64,000 bases of DNA, from NCBI GenBank assembly GCA_903828675.1, contig CAIKND010000001.1:1-64000 (forward strand), in the 5' to 3' direction. Below the pieces are notes generated by a model that searched no databases, was not told where the DNA came from, and saw nothing but the letters and a program-made list of their open reading frames with translations. The stretch is from an uncultured Acidobacteriaceae bacterium. Its GTDB lineage: Bacteria > Acidobacteriota > Terriglobia > Terriglobales > Acidobacteriaceae. Shown here piece after piece: positions 1 through 64,000 of this stretch (the stretch's first letter is position 1; every line of letters begins with the position of its first letter). The position numbers and the translations under genes were made by a program.

Positions 1-190
1 ACTTAGAGGTCTCGGAATGTGGCAAATATCGGAATACCAAAACCCTCACTGAGGCATTACCGATCGCTCTGCGGGCTTTGTAGGGCGATTCAGTTTTTCA
101 ATCTGCGTGACGTCCGACGTTTTTCAACAAGTTCCTAGAGATGAAAAATGAGTATAAATCAATGCGAATGAGCTCCAGTGCGACAAAGCG

Positions 191-221
191 CTGTGCCTTG
201 CATCATCCCCGCAAGGCACAG
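191..221 (-). terminator. Hairpin downstream of the GDPD gene
   Basis: A perfect 11-bp stem (CTGTGCCTTGC / GCAAGGCACAG) with a 9-nt loop lies about 50 bases beyond the stop codon of the minus-strand phosphodiesterase gene. The minus-strand bases after it are only mildly T-rich (CGCTTTGTCG), so it is a plausible but not textbook intrinsic terminator. Nothing else was recognised in bases 1-269. Confidence 0.5.
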
Positions 222-269
222 TGGGAATTAGATAGAACTAGCCCTCGCAACAAACACGATCTCCGGCGG

Positions 270-1580
270 TTATGGCTTTGGATTGGCAGGCAAAGGTGCA
301 CGCAAGATCTCCGGAACCACGTCCGTGCTGAACACCATTGGTGACTGGGTCAGGTAATAAGTGCGGATCGCCGGGTATCTTTCCTGAACCAGCAGAAGTG
401 TTCGGAAGTCAAAGCTCTGCACATCGGAGCGCTCTTCCATGTGAGCTGCGCTAATAAAACCGCAAAGTGTCTCGACAAATTCTCCAGGATCAACTGTCTT
501 GTTGGGCTCGAAAGCCAATGCCGGCATCGATTCGGCCTCCTTGATCTCCGCCTCGGTCTTGCCATCTGCCACTGCGGCTAGTTTTGCGTCAGAGTAGCCG
601 GCGGGCAAAATCTTGGTTTCAAGATTAAAGTGGACCCGCTCTGCCGTATGTGCACGTACGGCCGCGTCTGGTGATGACTTTCCTGCGCCGGTCCGGTACC
701 AGCGTGTATAGAAAGCAACAAAGCGGAATAGCTGTGCGGCATTCGTCGGCGCGTAAGGGCTGAACATGTGCTCTTGTGCAGCAAAAGCTACACTCACCGG
801 AGAAAGCGCCAGATCGTTTTTCTGCTCGGGGCCGAAATGCAACTTGTCGCAGATGAACTGACGCTGTGCATCGGTCATCGAAATGTCGTGAGCGTAGACA
901 CGATTCTCAATCGTGTAGGGCTGCCCGTCTGCGCGCCGGCATGACTGCGGGTTCAAAAACTGGTCATGCCAAATCAGCGACTGGTGGTCCGTTGTTACTC
1001 CCGTGTCGGTCTCGATTGTGGTAATGCCGTTGTCCAGTCCCACCTCAAACGCCGGCAGTGTATTCTCTGGGCGCAGGCCGCGTCCGCCCCGATGCCCCTG
1101 CGCATCAAAGCGATCAAGGTACCCAATCTGAGCCTTGTCACCCGCGGCTTTCTCTCTAGCCTCCTTCAGAACCGAGGCCAGCATGTCAGGCCGGTCTGAG
1201 ATGATCCCATCCACGTGTTGATCTAGCAGCTTGCGCATTGTGGCCTTGTCATCCACTGTCCAGGGCACGACAAGGAACCCTGCCGCCTGCAGTGTCTTAA
1301 CGTTGACTGAAGCCATCTCACCCAGCAGCGTATCTTTCAGGGGCGATAGCGCGGGCCTGAACCTGTCCCCATGCTGCTTGGCGTGGGTAGCCGCCCTCGT
1401 CATCAACGCGAGAAAGGGGTCATTCGCAATAGAGGACTCGCTCACTTTCTGCGCAATTCCAAGTGCTGAATCGATTATGAGAAGTGCGCAAAAAATGGAT
1501 AAAACACGCAGGGCGCTGAATGTCCGAGTCTTGCGCTGCAATTCGATCGCGTCAGCTGAGTAAGAGTCTTTACTGCGCAT
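270..1580 (-). CDS. Secreted or anchored glycerophosphodiester phosphodiesterase-like protein, apparently circularly permuted
   Basis: Probable product: a 436-residue GDPD-family enzyme releasing sn-glycerol 3-phosphate from glycerophosphodiesters outside the cytoplasm. The start at 1580 is chosen because AAAGGAG lies 8-9 bases upstream and a hydrophobic stretch (about residues 22-42) follows; the frame is open further upstream but overlaps glpD. The GDPD signature GHRGGRGLRPENT is at residues 162-174, followed by E190, D192 and the HD at 205-206. Unusually, the strand that normally ends the fold (WTVDD ... DGIISDRPDM) sits at residues 107-133, before the HRG motif. The C-terminus stops soon after the SFDFR strand without a second copy. 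It lies 67 bases after glpD, whose substrate it would supply. Family call is firm; activity of the rearranged fold is inferred. Confidence 0.8.
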   Translation of the reverse strand: MRSKDSYSADAIELQRKTRTFSALRVLSIFCALLIIDSALGIAQKVSESSIANDPFLALMTRAATHAKQHGDRFRPALSPLKDTLLGEMASVNVKTLQAAGFLVVPWTVDDKATMRKLLDQHVDGIISDRPDMLASVLKEAREKAAGDKAQIGYLDRFDAQGHRGGRGLRPENTLPAFEVGLDNGITTIETDTGVTTDHQSLIWHDQFLNPQSCRRADGQPYTIENRVYAHDISMTDAQRQFICDKLHFGPEQKNDLALSPVSVAFAAQEHMFSPYAPTNAAQLFRFVAFYTRWYRTGAGKSSPDAAVRAHTAERVHFNLETKILPAGYSDAKLAAVADGKTEAEIKEAESMPALAFEPNKTVDPGEFVETLCGFISAAHMEERSDVQSFDFRTLLLVQERYPAIRTYYLTQSPMVFSTDVVPEILRAPLPANPKP

Positions 1581-1647
1581 GGAAGTCTCTCCTTTGGTAC
1601 GGATAATCAAAGAGAAGCATTGGTATCCAGTTATGGTGGCCCCTGTT

Positions 1648-3228
1648 TCATGCGCCATCGCTTTCCTGGTAAACATAGCGCTTTGCTGTCTCCATAAAGT
1701 TAGCAAGATCGGTTGCCTTCCAGGCCTCACTTCGCTTTAGTTCCGCGCCTAGAATGTCGGCAACCAGTGGCGCCGCTTCAATGGCAGCACGAGCGTCGAG
1801 GAAAAGTGCGCGGGTGCGCCGGGCCAGCACATCCTCGACTGTGCGAGCCATTTCATGCCGAGCCGACCAGATCACTTCGCGCAGTTTGAATGGAAGACGA
1901 GGATGAATAGGTGCATCAAGAGTGGCGTTCTCAGATCCGATTGCCGCCAGCATGGGCAGATCAGAACCGTAAACGCGCTCCCACTCGGATGCGCCATTGA
2001 GTGAATCCTCGGTCCAGCCGTGGAGCCTCAAATCGAGAGTCCGCGAAGGTAATGCGGGAAGGGAAGCGACCGCGCAGGCACGGTCGATCGTATCTTGCCC
2101 CATGCGCCGGTACGTAGTCCATTTTCCTCCTGTAACTGTAACCACGCCGGATTGAGATACCAGAATTGTATGGTCTCTCGAAAGTTGCGCCGTCTTGACT
2201 CCGCCTTTGCGCACTAAGGGCCGCAAGCCCGACCACACACTGCGTATCTCATCGGCTCCCGGCGTGTGACCAAAGTAGCGAGTGATATGGTCCAGGAGAA
2301 ATTTCCGCTCTGAGGCAAGCGCGCGCGGCTCGGTCGACGCTGTATCAACCAGTTCATCTGTGGTCCCCACAATGGTTGCACCGTGCCAAGGGATAGCAAA
2401 CAGTACCCGGCCATCTGCCGTCTTCGGAATCATGAGTGCTGTATCGCCCGCCAAAAAGGAATGCGGCAAAACGAAATGCGTTCCCTGGCTTACGGCAAGC
2501 AACGAAGCATGCTCGCCGCGGTCCATGGAGAGTGTTTCCTCCGCATAGACCCCGCATGCATTGATCACAACCTTGGATTGCAGGTCAAACAGGTTGTCGC
2601 CTTCCCGGTCGCGTGCCTGGATGCCGACCGTCTTGCCGTCGCGCTGCAGAAAACCTACGGCTTCCACGTAGTTGATCGCGGTTCCGCCAAGATCCTGAAA
2701 GGTGCGCAACAATGAGATAGCGTACCGAGCATCGTCAAACTGCCCATCGTGATAAAGGATGCCTCCCCGAAGGCCATCTGCGATAATCCCCGGCAGCTTT
2801 TCAAGGGTGCTCTTGCGGGAGAGAAGCTCCGACCGCCCCAGCGAAAGGCGCCCCGAGAGTAGCTCGTAGATTTTCAGCCCGAGCCCATAGTACGGAAGCG
2901 AGCCATAACTGTAAGCTGGGACCACGAACGAGAGATCGTGGACAAGATGCGGTGCGTTCCTCAACATGTGGCCGCGCTCTCGCAAAGCATCGACGACCAG
3001 GGTCAAGTTAAGTTGCTCCAGGTAGCGGACGCCGCCGTGCACCAGCTTAGTGCTTCGGCTCGATGTCCCTTTGGCAAAGTCGAATCGCTCGACCAGCAGG
3101 GTTCGATAGCCCCGGGAAGCAGCCTCCACCGCAGTGCCAAGGCCACTTGCCCCGCCGCCAATCACCAACACATCCCAAGGCTCGCCTTGCTGTCCTAGCT
3201 GCTGCAGAATACCCGCTCTTAATGCCAT
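1648..3228 (-). CDS. glpD: Glycerol-3-phosphate dehydrogenase, FAD-dependent
   Basis: A 526-residue GlpD/GlpA-type flavoprotein that oxidises sn-glycerol 3-phosphate to dihydroxyacetone phosphate and passes electrons to the quinone pool at the membrane. The N-terminal dinucleotide-binding motif VIGGGASGLGTA is at about residues 22-33. The family segment TSSRSTKLVHGGVRYLEQ follows at about residues 56-73, and the C-terminal DAO_C region is present. Length is normal for the family. GGGAG lies about 9 bases upstream of the ATG. Co-directional with the phosphodiesterase gene 67 bases downstream, so the pair makes a short scavenging route from phospholipid head-group diesters to glycolysis. Confidence 0.93.
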   Translation of the reverse strand: MALRAGILQQLGQQGEPWDVLVIGGGASGLGTAVEAASRGYRTLLVERFDFAKGTSSRSTKLVHGGVRYLEQLNLTLVVDALRERGHMLRNAPHLVHDLSFVVPAYSYGSLPYYGLGLKIYELLSGRLSLGRSELLSRKSTLEKLPGIIADGLRGGILYHDGQFDDARYAISLLRTFQDLGGTAINYVEAVGFLQRDGKTVGIQARDREGDNLFDLQSKVVINACGVYAEETLSMDRGEHASLLAVSQGTHFVLPHSFLAGDTALMIPKTADGRVLFAIPWHGATIVGTTDELVDTASTEPRALASERKFLLDHITRYFGHTPGADEIRSVWSGLRPLVRKGGVKTAQLSRDHTILVSQSGVVTVTGGKWTTYRRMGQDTIDRACAVASLPALPSRTLDLRLHGWTEDSLNGASEWERVYGSDLPMLAAIGSENATLDAPIHPRLPFKLREVIWSARHEMARTVEDVLARRTRALFLDARAAIEAAPLVADILGAELKRSEAWKATDLANFMETAKRYVYQESDGA

Positions 3229-3410
3229 TTCCGTAACTCCCTATTACTGCTGCGCGAACTCGCGATGACTCCGCTAATTGCTAGAATATATTTCTTTTCC
3301 TCTGAATTGCGCCCTTCAATATATTATCGGCAGACTTCATAAGCGAAATGGTTGTGGATCGCTTGAGTGGGTGAAGCACCAGAGTGGCCAACGACGAAGG
3401 AGGCAAAAGT

Positions 3411-3446
3411 AATAGGGCGCCGACCACGGTGTCGTGGCCGGCGCCC
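3411..3446 (-). terminator. Terminator of the TonB receptor gene
   Basis: A 14-bp stem (3415-3428 with 3433-3446, one G-T type mismatch) and a GTGT loop begins 15 bases after the receptor stop codon. On the minus strand it runs into TATTACTTTTGCC. This separates the receptor from glpD, whose promoter would lie in 3229-3410. Confidence 0.8.
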
Positions 3447-3460
3447 TGGGGTCGCGCGGG

Positions 3461-6400
3461 TTAGTAGATCACCTTCAGTCCGAACTGGATAATGCGCGGC
3501 TGGAAGGTACTGGAAATGACGCCGCCACCGCTGGGGCTGTTGAGCGAGGACGAGGTACTGAGCGTTCCGGTAAGGCCGCTCGATGGCAGATACAGATTCG
3601 CGTGGTTGAACACATTGTAGAACTCGCTGCGGAATTCCAGCTTCATATCTTCGAACGGGATATGAAACTGCTTATTCAGGCTCAGGTTCGTCTCGTAGAA
3701 GGCTGGGGTGCGCCCAGGATTGCGAGGCGAATTTCCGAACGGGCTCAGCAAGTTGCCGCTGCCGTCCTTGGTGGCCGGCAGCGTAAAGGCAGCCCAATTC
3801 ACATATTGAATGTAGCCCGTGTTGGCCTGCTTCACTGACCTGCCTTGTGTCCGGGTCTGTCCCGCAACTACGTTGGGGCGGTATTCGTTAGCGCCGCGAT
3901 AAGTGGCCACAATCTGTTGGGACACGGCGGTGGATGCATTAGGTGTATAGGTTAGGTTGAATGGGGTGCCAGCCTGCATCGTGTTGATAGCGCTCACTTG
4001 CCATCCACCAAGCAATGCGTCTTCGGCGCCATTCATGCTGCTTAGGAAGCGCCGACCGCGTCCGAATGGAAGCTCGTATACCAAACTGGTGATGTTGGCG
4101 ATCGGCAGGTTGTAGTCTGACTGCGCATAATCCGCGTTGATGTTGTTGGCGTCCTGCGGAGAAGGCGTGTTGCCTTCCAGAGAAGCTGAAGCGTTGTCCA
4201 GCGAGTGCTCCCAGGTAAAGGAGTTCAGCATCGTAAGGCCGCCGGAGAGTTGTTGTTCATACTTTGCCTGAAGCGCGTTGTAGTGAGACTTGAACGCGTT
4301 GGGCGCTGCGGTGATGTCGCTCGGCCAGTTGGCAAATGGCCGCGCAAAGCCGTTGGCGGGGTTCTTCTGGTTCGCGTTCAAGAAGCCCTGGAGCTTGACG
4401 CCATGACTGCCAATGTAGGCCACATCGATCAGGATGTTTTTTGCCAACTGTCTCTGCACACTAAGGTGATAACTCTCGACGTAGCTATCTTTGGTGTTTT
4501 TCGGGATGTAGGTGATGTTGTCAGTGGCCGGGTTGAATGTAGTTACCAGGTTGGCTGGATACCCTTGGTCGGCTGTCACATAGCAGGTGGTGGCTGGAGC
4601 GCCGGAGGGGCATACATTGGTGGTGGTCGGTTTGGGTTGCGGCGCCTGAACGAAAACGGCCTGGGGTGCGTTGATTGCCAGGATGTCGCCCGAGCCGGCG
4701 CGAGTGTAATGAACATAGCTGATGCCGTAGCCGCCGCGCACAGAGGTCTTTGGCGTAAGTGCATAGGCAAAGCCGACCCGTGGACCGTAATCGCCCAGCG
4801 AGGGGTTCACCAGCGTCTTGCCGTACACGCCGCCCGCTGTAACCGGCGTGATGCCGTTGCCCGCGGTGGCGCCAGGAGAAAGGGTTAACACCGTTTGCGT
4901 TGTGGGATCGAAGTTCGAGATGTAGTTGTGCTGCTCTGAATACGGCGAACCATACTCCCAGCGAAGGCCCAGGTTAAGTGTCAACTTCGGGTTAAGCTTC
5001 CAGTCGTCTTGCGCGTAGACACTATCCATGGTCTGGCGCAGATGGGCTACAAAGTAGTTAGCCAGCCCATAAGTGCTGGTTAGGCCAAACATGAAGTCAG
5101 CCCAGTAGGTGTCGGCAACGGTTGTGCCGCCTGTGCTGTAGGCGCCGCCGTAGGTGTAAGAACCGTACAGCGGGTTGTTGTCGTTGACCGCCATCCAGAT
5201 CTTCTCGTACTCGTATCCGAACTTGAACGAGTGGCGTCCTCGCACCCAAGTGAAATTGAGCTTCGGATCCATCAGCGCTGGATTCTGCCATTGGGGATTG
5301 GTGCTTTGGCGGCCAAAGCCGCTGAAGTTGGAGATGGAGACTGTGGGCAGGCCGCCGGCTACCACGGGGTTAGTTGGTAGCCCAGGAATCGTGAGGGCGG
5401 TGTTGCCGATCGAAAGCGTGTATTTGCCCGCCTTGGTGCGCGACAGTCCGAGACGGGCGTCAAGCACCTTATTGGCACCCATTAGGCGCGTGTAGCCAAG
5501 TGCGATCTGCTGATCCAGAACCCGGATCGTTCCGTTGGTCTGACCGTCAATTGGCAGCGGAATCGTCGGGTTGTTCACGCCCGTTTCTTTGCGGTCGCTG
5601 ACGCGTAGGAACCACGAGTTGTTCGCGTTCTGGTGAAAGTCCAGACGAAGATCGCCCTTGTCTGCTTTGTCCGTGAACGGCGCTTCAAACGAGTAGTCGT
5701 TCGAGTTCAAGCCGGTCGTGGCCGAGCCGCTTAACGGCAGTGCGGTGATCTTCTTGAAATAGGAAATGAGCTTCGCTGACAATGGGTTGACGGCGCCGGT
5801 AGGAATCGCCGTGCCTGCCGGGTACGATGCTCCGGTTGTCGGGTTCTGCACTGCAACCACGAGTATGCCATTGAGTTCATTCTGAGTAGGCAGCGTCAGC
5901 ACCGTCAGAGGCTTCAGCGTTGCCCGCAGACCCTCATAGTCCAGAAAGAAGAACAGTCTGTCCTTGACGATGGGTCCGCCAAACGTCATGCCGAACTGGT
6001 TGCGGTTCAAAGTGGGCTTCTGAAACGGAACCGTAGTGCCGGTATTGCTGACCACGGTGGGCTTGAAGTAACCCTCGGCATTCAAGGCCGTGTTGCGAAT
6101 AAACTCGTACAACAAGCCGTGGAAGCGATTCGTCCCGCTGGCCGAGGCAACGTTAATCGTTGCGCCGGAAGACCGGCCGTACTCCGCGTTCTCGTTGTTC
6201 GTTACCACGTTGAACTGAGCCACTGAGTCCGGAGGTACCGAGATGATCTGATTGTCAAATCCCTGGTTGCTCTCGCCGTATGCGTTGTTGTCCATGCCGT
6301 CCAGCATGAAGTTATTGAACATGCTGCGTTGACCGTTGATGTTATAAGCACCTTGCCGCAAGAGACTGTTTAGCGAACTGGTCGTTGCTGCCGTTGGTGC

Positions 6401-7042
6401 CTGACGTGCCCCGGCCACCAGGCCCAGAAGGTCGGCGTAGTTTCGGCTGACAAGTGGAAACGCCGCAGTCTGGTAACCAGTGACTGTCTCACTCCGTTCG
6501 CTGGAGTCGGTTTCCAGTTGTAATGCCACATCGGTCACTTGCACCGTTGTTGCGCTCTTGCCAACTTCGAGTGTCAGGTCAATGCGCTGGCGGGAGCCAA
6601 CGGAAATCGTAATGTGATCTGCCACCGCCGTACTGAAGCCCGCATGTTCAGCTGATATCTTGTACCGGCCTGTATGGAGCGAAGGAACCTCGTACTGGCC
6701 TTCAGTTCCAGTTACCGAGGTATATGCCGCGCCCGTATCTTCATTCAATACTGTCACTGTTGCGCCCGGTAGCACTGCTCCCGTCGCATCGTGGATGGCG
6801 CCTACGAGGCTGCCGGTATCGTACTGTGCAAAGGCGATCGTTGCTGGAAACGTAAGTAAGAGTGCCAGGACAAAGTACATCCAACACGAGATGCGCATCC
6901 CGAATTTCACCTTATTGCTCCTTGCCTCTTTGCATACGTTCAGCAGTTGTGTACGTTCTTCGATAGAAACTGCGCGATTCCCTGTTCTCAAGGATTGCGC
7001 CGCCCCGATTTCCAGCCTCAAAGACAGATATTTCGAAATCAT
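3461..7042 (-). CDS. TonB-dependent receptor, Oar-like, with N-terminal CarboxypepD_reg domain
   Basis: An outer-membrane beta-barrel receptor of 1193 residues, typical of the large Acidobacteriota paralogous family thought to import oligosaccharides or other bulky substrates. After the signal peptide (hydrophobic core YFVLALLLTFPATIAFA) comes an Ig-like CarboxypepD_reg domain starting near QYDTGSLVGAI. The plug region follows (SLNSLLRQGAYNINGQR, then NNFMLDGMDNNAYG), then the barrel, which ends in the aromatic C-terminus FGLKVIY. Two starts are possible. The ATG at 7042 has a strong AGGAGG 5 bases upstream and gives a 48-residue extension before the signal peptide. The ATG at 6898 has AAGGTG and begins directly at the signal peptide. 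It has its own terminator. Substrate cannot be read from the sequence. Confidence 0.9.
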   Translation of the reverse strand: MISKYLSLRLEIGAAQSLRTGNRAVSIEERTQLLNVCKEARSNKVKFGMRISCWMYFVLALLLTFPATIAFAQYDTGSLVGAIHDATGAVLPGATVTVLNEDTGAAYTSVTGTEGQYEVPSLHTGRYKISAEHAGFSTAVADHITISVGSRQRIDLTLEVGKSATTVQVTDVALQLETDSSERSETVTGYQTAAFPLVSRNYADLLGLVAGARQAPTAATTSSLNSLLRQGAYNINGQRSMFNNFMLDGMDNNAYGESNQGFDNQIISVPPDSVAQFNVVTNNENAEYGRSSGATINVASASGTNRFHGLLYEFIRNTALNAEGYFKPTVVSNTGTTVPFQKPTLNRNQFGMTFGGPIVKDRLFFFLDYEGLRATLKPLTVLTLPTQNELNGILVVAVQNPTTGASYPAGTAIPTGAVNPLSAKLISYFKKITALPLSGSATTGLNSNDYSFEAPFTDKADKGDLRLDFHQNANNSWFLRVSDRKETGVNNPTIPLPIDGQTNGTIRVLDQQIALGYTRLMGANKVLDARLGLSRTKAGKYTLSIGNTALTIPGLPTNPVVAGGLPTVSISNFSGFGRQSTNPQWQNPALMDPKLNFTWVRGRHSFKFGYEYEKIWMAVNDNNPLYGSYTYGGAYSTGGTTVADTYWADFMFGLTSTYGLANYFVAHLRQTMDSVYAQDDWKLNPKLTLNLGLRWEYGSPYSEQHNYISNFDPTTQTVLTLSPGATAGNGITPVTAGGVYGKTLVNPSLGDYGPRVGFAYALTPKTSVRGGYGISYVHYTRAGSGDILAINAPQAVFVQAPQPKPTTTNVCPSGAPATTCYVTADQGYPANLVTTFNPATDNITYIPKNTKDSYVESYHLSVQRQLAKNILIDVAYIGSHGVKLQGFLNANQKNPANGFARPFANWPSDITAAPNAFKSHYNALQAKYEQQLSGGLTMLNSFTWEHSLDNASASLEGNTPSPQDANNINADYAQSDYNLPIANITSLVYELPFGRGRRFLSSMNGAEDALLGGWQVSAINTMQAGTPFNLTYTPNASTAVSQQIVATYRGANEYRPNVVAGQTRTQGRSVKQANTGYIQYVNWAAFTLPATKDGSGNLLSPFGNSPRNPGRTPAFYETNLSLNKQFHIPFEDMKLEFRSEFYNVFNHANLYLPSSGLTGTLSTSSSLNSPSGGGVISSTFQPRIIQFGLKVIY

Positions 7043-7555
7043 ACTGCCTCCTAATTTTCAGAAATCATAGCAAGCACATCTACTTACAATGGTTAAGGTT
7101 CCAACAAAACAAAAATCCACCCCCAACCACCAGACCTCTACCCTCGGGTCGCAAAGCCCCTGACCCTGCCGGTAAAGGACTTGTAATTGGCGGTGGATTT
7201 CTCTCTTGACTCTCCCGCGCAAGGAAACTAGCAATCAACTGCAAGGCATGTCAAGAGAAAAATGACAGACCTCAGGCTTTTCGCAGAGATGGGTTCTCAC
7301 CCAAGTTTTTGATGTGTGTCTATGCCTTGGAGAATGAAACCTTGTGTTTGCTGAGAGTTATGGAGCCAAATTTGGAAATCAGACGGCAACAAAGAGGATT
7401 GCGTGTAATGCACGCAGGTAAAGAACCACCTTCTGGAGTACCCGCGGGATGCCTTTGGGCGTCATCTTTATTCGCACAATCAGTTGCGCAACAGTCAGAC
7501 GCCGCAATCCCGCTCAGACTGTCAAAACTTGCAATCTTCCGGCTTTAGCAAGAAA
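7043..7555. other. Intergenic region upstream of the TonB receptor
   Basis: No convincing gene. It must hold the receptor promoter. A 9-bp inverted repeat (TCTCTTGAC at 7202-7210, GTCAAGAGA at 7250-7258) and a separated AATCCACC/GGTGGATT pair are visible; their role is unknown. Confidence 0.5.
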
Positions 7556-7590
7556 TGGGTGAATGGGCAGGAATCGAACCTGCACTCACG
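7556..7590 (-). pseudogene. tRNA 3'-end remnant (T-arm and acceptor strand only)
   Basis: Read on the minus strand, a perfect T-arm (stem GCAGG/CCTGC around loop TTCGATT) is followed by a 7-base acceptor 3' strand CCATTCA, a discriminator C and an encoded CCA. No anticodon arm or D-arm can be folded upstream; the NtrC-type gene begins instead. Such 3' fragments are left when elements integrate into tRNA genes. Identity of the parent tRNA was not determined. Confidence 0.6.
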
Positions 7591-7604
7591 CCCGTCCTGT
7601 AGAT

Positions 7605-8987
7605 CTATTTGGAATATTTGCCTACCTTGTAACCGAGATCGCTCCTTGAGAGGCCGAGTCGTCTCGCGGCTTCAGCTTGTACACCCGCAGATGAGTCGAT
7701 CGCTCGCTCAACCACAATCTTCTCGAGTGTGGCCAGCAACTCCCGAATATCCAACTGCTCCGGAAGTTGCGCTGCGAACTCTTCTATAGCCGACGAGAAA
7801 CTAAGTGACTTGGGCACCGCCGCACCAGCCTGGAGTGGGAAGTCCTCAGGTTGCAGTTCCGCTTGCCGCCCTAGAATCAGCGCCCGCTCAAGCAGGTTCG
7901 CCAACTCTCTTACGTTTCCCGGGAACGGGTAGCTGTTTAACCTCTCAAGCGCATCTCGGCTCACCGGCTTGCTCTGTACTTTCATCTCACCAGCGATCTT
8001 GGAGGTTAGCATCCGGCAGAGTTCGCCGATGTCCTCCCTTCGCTCGCGCAGGGGAGGAATCGAAATTGGAACTACGGCCAGCCGATAGAAGAGATCCTCG
8101 CGAAACTGTCCACTTTGAAATCGTTCCTGGAGGTCGCGGTGGGTAGCGGCGAGAACTCGCACATCCACTTTCCTAGGCACCGTTGAACCGACGCGCTGAA
8201 TTTCTCCAGTCGAGAGCACTCTCAAGAGCTTTGCTTGTGCGGCTGGAGACATCTCCGCCACCTCATCAAGGAAGAGTGTGCCCTCATGCGCAGCTTCAAA
8301 AAGTCCGCCTCTTGCTTTGTCGGCTCCGGTGAAGGCCCCCCGCTCGTGCCCAAACAACTCGCTTTCCAACAGCGACTCGGTCATTGCAGCGCAATTGATT
8401 GCAATGAACGGCCGATGTGACCTGAGTCCATTACGGTGAATCGCGCGGGCGACAAGTTCCTTTCCTGTTCCGGTTTCTCCAGTGATAAGCACCGTTGAAT
8501 TTGTGCCTGCTACGCGAGTAATCAGTTCGCGTACCTGGCGGATGCCATCGCTACTTCCGACGATCTCATCGGTGCCTTCCAGCTTCCGCACCTCAGTCCG
8601 CAGGACTGCATTCTCGCGGAGAAGAATCGTATGCTCACACGCGCGCCGAATGGTCGCTCTCATCACGTCAAGGTCAAACGGCTTGGTAAGAAAATCAAAC
8701 GCCCCGTGGCGCATGCTCTCTACTGCAAGTTCCACTGTACCGACGGCCGTAAGGAAGACGACCGAGGTTGTGGGGTTGGAGTCCCGAACTTCTCGAAGAA
8801 CATCCAAACCTGATCCGTCATGCATCTTTTGATCGGTGATGACGGCGTCGAAGTCCTCGTTCGATAAGAGTTCCTTCGCCTCCGAAGTGCCAGACGCTTC
8901 AAATGTAAGATGGGAGTCAAGACGTAGATTCGCTCTGAGAATCCGTCTCATGTTAGGCTCGTCATCGACGATTAATAACTTACCCAT
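7605..8987 (-). CDS. Sigma-54-dependent response regulator, NtrC family
   Basis: A 460-residue transcription activator. Domains: receiver (LLIVDDEPNMRR at the N-terminus, phosphoacceptor Asp in the DAVITDQKMHDG stretch), AAA+ domain with Walker A GETGTGKE, the sigma-54-contacting GAFTGA loop and Walker B-like GTLFLDEV, then a Fis-type HTH (EAARRLGLSRSDLGYK) at the extreme C-terminus. The start at 8987 is preferred because GGGAG lies 7 bases upstream and the receiver begins at once. Its start overlaps the end of the kinase gene by 8 bases, so the two are translationally coupled. Divergent from the multicopper operon, which is a natural candidate target. Confidence 0.93.
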   Translation of the reverse strand: MGKLLIVDDEPNMRRILRANLRLDSHLTFEASGTSEAKELLSNEDFDAVITDQKMHDGSGLDVLREVRDSNPTTSVVFLTAVGTVELAVESMRHGAFDFLTKPFDLDVMRATIRRACEHTILLRENAVLRTEVRKLEGTDEIVGSSDGIRQVRELITRVAGTNSTVLITGETGTGKELVARAIHRNGLRSHRPFIAINCAAMTESLLESELFGHERGAFTGADKARGGLFEAAHEGTLFLDEVAEMSPAAQAKLLRVLSTGEIQRVGSTVPRKVDVRVLAATHRDLQERFQSGQFREDLFYRLAVVPISIPPLRERREDIGELCRMLTSKIAGEMKVQSKPVSRDALERLNSYPFPGNVRELANLLERALILGRQAELQPEDFPLQAGAAVPKSLSFSSAIEEFAAQLPEQLDIRELLATLEKIVVERAIDSSAGVQAEAARRLGLSRSDLGYKVGKYSK

Positions 8988-10299
8988 CTTCAGCTCCCGC
9001 TGAACCGTCATTCTTCGCATCCCTTGCCAGCGTCATAGAAAATGTAACACAGCCATTTCGGTTATCGCTCAACCACAGATCCCCACCATGCGCCTTGGCC
9101 GCACTTCTGGCAATGGCAAGGCCAAGGCCAGTCCCGCTGGCCTTGGTCGTAAAGAATGGCTCGAACATTTGAGCTCGAGTTGAATCAGGTATAGGAAAGC
9201 CGGAGTTTTGAATGTCGATACGAGCAATATCTTCTTCGAGCGATGCCCCAAGCCGGATCGTTCCGCCTTCAGGAGTAGCGTCGATGGCGTTGATCACCAG
9301 GTTGAGAAGAGCTGCCTCAACCAGTGGACTGTCGATGTCCACTGAAATCTCCCTCGACAACTCAAGTGCAATCGTAATGCCGCGGTTGGCTGCGTGGGCT
9401 TTACTGACAGCCGCAACATAGGAAAGGAGATCAAAGAGGAGAGTCGGCAAGCGCACAGGCAAGGACGGCCTGGCGAATGTAAGAAAGTCAGACGTAAGCA
9501 ACTCGAGCCTTTTTGATTCCTGCTCTGCGATTGCATACATCTCCTTTCGCTCCCCCTCATCCAACTCCGTCTTCTTTGCGGTCAAAAGGGAACTTGAGAT
9601 CATCGAAACCGGATTGCGAATCTCGTGTGCGATTCCACTTGCCAGTCGTCCAACCGCTGCAAGCTTCTCCTCGCTAATCAAGCGTTCGCGCGTGTCTTCC
9701 AGAACTTTCATGCTGGCAGATAACTTCAGCTGATTTGCCTTTAGCTGGTTAACCAGAAACCAAACGAGCAAGCCCATTTGAAGGTATACGACTGAAAGCA
9801 TCCACCCTTCGAAGTATTGCGTGATTCGAGCCGGCGGGTGTAGGCCAAAATAGTGCCAAAGCCACAGAAAAATCATGCCATCGGATACGGTAATTGTCAG
9901 AATTGTCGGACCCAGGCCAAAAGTATAAGCGCACTGCAAAATCGGGATCGCGAGAAGCACAAAATAGGGGTTCTCGTCCCGATTGGTCACGTAAGTTACA
10001 AGTGCCGTCAGTATAAAAGTCAGAGTAATAGTGATAGACGTCTGAATTCTGGAGGCCTGCTGTGTGAGGCGCGATCCCCTCGCATGGAGCCAAAGTAACT
10101 CAGATATTGTTAAAGCCAAAGCCAAGCCGAGCAATGTCACAACAGGTATAGGTGGCTTGCCCACAATTGATGCGAAGATCGTGTGCAACAAGAGCAGCAT
10201 TGCAACCACGAGAAAAGTAATGATGGAGAATACGGACTTGATTCTACTGAGTCCTTCTATTGGAATGGACTCCTCGGATGGCTCCAAACGTGTTCTCAT
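8980..10299 (-). CDS. Membrane sensor histidine kinase, NtrB-like partner
   Basis: A 439-residue kinase with about six predicted membrane segments in the first 190 residues (for example VFSIITFLVVAMLLLL and PVVTLLGLALALTISELL) and no large periplasmic domain. HisKA follows with the H-box SGIAHEIRNPVSMI (His225) and then HATPase with the G2-type motif GTGLGLAIARSAAKAHGG. The start is supported by GGGGAAG close upstream. It would phosphorylate the overlapping NtrC-type regulator. The multi-span sensor suggests detection of a membrane-associated or hydrophobic signal; the ligand is unknown. Confidence 0.9.
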   Translation of the reverse strand: MRTRLEPSEESIPIEGLSRIKSVFSIITFLVVAMLLLLHTIFASIVGKPPIPVVTLLGLALALTISELLWLHARGSRLTQQASRIQTSITITLTFILTALVTYVTNRDENPYFVLLAIPILQCAYTFGLGPTILTITVSDGMIFLWLWHYFGLHPPARITQYFEGWMLSVVYLQMGLLVWFLVNQLKANQLKLSASMKVLEDTRERLISEEKLAAVGRLASGIAHEIRNPVSMISSSLLTAKKTELDEGERKEMYAIAEQESKRLELLTSDFLTFARPSLPVRLPTLLFDLLSYVAAVSKAHAANRGITIALELSREISVDIDSPLVEAALLNLVINAIDATPEGGTIRLGASLEEDIARIDIQNSGFPIPDSTRAQMFEPFFTTKASGTGLGLAIARSAAKAHGGDLWLSDNRNGCVTFSMTLARDAKNDGSAGAEDG

Positions 10300-11108
10300 T
10301 TCTTCCCCGTTCGACTCAAAGGCAGTGTCTCTACAGGCCTGAAGCCGGCGCTTCAGAAGCTAGGCATCGCGCCATGATGGTAGTGATGGTCGGTTCAGAA
10401 CGAAGCGATGGTTCATGTATACTCCCCCCTCTTGAGGCTTGCAAGAGAGCTGGATTTCGTGTCATTCGAGCCGCCCGCCATGCGGAGCGAGCAGGAAACA
10501 TCGTCCAACGACGCCCCTTCGGTTTGTCCGATTGTCTATGTCCATCATACTTGGTCCTCGCAAAGAGGTTGCCCTGGAAGATGTGCCGCATTTGCTGCTT
10601 CGCGCGGCTTGGTGTCATTTCCGCGCTTGGACAACGTGACTGCATAAGTCAGACGGGCACACCCAGGTTGTGGCCATGGCTGTAACCAGAGGCCCCGGTA
10701 ACGCCGCGACAACTACACATCGACAAGGGATTAGAGACCCCATAGTTTGTGTCGCGCCGTCAACTCGATACAGAGAGCCTTGAGCGGCTGAGGGCGGTCA
10801 TCCCTTGCTGGCGATGAGCTCTCTGGGACCACCAAATGATTCGAAGTCAGTTCAAAATGTAGACGGACGCGCAAATATTTCGGGGAAACATTCATTCGCC
10901 ACTCGGAAATGCAGGACCACGGTAAACCCTCCGGAACATAATCACTCATTTCATGCGACGCACCAACACCTCCACGAAGCGGCGGATAACGATCTCGGCA
11001 CGCTGAAAACCGCCTAATTGCCCTAAATATGACTCTAGTTGCACGGGATGCGCGAGATTTACGGACTTTCAACACCCTTCTCATTTGTGAAGAAAAGCTC
11101 CAGAGCTG

Positions 11109-11122
11109 GGCGGCATCAGTGC
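11109..11122 (+). promoter_or_regulatory. Possible sigma-54 -24/-12 element
   Basis: The sequence GGGCGGCATCAGTGCT holds GG (11109-11110) and GC (11121-11122) at the obligatory 10-base spacing, with C after the first pair and T before the second as in the consensus. Flanking consensus bases are poorly matched. It is attractive because a sigma-54 activator is encoded divergently upstream, but one such match in 1 kb is not strong statistically. Confidence 0.25.
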
Positions 11123-11128
11123 TCAAAA

Positions 11129-11164
11129 ACAACAAATCATTTCTCTCAGGACAACCAATCATTT
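11129..11164 (+). repeat. Two 14-bp direct repeats 22 bp apart in the multicopper operon leader
   Basis: ACAACAAATCATTT (11129-11142) and ACAACCAATCATTT (11151-11164) differ at one base and are offset by exactly 22 bp, two helical turns, placing both on the same DNA face. This is the usual geometry of a regulator binding as two adjacent dimers. They lie just downstream of the possible sigma-54 element. Confidence 0.6.
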
Positions 11165-11318
11165 GGCCTCGGGGCTAGCCAATGCCAAGAAAATTGCTTG
11201 CTTAAAAGCAATGTCGACTAAGTGCATTGCGAAAAGAATGGCCAACAGTGTATTGACGGCGGAACGACACACCCCTAACAGAAGTAAGAACGCCGTCGCC
11301 AGGGGAAGAGGAGGACGT

Positions 11319-12914
11319 ATGTCGAGCAGGGGCGCAGGAGCCATTCTGTCAACATTGGCGCTAGTCTGCGTTGCGGCGCTGCCCGCAACGGGACAATCAT
11401 TCAGGGTCCAATGTCCAACAAGCACGCTAACTCACCCAGTTGCGGCCAGTAACAACTCGGAGCCGGTGTACAACGGCCCGACGGTGCAAAGCCATGGCGC
11501 AGGTGGATACCTGACTCCAAGCACAAATATTAATGGCGCCATCAAATGCCAGCAGATTTCCGGCGGTGATGGCTATGCGACCATGGGCGATGGTACTCAA
11601 ACCTATTTGTTCTCCTTCGGCCCACTTTCAGGGCTCGCCGACATCGCGAGCGGTCTGCCAGGTACGCAGTATCCCAGTGGATTCAATGCGGTGGCGCCGG
11701 TAACACTCGTGGCAGGCGATCCAGCAACAACAGTTGGCCCTGCGGCCGGATCGCCGGGCACGTATAACTTGGGAGCATTTACATATAACGGAGCTGTAGG
11801 TCTGACACCGGATCTGGATGGCATCGCCTCAGGGGCCTGCGCTTCTCCATGTCTGAATGGACACGTTGATCCACGCCCAATCATGGATGTAGGTGTGATG
11901 AACGGCAATATCCCAGCCCCTTTGATGGCCATCGACGAGGATGACGAATACTTCCTTACCTTGACCAACGTTGGTATGATCATGCGGCCTGATCTGTTCG
12001 AGCAGCACACGGTTCACTTCCATGGTTATCCCAACGCATCGTCGTTCTATGACGGCGTTCCTGACGCTTCAGTTGCAATCAATATTGGTGGCAGCTTCAC
12101 GTATTACTATCTCGCGCCGGATGCGGGCACATACTTCTATCACTGTCACATCACGCCCCCAGAGCACCTTCAAATGGGCATGGTTGGGCAAATTTATGTT
12201 CGTCCCCGCCAGAATCGGGTCCCGACCGGGGCTGACCTGTTTGCATCCCTCCAGAAACAGCAAGGCGACCCCCGCACTGCATGTAACACCTCGGACCTTG
12301 TTTGCAGCAATCCGCTCCCCGCTGTGAATACCGGTGCGGTTGGTGGTGGCAAGTACGCCTATAACGACGGCGACGGCACGACAGCATACGACGTCGAGTA
12401 TCCCCTCCAAATCCACGGGTTCGATCCCAACTTCCATTTTGTCGGCATGACCTTCAACCCTGAAGGATTCGCGGACATGAAGGATAAGTACTTCCTGCTG
12501 AATGGGCGAAGCTATCCCGACACTGTAACTCCGGGGCCATTGGAGACAATGTCGGCGGATGGTCAGGTGCACTTCTCCCAGCCGCTGCCTTCCATCATCA
12601 ACATAACTGCTGGTCAGAAGGCGCTGCTTCGCATTTCGGACTTGGATGTAACCGAGTACCAGACGCTGGCTTCGCTGGGTATCCCAATGAAGGTTATTGG
12701 ATACAACGCCAAGCTGCTGCGAGATCAGGCCGGAAACAACATGTACTACACCACTAACTCGATCACCTTGGCAGGTGGCGAGTCGCTGGATGTGATTCTT
12801 GATAGTACGGGTGTCCCCAGTGGAACCTACTACCTCTACACCCCCAATCTTGACCACCTGTCAAATGACGCTGAGAACTTCGGCGGACTGATGACAGAAG
12901 TCCGCGTGAATTAG
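11319..12914 (+). CDS. Secreted multicopper-oxidase-like protein 1, carries the type-1 copper motif
   Basis: A 531-residue exported cupredoxin-fold protein. The start at 11319 has GAGGAGG a few bases upstream and opens directly into a signal peptide (ILSTLALVCVAALPATGQ). The His cluster HTVHFHG (His230, 233, 235) and the motif YHCHITPPEHLQMGM (H275-C276-H277, H283, M286) match motifs 3 and 4 of multicopper oxidases: type-1 Cys/His/Met ligands plus half of the trinuclear cluster. No second pair of H-x-H motifs is seen in the chain, so it is not a complete oxidase alone. The last 100 residues look like another cupredoxin domain without ligands (GTYYLYTPNLDHL). It lies 7 bases before the second copper protein in the same operon. 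Confidence 0.8.
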   Translation: MSSRGAGAILSTLALVCVAALPATGQSFRVQCPTSTLTHPVAASNNSEPVYNGPTVQSHGAGGYLTPSTNINGAIKCQQISGGDGYATMGDGTQTYLFSFGPLSGLADIASGLPGTQYPSGFNAVAPVTLVAGDPATTVGPAAGSPGTYNLGAFTYNGAVGLTPDLDGIASGACASPCLNGHVDPRPIMDVGVMNGNIPAPLMAIDEDDEYFLTLTNVGMIMRPDLFEQHTVHFHGYPNASSFYDGVPDASVAINIGGSFTYYYLAPDAGTYFYHCHITPPEHLQMGMVGQIYVRPRQNRVPTGADLFASLQKQQGDPRTACNTSDLVCSNPLPAVNTGAVGGGKYAYNDGDGTTAYDVEYPLQIHGFDPNFHFVGMTFNPEGFADMKDKYFLLNGRSYPDTVTPGPLETMSADGQVHFSQPLPSIINITAGQKALLRISDLDVTEYQTLASLGIPMKVIGYNAKLLRDQAGNNMYYTTNSITLAGGESLDVILDSTGVPSGTYYLYTPNLDHLSNDAENFGGLMTEVRVN

Positions 12915-12921
12915 GAGAGCA

Positions 12922-14526
12922 ATGATGAGGCCGATGATTATGAAAAGCGCGTTCTTGAAGATAAGACTGCTTCTGGCCGTTATAGTTGCAGTCGCGGCGC
13001 TCGCGGCGACGGCTCATGCTGCGGCTCCGGGCATAACTGGTACCGGAACCTCCGGTACTTTCAACCTGACGGCGCAAACTGCCTATCTGACCCAGCCGGA
13101 TGGACAATCCATCTATTCGTGGGGATATGGTTGCAGCACTGCGCCAGCTTCGACGAACTACGCGCCGGCGGCGATCACCACCGGGTTCTGCAGCACAATG
13201 CAGGTTCCTGGTCCAACCCTGATCGTGACTGAAGGACAAACTGTCACGGTGAATCTTGCCAACAGCTTGCCTGCGTCGGCCGGTAATACATCGATATTGT
13301 TCCCAGGGTTCCAGGTAACTACTACGGGAGGTGTATCTGGCCTGCTGACTCAGGAGGCCGCGCCTGGCGGTTCGGTAACATATTCATTTGTTGCTTCGAC
13401 GCCGGGGACCCACTCCTATTACAGCGGAACTCAAGGGGACCTCCAGATTGAGATGGGCCTTTACGGGGCCGTTATTGTGCTCCCGGCAAATGTGCCTACG
13501 GCATGCAGTAGTGGACTGGCTGCAAGCAATCTTGCCGCCGAAGCCCACTGGGGTGAAAAGGACTTCAGGCTTGCTTCTGCCGCCTTTGATCATGCCAAAA
13601 CTTGCTACGACCGCGAGTATCTCTTCCAGTTCAGCGAGATCGATCCGAGAATCCACCTCCTGGCCCAGGAGCAGGTGGCCACGGCAGGAAACTGCACTGC
13701 CGGGGCTCCCGGATGCAGCCTTCAGGTTCCCACGGAGCCTTACCATCCAGCCTACTTCATGATCAATGGCCGCTCGATGCCGGATGACATGGACCCCAAC
13801 TATGCCTACCAGTATCCGCACCAACCCTACAACGGCAACCCGCACCTGCATCCCGGCGAAACCGTGCTCTTGCGCATTATCGGCCAGGGCAGATGGCAGC
13901 ATCCGTTCCACGAACATGCTAACCATGTTCGCATCCTGGCTCGAGACGGAAACCTGATTCTCAGCCAATCCGATTCGACATTGCTCGCAGGCCCGGCGCT
14001 CTTCACGACCACAACCACTCCCGGCGTCACGATGGACGGACTCTTCTACTACACGGGCAGAGGCTTGAACTGGGACATGTATGGTCACAATCCCAAATCG
14101 GGGGATCCGACCGCCACATTGGGCTGCACTCCGGATGCCAACGGCTACAACACCGGTGATCCAACGGCGATCAATTACTACGAGTGGTGCCAGGACCACA
14201 ACAAGCCGCTTCAGACGTCCCCGTTTGGCGATGTCGCGAGTGACGGTCCAGCGACTCTTCCCGATCCGAACATCCTCACAAACGGTGCATGGTACGGCGG
14301 AAGCCCTTACCTTGGGCCGGATGCAACCGGGCGCGCTGTCGGCGCAACGGGAGTGACGCCTCCATCGGGCACGATCGCGAACTCACCAGGCGGTGAGGCG
14401 GGCTTTGCGTTCATGTGGCACTCGCACAATGAGCGTGAGATCACAACCAACAATGCTTTCCCAGGCGGAATGATGATGATGATGTTGGTTGATTCCCGGG
14501 AATTCCAGATTGACGAATCCAACTAG
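12922..14526 (+). CDS. Secreted multicopper-oxidase-like protein 2, His motifs without the type-1 Cys
   Basis: A 534-residue exported cupredoxin protein with signal peptide (LLLAVIVAVAALAATAHAA). TTAGGAG sits just upstream, 7 bases after the previous stop. The first domain has the architecture of a multicopper oxidase N-terminus, but its ligand motifs are lost: the usual HWHG is LFPGF and the usual YHSH is HSYYSG. Later domains keep HPFHEHANH (His327, 330, 332, 335) and WHSHNERE (His500, His502), followed by the Met-rich GGMMMMML. Cys is replaced by Ser in the H-x-H, so no type-1 centre is expected. It offers exactly the two H-x-H motifs that protein 1 lacks. Confidence 0.78.
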   Translation: MMRPMIMKSAFLKIRLLLAVIVAVAALAATAHAAAPGITGTGTSGTFNLTAQTAYLTQPDGQSIYSWGYGCSTAPASTNYAPAAITTGFCSTMQVPGPTLIVTEGQTVTVNLANSLPASAGNTSILFPGFQVTTTGGVSGLLTQEAAPGGSVTYSFVASTPGTHSYYSGTQGDLQIEMGLYGAVIVLPANVPTACSSGLAASNLAAEAHWGEKDFRLASAAFDHAKTCYDREYLFQFSEIDPRIHLLAQEQVATAGNCTAGAPGCSLQVPTEPYHPAYFMINGRSMPDDMDPNYAYQYPHQPYNGNPHLHPGETVLLRIIGQGRWQHPFHEHANHVRILARDGNLILSQSDSTLLAGPALFTTTTTPGVTMDGLFYYTGRGLNWDMYGHNPKSGDPTATLGCTPDANGYNTGDPTAINYYEWCQDHNKPLQTSPFGDVASDGPATLPDPNILTNGAWYGGSPYLGPDATGRAVGATGVTPPSGTIANSPGGEAGFAFMWHSHNEREITTNNAFPGGMMMMMLVDSREFQIDESN

Positions 14527-14540
14527 CCAGGAGAACAGAA

Positions 14541-17500
14541 ATGCGAATCAACTCTCTCAAAGCGATTACGAAGACTGCGGCACGGGGAGCGGCTGTTCTC
14601 CTTCTAGGAGCGGGTATGGCTGCTGCTCAGCAGCAGGTCAACCTGTCCGCGGGGCGAACTAATGTAACTTTGCCTGACGGGTCGCTAGTGCCGATGTGGG
14701 GATACTCCTGCGGCGCAGCGATCACGGGCTCCACTGCGACATGCGCGGCGCTTAATCCGACTGCGCCAGCCGCGGCGCCCTTTGTCACGCCTCCAACTCC
14801 CGGCTGGTCGCCAGTCGTGATTACCGTCCCCGCCAGTGCGGGTGGCTTGACCGTCAACATGGTCAATAACCTTCCAGTGCCCACATCAATGGTGATCGTG
14901 GGCCAACTGGGTGCGGGTCTAGGAAGCGCCAGGACGACTGACTCGAGCCCAAATCACTCCGCTCAAGGGACCACGTGGCCAATCGCTGGCTCCGGCCCCA
15001 CCTTCACGCCGCCTGCGCAGCCCGACCGCGTCAGATCACTAGCCCAGGAAGTGGCATCGGGCGGTGGCACCTCGACGCTCACTTGGTCTTCGCTCAAGCC
15101 TGGTACATATCTGATTGAGTCCGGCACGCACCCCTCCATCCAGGCGCCGATGGGCTTGTACGGCATTCTGGTTGTTACGAGTGCGCCTGTTGCCGGCACG
15201 CCGGCAACGCCGGGCTGCGCCTATCCGGGCGCGACGGCCAACAGCTGCGCTGTTCCGTATAGCGCAGAAGTTCCCCTGCTCTTCAGTGAAATCGACAAGG
15301 TGCAAAACACGGCCGCCGATACCGCCGTCAGCACCACAGGCTTCTCTGAAACTACTGTATGGACGGGCGGGCCTAACGGCTGCGGCGCGCACTATACTTG
15401 CTATCCGCCAACCGTGAACTACTCCCCCACCTACTACCTCATAAACGGCGTTGCGTTCAACAGAACTGCTCCTGCTGCTTCAGTGTTCTCGACGCTGCCA
15501 GCTTCAAGCGTCACCGGAAACGTGCTGGTTCGTCTCGTGAACGCCGGACTGCGCATGCACGTCCCCGCAATTGTCGGGTCGCAAACGGGAACGGCAGCCA
15601 AGTCGGGCCTCACGCTGATTGCCGAAGACGGAAACGTGCTTCCCGGCATTCCCCGTATACAGAACGAAGTATTTCTTGCCGCCGGCAAGACATACGACGT
15701 GATGATCAATGCGCCCGCCGCCGGTGCTGCGGCCTTGCCTATCTATGACCGCGAACTGAGCCTGTCTGGCGGGGCAATCAACCGCGATGCCGGTATGTTG
15801 GCTTACATTGGAGTCAACGGCGCTCTGCTTACAACAGGCGGAGGAGTAGGGGTCGCGGTAGCACGCCCGGATACCTACACCGCCCTGGTTGCGGGCCAGA
15901 CGCTGACCGTTGCGGATCCAGCCAGGGGTTTGATCGCCAACGACACAAATGTTCTCGGCGTTGCTCTCCTTACGCAGGCAACAAGCGGAACCGTAGCGCT
16001 CAATACGAACGGAACCTTCTCGTATGTTCCGGGCGGAAGCGCTACATCTGACTCGTTCGCCTATTGCGCGAATGGCACTGTGACCGCGGGAGTCTGCTCC
16101 TCCGGCATCACTGCCACGGTCACACTGAGTCCGACGAACATCGCCGACAGCGGCATCGTTTGTACTGCCGGTACGTTCAATTCGAATGTGGCAACATTCT
16201 TGGCTGTCAAAACTCCCGGCGTCCTTGCTAATTGCAAAGACGGCGCGAATCTGCCTCTCACCGTCAACACACCGTCGGTCACTGCGACGGGAATGACAGT
16301 CCTTCCGAATGTCAACGGTGGATTCACCGCCATCGCACCCGCCGCTGGTACCTACACCTTCTCATTCCAGGCAAAGAATTCGCTTGGAACGGTCAGCGCA
16401 CTCACAACCGCGACGGTCGTCTTCCCACCAGGGAGCAACCTCCAGGTGACGGTCCTCGATGGTGCGGATAAGAAGACGACGATCACCGACTACCGTTGGA
16501 TCGTCGAAGAAGATCGCACTTTCTTCGTCAATCCGATTTGCGCGGCTGCACAGGGCCAGGCGACACCGCCTGCCGGATGTGCGACGACAGGCCCAGTGGT
16601 GAATTTCGGCACAAACTTCCACACCAGCTTTATGCCGCTGGTTGCAACCGGCTGCACAGGGCCTCTATCCTGCGCAGATGATCAGACGGTTGGTGGTGCG
16701 CAGGTGACGCCTGCTCCGGCTCGGAGTTACCCGAGCGACGTCGCGCTCGACCCCACCAAGCGGTACTACATCTCTGTTCTTCCAGGCGATGCGGCCCAGC
16801 CGTTTATCGCTGGATATACGGGTGCGCCCGATTGCTCGGCTACGGGCGTGGTAGCGGGAAGCTGCGGCCACGGCATGGGCGGCGCTCCCATTCCAACTGT
16901 TCTCAATGGCACGCACAGCGGGCAAGCCATAACTGTGCTGACCGAGCCAAGTCCCTATCCGCCGGCTACCTTATCGGCGTTCGTGTTCGAGGATGACTAT
17001 CCTCTGAACGGCGAGCACGATTCGGGCGGCGGCATTGACGTGCTCTCACCCAATGAAGCCGGTCTTGGTGGGTTCCAGATCACGTTGCAAGATAACGCAG
17101 GCGGCACCGGCGATTCCACTGGCGCTCCCACATACGACATGTTCAACATGCCGTTGAGCAACAGCCTGGCTGGCACCATCGATCCGACTACAAAGTTGGA
17201 TGCATGCCCAATTGCTACACAGGCTACGGCGGCCTCCCAAGCAGGAGACAGCTCTCAAAACGGCATTGCCGGCATGATTATCACCTGCCCCAAGTACGAG
17301 TCGGACGGCAAGACGCTGTCTCCTCTCGCTGGTCAGGTGGTAGTCAAGAACCTCTACCCAGGCCGTTACGGTGTGATTGCCAACCCCGGCGCGGACCGCA
17401 TCGGGCGCGGAGAAGAGTGGGTTCAAACCAACACTCTCGATGGGCAGAAGGCGCACGATTCGTTCATGCGGATTGGCGAGCCGGGCTACTTCCAGGAGTT

Positions 17501-20500
17501 TGGACCTGCCGGTTACCACGTCACAATCGGCTTCGCCAACCCCAAGATCATCAACGATCGGGGCAAGGCCTTGTGCAGCGCGGCTGGCGCGGATTGTGCG
17601 CATGAGGTCAAGGGCCACGTCACCACGGCACGCATGAGCCGTACTCCTGATGAGCGGCTTTACGGCAGCGGCAACCACGATGCCTATGCGTTTACCCAGT
17701 GCTACGTCAGCATCGGCGATCCTGATGGTGCGGATTTCGGCTTCTCGAAATGCGATGACCAGGGAAACTTTGACTTCCCGTCGGGAACCGTTCCCGCCGG
17801 CAACTGGAAGGTCACAACCTTCGACCAGTGGAATGACCAGGTAGTGGACGGCATTACGACCGCGGTCGGAATGTGCAACGCAGGCACGACCACAAACTGC
17901 AAAGCCGTGGTGGACATGGGCGAAGTCGCTGTGCACCAGTGGCAGGCCAACATCTACACCCGCACATTCCTCGACACCGATTACTCCGGCGTCTCGAATG
18001 ACCAAAAGCCTGGACTGCCGCTCTCTGCAACCAACATTCGCTTCCGCGATGGCAGCTACTCGAACTTCAACAACACCGACCTGAACGGCTATGCCGGCTT
18101 CAATGAGGTGTTTCCGCTGTTCAACTGGTATGTGATTGAATCGGACTCCACGCGCTACAAGAACACAGGCACGCACGTGGTTTACGATACGGGTGGTCCT
18201 GACGACGGCACCTCTCCGAACGGCGTGGCGTGCAATTCCTCAAGCACCACATCAAAGGGTTGCGGAAGCTCCTCCATCGCCGCAAACCTGGCAAACACCT
18301 ACGAAGCCAATCCGCTTCCTGCGGCTCTGTCGGTGCCCGGCGCTGTGTATTGCAGCGATGCCGATTGCACCGGTGCCTCCATTGCCAATGGGCCGGTCCC
18401 CAGTTCCACAACCAACCACTCCTCCGGCCGCATTGACCCGGGCTGGGTTGACTCTTACGGATGGCAGGGATACTCCGGCCAGAACAACTTCCTGGAATTC
18501 GGCAAAAAGCCGTTTGCCCAGGGTGAAAACGGCGGCATCCGCGGCCACGTCGTCTACGCATCAACACGGCCTTTCGATGACCCCCAGCACTTGCTGCAGT
18601 TGAGCTGGGAGCCATTGATTCCGCATGTGAGGATCAACCTCTACAGGGAAGACATCGCGGCCGACGGCATTACGAAGACTCTCGCGCTGGTCGATCACAC
18701 TGAGACCACCAGCTTCGATGACTGGGCGCAGGGATTCCGTTCGGATGGCGTTCCGAATATGAACTGCCCCGGCCAGGGCACCGATACCACCACGGTGGCC
18801 GATCCCTACTTCTGGTACACTCTGCAGAATCAGCCGCAGTGGCTCGACGTGTACAACTCGCTACACGGCGGTCCAGCGCCAACACCGCTGCCAAATGGCT
18901 CTCAGTTCAAGTGCTACGACGGCATGCACAACTGGAACCAGCTACAGCCCGCGCCCTATGACGGCATGTACAAGTTCCCCAGCGTCACATCCATTAACCC
19001 CACAACGGGCAAGCCGGGCGGTACCAATTGCACCGGCTGCACCACTAACCCTGATACGACCGATCCGTTCCGCGTAGGCACCCCCATGCTGCCGGATGGA
19101 AAGTATGTCGTCGAGGTTGTGGTGCCGCCAGGCTATGAGCTGGTGAAGGAAGAAGACAAGAACATCCTCATCGGCGACAACTTTATCGCCCCTGTCACGC
19201 AGCAGTTCGGCGGGTTGGGCAATATCTTCATCCTTCCCGACCAGGCTGAGATTAACGCCTACTACAACGCCAACAATGCTCAGAACGCAACTGATAATCT
19301 GGGTCGGATCCCGGATCTTCCCAGCCACGAATCAGATACCGGTTCTGACGAATCCTACTGGCCCTGTGTGGGCGAGACGCGTGTGGTGCCTGACTTCATC
19401 AGTCTTTTCCCAGGCTCGGGTGAAGTGGCGCCCTTTGCCGGTGCCAGCCGTCCGCTTTGCGATCGCAAGCTTGTCTCTCTTGACGATCAAACATCGGTTC
19501 TTACCAAGTTCTATCTCTTCACACAAACACACGCTGCCGCACATTTCTCCGGGCAGATCACGGATGACTTCGCCGCGGAATTCGATCCTTTCTCGCCGGC
19601 CTTCGGTGAGAAGTTCGCACCCGCATACCTGCCCGTCGCCATTAAGGATTGGGCCGGTAATGAAGTCAATCGCGTATACGCCGATCAATGGGGCACCTAC
19701 AACGGCCTCAACTACTCCACGTGGGAAGTAAACCCGCCAAACCCAACCGGTTATGGCCCCACCATGATGGTCACTTGCATGAATGACGCCGGTCCGATCC
19801 CTGACCCGAACAATCTGGGCCAGGTAATCACCGATCCTCTCTTCCAGAGCGGCTACAGCGACTTCTGCTATCAGTTGCCCTTCATGCCAGGACAGACCGG
19901 CTACTTCGATACGCCTGTCGTGCCAACCTCCGCTTTTGCTGGAGACTACAACACCCCGGACTGCGCCTATCCTGACGCAACCCCCGCGGTCAGCGAAGTG
20001 GACGGCGACGGAGTTGGACCTTGGGTGAGTGCTCAAAACCACCAGATCACCATCACGGCCCTCGGCAACCAGAATGTCGACAACTACAATTACTCCGGTC
20101 CCTCGGCAACAGCAGCACCCTACAACCAGCAGAGGATTCAGCGCCACTACGGGTTCCTCGCTCGTTGCACCACGCCGAACGGAAGCGCAACCTGCAGCAC
20201 CGCATCCAGTGTCACCATCGGCGGCGTCGCAGCTACGATTGTCAATTGGTCTGACACATCGATCACGGTTAACGTGCCTGCGGGTGTGCCCGCTTGCGCA
20301 ATCCAGCAGCAAGCGCAGTACGGTGGCTCCAACGCAAACTGCGGACAATTGGTAATCACTGCCGGCAACGGGAAGCAATCCATCGATGCCGTTACGGTCA
20401 CCGTTGGCGGCAAGGCCCCCACGCACGTCGCAGCTTCGCAGACTGTCCAGTCCGCGATTGATGCGGCCAAGCCTGGTGACCTCCTCATCATTGACCCAAC

Positions 20501-23500
20501 CTGCAAAGGCACTGCTGGAGCCGTGTCTTGCGAAGTCAGTTCCACGAACTCTGCCAAAAACCCCGCCGTGACCGGCACCACAAACGCCGCTCACTCCGAG
20601 ATGCTGCTGTTGTGGAAGCCGGTACGTCTGCAGGGAGTTGGAGCGGTGTCAAGCGTCATTGATGCCAGTCCGCACCCCGCCGGCAAGCTGGACCCCTGGC
20701 GTCGGCAGGTTGTATGCCTCTTCGGCCTGGCGCTGAATGGCACGCCGATCTCCACCACGAATCCGTACGATTCGTCGAACGCCTTCACTTGCAATGCCAA
20801 CATGAAGTTCTCAGTCGATCGCTTGCCTTTGGAGGCAACCGTAGGCTGGGATGCCACTCTCAACGGGAACCTGGCGGAACAACTGATCGAGCCCACAATC
20901 ATGGGAGCCTATGAAGGTGCGGGGATCACCGTACTCGGCAAAGGCGTGAAGTTCCCAGCCGGCACCGATCCATTTGCCTCCGATGTCTTCCCGACAGGAA
21001 CCTTGCTGCTGACGGCCAGTGATTGCGGCGGCACCAGAACCACACCCGCAAACCCGTACCCGAGCAACTTCTTGTGCAATCCGTCCTCGATTGATGGCCT
21101 GACGGTCAAGAACAGCTCACAGGGCGGTGGCGGCATCCTCGTTCACGGCTGGAGCCACAGTCTCCAAATCGCCAACAACCGGGTGCTGAACAATCAGGGC
21201 ACTCTGTCCGGTGGCATCACCATCGGCCAGGGCGAGCACCCCGATGCCTTCCTCGTCGGCGGAGCTGCAGTAGCGACGGTTCCAGGCTCGTGCATCATCA
21301 ACACCGGCAATGCACCAACAAACATGGCTCTGCCGTTCTGCTTCGACAGAGACGTCAATGTCCATAACAACCAGGTCATTCAGAATTCCTCACTCGGCGA
21401 CGAACTCTTCTCGTCAACCCCTGCGGGCGCCGGTGGCGTTACCTTCTGCAATGGCAGCGACTACTACAAGTTCAACTACAACTGGGTTTGCGGCAACATG
21501 AGCACCGGTGACGGCGCTGGTGTTGCACACATCGGGTACAGCTACGATGGCGACATCGAGCACAACTCGATCCTCTTCAACCAGAGTACGAACCCGACGA
21601 TCACCACCAACGGCGGCGGTCTCCTCATCATGGGTGCGCCGGATCAGGATCCTCCCTGCGCCCTCACGAACGACAATGATTGCCTCTCAGCTCCGGGGAC
21701 CATTACACCAAGCGATGGCACAGGCCCCGGCTTGGTCATCAACGCAAACCTGATTCTGGGCAATGCTGCTGACAGCGGTAGCGGCGGCGGCTTGAGATTG
21801 CAACACATCAACGGTAATGATGTGCTCAATTTCCCCAAGGGCAACGCAAATGCTGCGTGGCCGTCCATTGCTGGTCACCCCTCACAGCCATCTTTCCAGA
21901 CGAAGACCCCCTGGAATGCGGTGCAGGTAACCAACAACATCATCGCCAATAACGTCGCCGGTTGGGACGGAGGCGGTGTGTCACTGCAAGACGCGCTGGC
22001 GGCGGACCTGATCAATAACACCATCGTCTCCAACAACTCCACAGCCTCTTCCGGTGTGCTGTTCCAATCCTTGTTCGCGCCGTTGGCCAGCACCCCAGGG
22101 GTCAACTGCACTGCAAACAACGGGTCAAACTCCTGCCCGCAGGTCGCAGGCTTGGTTAGCGTGACAAACAGTGCGGTACTGGTGGCCAACATCAGCCAAC
22201 TCACTGGAGGCACCGCCTCTGTCACCTGCCCGACCAACCATGGCACAGCTGGGTCGTGCACAAAGTACTCGGTTCCGGTACTTTACAACGACATCATCTG
22301 GAAGAACCGCTCCTTCATGATCGGCGTGGGCGGCTTGGCCAGCGGACTGACAAACCAAAACAACCAGGTAACAATGTATAACTCGCCCTTCGGTGCAGCG
22401 GCACCCACCGCAGCAGCGAGCCAGACATCCACTGGGGCTTGCAACGATACAAACGCCAGCTATTGGGATATCGGCGTCCGCGGCGACTTGGCTCCGGGTA
22501 ACCACTCGGCAGGCACGTTGTCTCCCATCTACTCCGTGCTCACCAATAACGCCGGTCTGTCTGAAATCGGTGGCGGCTCCAACGATCTGCTGGCTCCGAG
22601 TGCGGTGGTCAACAGCATGTACTGCGACGGCGCGCGAGTGCCGGTCGAAGCTGTAACCTCGCTCGCTTTGAAGTATCCCGGCTGGCAGGTGCCTCCCGGA
22701 ACGAACGAGTCCAACGGGCTTCCGGCGCCGCCGTTCACTCTGAGCCCTGCCGCAACCGTAGACGAGGGCAACAACTGGGTTAACCTCCGCTGGGGTCCCC
22801 TGTCTACGAATGTGCTGAACGCATCAGGAACTCCGGTCTTCACCTTTAACCCGTCGCTGGTAGGCACTTCGCCGGCAGTCAACTACGTTCCCCTTAACTC
22901 CGCGCAGGGAACTGCGGCTCCAAGCACCGACTTCTATGGCAATCCGCGCAAACAAGCCGGAAACCCCGTAGACGTTGGAGCAATCGAGTATCAGGCGCCT
23001 ACCTTCGCTGTTCTCAGTGTCTCGCCCACGAGTCTGGCTTTTGGCAGCATCGTGACCGGCAACACCAGCACCGCGCAAACCCTCACCCTATCCAACGCAG
23101 GCGGAGCTACCGCGACAGGCATTACCGTGGTCGTCACCGCTCCATTCTCCAGGCCAACTGGCGCTGCGGGTGGAACTTGTAACCCAGCCTTGCCGGCAAG
23201 TTCAACCTGCACCATCAACGTGGTGTTCTCGCCAACCTCTGCGGTGGCCTCAACAGGAACAGTCACAATTACCGGAAGCGTAGCTGTTACTGGCTCGCCA
23301 GTTGCTCTGACCGGCACCGGCCTGGCAGCGACACACACTGCAACCGTTACCCCCACAACACTCGCCTTCGGAGTCTGGCCAACTGGCAACAACAGCGCCG
23401 CGAAGACCCTGACGGTGACCAACACTGGCAACTCCGCACTCGCTGGTGGCACCTTCACCTTCGGCGGCGGGACTCCTCAACCCTTCTCCCGCCCAGGAGG

Positions 23501-24038
23501 AGCAGCCGGTGGAACCTGCACAGCTACCTTGGCGGTTGGCGCTTCGTGCACAGTCAACGTGGTGTTCAGGCCGACTACAGCCGTGCTCTACCAAAGAACA
23601 CTCGCTGTGGCCTTCACGGGCACAACGGTCACGGGTTCCACGGTAACACTCACCGGCACCGGAGGAGCAGCACCGGCAGTCACGATTCTGCCTAATCCGC
23701 TGCTGATCACGTTGCCAACGGGTGCAACCAACATAACGGGAACAGGTACGGTTACCTTCACCAACACTGCGGCCGTCGGAGGTTCGAATGTCACGGTGTC
23801 CAACATCGCCGCAACAGGCGGGTCAATTCTGACGTATTTCTTCAACGTCGGAACGCTCGCCGGACCCGACAACTGCACCGGAGCAATCATCGCGCCGGGA
23901 GCATCGTGCACGGTAACCGTCAGATTCACCAACACTGGTTCCGCAAGAGGTACAACTCGTACCGGAACCTTGACGTTTACGGATAGCGGAAATGCAAGCC
24001 CGCAGTCCATAGTGCTGAATGGCTTTGCAACTCCTTAG
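14541..24038 (+). CDS. Giant secreted multidomain protein: ligand-less cupredoxin, SdrD_B-like, IPT, beta-helix and ASH repeats
   Basis: A 3165-residue exported protein, third gene of the copper operon (14 bases after the second; AGGAG upstream). In order: signal peptide (1-30); multicopper-like cupredoxin domains (to about 430) that keep the fold pattern QAPMGLYGILVV but no H-x-H ligands; a cadherin-like Ig domain (about 443-533, LIANDTN); SdrD_B/carboxypeptidase-like modules from about 811 (FVFEDDYPLNGEHDSGGG) and 1139 (FLDTDYSGVSNDQKPG); an IPT/TIG-like domain (about 1865-1960); a right-handed beta-helix (about 1964-2550, repeats such as VTNNIIANNVAGWDGGG); a choice-of-anchor Q-like tail (VDVGAIEY, about 2810); three choice-of-anchor D/ASH repeats (2823-3165). 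No sorting signal is visible. It is probably the surface scaffold for the two copper proteins. Function is inferred from context only. Confidence 0.85.
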   Translation: MRINSLKAITKTAARGAAVLLLGAGMAAAQQQVNLSAGRTNVTLPDGSLVPMWGYSCGAAITGSTATCAALNPTAPAAAPFVTPPTPGWSPVVITVPASAGGLTVNMVNNLPVPTSMVIVGQLGAGLGSARTTDSSPNHSAQGTTWPIAGSGPTFTPPAQPDRVRSLAQEVASGGGTSTLTWSSLKPGTYLIESGTHPSIQAPMGLYGILVVTSAPVAGTPATPGCAYPGATANSCAVPYSAEVPLLFSEIDKVQNTAADTAVSTTGFSETTVWTGGPNGCGAHYTCYPPTVNYSPTYYLINGVAFNRTAPAASVFSTLPASSVTGNVLVRLVNAGLRMHVPAIVGSQTGTAAKSGLTLIAEDGNVLPGIPRIQNEVFLAAGKTYDVMINAPAAGAAALPIYDRELSLSGGAINRDAGMLAYIGVNGALLTTGGGVGVAVARPDTYTALVAGQTLTVADPARGLIANDTNVLGVALLTQATSGTVALNTNGTFSYVPGGSATSDSFAYCANGTVTAGVCSSGITATVTLSPTNIADSGIVCTAGTFNSNVATFLAVKTPGVLANCKDGANLPLTVNTPSVTATGMTVLPNVNGGFTAIAPAAGTYTFSFQAKNSLGTVSALTTATVVFPPGSNLQVTVLDGADKKTTITDYRWIVEEDRTFFVNPICAAAQGQATPPAGCATTGPVVNFGTNFHTSFMPLVATGCTGPLSCADDQTVGGAQVTPAPARSYPSDVALDPTKRYYISVLPGDAAQPFIAGYTGAPDCSATGVVAGSCGHGMGGAPIPTVLNGTHSGQAITVLTEPSPYPPATLSAFVFEDDYPLNGEHDSGGGIDVLSPNEAGLGGFQITLQDNAGGTGDSTGAPTYDMFNMPLSNSLAGTIDPTTKLDACPIATQATAASQAGDSSQNGIAGMIITCPKYESDGKTLSPLAGQVVVKNLYPGRYGVIANPGADRIGRGEEWVQTNTLDGQKAHDSFMRIGEPGYFQEFGPAGYHVTIGFANPKIINDRGKALCSAAGADCAHEVKGHVTTARMSRTPDERLYGSGNHDAYAFTQCYVSIGDPDGADFGFSKCDDQGNFDFPSGTVPAGNWKVTTFDQWNDQVVDGITTAVGMCNAGTTTNCKAVVDMGEVAVHQWQANIYTRTFLDTDYSGVSNDQKPGLPLSATNIRFRDGSYSNFNNTDLNGYAGFNEVFPLFNWYVIESDSTRYKNTGTHVVYDTGGPDDGTSPNGVACNSSSTTSKGCGSSSIAANLANTYEANPLPAALSVPGAVYCSDADCTGASIANGPVPSSTTNHSSGRIDPGWVDSYGWQGYSGQNNFLEFGKKPFAQGENGGIRGHVVYASTRPFDDPQHLLQLSWEPLIPHVRINLYREDIAADGITKTLALVDHTETTSFDDWAQGFRSDGVPNMNCPGQGTDTTTVADPYFWYTLQNQPQWLDVYNSLHGGPAPTPLPNGSQFKCYDGMHNWNQLQPAPYDGMYKFPSVTSINPTTGKPGGTNCTGCTTNPDTTDPFRVGTPMLPDGKYVVEVVVPPGYELVKEEDKNILIGDNFIAPVTQQFGGLGNIFILPDQAEINAYYNANNAQNATDNLGRIPDLPSHESDTGSDESYWPCVGETRVVPDFISLFPGSGEVAPFAGASRPLCDRKLVSLDDQTSVLTKFYLFTQTHAAAHFSGQITDDFAAEFDPFSPAFGEKFAPAYLPVAIKDWAGNEVNRVYADQWGTYNGLNYSTWEVNPPNPTGYGPTMMVTCMNDAGPIPDPNNLGQVITDPLFQSGYSDFCYQLPFMPGQTGYFDTPVVPTSAFAGDYNTPDCAYPDATPAVSEVDGDGVGPWVSAQNHQITITALGNQNVDNYNYSGPSATAAPYNQQRIQRHYGFLARCTTPNGSATCSTASSVTIGGVAATIVNWSDTSITVNVPAGVPACAIQQQAQYGGSNANCGQLVITAGNGKQSIDAVTVTVGGKAPTHVAASQTVQSAIDAAKPGDLLIIDPTCKGTAGAVSCEVSSTNSAKNPAVTGTTNAAHSEMLLLWKPVRLQGVGAVSSVIDASPHPAGKLDPWRRQVVCLFGLALNGTPISTTNPYDSSNAFTCNANMKFSVDRLPLEATVGWDATLNGNLAEQLIEPTIMGAYEGAGITVLGKGVKFPAGTDPFASDVFPTGTLLLTASDCGGTRTTPANPYPSNFLCNPSSIDGLTVKNSSQGGGGILVHGWSHSLQIANNRVLNNQGTLSGGITIGQGEHPDAFLVGGAAVATVPGSCIINTGNAPTNMALPFCFDRDVNVHNNQVIQNSSLGDELFSSTPAGAGGVTFCNGSDYYKFNYNWVCGNMSTGDGAGVAHIGYSYDGDIEHNSILFNQSTNPTITTNGGGLLIMGAPDQDPPCALTNDNDCLSAPGTITPSDGTGPGLVINANLILGNAADSGSGGGLRLQHINGNDVLNFPKGNANAAWPSIAGHPSQPSFQTKTPWNAVQVTNNIIANNVAGWDGGGVSLQDALAADLINNTIVSNNSTASSGVLFQSLFAPLASTPGVNCTANNGSNSCPQVAGLVSVTNSAVLVANISQLTGGTASVTCPTNHGTAGSCTKYSVPVLYNDIIWKNRSFMIGVGGLASGLTNQNNQVTMYNSPFGAAAPTAAASQTSTGACNDTNASYWDIGVRGDLAPGNHSAGTLSPIYSVLTNNAGLSEIGGGSNDLLAPSAVVNSMYCDGARVPVEAVTSLALKYPGWQVPPGTNESNGLPAPPFTLSPAATVDEGNNWVNLRWGPLSTNVLNASGTPVFTFNPSLVGTSPAVNYVPLNSAQGTAAPSTDFYGNPRKQAGNPVDVGAIEYQAPTFAVLSVSPTSLAFGSIVTGNTSTAQTLTLSNAGGATATGITVVVTAPFSRPTGAAGGTCNPALPASSTCTINVVFSPTSAVASTGTVTITGSVAVTGSPVALTGTGLAATHTATVTPTTLAFGVWPTGNNSAAKTLTVTNTGNSALAGGTFTFGGGTPQPFSRPGGAAGGTCTATLAVGASCTVNVVFRPTTAVLYQRTLAVAFTGTTVTGSTVTLTGTGGAAPAVTILPNPLLITLPTGATNITGTGTVTFTNTAAVGGSNVTVSNIAATGGSILTYFFNVGTLAGPDNCTGAIIAPGASCTVTVRFTNTGSARGTTRTGTLTFTDSGNASPQSIVLNGFATP

Positions 24039-24068
24039 TCGGAGACGTGATGCTCGGGCCATCGCCGC

Positions 24069-24167
24069 CAAACTGATTGTCGAATTCTCGGCGATCAGTT
24101 TGACGGAAACAAAATTGATCAACCAAAATCAAAGCCTGGCAAACGGAAAACCAGTCGTTTGCCAGGC
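24069..24167 (+). terminator. Two consecutive hairpins after the giant gene
   Basis: A 9-bp stem CAAACTGAT/ATCAGTTTG (24069-24077 with 24094-24102) is followed by a perfect 12-bp stem GCCTGGCAAACG/CGTTTGCCAGGC (24134-24145 with 24156-24167). No T-run follows, so they may attenuate or stabilise the long transcript rather than end it. The next gene starts at 24195. Confidence 0.5.
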
Positions 24168-24194
24168 AGCATTTCACGTAAGAGGTGAGAGCGA

Positions 24195-24734
24195 ATGTTT
24201 AATCATCAAGCTTCAGTCAGGAGCACTTTCCGGATCGCGGGGCTCATTGTCGGCAGCTTCTTGGCTCCGGTGCTCATCGCGCAAGCCGCAACTCCCAGCC
24301 AGCCCCCGGCGGACTCCAAGGCAACATCCTCCTCAGTTCCTGTCCACTCTGCATCACCAACCCGCTATCAGCCCGATCCGTTTGCGGGGCGGGCAGGCAG
24401 GTATTACAAAGTCGTTTGGGGCGTCGATTCGCTGAGTGTCAAGGCTGCTGAGTCGGGTGAACTGATTCGATTCTCTTACCGGGTTTTGGACTCGCAAAGA
24501 GCCAAAGTTCTAAATGACAAGAGGGTCGAGGCCTTTCTAAACTCCCCGGCTCGACATATCCAACTGGTCATCCCGTCGTTGGAGAAGGTTGGGCAACTGC
24601 GCCAGAGCAATACCCCCCAGTCCGGCACTTCCTATTGGATGGCATTCTCTAACCCGCACAGAGCGGTCAAGCGCGGAGATCGCGTCAACGTCGTAATCGG
24701 CCAGTTTCATGCGGACGGTCTGGTTGTTGAATAA
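24195..24734 (+). CDS. Small secreted protein of unknown function, end of the copper operon
   Basis: A 179-residue protein with a signal peptide (hydrophobic core IAGLIVGSFLAPVLIAQA), then a Ser/Pro-rich linker and a compact domain beginning near YYKVVWGVDSLSVKAAESG and ending in VNVVIGQFHADGLVVE. AGAGGTGAGAG lies just upstream of the ATG. I do not recognise a named family. There are no Cys residues, no heme motif and no His cluster. Its place 156 bases after the giant gene and its export suggest an accessory part of the copper-protein complex. Confidence 0.6.
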   Translation: MFNHQASVRSTFRIAGLIVGSFLAPVLIAQAATPSQPPADSKATSSSVPVHSASPTRYQPDPFAGRAGRYYKVVWGVDSLSVKAAESGELIRFSYRVLDSQRAKVLNDKRVEAFLNSPARHIQLVIPSLEKVGQLRQSNTPQSGTSYWMAFSNPHRAVKRGDRVNVVIGQFHADGLVVE

Positions 24735-24853
24735 CACCCGCATTGCTCAAAACTGAAAGCTGAAAAGCAGCCTTGTGGTCTTGATGCCAACCAAATTAGC
24801 CAGGTTTGATTCCAGATGGGTCAACCTTGAAATCAGTAAGCGAGGATCGACAG

Positions 24854-25741
24854 ATGATTCGAAAGACTATGCTTGCCGTTGCTCTCATGTGCGCTGTTAC
24901 TTCGGCTTCGGCTGCCGATAATAGCCACTCCAACAAGACACTTTCTGCCTCTGAGATTGTAGAAAAGAACATTCAGGCGCGTGGCGGTCTAAGTGCCTGG
25001 CATGCCGTGCAGGCCTTGTCGTTTGAAGGGAAACTGGGCGCAGGTGGCAACCGTCGGCCGACACTGCCCCTCCCTATGCCTGATAAGCATTTGCCAAGCC
25101 TAACATCAGCCCAGCGACTGCCGGAAGAGGCGCAACTGCCTTTCAAGATGCTCATGCACAGGCCGCGGCAGGTCCGCTTTGAGATTCAGTTCAAAGGCCA
25201 GACGGCGTTCCAGGTATTTGATGGCGCGCACGGTTGGAAGATGAGGCCTTATCTAAACCGTCAAGACGTGGAGCCGTTCACAGCGGACGAGTTGAAGGCC
25301 GCGTCATTGCAGCCCGACCTCGATGGCCCCTTGGTCGACTACGCGGCCAAGGGAACTCGTGTTGAACTCGGCGGCCAGGAGAAAGTCGAGAGCCGCGACA
25401 CCTACAAGCTCACGCTCACCACCAAGGGTGGTGAGAAAACTCACGTGTGGGTCGACGCTCAGACCTTCCTCGAGACCAAAGTAGAGGGTCAACCCAGGCG
25501 CCTCGATGGAAAGCTCCATCCAGTAGAGGTCTTTTATCGGGACTACCGTCAGGTAAGCGGCCTCCAGATTCCTTTCATTCTGGAGACGAGAGTCCTTCCG
25601 AATTCGGACGCGACGGCAAGAGAAAAGGAAGTCCCCCTTCAAGCCGAGAAGATCGTCGTCGAGAAGGTCGTAGTCAACCCAAAGCTGGAAACTGCGATGT
25701 TCTCGAAGCCTGAGATTCAGACCGCATCGAGTCAACGCTAA
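24854..25741 (+). CDS. Secreted LolA/RseB-like fold protein
   Basis: About 295 residues. The start at 24854 is preferred because GAGGA lies 7-8 bases upstream and the signal peptide (MIRKTMLAVALMCAVTSASAAD) begins there. The pattern SASEIVEKNIQARGGLSAWHAVQALSFEG followed by paired strands (KMRPYLNRQDVEP, VESRDTYKLTLTTKGG, THVWVDAQTFLETKVEG) resembles periplasmic lipoprotein-carrier or outer-membrane sorting proteins with a LolA-type half-barrel. Co-directional with the copper operon 119 bases downstream, so a role in delivering or anchoring its products is possible. Family assignment is by pattern only. Confidence 0.6.
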   Translation: MIRKTMLAVALMCAVTSASAADNSHSNKTLSASEIVEKNIQARGGLSAWHAVQALSFEGKLGAGGNRRPTLPLPMPDKHLPSLTSAQRLPEEAQLPFKMLMHRPRQVRFEIQFKGQTAFQVFDGAHGWKMRPYLNRQDVEPFTADELKAASLQPDLDGPLVDYAAKGTRVELGGQEKVESRDTYKLTLTTKGGEKTHVWVDAQTFLETKVEGQPRRLDGKLHPVEVFYRDYRQVSGLQIPFILETRVLPNSDATAREKEVPLQAEKIVVEKVVVNPKLETAMFSKPEIQTASSQR

Positions 25742-26088
25742 GGCATTTTCGTTTCGAGCGTTAACTGCACGTCGGTTGCCCATCCTTGAATCGCACTTTG
25801 ATTTAAGGGTGGGTGAACCAAAACCATGATTTCGCCTGTATATATTCGAACGGAAAATGCTTCAGACACGACACGAAGCCGGTCGCAAGGCAGCAAGCAG
25901 GACATCTGTCTGCTTCTGTCTTACGGCCATGTTTATGGGCGGTTTAGTCCCGGTAGAATTGCATTAACGATTGAAAGATGTAGCGAAACACAACTCCGAA
26001 GACCCGTTTATCTATTTCCCCGAGAAAATGCTCGTCGCATATCCATGCTTTCGTTCTGAGATGCCAGTCCCCATTTCACAACCCCTGG
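25742..26088. other. Intergenic region, nothing recognised
   Basis: About 350 bases between the convergent LolA-like gene and the decayed integrase pair. No hairpin with a T-run, no repeat and no credible gene was seen; a short plus-strand frame (25826-26059) has no recognisable features. Confidence 0.4.
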
Positions 26089-27366
26089 TCATCGCGTGGC
26101 AAGTTCATCGTTGATGCTCGATCGAAAAGCAGATTCGCCCGCCGGAAAAATCCGTCTTCTATGTCCCAGACAATTCCACCTCTGCTGGCTTGCAGTGCCT
26201 TGCGCCGGGGCAGCTACCACTGCATTCAGCCTCGGCTCTTCGTACTGCATCTCCAGTGTAGATGCCAACCCTTCTCGAATCTTTGAAAAGTCCTGGAAGG
26301 AAAGCGAGGGAGTATCCATCTTCTCGGCAATCGTCCTCAGCTGCCGACGCAATATATTGCTCTGAATGATAGGTGTGCCGACCTTGGATGCCAGCACGAA
26401 ATCATTCTCGCCATTGAACTTGGACCTGGACTTCAGCTCCACCAGAATTTGAAACAGTGGAAGCGCAATTGGTATATCTCTTAAACGCTTTTCACTTACA
26501 GGCTCCATCTTCCCGCGAAGCCAATGACTCCTGACTGCGATGGCTCGTGGCGGGATCTGCACGCCATTCCTGCCGACTTCCTGCATCGTCAGGTTAATTC
26601 GCCGCCATTGCAGACCTGCAATCTCCGCCAGATTCATGCCTGTGAAGACTGCAATCAGCATCATCTCCTTTTCCGGGTACTGCATAATACCCAGAGCATC
26701 CTTCGCCTTGGAAACGGTAAGCACGGGCTCCTGCCTGAGTGGACGCTCCGGGAGCTTTACTAAGCTGACTGGGTTAGTGCCCCAGAAGCATCCAGCCCTC
26801 TGGGCGTGCGCGAAGATGGCATGCACTACGTTTCGAATGTGCACCACAGTCTCGAACGAGTATCCGTGAGCCAAGGCGGCTGTCGTCAGCCTAGACACAT
26901 CCTCAGGCCCAGTATCGCAGAGCCGGACCTTGCCAAGGTATGGCCAGCCCGGGATCGCCTTAAGCAGTCTACGGTCCTGGACAGGCTTCTTGCACAAAAT
27001 CCGATCCACTTCCTCAGGCCCCAGGATATGCCTCAACATTGACTGATAATATGCCTTGCCCGCAGACCTCTTGCCGGCTATATGCTCGGTTAGAAACTTT
27101 CTTTCAACGAAGCTGGCGATCGTGATCTGCGAATTCTCAACAAGCCTCTCAACGTGCAGGTCGGGCTCGCGGTCCTTCCAGGCGAACACCTCCGCATTGT
27201 TGCTTGACATATCCCCAGGCTCCGTATATTGAGTCTGCTCTCCCTGATCACTCGCACTCCTATACGCGGTCTCTGCCACGCCTGCAGGACTTCCATCCCA
27301 GAGCATTTTCCAGGCGCCGCGTACGCGACCTGCGATGCCATCTTGCGGAATTGCTTCTTGTGTCAT
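26089..27366 (-). pseudogene. Decayed tyrosine recombinase, copy 1
   Basis: A 425-codon open frame with the core-binding and catalytic-domain layout of a phage-type integrase (TIASFVERKFLTEHIAG, then LGIMQYPEKEMMLIAVFTGM...). The active site is gone: the first catalytic Arg in the TGxRxxE box is Asn (FTGMNLAEIAGLQW). The HxxR box reads FQDFSKIREG, and no downstream H...Y is present in frame. In another frame near the 3' end, RHCKPAEVELSGT can be read where RH-x8-Y would be, followed by a stop, suggesting a frameshift. It is clearly paralogous to the next gene. It may be a pseudogene or a DNA-binding relic. Confidence 0.7.
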
Positions 27367-27527
27367 TTCGCCTCCAAAGCACCGAAGTCATTGACGATAT
27401 GAGTCAATGAGTATCGCTGATGCCTGTCACATAAACTTGGAATCGTGCATTCCTTCATTAAGACTCATGGTCAGGTATTTTTAGAAGAGTGTGGAAAGTT
27501 CAACTCAAAACCAATTCAGTCGAGAGT

Positions 27528-28868
27528 TCAATTGGCTTCCTTGGAAAGAAAAGTGGGGTAGAAATCTCCGTGAGGTTTTGCCGCCTGAAAAATGACTTCT
27601 GTTCTCATTTCTGATCTTCGCTTCGGCGAGGGCGGCTGAGGTTCGCTTTGACGTCGATAGCCCAAACGAGCCCTCGATATCGGTCTTGCGCCAGCGGTCG
27701 GATATGCGAAACCAACGAGTTCGATGCAGAGTCCCTGTCCCAGGCCTTCAGACTCGGCCACAAGCGCTTTGCGCGTGCGGCGGAATACCTGCCAGGAAAT
27801 GGATGGTAATCCCATCCGCGCAGCGAGGGGCTTCAATCGGCGCTCCACAATGTTATTCGGATTCACCGGAGTGCCCTGCCGGGAGGCAAATACGAAGTCA
27901 TCGGGCCGCGTGAAACGGCCGCGCTCTTTGAGACTCCCCAAAACTCGATGCAACGCCTCTGAAATAGCGACGTCGCTGACGCGATTGCTCTTTACATTCT
28001 CCAGCGTGTCGCGGTACCACTGTTTCCTGATGGCGATAGTTCTTGGCGGTATCGGATCACCGCCCTTCTTCGTTGTCCTCTCGGTCAGGTTCACTTGCTT
28101 CCATTGCAAACCGCAGAGCTCCGCCATGCTTATGTCGGTGAGAACAGCCATTAGCATCAATTCCTTTTCCGGATGTCTCATCGACGCGAGCGCGTCTTTG
28201 GCTTGGGATAACGTGAGCGCGTGCTCCTTTGTCGACCTGGCTTTTGCTGTCTGCAACAGCTTCACGGGATTGTTCCCCATGAAACATTGTTCCCGAATCG
28301 CATACGCAAAGATGGCGCTCATGACATTGCGAATATGGCTCACCGTTTGTGCCGAGTACCCTGCTTCGACTGCCGCATCAGTAACGCGCGCTATGTGTTC
28401 GGGCCCTACGTCGCATAGCCCTAATTGGCCAATATAGGGCCAATCTAAGCATCCTGCCGGTCTCAACTTCGGCCTCTTTGAAACGGCGCGGAACGCATGG
28501 TCAACATCTTCGGGTCTAAGCACATGCTTGAGCATGGAAAGGTAATGCCTCTGGCTTGATGGCATCATCCGGGCAACGTGCTCCGGCACGAATCTTCTCT
28601 CCACGAAGCTTGCCACCGTCATTCTGGATTGCTGCGCCGATGCATTCCGGAGCATTACGGAAAGAAGGTCATTCCAGGCGATCCACTGGGCGTCAGTCTC
28701 GGTTAGCCCTGTCGGCGTTACGGCCCTGCTCGGGCCAATGACGACGGGCTCAGATGAATGGCCTAGACCAAGACCATGCGAGTCCAGCGCGTCCTCGCGC
28801 CAGCTGAGTCTCCAGTAGCCTTCCTCTAGATACAGATTGCTGTACTTGTGCAGAATTACTTGATCCAT
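27528..28868 (-). pseudogene. Decayed tyrosine recombinase, copy 2
   Basis: A 446-codon paralogue of the neighbouring integrase-like gene, same strand, 161 bases apart (shared blocks: ASFVERRFVPEHVA, GPEHIARVTDAA, PEKELMLMAVLT). The first catalytic Arg is Ser (TDISMAELCGLQW), and the HxxR box is QVFR. The last roughly 70 residues look frameshifted: in the adjacent frame around 27675-27720, SHIRPLAQDRY restores the H-x8-Y spacing expected of the nucleophile region. So it is probably an inactivated integrase. The pair may mark the edge of an old element. Confidence 0.7.
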
Positions 28869-29859
28869 GTCATCTCCGTTGGGCCTGGCTTGCTCTAGCT
28901 TTTCAATCCCAAAAAATCGTGATGCCCTTTCGAATTACCTTGTCCCCCACGGTATGGGGGCAGATGACATCTCCTCTGTCGCCTCGTTCCGCCCTGAGTC
29001 ATAGGTGGGATGTGATTCCCCCGATGGAATCGGCTCGCTCACTCTGCATGACTAACCCCTGCTTCCTCGATTGTGAAGTCACTAAAAGTCTTCTGCCACC
29101 GAGATCTACGAATCTCTCGCTGTCCTTCACGTTGAGGATCCTAAGGGCAATAGTCTGTCAAATGGGTTGCACGCTGCCTGATTCGTTTCCTGAGTTCAAA
29201 GACGTACTTGCTGAGCGTCTCAAGGGTTACGTGAATCGTAAAAACTCGCTGAAAGTGATTCAACGCCGCATCTGAGGGCGAATAATAATTTCAGTGCCCG
29301 AAGTCAAAGGAGAGGCTGCGCTCTAGCGACATAAAACTGGCGTTCTCTCGGGTACTTTCCCGCAGAAACCATCCGGGTTATCAATTTGCAAAGCCTGCAA
29401 ATCAATCGGAAATTGAGGTGCACTCCCAAAAACCGATACTTTCAACCCCGCCTCCTACATCAACTTCAGGAAACTTAGAAACTTCGAAATATTTACAGCA
29501 TTTGCACTGCCAAACCAAAGGTCCAATATTTCAACAACTTTGAACCTTCCGCACCTGAAAGTGATGAAGTTTGTCAAAAAAATACGACAAGCGCTGGCAA
29601 AATTTTCGGACATACTTGCGCTGCCTTGGGATCGGCTCGACTTTGAGGAGGGAGCAATATTGGTCTAGCTGGGTTACGTCGATAGCTGTAAAGAGCGTGT
29701 TAAAACAGAAGTTCCCATGCTCATGATGACTCGCCGCTGCGTAGCCACAACCATGAACCTCTGCGGCAACGCGCTCCCGGAGAGACGGGGAACAAGCATC
29801 CTCATCGGTTAGATCAATGTTCGATTACGACAAACTTGTTTAGGGACTTGTTGGAAAAG
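28869..29859. other. Long gene-poor region upstream of the integrase pair
   Basis: About 990 bases without a credible gene. A 118-codon plus-strand frame (28919-29275) resembles nothing known and lacks a good ribosome site. AT-rich stretches at 29480-29620 differ from the GC-richer surroundings. Probably degraded accessory DNA. Confidence 0.45.
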
Positions 29860-30614
29860 TTATCCGCAAGTGGTTCCTGCCTTTGGATCTCGCTTGACAG
29901 AAGCCATTTCCAACTTGATAGCGCGCGGGAAAAGGAGATCGCTTTCGAGATGCACATAATGCTCGAGATCTGATTCGAATGCGCCCAAACCCCTAAACAG
30001 TGCGGTCTGTGTTGCGCAAGCTCACGCAGGGGCCTCAAAATCGGCTGTGATATCCCGGAGTTCGGCGATTATGAGATTGGCGGTCGCGTGCTCATGCATC
30101 ATCATGAAAATCGGATGCGAAACCGAACGAAAACATGCATGTGCCGCCGGATACGCGATGATCGAGTCCTGGTCCATTTGAGCCATAAAAGGAAAGAGGA
30201 CCTGCTCTCCTTTCCCAATGTGTGCCGATAGGTCGGTTCGTAAATGCTCAACCAACTCGGCGGCGTGTATTAATTCCGGGGCGCGACCGTTGTGCTTGCC
30301 CGCTAGCTCCTGCGCCATCTCGGCCAACCTTGGCAGTTCGCGGCGAATGTATTGGTGGTGCGCGCGGACGATAAGTTGAATCAATCGCTCAATGGAGAGG
30401 GTTGCAGGATCGATCGGCAAGGCGCCGTTTCCTGGGCCTCTGCATTCTCCAGCTTCTCGAGTACCTAATCGGCCGAGAGCTGTAATTCCGCGCATGCTCG
30501 ATCGAGGGAGTTCTCCGCTTGCACGCATAGATCAATGTGAAAGCGCTCGAAGATTCCGGCTGCCGATGGTTGGGCTGCGACGATTTCACGAATCGACAGT
30601 GCTGAGGTGGGCAT
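29860..30614 (-). pseudogene. ytfE: RIC/YtfE/ScdA di-iron repair protein, pseudogene with three lesions
   Basis: Reading across frames rebuilds a full iron-sulfur cluster repair hemerythrin. From the ATG at 30614 the ScdA_N domain reads SIREIVAAQPSAAGIFERF then HIDLCVQAENSLDRACAEL, and stops at an amber codon (30465-30467). The coding signal continues (VLEKLENAEAQETA), then shifts frame near 30400-30440 into the hemerythrin domain (HHQYIRRELPRL, LFPF, HEH). An opal codon at 30022-30024 interrupts FEAPA*ACATQTALFRGLG. The natural C-terminus (HVHLE-like HYVHLESDLLFPRA) runs on to a stop at 29860. The intact family repairs nitrosatively damaged Fe-S centres. It lies 70 bases from a Crp/Fnr regulator on the same strand. 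Confidence 0.85.
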
Positions 30615-30684
30615 GATCTCTATCCACCAACAACGGTAGAGTGCCCGCCATTTGCGCGCGGTAACTTATGTCACTCGGAGGCTA

Positions 30685-31386
30685 TTACGTCGATTCCAGT
30701 AGCGCGCTCAGGCCTTTCATGTCCTTCACCACTATCTGCCGGGCATCCACATCCAATAGTCCTTCAGCCTGCAAGCGCATGAGATTTCTTGAGATCAGCT
30801 CTCGCACCGTACCAAGCTGGTTCGCCAATTCCTGATGACTCGCGGGCAATTGGATTTCAATTCCCCGTGAGGTAGTTCTTCCTTCACCATGGGCGAGTTT
30901 GACCAATACTGCAATAAGCCGCTGGCGCACCGTGGTAAACGACAGCTCCTCAATGATTCCAACCAGGCGTCGCAACCGCGCTCCCACCACTTCAAGCACT
31001 TTGAGCGCAACTTCTGGATGATCCATGCAGTACGCTTGCAAATCGCGCCTTGATATGTAAACTATCTCCGCCTCTTCGGTTGCCACCGCGGATGCAGGAA
31101 ACGGCCCTCCGTCGAAAACGGGCAGTTCTGCAACTGACTCGCCAGGTACGTTCACTGCCAGCACCTGTTCCCGGCCGCCAACGGAGGTTTTGAAGATTCG
31201 CACCTTCCCCCGCGCAATGATATGCAGGCCATTGCAGGGTTCGCCCTCTGAAAAAAGCAACTCGCCTGTACTGAATAGTTTGCGCACTGTCCGCGCGGCG
31301 AGAGTATGCAGCTCAGGCTGCGAGAGACCCGATAGCAATGCTGTTTTGCCGAGAACCCCGGCCAGATCGATGCGTTCAATGGTCAC
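30685..31386 (-). CDS. Crp/Fnr-family transcription regulator, Dnr/NnrR-like
   Basis: A 233-residue regulator: N-terminal cyclic-nucleotide-binding fold (LLFSEGEPCNGLHIIARGKVRI), long dimer helix (VVGARLRRLVGIIEELSF) and C-terminal HTH_Crp (ASHQELANQLGTVRELISRNL). It lacks the Cys cluster of oxygen-sensing Fnr, as in the Dnr/NnrR group that respond to NO through heme. Context agrees: a RIC hemerythrin relic lies downstream and a heme-pathway radical SAM relic is divergent, 68 bases away. It is intact although both neighbours are broken. The signal is inferred, not seen. Confidence 0.85.
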   Translation of the reverse strand: MTIERIDLAGVLGKTALLSGLSQPELHTLAARTVRKLFSTGELLFSEGEPCNGLHIIARGKVRIFKTSVGGREQVLAVNVPGESVAELPVFDGGPFPASAVATEEAEIVYISRRDLQAYCMDHPEVALKVLEVVGARLRRLVGIIEELSFTTVRQRLIAVLVKLAHGEGRTTSRGIEIQLPASHQELANQLGTVRELISRNLMRLQAEGLLDVDARQIVVKDMKGLSALLEST

Positions 31387-31454
31387 GTGGAAATTCTAGC
31401 AGCCTGGGACTTTAGTCACTGCGCCGGCCGACCATTTCGCAGTCTGATGGGACC

Positions 31455-32424
31455 ATGAATCCGCAAATCAATGCAATAGATTTCAATGAACGCCCTTTCA
31501 TTGCCATCTGGAAAGTAACCCAAGCCTGCGACCTTGCCTGCGTCCACTGCCGCGCCTCAGCGCAACCGGATCGAGATCCGATGGAACTCAACACGGCCGA
31601 GGGAAAGAACCTGATCGATCAGATAGCTGCCTTAAGAGTCCCGGTATTTGTGCTGACTGGGGGCGATCCTATCAAGCGCCGAGACGCATGATGCGTTTCG
31701 GGGTTTGAGCGGGTCATTTGCTCGGACACCGGATGCAGTTCGCTGGGCAAATGAGATTGACCTGCCGGTGCAGATCAACACCACGTTCAGCCGCAGGAAC
31801 ATTGGCGAGATCGATGAGATTGTCGAGTTGATGGAAACGCTGAAGATAACGCTTTGGAGCGTGTTCTTCCTTGTCCCCACGGGACGCGGGAAGCTGAACG
31901 ACCTGCTAAGTGCAGAAGAGTTCGAATCCGTCTTTGCGAAGGTCTACGCTCTGTCCAGAACCGCGAACTTCATTATCAAGACGACGGAGGCACAACACTA
32001 TAGACGCTTCCTCTTGCAGCAACGCGTCGCTGAACGCAAGTTGGGAATCGGCCTTAGTGCTCAGCACGACCTGGCTGTCTACGCAATCGGGCGCGCACCG
32101 CGCGGACTCAATGACGGTAAGGGATTCGTCTTCATCTCGCACAAGGGGGAAGTCTTCCCAAGCGGCTTTTTTCCCCTCTCCGCCGACAACATTCGTGAGC
32201 AGGAGTTGACCGCCATCTACCAACACTGACCGCTCTTCCGCGATTTGCGTGACATGGCGAAACTTGAAGGAAAGTGCAGCTCTTGCGAATTCAAAGAGAT
32301 CTGCGGCGGATCCCGAGCCCGCGCATACGGAAACACTCTACATAAGGATTGGCGGTTTGTTGACAAGCCGATGGGACCCGAGAGCACAGGCCAAAATGTG
32401 GAGTGGAACCGAGCTTCGGCCTGA
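31455..32424 (+). pseudogene. Radical SAM/SPASM heme-pathway protein (AhbD/NirJ-like), pseudogene
   Basis: The 5' part encodes a radical SAM core, IWKVTQACDLACVHCRASAQ with the CxxxCxxC cluster ligands, then TGGDPIKRRD. There an out-of-frame deletion of about 60 codons joins it to THDAFRG-LSGSFARTPDAV (about 31690), which continues in another frame to IYQH. A TGA at 32227-32229 interrupts the chain. The same frame then reads PLFRDLRDMAKLEGKCSSC...CGG, the SPASM cysteine region, ending at 32424. The family carries out heme b/d1 side-chain chemistry. Divergent from the Crp/Fnr gene. Both lesions are internal and cannot be a start-choice artefact. Confidence 0.85.
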
Positions 32425-32815
32425 AATCGGGAGCTGATGTGCCACTAATGGCTACGTGAGCCTAAGCATCGAGAAAGCACGGAACCTACTGGTCACTCAT
32501 GCGGCCAGTAGTTGTCCAAAGATCTCTGCTGAGTCTCGCGGCTTGCCGCTGGATTTGCTCCCAAACTATGCCTGCCTCATCGCGGCATGGCAAATGGCAT
32601 CCGCCCATGCTGTGCCATAATGATCCCGATTGTCATTTCTTTGTCAGAATGTAACTTCCCTGTCAACGGACGAGTTTGCGCAGCAATGCGACCGATAATT
32701 AAGGAAGCGATCCCCGGGAGCGCGCCTCGAGACCTGTGCGTCTAGTGTTTACATCAGTTGCATGGATTTACGCCGTTGACGACAATCGCCGGCCAAGCAG
32801 AAGGGTTGACCTCGA
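32425..32815. promoter_or_regulatory. Promoter region of the two-component/porin/cupredoxin operon
   Basis: About 390 bases between the radical SAM relic and the response regulator. Apart from the TGTCA repeats listed separately nothing coding is seen. The regulator ATG at 32816 follows AGAAGGG, a fair ribosome site. Confidence 0.6.
32630..32666 (+). promoter_or_regulatory. Pho-box-like direct repeats
   Basis: TGTCA occurs at 32631, 32642 and 32661 with a degenerate TGTAA at 32651, giving units 11 bp apart (TTGTCATTTCTTTGTCA, then a second pair ending in CTGTCA). Eleven-base direct repeats of a TGTCA core are the hallmark of PhoB-type operators, which OmpR-family regulators bind as head-to-tail dimers. 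They lie about 150 bases before the gene for such a regulator, so autoregulation is likely. Confidence 0.55.
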
Positions 32816-33529
32816 ATGGAAACGATCCTCGTAATCGAAGACGATCCGAGAATTCAGAAAGCCCTGACGCGTCAGTTTGCCGCCGAAGGATATACAGTAC
32901 ACGTCTCTCAGGATGGCGATGCGGGCATGGCGGCGGTGTTTGCGGTTCGCCCCCATGCCGTGGTGCTGGACCTAATGCTGCCGGGGCTCTCTGGCCGTGA
33001 AATCTGCAAGAAGATCAAGAGCGAGATGAACGAGATTCCGGTCATCGTGCTGAGCGCTGTTTCAGAAGTTGCGGACAAGGTTTTGCTGCTCGAACTCGGC
33101 GCCGACGACTATGTGACCAAGCCTTTCAGCCCTCGCGAACTGCTGGCGCGCGTGCAGGCGGCGATCAGGCGAAACCAACGTTCCGCTTCGAAGCCTTCGC
33201 TGTCGATGGAAACTTATTCCTTTGGAAACATCGTTGTGAACTTCACGCGCATGGATGTTCTAAAGGAAGGCACGTATGTGATTCTGACCGCGCACGAGTT
33301 CAAACTCCTGAGATACTTCATCGAGCATGCCGGTCATGCTGTGACGCGAGAGAAGCTGCTGAATGAGGTGTGGGGCTACCAGAACTATCCCACTACGCGC
33401 ACGGTGGACAACCTGTTGTTGAGGCTGCGCCAGAAACTCGAACCCGACCCGGCCAACCCGGTGCACTTTCAAACCATGCATGGCATCGGATACAGGTTTG
33501 AGCCGCAGCCGGCAACCGTCAGGCAATAG
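32816..33529 (+). CDS. OmpR/PhoB-family response regulator
   Basis: A 237-residue regulator. Receiver: acidic pair IEDDPRIQ, phosphoacceptor in VVLDLMLPG, and Lys in YVTKPFSPREL. Then a winged-helix Trans_reg_C domain (LTAHEFKLLRYFIEHAGHAVTREKLL ... TVDNLLLRLRQKLEPDP ... GIGYRF). It is the first gene of an operon; the kinase starts 11 bases after its stop. Signal unknown, but the operon includes a porin and a copper-type electron carrier. Pho-box-like repeats upstream fit its DNA-binding class. Confidence 0.93.
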   Translation: METILVIEDDPRIQKALTRQFAAEGYTVHVSQDGDAGMAAVFAVRPHAVVLDLMLPGLSGREICKKIKSEMNEIPVIVLSAVSEVADKVLLLELGADDYVTKPFSPRELLARVQAAIRRNQRSASKPSLSMETYSFGNIVVNFTRMDVLKEGTYVILTAHEFKLLRYFIEHAGHAVTREKLLNEVWGYQNYPTTRTVDNLLLRLRQKLEPDPANPVHFQTMHGIGYRFEPQPATVRQ

Positions 33530-33540
33530 GAGTCAAGCAA

Positions 33541-35361
33541 ATGGGTCCGATGCGAATGCGCACCACGCTGCTCATCGCCTTGTTTGCGCTCTCCATCGGG
33601 CTTAGTACGCTCGGGTTATTCATCATCCGCATTCACATTCAGAGCCAGATTCAGAAGCAGCTTGCCTCTGACCTGGCTCGCTCAGTGATTTCGTTTCAGC
33701 AGCAGGAGCGGCAGCAACTTGCGATGCTCGAGCGGCAGGCCTCGCTGCTAGCCAATATTCCCAGCCTGAAGGCGCTGCTGACAACCCAGGATGACAGGAC
33801 CATCGCCGACGGAAGTTCCGATTTCTGGAAGCTGAGCGGAAGCGGTTTCTTCGCGCTGCTGCGGCAGGATGGAAGGCTGATTACTTATTCAAATCGAGGG
33901 ACGCGGCTTGACCGCGACGCTGTGGAGAATCAACTGCGGGCCTATTCCGAGTTGGAGCAGGCCCCGCACATCATAGCCTTCGGCCGCCGTCTTTATGCTG
34001 TTTCGGCAAAGCCTCTGTTCTTTGGTCCGGCGAGTGCGAACTCGTGCCTCGGCTACGTGGTGATCGGCAACGCCATTGATGAGATGATGCTGAGCCAACT
34101 GAGCCAGCTTGCCGAGGCTGACGTCGTCTTCTCAGTGGACGGCGGGATCGCGCTCAGCACATTGAATCGAAACCTGGGCGCGGAATCAAGCGGCGGCGGC
34201 GGCCTTTTTGCGAAGACATCGCACGAGGAGAAGGTGACGCTCGGTGGCGAGCGATACCTGGTTTCTTCAATCGACCTGGACAGCGCGGGGAGCCACAGCG
34301 TACACCTCACGGTTCTCAAATCCTATCGCCAGCAAAGCGCCTTTCTGGATCGCGTGAATAACTGGATCACCGTGCTGGGCCTGATTTCAATGCTGGTTGG
34401 AGGTGTTTTAGCTGTGACCATCGCACGCAGGATCACGCGGCCCCTGGAGGTGCTCACCGCAGGGTCCAGGGCGCTTGCACACGGAGACTTCGATTTCCGC
34501 ATTCCAGATCAGGGGGCTGCGGAGATTCGCGAGCTGAACCGGACCTTCGATTCCATGAGGCGCGAGTTGCGGCAAGCGCAGGAGCGCCTCCTTGAATCCG
34601 AGCGGCTGGTGACTATCGGGCGAATGGCGCGCTCGGTCTCGCACGATCTGCGTCATCACCTTTCCGCCATTTATGCCAATGCCGAGTTCCTCATCCTCGG
34701 ACAGAACACCGAGATCGAAAAAGTTGAGTTGATGAGCGAGATTACGATGGCAATCCAGGATATGACCGACCTTTTGGATTCGCTGATCATGTTCAGCCAG
34801 ACTGGGCATACGCAGTCGCTCAAGAACGAAGTGGTCGCCGATATTGTGCAGCATGCCGTGCAGATGATTCGTCCGCATCCCGATGCGCGCACGGTGGAAA
34901 TCGTAACCAACATCGCGGAATCGGCGACCATTTCCGCGGACGCAAAGAGACTCTCACGCGCCCTCTTCAACCTCCTGTTGAATGCGTGCCAGGCGGCGCG
35001 GCATGGGAAGGCCATTGCCAGGGTGCAGATCTCAGTTGAAAGCTGCACCGTGGAGGACCGGAACGGAATCAGGATCAGCGTTGTCGACAATGGTCCCGGC
35101 ATCTCGGCATCGATGCGCGAAAGGATGTTCCTCCCCTTCTCAACCGAGGGCAAAGTAAATGGCACGGGCCTGGGGCTCACTCTCGCCTTGCATATAGCGC
35201 AGGAACACGGCGGAAGTATCAAACTGGCGAGTTCCGAGCCGGGCCACACTGTTTTTCATCTCACCCTTCCGCAGGCGCCGCCTGGGCCGGAAAGAGAAGC
35301 GGAAGGGGTCTTTATCTCGAACGCAACGCGGGGGACTTTCCAAACCAGGAGTAAATCATGA
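33541..35361 (+). CDS. Sensor histidine kinase with extracytoplasmic domain and HAMP
   Basis: A 606-residue kinase: first membrane segment (about residues 8-28), extracytoplasmic sensor of about 250 residues (cache-like, helical start QLASDLARSVISFQQQERQQ), second membrane segment (VLGLISMLVGGVLAVTIA), HAMP, HisKA with H-box SVSHDLRHHLSA (His368), and HATPase with VVDNGPGIS and GTGLGLTLALHIAQEHGGS. Partner of the regulator just upstream. Its stop overlaps the porin start by ATGA, indicating translational coupling of sensing with an outer-membrane protein. Ligand unknown. Confidence 0.92.
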   Translation: MGPMRMRTTLLIALFALSIGLSTLGLFIIRIHIQSQIQKQLASDLARSVISFQQQERQQLAMLERQASLLANIPSLKALLTTQDDRTIADGSSDFWKLSGSGFFALLRQDGRLITYSNRGTRLDRDAVENQLRAYSELEQAPHIIAFGRRLYAVSAKPLFFGPASANSCLGYVVIGNAIDEMMLSQLSQLAEADVVFSVDGGIALSTLNRNLGAESSGGGGLFAKTSHEEKVTLGGERYLVSSIDLDSAGSHSVHLTVLKSYRQQSAFLDRVNNWITVLGLISMLVGGVLAVTIARRITRPLEVLTAGSRALAHGDFDFRIPDQGAAEIRELNRTFDSMRRELRQAQERLLESERLVTIGRMARSVSHDLRHHLSAIYANAEFLILGQNTEIEKVELMSEITMAIQDMTDLLDSLIMFSQTGHTQSLKNEVVADIVQHAVQMIRPHPDARTVEIVTNIAESATISADAKRLSRALFNLLLNACQAARHGKAIARVQISVESCTVEDRNGIRISVVDNGPGISASMRERMFLPFSTEGKVNGTGLGLTLALHIAQEHGGSIKLASSEPGHTVFHLTLPQAPPGPEREAEGVFISNATRGTFQTRSKS

Positions 35362-36866
35362 AGCGCTCAAAACATTGGATTGCCGCATCGCTGCTGGCTC
35401 AGTTTGCGCCGCTTCTTCTAGGCCAGGCCGCAGTGCTGGCGAACGGCGCCAATCCACAAGACGATGCGCGGTATCGACAGATCGATGAGCGCCTGAATGG
35501 CCTTACCAGCGAACTGGAGCGTACGCGCAGTGAACTCGCCACGGCAGTCGAAGAGATTCATCGGCTGCGGGCGGAGCTTGAGCAGGGCAAGGCCACCAAT
35601 GCGCCGGACGCATCTGCCGAAATCGCCGCGGCAAAATTATCTGAAGAAGTAGCGAGGATTCGAGAAGACCAGGACGTCATTCAGGAACAGGTGAAGGTAC
35701 ACGAGCAAGACAAGGTGGAAACTCTCTCACGCTACCGCCTCTGGATCAACGGATTGATTCTCTTCAATACGTTTGCGAATCGCGGCACAGTCGATAATCC
35801 CGATCTCGCCAATATTGCATTGCCCGTCACGAGTCAAGCCGAGAATAACGTTGTCGGAGCAAGCGTAAGGCAAACTATTCTAGGCGTGAATGCAAACGGA
35901 CCGCATCTGTTCGGTGCGCGGTCCTCTGCCGATTTGAGTATGGATTTCTCCTCCAGTGGAGATGCTGGAACCTACCTGGCCTCTACCGGCAGTGCACGCA
36001 TTCATACCGCGCATCTCAAACTGGAATGGCCGCATGACCAAGTCGAATTCGGATCTACCGAACCGCTCATTTCGCCCCTTTCTCCAACCTCGTACGCCAG
36101 CGTTGCGCAGCCCCCCCTGGAATGGGCGGGAAACCTCTCGGCGTGGGCTCCGCAAATAAAGTTCGAGCACCGACTGCAACTGAGCGACACTCACTCTATC
36201 GCGTTTGAAGCTGGCCTGTGGGACGCGGTTTATGGCGGCACAAATCTGTACAACTATCAGACGCTGCCCTCGGACTATGAGAGCGAGAAATGGCCGGCTG
36301 TGGAGTCGCGCATCTCCTGGAGGACCGGGAATGACTCGCGCTTCCTGGCTGGCCTTGGCGGATACCGCGGAGCCTTGAAGACAAAATATGGCAGGACCAT
36401 TCCGACCTGGGCCTTCAGCGCCGATGTGTCGGTGCGGTTGCTGTCTAAAGTTTCGATCTCAGGCGAGTTGTATCGCGGGTCGTCGATGGCAGGGCTCGGC
36501 GGCGGCAGCCACAAGGACATTCTCATTGGAACCGATCCTTCCACAGGGGCCGTACGAAGCATCGGCCTGAATGCCATCGGAGGATGGACACAATTGAAAC
36601 TGAACTGGTCGCCTGTTGTTGAATTCAACGCCGCCTTTGGCCAGGATAGCGGATATGGAACCGATTTTCGCCGCCTCGCGCTTACCCGCACCACCAACCC
36701 ACTCAGCACTCTCGCACGCAATCAAATGGTCACAGGGAATCTCATCCTGCGCCCCAAGAGTTATCTCGTCCTGTCTCCGGAATATCGGCGAATCCTAAGC
36801 GGGCAGTTATCGGGTACATCGAATGTTGCGAACCTCTTCACTCTCTCGGCAGGCTATATTTTCTAA
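35358..36866 (+). CDS. DcaP-like outer-membrane porin with N-terminal coiled coil
   Basis: A 502-residue exported protein: signal peptide (HWIAASLLAQFAPLLLGQAA), a coiled-coil stretch at about residues 30-115 (IDERLNGLTSELERTRSELA and similar heptads), then alternating beta-strands ending in an aromatic C-terminus (LFTLSAGYIF) as in trimeric porins. Similar coiled-coil porins (DcaP type) take up small organic acids or aromatics. The start overlaps the kinase stop by four bases. In this operon it may be the regulated output. Substrate cannot be told. Confidence 0.75.
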   Translation: MKRSKHWIAASLLAQFAPLLLGQAAVLANGANPQDDARYRQIDERLNGLTSELERTRSELATAVEEIHRLRAELEQGKATNAPDASAEIAAAKLSEEVARIREDQDVIQEQVKVHEQDKVETLSRYRLWINGLILFNTFANRGTVDNPDLANIALPVTSQAENNVVGASVRQTILGVNANGPHLFGARSSADLSMDFSSSGDAGTYLASTGSARIHTAHLKLEWPHDQVEFGSTEPLISPLSPTSYASVAQPPLEWAGNLSAWAPQIKFEHRLQLSDTHSIAFEAGLWDAVYGGTNLYNYQTLPSDYESEKWPAVESRISWRTGNDSRFLAGLGGYRGALKTKYGRTIPTWAFSADVSVRLLSKVSISGELYRGSSMAGLGGGSHKDILIGTDPSTGAVRSIGLNAIGGWTQLKLNWSPVVEFNAAFGQDSGYGTDFRRLALTRTTNPLSTLARNQMVTGNLILRPKSYLVLSPEYRRILSGQLSGTSNVANLFTLSAGYIF

Positions 36867-37596
36867 CTGCCTGCTACGCAGACTTTGCCGCAACTTGTTG
36901 CTATGCTGCGGGCTGATGTTTTTCGTCAATCCAGATATGATCATGGCTCAGGGCGCCGATGTGTCAGTGCACCTGACGGTTGATACATCTCCGCGCCATG
37001 CGCCGCAGGCAGAGGGCGCGGCTTGGCTGGTGCTGCAAGGATTCGCGCCACAGCGCGCGGATGTGAAGCCTATCGAGAAGCAGCCTCAGAGTTATCAACT
37101 GCTGCAAAAGGGCAAGGAATTCCATCCGCATTTGCTGGTGGTTCCGGTGGGAAGCAGCATCGACTTTCCGAACATGGATCCCTTCTTTCATAACGTCTTC
37201 TCGTTCTTTGAAGGCAAGCGCTTCGACCTTGGACTTTACGAGGCCGGGTCACGCCGCACGGTCCGCTTCGATCGCGAGGGCGTCTCGTACATCTTCTGCA
37301 ACATTCATCCCGAAATGGGGGCCGTGATCATCTCGCTGCGCACGCCGTACTTTGCCATGCTCGGCAAGGATCGCACCGCGTTGATACACGATGTTCCCGA
37401 TGGCAAATACATTTTGAAGGTGTGGAGCGAAGACGCTACCCCTGAGAGTCTGCGCGCCGCTGAGCGCACCGTCGAGGTCAAAGCGGGCAAGGCTGAGGCT
37501 TACTCCGTACATGTGACTGCGCGAGCAGGAAGCGCCACGACCCACAAGAACAAATTTGGAGAAGACTATCCGCTCCAGCCCGCGCAGACATACTAG
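36823..37596 (+). CDS. Exported blue-copper (cupredoxin-like) protein
   Basis: About 257 residues if translation begins at the ATG at 36823, which overlaps the porin end by 44 bases and has a weak ribosome site; a start at 36916 is possible. After an apparent signal segment comes a plastocyanin-like domain with type-1 copper ligands: His123 in DPFFHNVFSFF, then Cys159, His162 and Met165 in FCNIHPEMGAV. A carboxypeptidase-regulatory-like C-terminal part follows (DVPDGKYILKVWSED). The same arrangement is annotated elsewhere as methylamine-utilisation or cupredoxin-like protein. Likely a periplasmic electron carrier controlled by the adjoining two-component system. Confidence 0.8.
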   Translation: MLRTSSLSRQAIFSNCLLRRLCRNLLLCCGLMFFVNPDMIMAQGADVSVHLTVDTSPRHAPQAEGAAWLVLQGFAPQRADVKPIEKQPQSYQLLQKGKEFHPHLLVVPVGSSIDFPNMDPFFHNVFSFFEGKRFDLGLYEAGSRRTVRFDREGVSYIFCNIHPEMGAVIISLRTPYFAMLGKDRTALIHDVPDGKYILKVWSEDATPESLRAAERTVEVKAGKAEAYSVHVTARAGSATTHKNKFGEDYPLQPAQTY

Positions 37597-37870
37597 GATT
37601 CCAGGCGTTGCTTGTGGTGGCGATCCGGAGCTATCCATTCCTCTCAAGCTGCAACGGGAATACCTTCCGGCGCGATCCCTGCAACTGCGCCACGCGTGGT
37701 TCAAAGCGGTGCCAACATATCGTCGCAATCAAATGACTCCTTCGAGACAATTCAATGACAAAGGTCCAGGGGCGCTCAATCTATGTTGAGTGGGACGCAG
37801 GAACGGAGAGAAATCTGCTTCGGCGGACCGAACCGGTCAGAGCAAATCTCAACAGAGGTGAAGGAGTCGC

Positions 37871-38992
37871 ATGGTCAACATCGGAAAGCGTGTCTTGGCG
37901 CGAGGCTTGAGCACTGCCTTGGTCGGCCTGTTCTCACTTTCAACCGTACTTGCCGCACAGCAGGCTCAGCATTACAAGCAAACCAATCTCGTCTCTGATA
38001 TTCCAGGTATGGCAGCGGCCACTGATCCAAATCTGGTCAATCCATGGGGCATGTCGCGAAGTTCGGGTAGCCCCTGGTGGATATCAGACAACGGCCCCGG
38101 TCTGACGACACTTTACAGTGGTACGGGCACAACTCTTTCGCTCGTCGTTTCAATCCCTCCCGCGGACAGCAGCAGTGGCCAGGGTGGAACGCCGACAGGG
38201 CAGATCTTCAACGGCACCACCGGGTTTCAGGTAGCCCCTGGGTTTCCCGCACGATTCATTTTTGTCACCGAGGACGGCACCGTTTCCGGTTGGAACTCCG
38301 GCGTGAACGCAGCGTCCGCGGTCATCATGGTTAACACAAAGAGCGCATCGGCTTTCAAGGGCGTTGCCGTGGCTACTGTCAACGATCCGGTTATGGGAGC
38401 CGTCAACTTCCTCTACGTTGCCGACTTCCGCAAAGGGCATGTCAATGTCTACGATACGAGCTTTCAACGCATCCGACTGGGAGACGACGCGTTTGCGGAT
38501 GAGCGGATCCCCAGGGGTTATGCGCCCTTCAACATTCAGAACATCGGCGGAAACCTCTTCGTTGCCTATGCCATGCAAGACAATGCAAAGCACGATGAGG
38601 TCGATGGCGCGGGTCTGGGATACGTGGATGTCTTTTCGCCCACCGGCCGCCTGTTGCTCAGCCTGCAATCGGGCCCGTGGTTTAATGCGCCTTGGGGCAT
38701 CGCCCTGGCGTCAGGCGACTTTGGCGCCTATAGCCACGACATTCTCGTAGGGCAATTCGGCAGCGGCGAGATTCTCGTGTTCGATCCCGTAACTGGCCAC
38801 TACAAGGGCAACTTGGTGGATTCAACGAATGCGCCAATCGCGATTGAAGGGCTGTGGGGGCTGGCCTTTGGCAGCGGCGGTGGTTCGGGTCCGGCCAACT
38901 CCCTTTACTTTACTGCCGGCCCTGGAGGCGAACAACATGGCCTCTTTGGCACCATCACAGCGGTGGAGAACCAGTTGGGCGGCGACCACTAG
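37871..38992 (+). CDS. Secreted TIGR03118-family protein
   Basis: A 373-residue exported protein with signal peptide (LSTALVGLFSLSTVLAAQQ) and the TIGR03118 pattern: LVSDIPGMAAATDPNLVNPWG, then SPWWISDNGPGLTTLY, FVTEDGTVSGWN and NFLYVADFRKGHVNVYD, consistent with a beta-propeller of NHL type. Function of the family is not established. The start follows GGTGAAGGAGTCGC. It is monocistronic, ended by a strong terminator. The 274 bases before it (37597-37870) hold its promoter and no recognised gene. Confidence 0.8.
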   Translation: MVNIGKRVLARGLSTALVGLFSLSTVLAAQQAQHYKQTNLVSDIPGMAAATDPNLVNPWGMSRSSGSPWWISDNGPGLTTLYSGTGTTLSLVVSIPPADSSSGQGGTPTGQIFNGTTGFQVAPGFPARFIFVTEDGTVSGWNSGVNAASAVIMVNTKSASAFKGVAVATVNDPVMGAVNFLYVADFRKGHVNVYDTSFQRIRLGDDAFADERIPRGYAPFNIQNIGGNLFVAYAMQDNAKHDEVDGAGLGYVDVFSPTGRLLLSLQSGPWFNAPWGIALASGDFGAYSHDILVGQFGSGEILVFDPVTGHYKGNLVDSTNAPIAIEGLWGLAFGSGGGSGPANSLYFTAGPGGEQHGLFGTITAVENQLGGDH

Positions 38993-39172
38993 GAGACGAT
39001 TACCCTTGGGAAACAGCTTTCAGCTCAGCAACGCGGCTATGCTGCATCGGATTCCAGGGCTTCGCCTTGAGATGAAAGAGCGACGCTAGAGACGAGAAAG
39101 CAAGACGCGCAAAACTCCATCTGGTCAAAGCGTCTCGGTCTCTCCGCTTGAGAATGTCCCAACCAATGCCTT

Positions 39173-39217
39173 GCACCTGCGGATCGGCAGAAGATCGCAA
39201 TCCGCAGGTGCCTTTTT
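39173..39217 (+). terminator. Strong intrinsic terminator of the TIGR03118 gene
   Basis: A perfect 12-bp stem GCACCTGCGGAT/ATCCGCAGGTGC (39173-39184 with 39200-39211) is followed by CTTTTTCG on the plus strand. The rest of 38993-39285 holds nothing recognisable. Confidence 0.88.
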
Positions 39218-39285
39218 CGTTTGTCCGTGATTTCTGTCAGCCAGCAACTTCGGAATCATGCGGCGGGCGCGGTCGAATCATGGAC

Positions 39286-39648
39286 TTAACCCGCAGCGCA
39301 GTTCAGGCGATGTATACCGAGGCTTGTCGCGGTCACTCGCATGTGCCGACCAATTGTCGAGAGCCTCCTACCCAGCGTCTTCTTCGCGCCAGGTTCTCCA
39401 TGCGCGAACTGGTAGCCGCCGATGACGATGGCGATCAAACTGGCCACCTTGGCGACAGTGCCTGTAAAGAGAGATTGGAGTGAGGTGAGTCCGGTATCGA
39501 AGGGCGAGTTGATAAACTGCGCCTCAGCGAGCGCCGGGAGAACTATGAGCAGGGTGACAAGACAAAGGATGGAACGCATCCAACGCAGGCGTTGCCCGTG
39601 AGCTATCCCGCGCCGAAAGGCGGGTGTAAACAGGACGTTCATCGGCAC
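39286..39648 (-). CDS. VirB2/TrbC-like conjugal pilin, orphan with altered C-terminus
   Basis: A 120-residue product. Signal sequence (SILCLVTLLIVLPALAEAQ), then the pilin segment SPFDTGLTSLQSLFTGTVAK and the hydrophobic VASLIAIVIGGYQFAHGEPGAKKTL, which match VirB2/TrbC subunits of type IV secretion pili. After KKTL the usual second membrane helix is missing and the tail (GRRLSTIGRHMRVTATS...) is not pilin-like, so a frameshift or replacement of the 3' end is likely. GGAGG lies 5 bases before the ATG. No other T4SS gene is in the window. It lies downstream of, and in the same direction as, the LysR gene. Confidence 0.65.
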   Translation of the reverse strand: MPMNVLFTPAFRRGIAHGQRLRWMRSILCLVTLLIVLPALAEAQFINSPFDTGLTSLQSLFTGTVAKVASLIAIVIGGYQFAHGEPGAKKTLGRRLSTIGRHMRVTATSLGIHRLNCAAG

Positions 39649-39721
39649 CTCCAGCGGCTACGAAATGCCGTGATTTGCCGTGAGCGTATGACGATTCCTT
39701 TCCGCTGTCCATTAGTTTGTA

Positions 39722-39748
39722 GTTAACAGGTGTTAACTTTCAGTTAAC
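39722..39748 (-). promoter_or_regulatory. Three phased GTTAAC palindromes upstream of the pilin gene
   Basis: GTTAAC occurs at 39722-39727, 39732-39737 and 39743-39748, spaced 10 and 11 bp, about one helical turn. They lie 74-100 bases before the VirB2-like start and 42 bases after the LysR stop. Three identical 6-bp palindromes on one face of the helix look like an operator, perhaps for the adjacent LysR regulator. Confidence 0.5.
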
Positions 39749-39789
39749 GACATTCGCGGAAGGACCCGTCTGACCAAAGTATTCCGCGC

Positions 39790-40815
39790 TCATGCCCGCT
39801 CCTTCCAGTCGAGCAGATTCAACTGTGCGGAATCCTTTCCATCAGACTGTGCCGGCTTCTTGCGGCCGCCATTCTTCAAATTCGGTAAACCGAGCGCTTC
39901 AGTAGGATCCTTTCCTTTGAGCGAGATCGCAATATGCCGCCGGAGGTGTCTGACGAGAACCGGAATCGTTGGGGGTATGCGTTCGCGATGGTAGATAAAC
40001 GCAGTGTCCACGGTCCAGTCAACACCGAAGATTGGCCGTGTGGTCAGATCAGCGTCCAGTTCGGTTCCCTCTCGAATCAATGTCAACCCGAAGCCCTCTT
40101 TTACGAAATGTTGCATTTCAGTGGGATGGGAGGCGCTACTGAATTCTCCGACACGAATCCCAGCTCTCTTGAGTCGCTCCATCAATTGCGCGTGCGCTTC
40201 TGGATGCCGCTCCGGATGATACAGAACGCCAATATTTCCGCTTAGTTCCGCCGGCCTGACGAAAGGCTTCCCCGCGAGCGGATGGTCAGCGCGCAGGCAG
40301 ACGACAAGCCTGTCGCGGCGAAGCTCTTCTACCCGAAGTTCGAATTCGTTAACAGGGAGTGTCACAAGGGCAGCATGAAGCTTGCCGCTCACAATCTCAT
40401 TTGCGAGGTCCGAGCTGTCGGCGTGCTCAGGCTTGATGACGCAGGAAGGAAGGAACTCACGGTGGATGTCACAGGCTGCACGAAACAACTGCTTGTCGAC
40501 GAACGTTCCGCTGCCCAGACGTAGCGTATCGATCTTGCCGCTCTCGACTGCCTGTAAGGCGGCGATCGCTTCGTCGCGTGCTTCGAGCAGCTTCCGCGCG
40601 ATTGCGATAAACGCGATCCCGGTTTTCGTCGGCACAATGCGGTTGTCGCGCCGTTTCTGGTACAGGCGGAGATGAAATCTCTCCTGGAACTCCAACGCCT
40701 GTTTGCAGAGATTGGGCGGAGTGGTGTTGAGATGGTCCGCAGCAGAGCGGAGACTCTCTTGCAGCAGAATCTCAAGCAAATATTTGAAATGACGGAACTC
40801 AGCGAAGTCGTTCAT
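39790..40815 (-). CDS. LysR-family transcription regulator with C-terminal extension
   Basis: A 341-residue regulator. The start at 40815 is chosen because GGAGGG lies about 8 bases upstream and the winged HTH begins at once (FKYLLEILLQESLRSAADHL ... PPNLCKQALEFQERFHLRL). The LysR substrate-binding domain follows (LRLGSGTFVDKQLFRAA, VVCLRADHPLAGKPFV, FVKEGFGLTLIREG). A basic tail of about 40 residues (GGRKKPAQSDGKDSAQ...) extends beyond the usual end. It may control the pilin gene downstream; the phased GTTAAC sites lie between them. Confidence 0.85.
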   Translation of the reverse strand: MNDFAEFRHFKYLLEILLQESLRSAADHLNTTPPNLCKQALEFQERFHLRLYQKRRDNRIVPTKTGIAFIAIARKLLEARDEAIAALQAVESGKIDTLRLGSGTFVDKQLFRAACDIHREFLPSCVIKPEHADSSDLANEIVSGKLHAALVTLPVNEFELRVEELRRDRLVVCLRADHPLAGKPFVRPAELSGNIGVLYHPERHPEAHAQLMERLKRAGIRVGEFSSASHPTEMQHFVKEGFGLTLIREGTELDADLTTRPIFGVDWTVDTAFIYHRERIPPTIPVLVRHLRRHIAISLKGKDPTEALGLPNLKNGGRKKPAQSDGKDSAQLNLLDWKERA

Positions 40816-41397
40816 ACGGAAGCCCTCCGTGAAACGCTCAGCCTGAGGGGCACCGACGAGGGGCACTACATCTGCCCTATACTGCTGTTGCATCTATCCC
40901 TTGCCCAAGGCAATCAACACAAAACCAATATGAACGCGCGTACTCGAACGCGAAAAGCCCTCAAGGGAATGCCAGTGTAGCAAGTTTCAAGATGCTTTTC
41001 CACACCCGTTCAAAACTTTTTCTACGGTACTTTCGGCACAGCTGAACGCGCACCTCAAAGAATTCCTATGAAGCGTTCTCTTAACAGTATTCAGCTGCGA
41101 ATGAACTTGCCTTTCCGCCCGGGTCTGGCCTCGCCACAAAGACACGGCCTCGATTCTTTAGACAGGGTCTGTCCATTCGGCGGATTGGCGCCGTCTTGTG
41201 ATTCGCAACGGCACAGTTGCGAAGCGGTGACTGAGCGGGGGCCAAATACAAATAGAAAGCCATGTTCTGGCCGACTCTTCAGGAGTAATCGTCGTCAGTG
41301 AGTGCCTCGGCGGTTCTGTATGAAGCCAGAATTGCTATTGGATGAACTGGCGTTCTGGGGGCCAGCATTGCACTCCTCCCGCCGGAGTGTCACTTCG
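40816..41397. other. Intergenic region between LysR and the redox operon
   Basis: About 580 bases that hold the LysR promoter and the end of the minus-strand redox operon. A small hairpin (CACTCC ... GGAGTG, 41371-41389) lies just past the SDR stop. Short plus-strand frames (40672-40980, 41068-41301) have no recognisable features and are not called. Confidence 0.4.
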
Positions 41398-42225
41398 TCA
41401 CTTCGGGGCAAGGTCACCGAACCAAAAGGCTGCCGTTACACCGCCGTCCATGAGGAAGTCGCTGCCGGTGATGAAGGCGCCATCGGGCCCCATAAGGAGC
41501 GCTCCGACTGTGCCTACTTCGTCCGGAGTGCCGGCTCGACCTGCGGCAGAGATTTCGATCATGCGCCGATAGCCGGGACCGCGTGGCCCCTTTAGCTCAT
41601 CATTCGCAAGCGGAGTGATGATGATGCCAGGGCTGATCGTGTTAACCCGTGCGCCGCGCTTTCCCCAACGGACTGCCTCCGCCATCACGCGCAGGGAGTT
41701 GCCCCGCTTCGATATCTGGTAAGCGTTCAGGGAATCTTTGATCTGATCCGGCTGAAGCATGGGGAGTGATAGCAGTTCCTCGACCGGTGTCGTGGCAAGG
41801 ATTGCGTTCTGTTCGCTTGAGAGCGGCCCGAGACGATGGCCGGACTGTGAGGCAATCACGACCCCGGAGCCGCCGCGAGCGATTACGTTGCCAAATTCCT
41901 CCAGCACAACTGCAGTGCCGTACAGATCGACTTTGAGGATCGTCTCCGGTGAGGCTTGAGAGGGTGAAACGCCTGCGGCATGGATGACACCTGAGACCTC
42001 ACCAAGCCTGGTGGCCGCTTCAACCAGGGCATGAACCGAGGTGCGCGAGGAAACATCGACCACCGCCGTGCTGACGTTGAAACCGGCATCGAAGAGAACT
42101 TTTGCTGCCGCTTCAGCGTTTTCCTGCCGAATATCGGCCAGCAAGACGTGCTTGCCCGCACTGACTCGCCGCACGATTGCCTGGCCGATAGATCCAGCTC
42201 CGATAACTACAATCACATTTGTCAT
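41398..42225 (-). CDS. Short-chain dehydrogenase/reductase
   Basis: A 275-residue classical-type SDR. The Rossmann motif GAGSIGQAI is at the N-terminus, catalytic Tyr and Lys are in NAYQISKRGN, and the PG motif ISPGIIITPL follows. The last stretch SDFLMDGG is typical. The start at 42225 has GAGGA 6 bases upstream; an in-frame GTG 12 bases earlier lacks one. It is the last gene of a six-gene operon, 17 bases after the unknown secreted protein. Substrate unknown. Confidence 0.88.
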   Translation of the reverse strand: MTNVIVVIGAGSIGQAIVRRVSAGKHVLLADIRQENAEAAAKVLFDAGFNVSTAVVDVSSRTSVHALVEAATRLGEVSGVIHAAGVSPSQASPETILKVDLYGTAVVLEEFGNVIARGGSGVVIASQSGHRLGPLSSEQNAILATTPVEELLSLPMLQPDQIKDSLNAYQISKRGNSLRVMAEAVRWGKRGARVNTISPGIIITPLANDELKGPRGPGYRRMIEISAAGRAGTPDEVGTVGALLMGPDGAFITGSDFLMDGGVTAAFWFGDLAPK

Positions 42226-42242
42226 TTCAATCCTCACTGAGC

Positions 42243-42929
42243 TTAGTGTTGTGGATGCTTTGCCCGAAAAGCATTCATTGCCTTGATGTCTAGCACCTGG
42301 TACCGAACGGAAGTGACCACCGATTCATCACTCTCGGCCGGCGTCTGATTCAGATGGATACTTACGCCGCAATTCGATGGATACGAGGTGAGCGACGGCT
42401 TCATGAGGCCCTCGATCGACTTCGTTTGGGGCTCGCCCGGCTTTGAACTCGGAACCGGCCCAAAGGGCAACCATGTCTCGCCTGACTCTGGCCTACATTG
42501 CAGAGAATTGGAAAGAGGCGCGCCGGACGCGTCACTGAACCACCAGGTGTCGCCTTTATATATCTCAGAGGGCGTCCAGGTCTGTTTGCTTATGAGACCG
42601 CGCAGGATAGTGACGGTCGGTTGCTGGCCTGGAGGCAAGAACGGCAACTGCCCCGGAGGCAGGAAATGCACAACAGAAAAGGCAGCGACTTTGCCATCGA
42701 TCAATGTGAACGCGTATGACTCCATCTCGGTTTCTGCGACGAGATAGTGCATAACAGGATAGTCGGAAGCCTGATTGACGTAGATCGGCACGGTTGAGGT
42801 CAGTGCTGCTTTCACCTCGGTCTCACTCATTCCGACCGCTATACCCGCTAGCTTCACGTTCTGCGCCAGAACGGGTTGAGCGAATGCGATCAGACCCGCG
42901 ATTAAGAGTTGCAGAGTGCACTTCTTCAT
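42243..42929 (-). CDS. Secreted protein of unknown function
   Basis: A 228-residue protein with a clear signal peptide (LQLLIAGLIAFAQPVLAQ). No family recognised. The N-terminal part after the signal (VKLAGIAVGMSETEVKAAL) recalls the small periplasmic domains that begin with a GMSxxEV/L turn (SmpA/BamE-like start), but the rest does not extend that match. Two Cys (in LQCRPE and SNCGVS) could form a disulfide. It sits between two oxidoreductase genes in the operon. Confidence 0.6.
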   Translation of the reverse strand: MKKCTLQLLIAGLIAFAQPVLAQNVKLAGIAVGMSETEVKAALTSTVPIYVNQASDYPVMHYLVAETEMESYAFTLIDGKVAAFSVVHFLPPGQLPFLPPGQQPTVTILRGLISKQTWTPSEIYKGDTWWFSDASGAPLSNSLQCRPESGETWLPFGPVPSSKPGEPQTKSIEGLMKPSLTSYPSNCGVSIHLNQTPAESDESVVTSVRYQVLDIKAMNAFRAKHPQH

Positions 42930-42961
42930 GGACTATGCCTTTCTTTCCCCTTGGGCTGAAA

Positions 42962-43756
42962 CTAACTACGGTTGACTGAAAAGGCGCGCAAGTCGTCCTT
43001 CACACGCTGCGGCTCATTTTCCAGCGGTTGGTTAGGCGTGTCACGCACGCCGTCGAATCCGATCTCGGGATCTGCGTCGAGCGCGGCGAAGATGTCATCC
43101 AGATTCTTCTGCGCCGGACCTTTCGTAGCGACGAGTTCGAAGGTTTTTCGCAGCGCCTCATCCGAAGTCAGACTGCTGACCAGAACTTCTGCAATCTGCC
43201 GTCGAGCGATGACGCCGTCACTGGAGTTGCCGGCAGTGCGGGTGTCACCTTGCAGAAAGACCAGCCTATGCTCATCGGCCTTGTTGTAGTCGAACCATCC
43301 GGGACGCACGATCGTGTACGGACACCCGCTAGCGCGTACCAGCCTTTCAGCCCGTCTCTTCCAGTCGTGAGACTCGGTGGAAAGGTTATAGGAGCCGGTC
43401 CGATTCGTAACTCCAATTGCAGTCATCAGCGCGATGCGGGTTTTCCGCGAACCGAGTGCTGCGAGAACGTTCCGGACGCCACCATAATCGACCGTCTCCG
43501 AACCGACTTTTCCCGCGCCATCCGACCCATGGGTGAAGACGATGGCATCGATGCCTTTGACAGCGGCATCAAGAGTATCGGGACGAGTCAAGTCGCCGAT
43601 CGCCGCTTCTGCTTTCGCGGGAAGTCGGCGGGCCTTCTGAGCGCTGCGCACGAGCGCGCGAACCGAATACCCCTGATGAATTGCCTCGTCAACCACCAGG
43701 CGTCCAATGCTGCCTGTCGCGCCAATCACCAATATGGTCATGGATTGATTGCTCAT
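42962..43756 (-). CDS. NAD(P)-binding atypical SDR (NmrA/SDR_a5-like)
   Basis: A 264-residue protein with the glycine motif ILVIGATGSIGRLVVDEA and the layout of atypical short-chain reductases (DTLDAAVKGIDAIVFTHGSDG, VRPGWFDYN). The classical YxxxK pair is not evident, so it may bind NAD(P)H as a sensor or act on quinones or flavonoids. The start overlaps the stop of the CMD gene by ATGA. Confidence 0.82.
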   Translation of the reverse strand: MSNQSMTILVIGATGSIGRLVVDEAIHQGYSVRALVRSAQKARRLPAKAEAAIGDLTRPDTLDAAVKGIDAIVFTHGSDGAGKVGSETVDYGGVRNVLAALGSRKTRIALMTAIGVTNRTGSYNLSTESHDWKRRAERLVRASGCPYTIVRPGWFDYNKADEHRLVFLQGDTRTAGNSSDGVIARRQIAEVLVSSLTSDEALRKTFELVATKGPAQKNLDDIFAALDADPEIGFDGVRDTPNQPLENEPQRVKDDLRAFSVNRS

Positions 43757-44508
43757 GATGTTGTTACCTCATCGATAGCGCGCAGTCCATTCAGCGTGCG
43801 GGGGTACCCAATAAATGGAAGCAGTTGCGTGATGACATCGATCAAGCGTGCACGATCATTTCCTACATGAAGATTCGCGGAGACATGCGCTTTGACCTGT
43901 GCATCACATCCGCCGAGCGAAACCAGCATGCTCAGCGTGAGCAGTTCGCGTGTAGGAATATCGATGCCGCCGCGCGCAACGTGATCGCCAAAGCAGTTCG
44001 CCGATAGATACCGCTGAATGTGCATCTGATCTTTGGGAGCGGAGGCGTAGAGCTTCTCTACTCGATCCGCGCCGATGATCTTTCCCTGGACCTCGCGGCC
44101 TTTGTCGGCGCGATTCCCGGGGGTCGTAGTGGATTGGCCGGGAAGCGGCTGTTCGATACCGCGTTCGCTGAACACCTCGTTAGTGGCGTGGAGAAAATCA
44201 TAGACCTTGGCCATGCCCACATACGGCACGGCCTGGTAAACGATCTCTCTTGCCTCAACCGGAGTGACGCCGACAATGAGTGCCGCACCGACCATGATCC
44301 GGTACTCGCGCAGGGCCTGACAGGCGATCATCGACGCCAGTTGCACCATCAGGCGGGCGCGTGGTTCCAGGCTGCCATGTTGCAGCACCTCGTCGAACGC
44401 AAAGTTGTCGAACACCTCGATGAGCTCTGGGTCGGTCACAGCCAGCGTCGATGTGTGGCCGGGGAAGAGTTCATCGTGGTTCTTTCGTGCCTGTTCGCTG
44501 ATTGCCAT
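43753..44508 (-). CDS. Carboxymuconolactone decarboxylase family protein, two CMD repeats
   Basis: A 251-residue protein with two CMD-like helical modules: residues about 35-115 (LEPRARLMVQLASMIACQAL ... VEAREIVYQAVPYVGMAKVYD) and about 165-250 (PTRELLTLSMLVSLGGCDAQ ... LIDVITQLLPFIGYPRTLNGL). The peroxidatic CxxC of AhpD is absent; the second module keeps the His of the PcaC type (VKAHVSANLHVG). The start at 44508 has AAGGA upstream. It overlaps the downstream NAD(P)-binding gene. Exact reaction unknown. Confidence 0.85.
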   Translation of the reverse strand: MAISEQARKNHDELFPGHTSTLAVTDPELIEVFDNFAFDEVLQHGSLEPRARLMVQLASMIACQALREYRIMVGAALIVGVTPVEAREIVYQAVPYVGMAKVYDFLHATNEVFSERGIEQPLPGQSTTTPGNRADKGREVQGKIIGADRVEKLYASAPKDQMHIQRYLSANCFGDHVARGGIDIPTRELLTLSMLVSLGGCDAQVKAHVSANLHVGNDRARLIDVITQLLPFIGYPRTLNGLRAIDEVTTS

Positions 44509-44585
44509 CGTGATTGTCCTTGTCTTTGGAGCGCTCCCCAACACAGCGGTGCCGGAGAGCCTTGCTTGCCGGGAGTTGCCCAGCT

Positions 44586-46704
<2,119 letters not shown>

Positions 46705-46870
46705 GGCAAACCATCCTTGTCAGTGTTCTCTGCCGACAACTCGATACTACGAAGACGCGACTTTCGAACGGTATCACGATCCTACGAATTTCTTGCCTAT
46801 TCCTCCGAGACGTCCATTTTCCTGTACACGCAATGCCGACCCGGCGGTACGCTGAAGATGGAGGAGCATA

Positions 46871-47851
46871 ATGCAAAACGAAGCGGGAAACAGGGCAGAA
46901 ACGCCTCGGGAAGCCAGTATCGACCCAGGCGGTGAAGGGGACCATGTGATTGCCCTTCGGTCCGAGTTGGCCCGCAAGATCGCCGCCCATATCCAAGTAG
47001 AAGGTGATCAGGTTACCCTCGTGCCGGGCCTGGTCCTGTTTCGCCGAACCGCTCTGACCAGCTGCTACTCGGCCACCTACGAGCCCTCGATGATCGTCTA
47101 TGGGCAGGGCCAGAAGCATGTCAACATCGGCGGCATGGTGTATGTGTGTGATGAGTCCACCCTACAGCTCACCTCGGTTGACATGCCGGTCATTAGCCAG
47201 GTGACGCAGGCGAGCCCGGAGAAACCAATCCTGGCCCTGATCCTCAAGCTCGATATGGCCTCGGTCCGCGAGATCTTGAGCCAGGAAGAGTTCCTGTCAT
47301 CAGACGTCTGCGCAGGTACTCGCGGGATGGCAATCGGCAAATCCACGCCGGAGTTGCTCAGCTCCTGCATACGCCTGCTGGACCTGCTCGACACTCCGCG
47401 CGACATACCCTTCCTCGCGGGTCTGATCCAACGGGAGATCGTTTATCGCCTGCTGCGATCACCCCTTGGCAAGCATCTCCGCGCCGTCGCCACACTGGGC
47501 GAGCAGAGCAATCGCACAGCCAAAGCCGTCGTTTGGCTAAAGGAGAACTTTTCGAAGCCCCTGCGTGTGGAGGACCTCGCCGCAGTCGCCAAGATGAGCG
47601 TATCTACATTTCACCAACACTTCCGCACACTGACCCAGATGAGCCCGCTGCAGTACCAGAAGCGGATGCGCCTGCACTTGGCGCGCGTGCGCATGATGAC
47701 TGAAGGTCTGGACTCAGCCAGTGCCGCCTTCGAGGTCGGCTATGAGAGCGCCACCCAGTTCAACCGTGAGTACCGCAGGATGTTCGGCCTACCCCCCATG
47801 CGCGACATCAAGGCGCGCCAGTTGGTCGAAGTCGAGCAAAACCGAAACTAG
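46871..47851 (+). CDS. AraC-family transcription regulator
   Basis: A 326-residue regulator with the AraC_N-type sensor domain (TSCYSATYEPSMIVYGQGQK) and a C-terminal double HTH (LRVEDLAAVAKMSVSTFHQH ... SASAAFEVGYESATQFNREY). GGAGGAG lies just upstream. It diverges from the aldo/keto reductase operon, as is common for AraC_N regulators of such oxidoreductases, so it likely activates that operon in response to an electrophile or aldehyde. Confidence 0.9.
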   Translation: MQNEAGNRAETPREASIDPGGEGDHVIALRSELARKIAAHIQVEGDQVTLVPGLVLFRRTALTSCYSATYEPSMIVYGQGQKHVNIGGMVYVCDESTLQLTSVDMPVISQVTQASPEKPILALILKLDMASVREILSQEEFLSSDVCAGTRGMAIGKSTPELLSSCIRLLDLLDTPRDIPFLAGLIQREIVYRLLRSPLGKHLRAVATLGEQSNRTAKAVVWLKENFSKPLRVEDLAAVAKMSVSTFHQHFRTLTQMSPLQYQKRMRLHLARVRMMTEGLDSASAAFEVGYESATQFNREYRRMFGLPPMRDIKARQLVEVEQNRN

Positions 47852-47903
47852 ATCAACTGATCGGGCAGACCAAATGCTCTGTCCGAGGGAAAGCGGAGAA
47901 ATA

Positions 47904-50033
47904 ATGAGAAGTCGAGAGATATCGGTTCCGAAAACATCTATGGCGGTCGCCCTTATTATAGTGGTCTTCCTTGGCCTCCACTCTCGTCCTGCATGCCCAC
48001 AGCAGAGTGCCGTGGGTTCCGGCGCAAGCGCGACAGACGCAGATTCCACATTCAAGGAACCATTCGTAGACGTGGATGAGTGGCGCGACAAGCCTGTGCG
48101 TCATCGCTACGTTCACGGTGGTTTCAAGGGCACGAAAGCTCTCTTCTCGTTTTACTTCCCGCCCAAGGAGCAATACCAGGGAAGATTCTTCCAGTACGTC
48201 ACACCTGTGCCGACCAGCGAGAATCTTGCCCAGCCGAGCTCCGGCGCGGACGACAAAATGGGTTTTGCGATTTCCAGCGGAATCGGGCTTGCAGTCTCAA
48301 GCGGAGCCTACCTCGTTGAGACAAACGAAGGCAGCCTGTCTGTTCTTGCGGGGGATCAGAAGATTCCGGGGTATCGTGTGAATGCCGCCGCGGCCGAGTA
48401 TTCCCGTGTTCTTGCGGCTCAAATGTATGGACCGCAGCGCCCTTCTGGATACGTGTTTGGAGGAAGCGGTGGAGCATTCAAGACAATTAGCGGGTTTGAG
48501 AACACCGATACCTGGGATGGCGCCGTGCCCTACGTCGTCGGATCGCCGCAAGCAATTCCCAATGTCTTCACAGTGCGCTTGCTCGCCCTGCGCACCCTGA
48601 AAGACAAGTTCCCCTCCATCCTCGATGCGATTGAGCCAGGTGGCAGTGGCGATATGTACCGTGACCTCAATCCAGATGAGCGCGACACGCTCCGCGAGGT
48701 GACCGCGCTGGGATTCCCGCCCCAGGGCTGGTTCAACTATAAGTCGATTGGGCCCGGATCCTTTCCTGTGCTCTTTGGTGGAATCCGAATGATGGACCAC
48801 TCCTATTTTGAAGACTTCTGGAAAGTCCCAGGATATCTCGGCGCTAATCCGCCTGACTCCTTGTTGCGTGCGCGCATCCAGCAAAAGACAACCGTGAAGA
48901 AGGTCATTACCGCCGGCGACGCTGAAGCGCGAACCGCATCGGGCGGCGTCGATACAGCCTGGCAACAGTTGAAGGCGGAGGCTCCTGTCGGATTCCAGTT
49001 GGAGAGCGTGCCCGCTGGTGATCTCGAAGAAGCCTTTCTCTTGATCAAGAGCGGCGATGCGGTAGGCAAGGACCTTCTGGTTGGGAGAGTCTCCGGGAAT
49101 ACCGTATTCATCGGCAGCAACCCTTTTGCCGGAGATAATTCTCAGGTCTTGAAGGCGATCAAAGTCGGTGACGAAGTCGTGATCGACAATTCCGATTTTC
49201 TCGCCATGCAGTACTACCATCGTTACCAGGTTCCGACGCCGGACTTCTATGTTTGGGATCAGTTTCGAGGTCCGGATGGCAAGCCGCTCTATCCGCAGAG
49301 ACCCAAGTTGATCGGCGCCATGATGACGGGTGCCGGTTCAGTCCAGTCAGGCAAATTCAAGGGCAAGATGATTCTCCTGGAAAGCATGATGGACCAGGAT
49401 GCTTTTGCCTGGCAGGCCGATTGGTACCGATCGAAGGTGAAGGCCGCATTGGGCGATCGCCTCGATGACAATTTTCGGGTATGGATCACGGAACGCGCGA
49501 TCCATGGAGACGTCGAGACGCAGGAGGATTCCACCCGAACCGTGAGCTATGTGGGAGTACTGCAGCAGGCGTTGCGGGATGTGAGCGCGTGGGTGGAAAA
49601 AGGTATTGCGCCTCCTCCCAGCACGAACTATAAGGTGGTGGATGGCCAAATCGTGTTGCCTGCAACAGCAGTCGAACGCAAGGGAATTCAGCCTGTCGTG
49701 CACATCACGGCAAATGGCGGAGCCCGGGCGGATGTTTCGGTCGGCCAGGCAGTGACCTTCTCAGCTGTGATCGAGGTGCCGCCTGGTACAGGGAAGATCG
49801 TTGCAGCGGAGTGGGATTTCGAGGGCGAAAAGACGTATCCGGTTGTGCAGGAGATCGATGCCTCGAACCGCAGCGCGTCGGGCACCAGGGCAAAACTGAC
49901 CATCAAGCATGTGTTCTCGAAAGCCGGGACGTATTTTCCTGCGCTTCGCGCAACATCCCAGCGTGACGGCGATGCGCACACACCCTACGGCCGCATCCGC
50001 AACCTCGGCCGGGTCCGGGTCGTCGTGAAATGA
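47904..50033 (+). CDS. Secreted alpha/beta-hydrolase-like protein with C-terminal PKD-like domain
   Basis: About 709 residues from the ATG at 47904 (GGAGAAATA upstream); the frame is open further 5' but overlaps the AraC gene. The signal segment is SMAVALIIVVFLGLHSRPA. The nucleophile elbow GGSGGAFKT (Ser about 188) and a distant ERAIHGDVETQ His suggest a tannase/feruloyl-esterase-like alpha/beta hydrolase. The last 90 residues (VGQAVTFSAVIEVPPGTGKI ... FSKAGTYFPALRAT) resemble a PKD domain. Substrate uncertain. It starts 53 bases after the AraC stop, on the same strand. Confidence 0.6.
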   Translation: MRSREISVPKTSMAVALIIVVFLGLHSRPACPQQSAVGSGASATDADSTFKEPFVDVDEWRDKPVRHRYVHGGFKGTKALFSFYFPPKEQYQGRFFQYVTPVPTSENLAQPSSGADDKMGFAISSGIGLAVSSGAYLVETNEGSLSVLAGDQKIPGYRVNAAAAEYSRVLAAQMYGPQRPSGYVFGGSGGAFKTISGFENTDTWDGAVPYVVGSPQAIPNVFTVRLLALRTLKDKFPSILDAIEPGGSGDMYRDLNPDERDTLREVTALGFPPQGWFNYKSIGPGSFPVLFGGIRMMDHSYFEDFWKVPGYLGANPPDSLLRARIQQKTTVKKVITAGDAEARTASGGVDTAWQQLKAEAPVGFQLESVPAGDLEEAFLLIKSGDAVGKDLLVGRVSGNTVFIGSNPFAGDNSQVLKAIKVGDEVVIDNSDFLAMQYYHRYQVPTPDFYVWDQFRGPDGKPLYPQRPKLIGAMMTGAGSVQSGKFKGKMILLESMMDQDAFAWQADWYRSKVKAALGDRLDDNFRVWITERAIHGDVETQEDSTRTVSYVGVLQQALRDVSAWVEKGIAPPPSTNYKVVDGQIVLPATAVERKGIQPVVHITANGGARADVSVGQAVTFSAVIEVPPGTGKIVAAEWDFEGEKTYPVVQEIDASNRSASGTRAKLTIKHVFSKAGTYFPALRATSQRDGDAHTPYGRIRNLGRVRVVVK

Positions 50034-50109
50034 ACCGGTGCGTTATGGTTGGGCTCGCCGCACCTGACTTTAGTCATCAACTCCTTCTTCGCTCTTTTGA
50101 GGTACCACA

Positions 50110-52059
50110 ATGAAGTTTCGCACTCGCGATAGTCGAAAGCGCGTCAATGCCGAGTTCAGCCCGCGCATGTACTCGCTTATTCTTTCCGCTGTTCTGTTGT
50201 CGTGCCTGGCCGCCATTGCTGCAGAAGCAACCGAGGTCCCTAAGCCGCCCGCACCTGAGCCCATCGAAGTCACCGAGCTGCCCTTACCCCCGACCGCGCC
50301 AGGGAGCAGCATAGGCGCATGCACCGTAGCTATCAATCCGCATCGGACAGGCTGCATCGATCCTGCTCCCTTGAGCTTCCAATCCGGAAGTTTCCTGCCC
50401 GGTGGCCATCACGTACTCGCGCTGGTACACTTCATGGGCGCACCGCTGCCGCCCGACGCGGCCAGCGCTTATAATGGCGGCCAAATCATCATCGTCAAGA
50501 CAGACGGAACTAACTTTCCCAACGGCGATGCGTGGCATTGCGTAACCTGCGACGTTCCTGCTGAGAATCGCGTCGGAGCAGGTCCCGATCAGAGCTACCC
50601 CCAGGCCTTCCTCGATGGCAAGCGCATACTCGAAGGCACAAATGTTATTGACTGTTCTCCCTTCCTGGTGACGGACGCGCGCTGCACGCCCGAGCGCGTT
50701 CATATCTACCCAATTCGGTGGAATGTCCGGCCGGACGGCTCGGGCCCGAGCGGAAACATCCGCGAACTGAGGATTCACCCCGACAGCGTTCACCTGGGAT
50801 TCAACTCCCTCTCCATTTATAACAACAGGTTCACTCAGTTCGGCTACATTGGCCGACTCGAATTCAACCCCGCTCCGAAAACCGGAGAACCATTGGCCCC
50901 CCGCTATGAGTTGACTTCGGTCACGAGATTGTTTCAGGAAGGCTTCGATCAGCGTGTCCTGGGGCCGGACCCGCGGCATCCGAATCAATTGCGAATCAAT
51001 CACGACGGCATCGACGTGGGCGAGTTTCGCGGTTTCAGCAAGAATGGCCGCGAGGTCTTCTACGTTGGCTATCCCTTCGAGTCCTCGAACATCGATCTGT
51101 TCGCGGCAGACCTCCTGACGGGCAAGGTGCGCCGCCTGACTGCGAACCCTGAGTATGCCGACCCGCTGGATGCATCTCCCGATGACAAGTGGATCGTGGT
51201 TGAAGACACGCGCGGCTCAGGGCGCCAAATGTTCCTTGCCGCGATGGGAGGAATTCCGCCGATCACGGATCTTGTTACGTCCAGTGCCGTATCCTCAGTG
51301 CGCAATAACCACGACCGTAGATTCATGCAGGCATATCTATTGGATCGCTTTGGCGACCGCGGCGATTATCAAGGCCAGTTGCTGACGGCAGGCGATGGAA
51401 AGCCTGGTAGCGCGAGTGATCCCAACTGGAACGCCATGGCGGATCCGCGATGGTCTGCGGACGGCACACGTGTCGTCTTCTTTCAGACACAGGTCGCCAG
51501 CCCCGCGTGTGGCGGTTCCAACCCGTTGCCGTGTCCTCCACCAACCGAACCTGGTGGACGCCGTTTTCGCATGCTGATCGCTCGCTTCACGAGCCGCAAG
51601 CCGCTTTCGATTCGGCCGCCAAGGCCCATCTCGGACAGCGTCCCATGGGGAACTTCGTATGTGCCGGGCACTCCGACACCAACCCGACCGCTCATTCTGG
51701 AAGGGACGTATACGCTACCTGGCAGTATCTCCGGCTCTGCGACTGCAACCATCGTCCATACATCGGACCACAATGCGATTCGTACAGTGACGATGACTTA
51801 CGACAACTATTCCGACGAGCCGGGAAACGTCCTAAACGGCTCCGAGAGCGTGTCTGAGACGCGCCCCACTCCAACCACAACGTCGCTCGACTGGTATTCA
51901 AATATTGTTGAGACTGGGAAGGTGCAGGGGACCAAACGGACAAGCCCTGACGGTTTCAAACTGACGATCGACGTGAGGACCAACATTCTCCAAGCCACTG
52001 GCACGCTCACGACCACCATCAATGGCCAGACCTTTGTGCAACCGGGCAATGAAGATTAG
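50110..52059 (+). CDS. Secreted TolB/WD40-like beta-propeller protein
   Basis: A 649-residue exported protein (signal segment YSLILSAVLLSCLAAIAAEA). Repeats in the middle (SFLPGGHHVLALVH, DLLTGKVRRLTANPEYADPL, DASPDDKWIVVEDTRG, NAMADPRWSADGTRVVFFQT) are of the TolB/PD40 type, suggesting a six-bladed propeller. A C-terminal beta-rich domain with repeated Thr follows. Cys pairs (WHCVTCDVP, CSPF/RCTPE) may be disulfides. GAGGTACC lies upstream of the ATG. Function unknown; probably co-transcribed with the hydrolase-like gene 76 bases before. Confidence 0.6.
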   Translation: MKFRTRDSRKRVNAEFSPRMYSLILSAVLLSCLAAIAAEATEVPKPPAPEPIEVTELPLPPTAPGSSIGACTVAINPHRTGCIDPAPLSFQSGSFLPGGHHVLALVHFMGAPLPPDAASAYNGGQIIIVKTDGTNFPNGDAWHCVTCDVPAENRVGAGPDQSYPQAFLDGKRILEGTNVIDCSPFLVTDARCTPERVHIYPIRWNVRPDGSGPSGNIRELRIHPDSVHLGFNSLSIYNNRFTQFGYIGRLEFNPAPKTGEPLAPRYELTSVTRLFQEGFDQRVLGPDPRHPNQLRINHDGIDVGEFRGFSKNGREVFYVGYPFESSNIDLFAADLLTGKVRRLTANPEYADPLDASPDDKWIVVEDTRGSGRQMFLAAMGGIPPITDLVTSSAVSSVRNNHDRRFMQAYLLDRFGDRGDYQGQLLTAGDGKPGSASDPNWNAMADPRWSADGTRVVFFQTQVASPACGGSNPLPCPPPTEPGGRRFRMLIARFTSRKPLSIRPPRPISDSVPWGTSYVPGTPTPTRPLILEGTYTLPGSISGSATATIVHTSDHNAIRTVTMTYDNYSDEPGNVLNGSESVSETRPTPTTTSLDWYSNIVETGKVQGTKRTSPDGFKLTIDVRTNILQATGTLTTTINGQTFVQPGNED

Positions 52060-52288
52060 TCATAAAATCCTGAAGGGATGAGTATTCTGACATTCACTCC
52101 CCCTCCTCGTTCAAACGCGGAATTCGATCAACCTTGTGAACCTCATCGGTGCTCAGTAAGAGGCGAGTTATAAGTTAGTAGACAAAAGTAGCGATAACTT
52201 CTAGCGAATAGATGTTAGATACAAAGTAATGGACGGGCAGGCCGTTTCGTTCGACGATGTATCCAAAGTCAAGCACGGGAGGTCAAAT

Positions 52289-52732
52289 ATGTCTAATCGC
52301 ATTTTCAATAAGTCCGGCGCTCATGCTCTCAGCGTAGCAGTGCCAGACAGAACGCCAGTCTTCAGCACAGAGGACCGGCCGCACGAGAATCGTATCGCTG
52401 GTCATTTCGAACAGCCGCTCTACTCCCTTTATTCAACAACCCCCGATCCCCGTGTTGCGGCATCGGATCGATTCAGATATCCAATCGAATCTGCCCCTCT
52501 ATCGCAGTCAATCGCCCCTCCTGCAAATGATCGGCTGATGAACGCGCGCCAGGTCGCGGCGAAACTCGGCGTCTCCGAGCGCTGGGTCCGCGACCATACC
52601 ACGCGCCGGTCGCCCAGAATCCGCGGGCTGAAACTCGGCTCCCTCGTTCGATATCGATGGGCCGATGTGGAAGCCTTTCTGGCTGAACTGGATACACAGC
52701 GGTCTTCCCGGCCCTCGCGATTTCGTGTATGA
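52289..52732 (+). CDS. Excisionase/AlpA-like HTH DNA-binding protein
   Basis: A 147-residue protein; the start at 52289 has GGGAGG 6 bases upstream. The last 65 residues form a MerR-type winged HTH of the excisionase family (LMNARQVAAKLGVSERWVRD ... LKLGSLVRYRWADVEAFLAE). The N-terminal half is low-complexity. It ends 49 bases before the integrase, same strand, the usual arrangement of a recombination directionality factor or regulator beside its integrase. AT-rich bases 52140-52230 upstream probably hold the promoter. Confidence 0.8.
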   Translation: MSNRIFNKSGAHALSVAVPDRTPVFSTEDRPHENRIAGHFEQPLYSLYSTTPDPRVAASDRFRYPIESAPLSQSIAPPANDRLMNARQVAAKLGVSERWVRDHTTRRSPRIRGLKLGSLVRYRWADVEAFLAELDTQRSSRPSRFRV

Positions 52733-52781
52733 ATGAACTGTTCTCCACGACCAGGGACAGAAGCAGAAACGGAGAACGAAC

Positions 52782-54059
52782 ATGGCAATGAAGTATCAGC
52801 AAGGCACCGTCTACCTTTGCGGGGAGAAGGTGAAGATGTGGTACGGCAAGTACCTGATCTACGAGAAAGATCGGGAAGGAAAGGAGATCAGGAGACACCG
52901 CAATGTCAGCATCTGTCCCAAGGCCAACACTCCGAAGTGGAAGGCCGAACAGTTGCTCCGGGAAATCATCCTCAAAGAGGTTAATACCTCGGAATTGCCC
53001 AAGGCGCCTATTGCTGACGACTCAGTCACCTTTCGTTGGTTCGTCAAGGAAAGGTACATTCCGATGCGGCAAGGAAAGTGGAGTCCTGCTTACCGCAAGA
53101 CAAACACCTATCACATTGAGCACTACCTGATTTCGCAGTTTGGGGATTGGCCGCTACGGCAATTGGACACATTCGCGATTCAGGTCTGGCTCAACGGTAT
53201 CGCGAATAAAGGTTACTCGTTTGCGATCGTGCATCACTGCTTCACGAACATCCGCGCGATCACCAGCTTGGCAAAGAAGCAGAAGTTTCTTCCTGAAGAC
53301 CCCGGAGAAGACGTGACGATTCCTCAGACCAAGTCGGTGACAAGACCTGTGATGACGCGGGAGCAAATGCTGGCGCTGATCGGGGCAATCGAAGACGTGC
53401 ACGATCTTTGCCTCATTCACGTGGGCATCTTCTGCGGGCTCCGCGCAAGCGAGATCATGGGGCTCCAGTGGAAGTCTTGGACAGGAGAAGCGCTCGTCCC
53501 ACATGGCACGGCTTATGACGGGCAGTTCTTTGAGGGCAGGATGAAGACCAGGCAAAGCAAGGCGCCGATTCCAGTGCCCGAACAGGTAAGGCCGGTCATC
53601 GAAGCCTGGCGTGCGGTCTGTAACGACGTCTCGCCAGATGCCCTCATGTTCCCCACGTTCGGACGAGGGAAACGGAAGGGTCAGGCAGTCCCGCGCTGGG
53701 CCAAGAACTTCCTCAGATGGAGGATCAGTCCAATTGCTCAGAAACTGGGCATCCCGGATCGTCTCATCACCTTTCAGGTAATGCGGCGGACTTTGGGAAC
53801 CGACATGCAGAAGCATGGAACCCTAAAAGACACGCAGAGCATGTTGCGGCACGCGAGCATCCAGACGACCGGAGACGTGTACGTGCAGACCATTGAGAAG
53901 AGCGTTCTCGATGCCGTAAACTCGCGCACGGATGCCGTGCTCGATGGCTGGTCAGCGCCTGTAAAAGAGATGGGTTTGCAGGGAAGAAAACCGCGGGGTT
54001 CGAGAGCAATTCGGCGAAGTTCGGCGAAGTCTGAATTTGCGGTGTCTGTAAGTGGTTGA
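52782..54059 (+). CDS. Tyrosine recombinase (integrase), apparently active
   Basis: A 425-residue phage/ICE-type integrase. GGAG lies 8 bases upstream. After a SAM-like core-binding domain (FVKERYIPMRQGKWSPAYRK) the catalytic residues are visible: Arg in GIFCGLRASEIMGLQW, QxxR box in FQVMRRTLGTDMQ (Gln in place of the first His, as in many relatives), His in LRHASIQTTG and the nucleophile Tyr in DVYVQTI. The stop is 5 bases from a tRNA-Lys 3' fragment, so this enzyme most likely uses that tRNA as its attachment site. Unlike the pair at 26-29 kb, no lesions are seen. Confidence 0.93.
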   Translation: MAMKYQQGTVYLCGEKVKMWYGKYLIYEKDREGKEIRRHRNVSICPKANTPKWKAEQLLREIILKEVNTSELPKAPIADDSVTFRWFVKERYIPMRQGKWSPAYRKTNTYHIEHYLISQFGDWPLRQLDTFAIQVWLNGIANKGYSFAIVHHCFTNIRAITSLAKKQKFLPEDPGEDVTIPQTKSVTRPVMTREQMLALIGAIEDVHDLCLIHVGIFCGLRASEIMGLQWKSWTGEALVPHGTAYDGQFFEGRMKTRQSKAPIPVPEQVRPVIEAWRAVCNDVSPDALMFPTFGRGKRKGQAVPRWAKNFLRWRISPIAQKLGIPDRLITFQVMRRTLGTDMQKHGTLKDTQSMLRHASIQTTGDVYVQTIEKSVLDAVNSRTDAVLDGWSAPVKEMGLQGRKPRGSRAIRRSSAKSEFAVSVSG

Positions 54060-54064
54060 TTCTA

Positions 54065-54114
54065 TGGTGGACGCGGTAGGAATCGAACCTACAACCTGTC
54101 GGTTAAGAGCCGAC
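54065..54114 (-). pseudogene. tRNA-Lys(CTT) 3' half, attachment-site scar
   Basis: On the minus strand: anticodon arm GTCGG-CTCTTAA-CCGAC (anticodon CTT), variable loop, T-arm GTAGG-TTCGATT-CCTAC, acceptor strand CGCGTCC, discriminator A and encoded CCA. The D-arm and 5' acceptor strand are missing; unrelated sequence lies upstream. This is the duplicated 3' end left by site-specific integration into a tRNA gene. The intact tRNA is not in the window. Confidence 0.9.
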
Positions 54115-54131
54115 GATTGAGGCCCGGAGTG

Positions 54132-54215
54132 CCTTTGTTTTCAACGGAGTACAAAGGACAACTTGGTCCAAAATGGAGCCCTTTCGGCGCTCGTTTGGAC
54201 CAAATTCTGGACCAA
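54132..54215. repeat. Cluster of short repeats beside the attachment site
   Basis: TTGGTCCAAAA (54163-54173), TTTGGACCAAA (54194-54204) and TGGACCAA (54208-54215) give one inverted and two direct copies of an 8-base core within 53 bases. They are preceded by an inverted pair CCTTTGT (54132-54138) / ACAAAGG (54151-54157). Positioned 49-101 bases from the tRNA scar, they could be arm-type sites for the integrase or its excisionase. No gene is seen in 54116-54325. Confidence 0.55.
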
Positions 54216-54325
54216 GCCGCCGCGAGCCGATGACTTAACCGAAAAACCGAATTCCGCCCGGTTCCTTTTGCCTGATCGTGGATGAACCGGATGACCGCGA
54301 AATGAATTCAACATCTATGAACATG

Positions 54326-56308
54326 TCAGTGGACCGGGGCCGCTCCGTCGGTTTGCGCGGACGCATTGGTCACACCGAATGCTAGAATTTCTTCGCAAAG
54401 TCGGTCCAAACTTGCGGACTTGGCACCTTCCTGCCACGCGATATCAAGCATATGGCTAATGTAGATTGGGTTCTTTTTGAGATTGTCAGCATTGCCGCAC
54501 TCAGCTCGTGCTCTAGTGCGGATATCGTCGAAATGCTGCTGCCCCTGAGCTCCGAGTGATTCCACGAATTCCTTTTCGACTGTTTCTGAAAAATCGGCGG
54601 GCCACAAGACGAGTCCCTTATTCCACTGCGGGGCGAGAGGGAATAGGTCGTTTTTGTCCCCACCGAAGATCCTCGCAAGAGCACGATTCCGCACCTCGCT
54701 CTCCTTTGGTTTGCCCTTGTCTGCATCTGCGTCTGCAATCGCGAACACCGGAATATCCAGGCCTTTCGCGATAATGCCGGGACGAATGAGTTCGTTTTTG
54801 CCGTTAACCGGCACGATGTGGCATTTGCTCCTTCTGAATCCCTCCCACCGGCCCGTCAGGCTCAGCCAGGTGTGGATATATGCAGCATCTTCAGGACCCT
54901 CAACCAATATGAGCCGCTCTGTGAAAAACATTTCATTCAATTCAGGTTGCAGTGTTTGATGAATCTTCGTAAGGGCGGCCGACGTTGCTTTTGGTCTTTC
55001 GCCAAACACTTCTGCTTGACGATCGGAGAAGCTGGCGAACGTGTAGTGCCGGACGGTGGCGGATTGTCCAACTTCGTCGCGTCTGATTAGACGGACACTT
55101 TCGAAATGTTTGCCCACAACAAAGTGCGGGCTATGTGTCGCTACGATGATCTGTGAGTTTTCTTTGGCCAATTTTTGAAAGATGTCCGCGAGATGGCGTG
55201 TTTGCGGAGGGTGTTGATAGAGTTCTGGTTCTTCAACCGCTAAAATCAAGCGGGGAGCGTTGACATCGTCAATCGTTGCCAACTCTTGTAACAGGGCCAA
55301 AAGGTATGACCGTTGAAAGCCGTGCCCAAGTCTGACTAGTTCGCCTTCGAATCCCGCCTCGCCTGCTATGACTCCCGCCAGTGGGGGATCAACCCGCACG
55401 GCTTTTGCAGCGTCATTCTTCCATTCGAGGCGCAGGGTAGCTTCTGGGTGCGCCCATTCAGTGAGACGTTTTCTCAGTGATTCCGAAACCCCTGCAAGTG
55501 CTGTGCTGTTCTCATCCAACATTTTTTGGTATTGTTCCCGCGCGGCCGCCGTCAGGGACTCAATCGCGGCGGTGAAGTTGACTTTCGCGCGGACCGTGCG
55601 CGCCAGTAGTTTCCCAAGCGCCCCGGTCCTCGATTCTGACTGTTCATCAGAGGCGTTCTTAACTGCTGGAATAAACACCCACTGCACATACTTGTTAAGC
55701 AGGTTTGCGCCTTTCGTTGCTCCGTAGAATTGGTCCTCGCTTGGGATGGGTTTGCAAGTCTGCGGACGCTCGCTTTCAAAGGCGCGGAGCGTTTCATACA
55801 TACCCTCTTTGGTTGTCTTCGATTTGAGCGCCTCCAGTTCGGGATTTGTTTCTTCGATTGCCTTGAAGATCGCTTTCAGATCGGTAGCGGATGCCCCGTC
55901 TCCGTATGCCTTGAAGAATGGCTTAAATTCCTCCATGCCTAATCGCTGCCCGTACTGCTTCACAATGGCCGCGTTTCCACTCGCATCGAAGGTTGCCACT
56001 GCAGAAACGATCAGTTTCCCCTGCCGCACGTATCCTTTGAAGTCCTCTTCCGCTTCCTTGCTGAGATCACAGAATGTGACTGTAATCTCGACTGGTTCGG
56101 CGGTGTTCTGTAGGTGGAAGTCGTCCCGGATCAGCGTCGTAACGTCGGTCGGTGAGTCTTCAACTTGACGGAAGAAGATGTTAAGGGCGCATAGGACGGT
56201 GGATTTCCCGGAGCCATTCGGGCCAACAAGACAGGTGTAGGGACCGATGTTCACTACACCTTCTTTGAAGCAACGAAGATTTTTTACGGATACACTTTCA
56301 ATCCGCAT
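54326..56308 (-). CDS. OLD-family ATP-dependent endonuclease (ABC ATPase + TOPRIM)
   Basis: About 660 residues; the start at 56308 follows GGGAG and opens with the family N-terminus MRIESVSVKNLRCFKEG. Walker A GPNGSGKST is at residues 29-37. The long helical insertion is followed by GHGFQRSYLLALLQELA, Walker B LILAVEEPELYQHPPQ and the H-loop IIVATHSPHF. The C-terminal TOPRIM part begins ERLILVEGPEDAAYIHTWL and includes the acidic AIADADADKGKP. OLD proteins are nucleases in phage exclusion and in Gabija (GajA). No UvrD-type GajB follows; the partner appears to be the PD-(D/E)xK-like protein encoded just upstream on the same strand. Probable defence function, inferred. Confidence 0.88.
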   Translation of the reverse strand: MRIESVSVKNLRCFKEGVVNIGPYTCLVGPNGSGKSTVLCALNIFFRQVEDSPTDVTTLIRDDFHLQNTAEPVEITVTFCDLSKEAEEDFKGYVRQGKLIVSAVATFDASGNAAIVKQYGQRLGMEEFKPFFKAYGDGASATDLKAIFKAIEETNPELEALKSKTTKEGMYETLRAFESERPQTCKPIPSEDQFYGATKGANLLNKYVQWVFIPAVKNASDEQSESRTGALGKLLARTVRAKVNFTAAIESLTAAAREQYQKMLDENSTALAGVSESLRKRLTEWAHPEATLRLEWKNDAAKAVRVDPPLAGVIAGEAGFEGELVRLGHGFQRSYLLALLQELATIDDVNAPRLILAVEEPELYQHPPQTRHLADIFQKLAKENSQIIVATHSPHFVVGKHFESVRLIRRDEVGQSATVRHYTFASFSDRQAEVFGERPKATSAALTKIHQTLQPELNEMFFTERLILVEGPEDAAYIHTWLSLTGRWEGFRRSKCHIVPVNGKNELIRPGIIAKGLDIPVFAIADADADKGKPKESEVRNRALARIFGGDKNDLFPLAPQWNKGLVLWPADFSETVEKEFVESLGAQGQQHFDDIRTRARAECGNADNLKKNPIYISHMLDIAWQEGAKSASLDRLCEEILAFGVTNASAQTDGAAPVH

Positions 56309-56482
56309 GTTATCTCCCAGCGCTCGAGGATTCTGCAAGAAAGCATACACCTGTTGCACGACCTCGGCGAAATCACAGGTTAGGTTTCCGCAATTCGGCT
56401 CTTTGTCTGGAATTCTGAAGTCGCGCCAACTGCTGGGGAAGCGCATCCACTTCCGCCTAACGCGAAACAAGCTTGGCAGAAT

Positions 56483-57358
56483 TTAGCTTGCGGAGGCTGG
56501 ATTCCTGGATCTTCGGGTGCGCTTTCTTGCTGATTTCGTCCGAGGCAGCGCGGATTTTGGTAATGAATTAGCTGCTTCTCCGCAGATGACGATGATCTCG
56601 GTGCTTTCGGGAATTTCGTTCTCGCGCAGCATTTGCTTCCATTCAGACTCCGGCTTTAGGCGCCTGGTCTCATAGATCACGTAGATGAACTTGCTCCATT
56701 TCTTGGAAACGTATCCTCGTGTGTCCGCGAGGACCTCATCGACGACTTGCTTCACCTTCTCTCTTGATTCAACGAACTTGTACTCGATGAGCGTTTCGAT
56801 GGACGGAATTCCTGTGTCTGGCTCGAAGTTCTTTATGGGCTTGGAAATCGGGGGCTTGTGGCGAAGGTCAGGGAATACGCAACGAAGAACAGCTTCAATT
56901 CGGGAGTGAACTTGGTCTTCGCCTTGTGGTGCGTCAGGAAAGCAGTTTGGGTCGGTGATGGAATATTGCGTTGCTCGAAGAATTTCGATAACATCCTTCA
57001 CGACCCGCCCTGTCTCTCTTCGCCCAAATATCGCTTCGATGGAATGCAGGTAGTCGTCAAGCTTTGCGGCCCAGACTAGGTAAACCCCTTCAGAGTAGGG
57101 AGAGACCTCGGCGTAATCCTTCTTTGCCATCTCTTGAATTCGTGTCACCGCACTGAAGGTTTCGGAGAGACCGATAGCATCAAGAAACGTCAGCATCTGG
57201 ACGAATGTTCTCTCCATGAGAAACCTGACGGTCTCCACTTCCTCGGGTTCTGCAGAACGGCAATCCCAATCCGAAGCTGCCTTGTTCGCATTTCTGAGTG
57301 TCTCGCGGATCGCCGCAAGTGTTTCGTCTGGATCGTTCATTTTGTGCGCTAAGTTCAT
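56483..57358 (-). CDS. PD-(D/E)xK nuclease-like protein, partner of the OLD ATPase
   Basis: A 291-residue protein. The N-terminal 160 residues are helical (VETVRFLMERTFVQMLTFLD, LVWAAKLDDYLHSIEAIFG). The C-terminal half has a PD-(D/E)xK-type core: Asp181 in PDTG, then Glu192 and Lys194 in TLIEYKF, with the following helix REKVKQVVDEVLADTRGY and strand SKFIYVIYETRR. This order matches restriction-like nuclease domains found in defence loci. A basic tail (RTKSARKRTRRSRN) may bind nucleic acid. It precedes the OLD gene by 174 bases on the same strand. Start choice is weakly supported (no clear ribosome site). Confidence 0.65.
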   Translation of the reverse strand: MNLAHKMNDPDETLAAIRETLRNANKAASDWDCRSAEPEEVETVRFLMERTFVQMLTFLDAIGLSETFSAVTRIQEMAKKDYAEVSPYSEGVYLVWAAKLDDYLHSIEAIFGRRETGRVVKDVIEILRATQYSITDPNCFPDAPQGEDQVHSRIEAVLRCVFPDLRHKPPISKPIKNFEPDTGIPSIETLIEYKFVESREKVKQVVDEVLADTRGYVSKKWSKFIYVIYETRRLKPESEWKQMLRENEIPESTEIIVICGEAANSLPKSALPRTKSARKRTRRSRNPASAS

Positions 57359-57609
57359 GCCACGAATTTTAGCACCAGCATTTTCAGCTCACACGGGTTG
57401 GTGCCGCAATGCTAGCAAGGGTCAGCCGATTCGTCTGGGCACCGACGTCAACTGACGACAGGTCGCTGCGCTCACCAAACAATTCGGGCCTCTAGAGAAT
57501 TGTCCTCGAACGACGGAAAAAGTTCGCATATTGCGTGCTCACCGCAAAAGCATTCCGCGTTAAAATGTTAGTGAGTCGCAAGTTGCTCTCAATCCGCGGA
57601 GGTCGACTC

Positions 57610-57879
57610 ATGCTGATACTTGTTCCATGGAAGCCCGTTGTCTTCGTCTGGTTATTGCTCTCTGCAATGTTTCTCTTCTGGGCCGGGGCAATGTGTGTCG
57701 TTGAAGGAAAGAATCCGTTTGGGATTCCGAAACACAATCTTCGTTCATCCGTGAGCCCGGTCGCCGGTCACCAAGGGCTGCATCAAAAACATCTTCACAA
57801 GGCCAAATCCGCAGGCAGCAAGGGCGAGAGCCAGGCCAATGTCACACAAGCACGCATGGAGCCGCAGGTGGACCACTAG
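57610..57879 (+). CDS. Small single-span membrane protein, unknown function
   Basis: About 89 residues. The start at 57610 follows GGAGG by 7 bases. One strong membrane segment (KPVVFVWLLLSAMFLFWAGAM), then a hydrophilic His/Lys/Ser-rich tail. No family recognised. It lies between the OLD pair and ParB, divergent from the nuclease gene. Small membrane proteins are frequent in mobile and defence regions, but there is no direct evidence of such a role. Confidence 0.5.
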   Translation: MLILVPWKPVVFVWLLLSAMFLFWAGAMCVVEGKNPFGIPKHNLRSSVSPVAGHQGLHQKHLHKAKSAGSKGESQANVTQARMEPQVDH

Positions 57880-57900
57880 GGCACAACATTAGGTCGGGAC

Positions 57901-57918
57901 GCCATCTGCGCAGATGGC
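57901..57918. repeat. Perfect 18-bp palindrome
   Basis: GCCATCTGCGCAGATGGC reads the same on both strands. It lies 22 bases after the small membrane protein gene, so it may be part of its terminator, but a dyad without a loop close to a ParB-like gene could also be a protein-binding site. Confidence 0.45.
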
Positions 57919-57962
57919 GGGTGACGGGAGCCTCGTGCGCGGGCGAGTAGACGGATTACTAG

Positions 57963-57998
57963 CAAGAAAATGGCGGAGCCCATAGATCTGGCTCCGCC
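57963..57998 (-). terminator. Terminator of the ParB/ArdC transcript
   Basis: A perfect 9-bp stem GGCGGAGCC/GGCTCCGCC (57972-57980 with 57990-57998) lies 18 bases past the ParB stop and is followed on the minus strand by ATTTTCTTGCT, a good intrinsic terminator. Confidence 0.85.
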
Positions 57999-58015
57999 GG
58001 ATTGTTTGGATGGAC

Positions 58016-59614
58016 TTAGGCAGCTTTGGCCTTCTTCACGGCCTTTGACGGGCGCTTAACTGTCGTCTCCTTTTCCGCCTTCGTCTTATCTTTGGCTCCG
58101 AACTCCTGCTTTACCTTGGTGATGATTGCGGTCACGTCCACCTTGTAGATGTCGGCGGCGTCTCTGAGCACTCTGCCGGCATCGTTCGCGGATTGGGCGG
58201 AGTAGAGAATGACAGCCTCCACTAAGAGGCGTCCGAGAATGCTTTCCTCCGCCTTGCGGACGAAAGCGGCTAGCAGCTTGGCAGGTGTGTCGGTCGGGCC
58301 TTTCGACTTGCCAATGCCGTGTTGACGGAGGACGATGGCCAGACGGCGCTCATCCAGCATTGTGGTCACCCGTTCGACTACAAATTGTAGGTCGCGTTTC
58401 ATCAAGCGGACTGGGACAGCTTCGACGATGGCTCTCAATACGCGAAGTCCCGTTGCCTGGGCAATTGCGTCCTCGCGCCGTTGCTTCTCTTGTGCGGCCT
58501 TGAATGCTCCATCGTTGGCAGGTGTCTTCTCCTTCTTTGGATGGTGAATCGGGCAGTCGGAGTTTGAGCAAATCCGTTTGATCTCCCCTTTGTCAGAGCC
58601 TTCTGTGACAATGGCCTCGGTGGTGAACTTGCAGGTTTTGTACTCCGGCCATTCGACCTGTTTCGGGTTGGTCGGCTTCTCCGCGCGAATCTCGACATAC
58701 TGGTTGCGCGGAATTGCTGGACTGTTTTCTTGCGGCTTGCCGAATGCGCGTGAGATCTGTACCAGCATTGGTTTTGCCACAATCGTTTTTGCGACGAATG
58801 CGTCAACCTTGCTTTGGTAGCAATCTGGCGAAGTGCAAGCATCCGCCTTGATTTCTGCGAAGAGTAGCGTATTGAAACCGGTGCGCCGTGGACAGGTGAT
58901 GCAAGCTCCGGCTTCGGGTACGAGTTCCGGGTCGTCTTTCGGAAAGGGAGCGGAGTCCAGTTCCAAAAGGATGTGGCGCTCAATCCACTCCTGCAATTGG
59001 CGGACGGGAAGCAAAATGTGCCTAGGTTTACCCCCGCTGACGTAGTCTTCACGAAAGCAGGCGGTGAGGGCTTCTTCTTGCTGGGCTGGTTGCAACCGAG
59101 CTAGGGAAAGCGCGTGACCGGTGCCGATTTCGTCTTTGAGAAAAGCCTCTGTCACGGCGGGTGAAAGTTCGGTCAGTTTCAATCTGGCGGCGACGAACGA
59201 GGGACCTTTCGCGCACTTGGCCGCGATCTGCTCGATGGAATACTTCGGTTCTTCAAGGTGCAAGAGAGCTGCGAAGCCCTGCGCCTCTTCCAAGGGATGC
59301 ACATCGCGCCTTTGGAGGTTTTCGATAATGGATGTTTCAATCGCCTGTGCGTCAGACAGTTCCACAATGCGAACGGGAACCGACTCTTGACCGGCTAACT
59401 GTGCGGCCCGATAGCGCCGCGCTCCTGCAACGATCTCGAAGGATTGTGGCCCCTTGGGCCGGACGAGCAACGGCGAAAGCAATCCTTGATTGCGAATACT
59501 CTCGGCCAATTCGTTAAGGGCGTTTTCGTCAAAACTGCGCCGTGGGTTCATGCTGGACTCAACAAGGCTGTCGAGGGGCAGGTTGCGATATTCGGACTGT
59601 GCTGCGTGTGACAT
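58016..59614 (-). CDS. ParB/Spo0J-like partition or regulatory protein with Cys clusters
   Basis: A 532-residue ParB-domain protein; AAAGGAGG lies 9 bases upstream. ParB_N motifs: MNPRRSFDENALNELAESI, the CTP-binding AGARRYRAA (GERR variant) and IIENLQRRDVHPLEEAQGF, then a KorB-like HTH (YSIEQIAAKCAKGPSFVAAR). Downstream are Cys-rich segments ACITCPRRTG, ADACTSPDCYQ and ICSNSDCPIHHP, which could bind a metal and are not in standard ParB. The tail is Lys/Ala-rich. No ParA is nearby, so a role in plasmid-like maintenance or transcription control is open. Followed by a strong terminator; ArdC-like gene upstream in the same direction. Confidence 0.85.
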   Translation of the reverse strand: MSHAAQSEYRNLPLDSLVESSMNPRRSFDENALNELAESIRNQGLLSPLLVRPKGPQSFEIVAGARRYRAAQLAGQESVPVRIVELSDAQAIETSIIENLQRRDVHPLEEAQGFAALLHLEEPKYSIEQIAAKCAKGPSFVAARLKLTELSPAVTEAFLKDEIGTGHALSLARLQPAQQEEALTACFREDYVSGGKPRHILLPVRQLQEWIERHILLELDSAPFPKDDPELVPEAGACITCPRRTGFNTLLFAEIKADACTSPDCYQSKVDAFVAKTIVAKPMLVQISRAFGKPQENSPAIPRNQYVEIRAEKPTNPKQVEWPEYKTCKFTTEAIVTEGSDKGEIKRICSNSDCPIHHPKKEKTPANDGAFKAAQEKQRREDAIAQATGLRVLRAIVEAVPVRLMKRDLQFVVERVTTMLDERRLAIVLRQHGIGKSKGPTDTPAKLLAAFVRKAEESILGRLLVEAVILYSAQSANDAGRVLRDAADIYKVDVTAIITKVKQEFGAKDKTKAEKETTVKRPSKAVKKAKAA

Positions 59615-59689
59615 GGGGAATCCTCCTTTGGTTGTCTAGAGTGAATTCGCGAGCGGGCACAGTGAGCGTACCCGCTCAGGTGTGCGGCT

Positions 59690-60580
59690 CTAGCTCGCCT
59701 GTGCCAGTGGTTCGGCTACTTCGGCGAAAAGCGCGTCGAGAATTGTTGCGGAAGCTTGCTGGATTACGGCAAGCGATTCGGTGAGAAGCTCAGCATTGCC
59801 GTGATAGAGGCTGATGTAGTCCGCGCTGGCACTGCCGGTATTCAATCCCACGGCGCGGCCAACGATGAACGCAATGGACTCGGCTTCGGTTTCGCGTACT
59901 GTCTTGGTAGTGAGAGTGCGGCGTTCTGCGCGGTGCAACATCTCATGGCCTAGCTCATGCGCTAATGTGCTGAACTCTTCTGCCTTCGACTGGCCGGGAA
60001 GCAAAGCGATCTTTCCGCCGTAGCTGACGCCCTGCGCGGGTGCAATACGCTCGTTGTACTCAAGCTCGATGCCCTGCTGCTGGACGAGTTCGACAAGCCG
60101 TTCGTGGTAGGCACCAACCTCGCCGGAAACCGTTGGCGGCTCGGGAAGCTCTGAACCTTCGGTCTGAGCCACGTCAAAGACATAAACAACGCGGAAACCA
60201 ATCAGCATGGGCTTTGGCTTGTCGGTCTGTTCGACGGGTTCCTCAGTGGGCTGGCGCTTGGAGCCGATCATCGGAGCCAGAATCGGAATGCCCTTCTGTC
60301 CCTTCTTGACGTAGCGTCCAAGCTCGTTCCATGTGCGGATACCCGCAACGTGGGTTGCGTCGGGGCGGTGATGAGCGATTGAAAGGATGTTGCCAAAAGA
60401 GTAGTTGTGGAAGCGGGCCATTGCGCTGAGGTAGGCGGTGAGCGCCTCGCTCTTGCCCTGCTCAAGCTGCTCGATCAGATGCTTGACGTTCTCAGCGATG
60501 ATCTGCTGCGTGGTAGTCTGCTGGCGGCGGATTTCCTTCTGGCCGCCGCTGTTGTTGCTGTTGTTACTCTTGAAATTCAT
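59690..60580 (-). CDS. ArdC-like antirestriction protein (ssDNA-binding domain + zincin protease)
   Basis: A 296-residue protein. The start at 60580 is set by AAGGAG. The N-terminal ArdC domain (ALTAYLSAMARFHNYSFGNI ... TWNELGRYVKKGQKGIPILA) is followed by an ImmA/IrrE-type zinc metallopeptidase with HELGHEMLH (zinc ligands His208 and His212, catalytic Glu209) and a downstream Glu in RETEAESIAFIVG. ArdC proteins on conjugative elements protect incoming single-stranded DNA from host restriction. Probably co-transcribed with ParB, 75 bases apart. Confidence 0.88.
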   Translation of the reverse strand: MNFKSNNSNNSGGQKEIRRQQTTTQQIIAENVKHLIEQLEQGKSEALTAYLSAMARFHNYSFGNILSIAHHRPDATHVAGIRTWNELGRYVKKGQKGIPILAPMIGSKRQPTEEPVEQTDKPKPMLIGFRVVYVFDVAQTEGSELPEPPTVSGEVGAYHERLVELVQQQGIELEYNERIAPAQGVSYGGKIALLPGQSKAEEFSTLAHELGHEMLHRAERRTLTTKTVRETEAESIAFIVGRAVGLNTGSASADYISLYHGNAELLTESLAVIQQASATILDALFAEVAEPLAQAS

Positions 60581-61259
60581 GTTTTTGTTCTCCTTTTCCG
60601 CCGTGACCGGCTGAGCGTCTTTCTCACCCCCGGTTGGGAAGCGCGAAGACGGTTGGCGGAAAAGAACGAACGCAGCGACCGACGGTGGGAGTCCGGAGGA
60701 AAGGCGCAGCAAGTGCCAAATGCGCACCACGTTTGGCGCGCAGCCGCGCTCCGAACGGACGGAGAAGGCCCGTTCAGCGCACGGTCAGATCGTGCGCTGG
60801 GCCGTCCACCTGAGGACGCGAAGTGGGATTGAAGAAACAACCGGCAATGGATTCAGCGGCCCCGCCAGGGACGTGAAGCAGGTTGTCTCAACACTTTCCC
60901 AAGATTTGAACAGTAAAACCAGGGACGGGCGTTGCGGGGCAGGAACAGGCCCCGCATGGAAGGGGAGCGGAAAACGCCGGATTGATCGGCGGTTGCATTG
61001 AGGGAAGGGCGCAGCATCTCGGCACCAAGGCGACCGATGAGACCGTCGAACGCCCTTACAAAGCCTCAGATAACCGCAATGTTCCGCTCGGCGAACTGTT
61101 GGAGCTGGCGCTTGATGCGCTGGAGCGGGAAAAAGTGGAAGGCCGAGGTGTATCGCTTACATAGACTTTTCGTCGCGGCTTGAAAAGTGAGAGCGTTTTC
61201 AGATTTGCTTGAATTTTTGCGCGAACAAACACCGGCAATTTGGGCTATCGTTGGATTCT
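60581..61259. other. Divergent region between the ArdC-like and HAD genes
   Basis: About 680 bases, GC-rich in 60600-61000, AT-richer near 61180-61259. Promoters for both divergent units must lie here. A possible 60-codon frame (60982-61164) ends in GELLELALDALEREKVEG but has no clear ribosome site and no known family, so it is not called as a gene. Confidence 0.4.
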
Positions 61260-62099
61260 ATGGAAGATAAGTTTGCAAAACAACTGACGAAAGCGGCAAT
61301 TGTCTACGATTTCGATGGGACCTTAGCCCGCGGGAATCTTCAGGAATGTAGCTTCATTCCAAAGATGAACATGACTCGCACCGAGTTTTGGAATGAGGTT
61401 AAACGACGCACTCGCGAAGAGGACGCGGACGAAATTCTCGTCTATATGCACCTTATGCTGGAAAAGGCGAGAGCGGCTGGTGAAGTGGTTACCAAGCAGA
61501 TGCTGCGTGAACACGGAATGGGTGCCCAGTTGTTTAGTGGCCTGCATGGAGGATCGTGGTTCATCCGCATGAACAAATTTGCGATGGAACACGGTCTCGA
61601 ATTGCTGCACTACATCGTTTCCTCGGGTATAGAAGAGATGATTCGAGGGTGCTCAATTCAGAGTGCTTTCCATAGGATTTACGCCTCGAAATACATCTAT
61701 GACGAAGACGTAGCGGCCTGGCCCGGAGTTGCGATTAACTATACGACGAAGACGCAATATCTCTTCCGTATTAACAAGGGCGTCGAGAATCATTGGGATA
61801 ACGCGGCCATCAACACATTTATGTCCGAGGCGTCGCGGCCGGTTCCGTTCAAACGCATGATTTTTGTAGGCGACGGTGATACCGATATCCCGGCAATGAA
61901 AATGGTCGCCTACCAAGGCGGGCATTCGATCGCTGTTTATGATGAGCAGCGCGAAAAGAAGGATCTCGATAAGATCCATCGGCTAATTTCTGATCGAAGG
62001 GTCAACTTTGTGGCACCAGCAAATTACGAAGAGCATTCGCAGATGGACATCGTTGTGAAGGGGATTCTCGGGCGCGTCGCAAGCGAGCTCACGAGATAG
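61260..62099 (+). CDS. HAD-superfamily phosphatase
   Basis: A 279-residue hydrolase of the phosphoserine-phosphatase-like HAD group: motif I IVYDFDGTLA (nucleophile Asp17, Asp19), motif II Ser in HYIVSSGIEE, motif III Lys probably in the NKGVEN segment, motif IV FVGDGDTDIPAMKMV. A helical cap lies between motifs I and II. The start at 61260 is where homology begins, but its ribosome site is weak; a start at 61209 is possible. It precedes an OLD-family gene by 149 bases on the same strand. Substrate unknown. Confidence 0.85.
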   Translation: MEDKFAKQLTKAAIVYDFDGTLARGNLQECSFIPKMNMTRTEFWNEVKRRTREEDADEILVYMHLMLEKARAAGEVVTKQMLREHGMGAQLFSGLHGGSWFIRMNKFAMEHGLELLHYIVSSGIEEMIRGCSIQSAFHRIYASKYIYDEDVAAWPGVAINYTTKTQYLFRINKGVENHWDNAAINTFMSEASRPVPFKRMIFVGDGDTDIPAMKMVAYQGGHSIAVYDEQREKKDLDKIHRLISDRRVNFVAPANYEEHSQMDIVVKGILGRVASELTR

Positions 62100-62248
62100 T
62101 GTGTAACGGCTGTGGCCATTACTGGTAAGCCGGGGGATAATGGCGCTATGATGCGGACATCGAAATAGCAGCCCTGAGAAATCGACCGGCCCAGAACGAG
62201 CGATAACTCTGGTTGCAATGCAACTGCTGTCTTGTGGAGATTTGCCAA

Positions 62249-64000
62249 ATGCGCCTTGAGACCATTCGTATCCGGAATTTCCGATTGCTGCGACGCTTGT
62301 CAATCGATCTGGCCGCCAAGACTACAACCACGGTTTTTGTCGGGCCGAATAATAGCGGCAAGACTTCAGTTATGGACGCTCTTCGTGTCTTCACGGGGAT
62401 GTCGTCAGATACCGTGCGGATCTCAATCCATGATCTTTCTCAGGTTCGTCACAGGGATTTTGACCGCCTGGAAGCTCTTTTAGGCAAGGCGGACACTCCC
62501 GAGAAGCGCATTGCATTGGTGCGGCGCTTTGCACCCCGAATGCGCCTCGATCTCATATTCAGCTACATGCAAACCCCGGCGGACATTGTGGTGGCGAGCC
62601 AGCTGCTGATGGCCCTCGATATGGACGATGATCGCGTGTGCCTGCGGATCGAATACGGCATCGAAAACGCCAAGACGCTTATTGACGATTTCGAAACCAG
62701 ACGGAGCAAAGAAGACTCCCTGCATGAGTTCCTCAAAGACGACTTCGGAGCGTATTTCAAGCGCCAGTACTACAAGGTATCGCGCACGGGTGCGGAAATC
62801 GAGCAGCTCGATGGGGGACAGGTCGTTGAACGTCTGATCAAGTTCAACAATGTCCCTGCTCAACGACACGTCGACGACGATGAAGCTTCTAATGCCGTCA
62901 AGATATCGCGTCTGATGCACGAGCATTACTTACGGTTCTACAAGATCGCCGACGCCGAAGGCTTCGATGCCATCGAGGCCGCTCTCGTACAAAGCTCGCG
63001 CGAATTGACCAAGAAATATGGCGTGACGTTCAAGCGCCTTACGGAGCGCTTAAAGAAATTCGGATATCCCCAGGGCCAGATCGCGCCCGATCTGCGAATT
63101 CGCGCCGAAATGAATTCTCAGACGCTCTACAAGGACAACACGCGCATTTACTACGCCAATGAATACGCGGAGATCGATGGCACAACAGCTGAGTTCGAGC
63201 TTCCAGAGCGATACAACGGGCTTGGGTACAAGAACCTAATCTATATCGTCCTTCAGCTGGAGGCCTTCCAGTCGGTTTTGGAGGCCTCGTTGGAAGTCCA
63301 GCCGCGCGTCCACGTCATAGCAATCGAAGAGCCGGAAGCTCATTTGCATCCACAAATGCAGTGCATTTTCATCAATGAAGTATCAAAGGCGCTCGACTCT
63401 CAGGCAGGGATTACCGCACAGGTCATCCTGTCGACTCATTCCTCGCATATGATTGCGAATTCCGGCTTTGAACCGGTGAGGTATTTTCGACGTAAAGGCC
63501 GGGAAGTTAGCGTCCGAGATCTTTCGAAACTTCCGATGCCGCCAGACGATCCATCGTTGCTCGATTTTCTGCGGCGCTATATCAAACTGACTCACTGCGA
63601 CCTTTTCTTCGCGGACAAGGCGATTTTTGTCGAAGGGCAGGTGGAGCGCCTGCTTCTGCCGCTCATGATCGAAGATTGCACGAGCATGGAGGGATGTGCC
63701 GACTTAGCGAGTCAATACATCAGTATCTCCGAAGTGGGCGGAGCTTACGCGCACAAGTTCAAGCCGATTATGGATTTCCTAGGGATTCCAACGCTGATCA
63801 TTACCGATTTGGATTCAGTGAACGACTTAGGCATAAAGTGCCGCGTATCGGAGGGCACAAAGACCAGTAACGCGTGCCTTCGGACATGGATTCCGGCCAA
63901 GACAATGCTGCCTGAACTGGTGAAATGCGGGAAGTCGGAGAAGATCGAAGGGCACATTCAAGTGGCTTACCAGACGGCCGAGAATGGAAACTGCGGGAGG
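62249..64000 (+). CDS. OLD/GajA-like ATP-dependent endonuclease, cut by window end
   Basis: At least 584 codons, open at the right edge. The start ATG at 62249 follows GGAG and begins MRLETIRIRNFRLLRRLSID. Walker A VGPNNSGKTS is at residues 31-40. The ATPase body includes LPERYNGLGYKNLIYIVLQL, Walker B IAIEEPEAHLHPQMQ and LSTHSSHMI. The TOPRIM domain starts KAIFVEGQVERLLLPLMI and continues to TLIITDLDSV. NNSGKT and the YNGLGYKN segment are typical of the GajA/OLD class 2 group. Whether a UvrD helicase (GajB) or other partner follows cannot be seen. It is distinct from the OLD protein at 54.3 kb. Confidence 0.88.
   Translation, partial: MRLETIRIRNFRLLRRLSIDLAAKTTTTVFVGPNNSGKTSVMDALRVFTGMSSDTVRISIHDLSQVRHRDFDRLEALLGKADTPEKRIALVRRFAPRMRLDLIFSYMQTPADIVVASQLLMALDMDDDRVCLRIEYGIENAKTLIDDFETRRSKEDSLHEFLKDDFGAYFKRQYYKVSRTGAEIEQLDGGQVVERLIKFNNVPAQRHVDDDEASNAVKISRLMHEHYLRFYKIADAEGFDAIEAALVQSSRELTKKYGVTFKRLTERLKKFGYPQGQIAPDLRIRAEMNSQTLYKDNTRIYYANEYAEIDGTTAEFELPERYNGLGYKNLIYIVLQLEAFQSVLEASLEVQPRVHVIAIEEPEAHLHPQMQCIFINEVSKALDSQAGITAQVILSTHSSHMIANSGFEPVRYFRRKGREVSVRDLSKLPMPPDDPSLLDFLRRYIKLTHCDLFFADKAIFVEGQVERLLLPLMIEDCTSMEGCADLASQYISISEVGGAYAHKFKPIMDFLGIPTLIITDLDSVNDLGIKCRVSEGTKTSNACLRTWIPAKTMLPELVKCGKSEKIEGHIQVAYQTAENGNCGR

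Follow-up and report, generated by a model that had tools for sequence, protein, structure and literature searches.

A multicopper oxidase family with a trinuclear copper site predicted to be shared by two paralogous proteins

Can two adjacent genes, each encoding a multicopper oxidase (MCO)-like protein with only some of the copper-binding motifs, together specify one enzyme? The locus that raises this question lies in a 64,000-nucleotide stretch of DNA from an uncultured Acidobacteriaceae bacterium (hereafter referred to as the window). A first-pass annotation of this DNA had proposed that two neighbouring proteins, P1 and P2, split a single active site. A recheck of the open reading frames (ORFs) found its ORFs, coordinates, residue numbers and 7-base spacing between P1 and P2 all correct. 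The genes of the locus are as follows.

11319..12914, forward strand: P1, an ORF of 531 amino acids (aa)
12922..14526, forward strand: P2, an ORF of 534 aa
14541..15840, forward strand: P3N, the first ~430 aa of P3, with an approximate 3′ end
15841..24038, forward strand: P3C, the big C-terminal part of P3, with cadherin/Ig-like and choice-of-anchor regions
24195..24734, forward strand: g4, a conserved neighbour of 179 aa
24806..25741, forward strand: g5, a LolA-like protein

P3 starts at position 14541 and is 3165 aa long; its N-terminal part is a third MCO-like paralogue, absent from the first-pass annotation. The g4 product has no Pfam match and was assigned to no family; phmmer matched it 55 times in the ORFs from 99 loci, mostly directly 3′ of P3 and, in two loci (L094 and L105), away from P3. 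There are 51 phmmer matches to g5, two of them in some loci, and g5 adjoins g4 in many loci; the LolA_like match has an E-value of 4.8e-7 for the L121 homologue and 0.0027 for the window protein. In AP028202.1, the only one of three plasmid records to list genes, P1, P2 and P3 are annotated as hypothetical proteins.

P1 and P2 each consist of a signal-like N-terminal segment, recognized by eye, and two cupredoxin domains, matching Pfam Cu-oxidase_3 and Cu-oxidase_2 (E-values of 4.2e-15 and 1e-11 for P1; 7.5e-16 and 1.1e-4 for P2). The ligand-type residues are H230, H233, H235, H275, C276, H277, H283, M286 and M288 in P1, and H327, H330, H332, H500 and H502 in P2, where Ser501 occupies the Cys position. 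They lie in the following motifs, shown with the aligned residues of the two-domain MCO 3g5w.

12006..12026, forward strand: P1 HTVHFHG, aligned with HTIHWHG; by motif rule, H230 type-1, H233/H235 trinuclear
12141..12182, forward strand: P1 HCHITPPEHLQMGM, aligned with HCHVNVNEHVTMRGM; H275/H277 trinuclear, C276, H283 and M288 type-1
13900..13926, forward strand: P2 HPFHEHANH, aligned with HAIHTHGH; H330/H332 trinuclear; 3g5w also has His at the H327 position
14416..14427, forward strand: P2 WHSH, aligned with IHDH in a weak segment of the profile comparison (4.7 bits); H500/H502 trinuclear, Ser501 replacing Cys

These half-sites are strongly conserved. Conservation in P1 was counted over 95 rows (17 alignment rows and 78 frames from 77 of 80 loci), and in P2 over 97 rows (17 alignment rows and 80 from loci), with frames of either protein below 150 bits omitted. 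In P1, H275, C276, H277, H283 and M288 are each present in 94 of the 95 rows, M286 in 93, H233 in 92, and H230 and H235 in 91. The sole ligand substitution is H235 to Ser in L089; the other misses are gaps, in contig-edge fragments (L062, L074 and L082) or the broken frame of L059. The type-1 site that the first-pass annotation placed in P1 is thus conserved, its axial ligand presumably being M288 rather than M286, judging from motif spacing. At the equivalent positions of P1 domain 2 (A451, L453, Y507 and P509, assigned by reading of the alignments), His occurs in 0/95 rows.

In P2, H327, H330, H332, H426, H500, S501, H502, E504 and E506 are invariant (97/97), and H389 is found in 95 rows. 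The WHSH motif without Cys therefore held up in every row, as did the loss of P2's own N-terminal motifs with one small exception: the domain 1 equivalents L126, P128 and G169 are never His, and Y167 is His in 3/97. The claim that the pair holds "exactly four His motifs" stands for the canonical ones, two in each protein; it is not literal, because P2 carries a further HxH, H308-L-H310, found in 88 of the 97 rows and absent from 9, which lies off the canonical positions.

P3N shares the fold and lacks the motifs. Profile comparisons with hhalign relate P3N to P2 (7.5e-51), P3N to P1 (8e-22) and P1 to P2 (6.2e-28), identifying the three as paralogues. None of the canonical HxH positions of P3N carries a motif; no HxH of any kind occurs in the window protein or in 84 of 94 rows (frames below 150 bits, including the L053 fragment, omitted). 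The best PDB match of all three profiles is 3g5w (8.3e-23 for P1; 1.3e-17 for P3N) and the second-best solved match is 2zwn; P3N aligns to 3g5w in one continuous stretch spanning both domains, and the alignments of P1 and P2 are broken into pieces drawn from both domains. Lower profile matches include monomeric three-domain laccases, and a single-sequence search with P2 placed 3gdc, not 3g5w, on top. An AlphaFold2 model of P2 (pLDDT 64.6, pTM 0.71), built from an alignment of the window P2 and P2 from 54 of the 80 loci, is weak at the motifs (block pLDDT 39 at HPFHEH and 26 at HSH) and was used for fold only. Among the best 50 matches listed, it resembles two-domain MCOs and nitrite reductases over both domains with Z-scores of 17.6–19.5, including 19.5 for 3gdc and 18.1 over 255 residues for 3g5w. 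A model of a joined P1–P2 chain (pLDDT 49, pTM 0.37) was too poor to place the subunits.

The three genes are inherited together. In a survey of 396 genomes, scoring up to four candidates per genome, P1 (E ≤ 1e-150) was found in 15 genomes, and P2 (E ≤ 1e-170) and P3N (E ≤ 1e-118) in 14 each; in the surplus genome, G136, the P1 locus is cut by a contig end. The co-occurrence of P1 and P2 anticipated by the first-pass annotation was thereby borne out. A contig scan confirmed at least 511 loci, 80 of which were used: P1, P2 and P3N are adjacent on the same strand in 75, and the remaining five are cut by contig ends. No natural P1–P2 fusion was seen in the 80 loci; frames of 1103 and 1109 aa around P2 (L038/G231), considered as fusions, are overlapping frames. 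No relative was found in the viral contigs scanned with P2. The correlation of trees (mirror-tree, r 0.94–0.96) is not counted here as contact evidence, because it is expected for any operon. Ordinary MCO frames from other genomes of the phylum (L017–L032), examined as a control, all carry their four HxH motifs on a single chain (16/16), as do the intact two-domain relatives L139 and L152, and members only 40–48% identical to the window proteins still keep the ligand set. The complementary motif pattern is neither chance nor the result of a sequencing error hiding a motif.

The P3 homologue in L121 has additional cadherin-like, SdrD_B and TIG domains in its P3C part; in nine distant loci (L040–L048), P3N forms a gene of its own and a large P3C-like gene is found upstream of P1; in L044, the P3C-like gene is fused to P1. 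A lone P3-like gene was found in G171.

The same split recurs in a diverged two-gene version in two genomes (L144 and L151), in which P1′ has canonical motifs in domain 1 only and P2′ in domain 2 only. The two genes overlap (TGATG, ATGA), and P1′ has an extra non-canonical HxH, WHLH, in both genomes. P3N is absent from this version and is therefore not needed by every split enzyme. P1′ shows no visible export signal; P2′ of L144 matches the Pfam TAT_signal, and P2′ of L151 has no Pfam Tat signal at E 0.01, a KRREFLK segment being seen by eye. A Tat-type signal on P2′ and none on P1′ suggests that the two assemble before export. In trees built from 9 of the 17 rows per family, P3N trimmed to its first 400–430 residues, and 6 of the 16 ordinary MCOs, the best tree gives the split one origin (support 76/93) and groups P1 with P1′ (66/83), so that a single origin is weakly supported.

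How does this arrangement compare with known copper enzymes? The type C two-domain MCOs (3g5w from Nitrosomonas europaea and 2zwn from a metagenome, with the type assigned from motifs) share with it the cupredoxin domains, the HxH motifs and, with P1, a domain 1 type-1 site that falls within HCH...H..M. They carry all motifs in one chain, and their identical chains give several sites, whereas here two genes hold the motifs and a third is blank. P1, P2 and P3N each have two cupredoxin domains, and type-1 ligands in the N-terminal domain occur in P1 only, not in P2 or P3N; since the canonical HxH motifs are spread over P1 and P2 (two each, none in P3N) rather than gathered as four in one chain, we do not file the system as an ordinary type C enzyme. 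Copper nitrite reductase (NirK) also has the two-domain fold, with a type-1 site in domain 1, and matches the P2 model with a Z-score of about 18. Nitrite reductases are trimers, with a single type-2 copper and without the second His of the HxH/HCH pairs; this identity is ruled out by the retention of both His in H233/H235 and H275/H277 of P1 and in H330/H332 and H500/H502 of P2.

According to an excerpt of PMC13151041, two-domain MCOs form trimers whose clusters lie at the contacts of protomers, each cluster using two of them. Six-domain MCOs (ceruloplasmin, MnxG-like) resemble the present system in having three pairs of domains and no more than one remaining trinuclear site (excerpt of PMC3600357). 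Their cluster sits between domains 1/6 or 2/3, and their type-1 sites are in even-numbered domains. They are one polypeptide; here there are three, encoded by separate genes, which rules out a six-domain MCO, and the type-1 site lies in an odd domain, the cluster being predicted between domain 1 of P1 and domain 2 of P2. The Mnx complex (MnxEFG) of Bacillus is also a multi-subunit assembly around an MCO; its MnxE and MnxF are described, in an excerpt of PMC5622069, as having a mass of ~12 kDa, lacking known homologues and forming a hexamer to which one MnxG binds. This description would set it apart, the partners here being MCO paralogues predicted to share a site. Two further papers are unrelated: the excerpt of PMC5224996 concerns CopA, and that of PMC12542777 makes no mention of multicopper oxidase. 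Among the titles and abstract openings listed from open-licence PubMed Central, an MCO with a trinuclear cluster shared by two different polypeptides is apparently undescribed, and no description of this oxidase family of soil Acidobacteriota and Burkholderiales was found.

We infer an enzyme descended from a two-domain MCO that assembled as a homotrimer. Domain 1 of P1 would provide the type-1 site (H230, C276, H283 and M288) and four trinuclear His (H233, H235, H275 and H277), and domain 2 of P2 the other four (H330, H332, H500 and H502). Electrons would pass from a reductant to the type-1 copper in P1 and through Cys276 to a cluster at the P1/P2 interface, where the exported enzyme would reduce O2 to water; an extracellular metal ion or a phenolic is our guess at the substrate. 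It is very likely that P1 and P2 share the trinuclear cluster within one heteromeric MCO. P3N is probably the third ring position, which would be copper-free and would tether the enzyme to the giant P3C, presumably a surface scaffold. From intact single-gene enzymes, the path would have led to a split over two genes, in which Tat hitch-hiking is presumed, and then to three genes, a duplication in the P2 lineage having given P2 and the blank P3N. A heterotrimer with one active site is the most likely form, and the fuller picture, a heterotrimeric ring of three two-domain paralogues with one split ancestral site left, a blank subunit on a scaffold and living intermediates, is reasonably likely. 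The first-pass proposal of one exported, co-translated heteromeric oxidase with its cluster at the P1/P2 interface is thus the best-supported reading, given the conserved half-sites, the co-inheritance, the two-domain relatives and the two-gene pair; its 1:1 stoichiometry is probably incomplete, because the complex probably needs P3N, the third paralogue of the set.

A strict P1–P2 heterodimer, or a dimer of heterodimers, would share the cluster equally well and is compatible with that claim, leaving P3N only as an anchor or chaperone. The two-gene relatives without P3N and the missing copper site in P3N fit such an arrangement, which we nevertheless consider unlikely: two-domain MCOs or nitrite reductases account for the best solved matches of each of the three profiles and for the best 50 matches of the P2 model, two-domain MCOs are trimers (excerpt of PMC13151041), and P3N is co-inherited as much as P1 and P2, with both its domains kept. 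More doubtful still is separate metal binding without a shared trinuclear cluster, P1 being a type-1 electron carrier and P2 another metalloprotein. The conserved H426, H389, E504 and E506 of P2 could hold another metal, and the joined-chain model is too poor to speak against it; yet P1 retains both HxH pairs beyond its type-1 ligands, P2 retains their counterparts in the opposite domain, the pattern appears again in the diverged P1′/P2′ pair, and P1′ lacks its own export signal. That sites are lost in four of six domains might also suggest degenerate or regulatory remnants that, like factor V, have no enzymatic activity. This we regard as very improbable, in that no ligand is missing from the set that remains, which is kept across members as diverged as those described above, and decay is unlikely to spare exactly eight cluster His and a type-1 set over two genes.

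The preferred reading, a heterotrimer with its cluster between P1 and P2, probably represents a homomeric enzyme type turned into an assembly of different subunits. If true, the P1/P2/P3N enzymes make up a large family of oxidases in soil Acidobacteriota and Burkholderiales, and surveys requiring four motifs per chain would overlook a split enzyme of this kind. The family would also be a natural case of a homotrimer becoming an obligate heteromer by complementary site loss, with apparent intermediates from which to reconstruct the path, and would provide a genetic alternative to the covalent six-domain solution of ceruloplasmin.

We analysed two neighbouring multicopper oxidase (MCO) genes, P1 and P2, together with the gene that follows them, P3:

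11319–12914, + strand: P1, 531 aa, with a hydrophobic N-terminal segment, signal-peptide-like by eye
12922–14526, + strand: P2, 534 aa, with a hydrophobic N-terminal segment, signal-peptide-like by eye
14541 (start), + strand: P3, 3165 aa, with an N-terminus resembling P1 and P2

The first-pass annotation had proposed a heteromeric oxidase split over P1 and P2, and a check of the window found its two reading frames, the 7 bases between them and the residues it names all as stated. The N-terminal likeness of P3 was absent from that annotation and was found in this analysis.

Profile–profile alignments of P1 with P2 (6.2e-28), of P2 with the N-terminal ~430 residues of P3 (P3N; 7.5e-51) and of P1 with P3N (8e-22) each reach from domain 1 into domain 2, and on this sequence evidence the three are paralogues of one two-domain MCO. 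MCO domains are detected in P1 and P2 by Pfam, and single-sequence searches of Pfam and NCBIfam found none in P3; run as a profile, the first part of P3 matched the two-domain MCO 3g5w over both domains (1.3e-17). 3g5w is the top solved relative of all three profiles, followed by 2zwn, and 3gdc ranks top for P2 as a single sequence. Following the MCO classification in the available text of PMC13151041, we assign 3g5w to type C by where its type-1 motif lies. In domain 1 of 3g5w, HTIHWHG and YHCH..EH..M.GM align with HTVHFHG and YHCH..EH..M.GM of P1; in its domain 2, HAIHTHGH aligns with HPFHEHAN of P2 and IHDH with WHSH of P2, this last pair scoring a weak 4.7 bits. The AlphaFold2 model of P2 (pLDDT 64.6, pTM 0.71) is poor at both copper motifs; its residues 1–492 matched 3gdc (Z 19.5) and 3g5w (Z 18.1), and its best 50 structural matches are MCOs or nitrite reductases throughout.

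Across 95 P1 and 97 P2 rows, the copper ligands are kept at every covered position, with the sole exception of a Ser for P1 H235 in one MAG contig (L089); P2 H327, H330, H332, H500 and H502 are present in 97/97 rows. The equivalent positions of P1 domain 2 hold His in 0/95 rows, and one of the four in P2 domain 1 does so in 3/97. P3N has 4 stray His at its eight canonical positions over 94 rows, and HxH is absent altogether in 84 of these. As a control, ordinary MCO frames from other genomes of the window's phylum (L017–L032) had four canonical-looking HxH per chain in 16/16 frames scored. An additional HxH of P2 (H308–H310 in the window) lies off the canonical positions in 88/97 rows. The conserved extra His and Glu residues of P2 (H308/H310, H389, H426, E504 and E506; window 13843–14439) may form a second metal or substrate site.

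In MCOs, electrons pass from the substrate to the type-1 copper and through a Cys to the cluster, where O2 is reduced to water. We propose that P1 domain 1 would face P2 domain 2 in a trimer ring to form one complete type-1 and trinuclear site, with P3N as a site-less third subunit and the remaining two ring interfaces blank; electrons would pass from the P1 type-1 copper through Cys276 to the cluster, reducing O2 to water. Two-domain MCOs are trimers whose cluster ligands come from two protomers (PMC13151041, available text). The proposed assembly would resemble six-domain MCOs, which retain at most one trinuclear site (PMC3600357, available text), in its one surviving site, but unlike them it comprises three polypeptides. 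Among the open-licence PubMed Central papers found by our searches, PMC5224996, PMC12542777 and PMC5622069 included, none appears to describe an enzyme of this kind.

All three were counted in one and the same set of 396 genomes from the window's phylum, scoring at most four candidates per genome: P1 was found in 15 genomes (E ≤ 1e-150), P2 in 14 (E ≤ 1e-170) and P3N in 14 (E ≤ 1e-118). The surplus P1 (G136) lies at a contig end, as does a short P1 fragment in G330. Weaker matches to the P2 profile near 1e-22 (G028, G042 and G238) and to the P3N profile (G028) are ordinary MCOs or a two-gene relative. A scan of genome contigs confirmed at least 511 loci, 80 of which were compared; P1, P2 and P3N occur in this order on one strand in 75 of the 80, if the P3N fragment of L053 and the incomplete P1 of L062, L074 and L082 are included. 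P1 is missing in L083, L097 and L100, and P3N in L076 and L080, because the contig ends there; in L059 the P1 frame is broken. Titles of the scanned records include Acidobacteria, Paraburkholderia, Burkholderia, Collimonas, Cupriavidus and Pandoraea, and Cupriavidus metallidurans CH34 has P1, P2 and P3N. A P2 match at 1e-20 occurs in 3 of 349 Pseudomonadota genomes (one weak; the sample counts its own centre, G396). The distribution of the system is sporadic. The window's genome holds a second copy (78%). In G171, a lone P3-like frame of 2295 aa (G171:C50:81355-82470, L141), with only about 2.3 kb of upstream sequence covered, aligns to P3N from profile position 125 onwards only; the one P2 of this genome is on a different contig.

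The window and its closer relatives have P3N joined in one gene to a large scaffold-like C-terminal region (P3C). In nine distant loci (L040–L048), a gene of its own downstream of P2 encodes P3N, and a P3C-like gene precedes P1, fused to it in L044; L142 (G645) shares this distant layout. Because the scaffold position varies around a constant P1–P2–P3N core, the layout suggests that the three form a single functional unit. In many loci P3 is followed by g4, of no known family, and the LolA-like g5; g4 (window 24195–24734) is conserved and secreted-looking, and we would guess at a copper chaperone or assembly factor. The MCO operon may be regulated by a histidine kinase and a sigma-54 response regulator that are encoded divergently from it (7605–10299). 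Two phage-type integrase-like genes downstream (26089–28868) suggest the edge of a mobile element, and an AAA ATPase with an OLD-like TOPRIM domain (54326–56470) is possibly a defence nuclease.

A diverged relative with two genes, P1′ and P2′, occurs in 2 of 59 genomes searched from their order:

L144:7840-9848 (G238): two-gene split MCO
L151:1163-3117 (G750): two-gene split MCO

A third, weaker match in this order (G763) is an intact two-domain MCO. In domain 1, P1′ retains PHSIHLHG and YHCH..LH..GM; its domain 2 has no canonical HxH pair in either locus, and in both a non-canonical WHLH stands at, or immediately ahead of, the beginning of domain 2. P2′ keeps motifs in domain 2 only (SPMHYHGYH and PLHTHY in L144). 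No signal is visible on P1′, whose sequence opens directly with its first domain, and P2′ is the only partner with a signal-like N-terminus: Tat-type in L144 (Pfam TAT_signal 4.7e-4, 20.4 bits, below the cut-off of 22.7) and, with no Pfam Tat signal, by eye only in L151. The P1′ ATG overlaps the P2′ stop (TGATG in L144, ATGA in L151). P1′ is presumably exported while bound to P2′, which would require assembly before export; we take this arrangement as an independent hint that the two proteins associate physically.

In a maximum-likelihood tree of 39 rows (bootstrap/SH-aLRT), P2 clusters with P3N (99/94) and P2′ with both (98/95). The grouping of P1′ with P1 (66/83) and that of all split proteins against intact MCOs (76/93) are not firm. 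Read literally, the tree would imply that the split arose once and that the P2 lineage later duplicated, one of the two copies losing its site, and the two-gene relative would represent an earlier stage of the split MCO.
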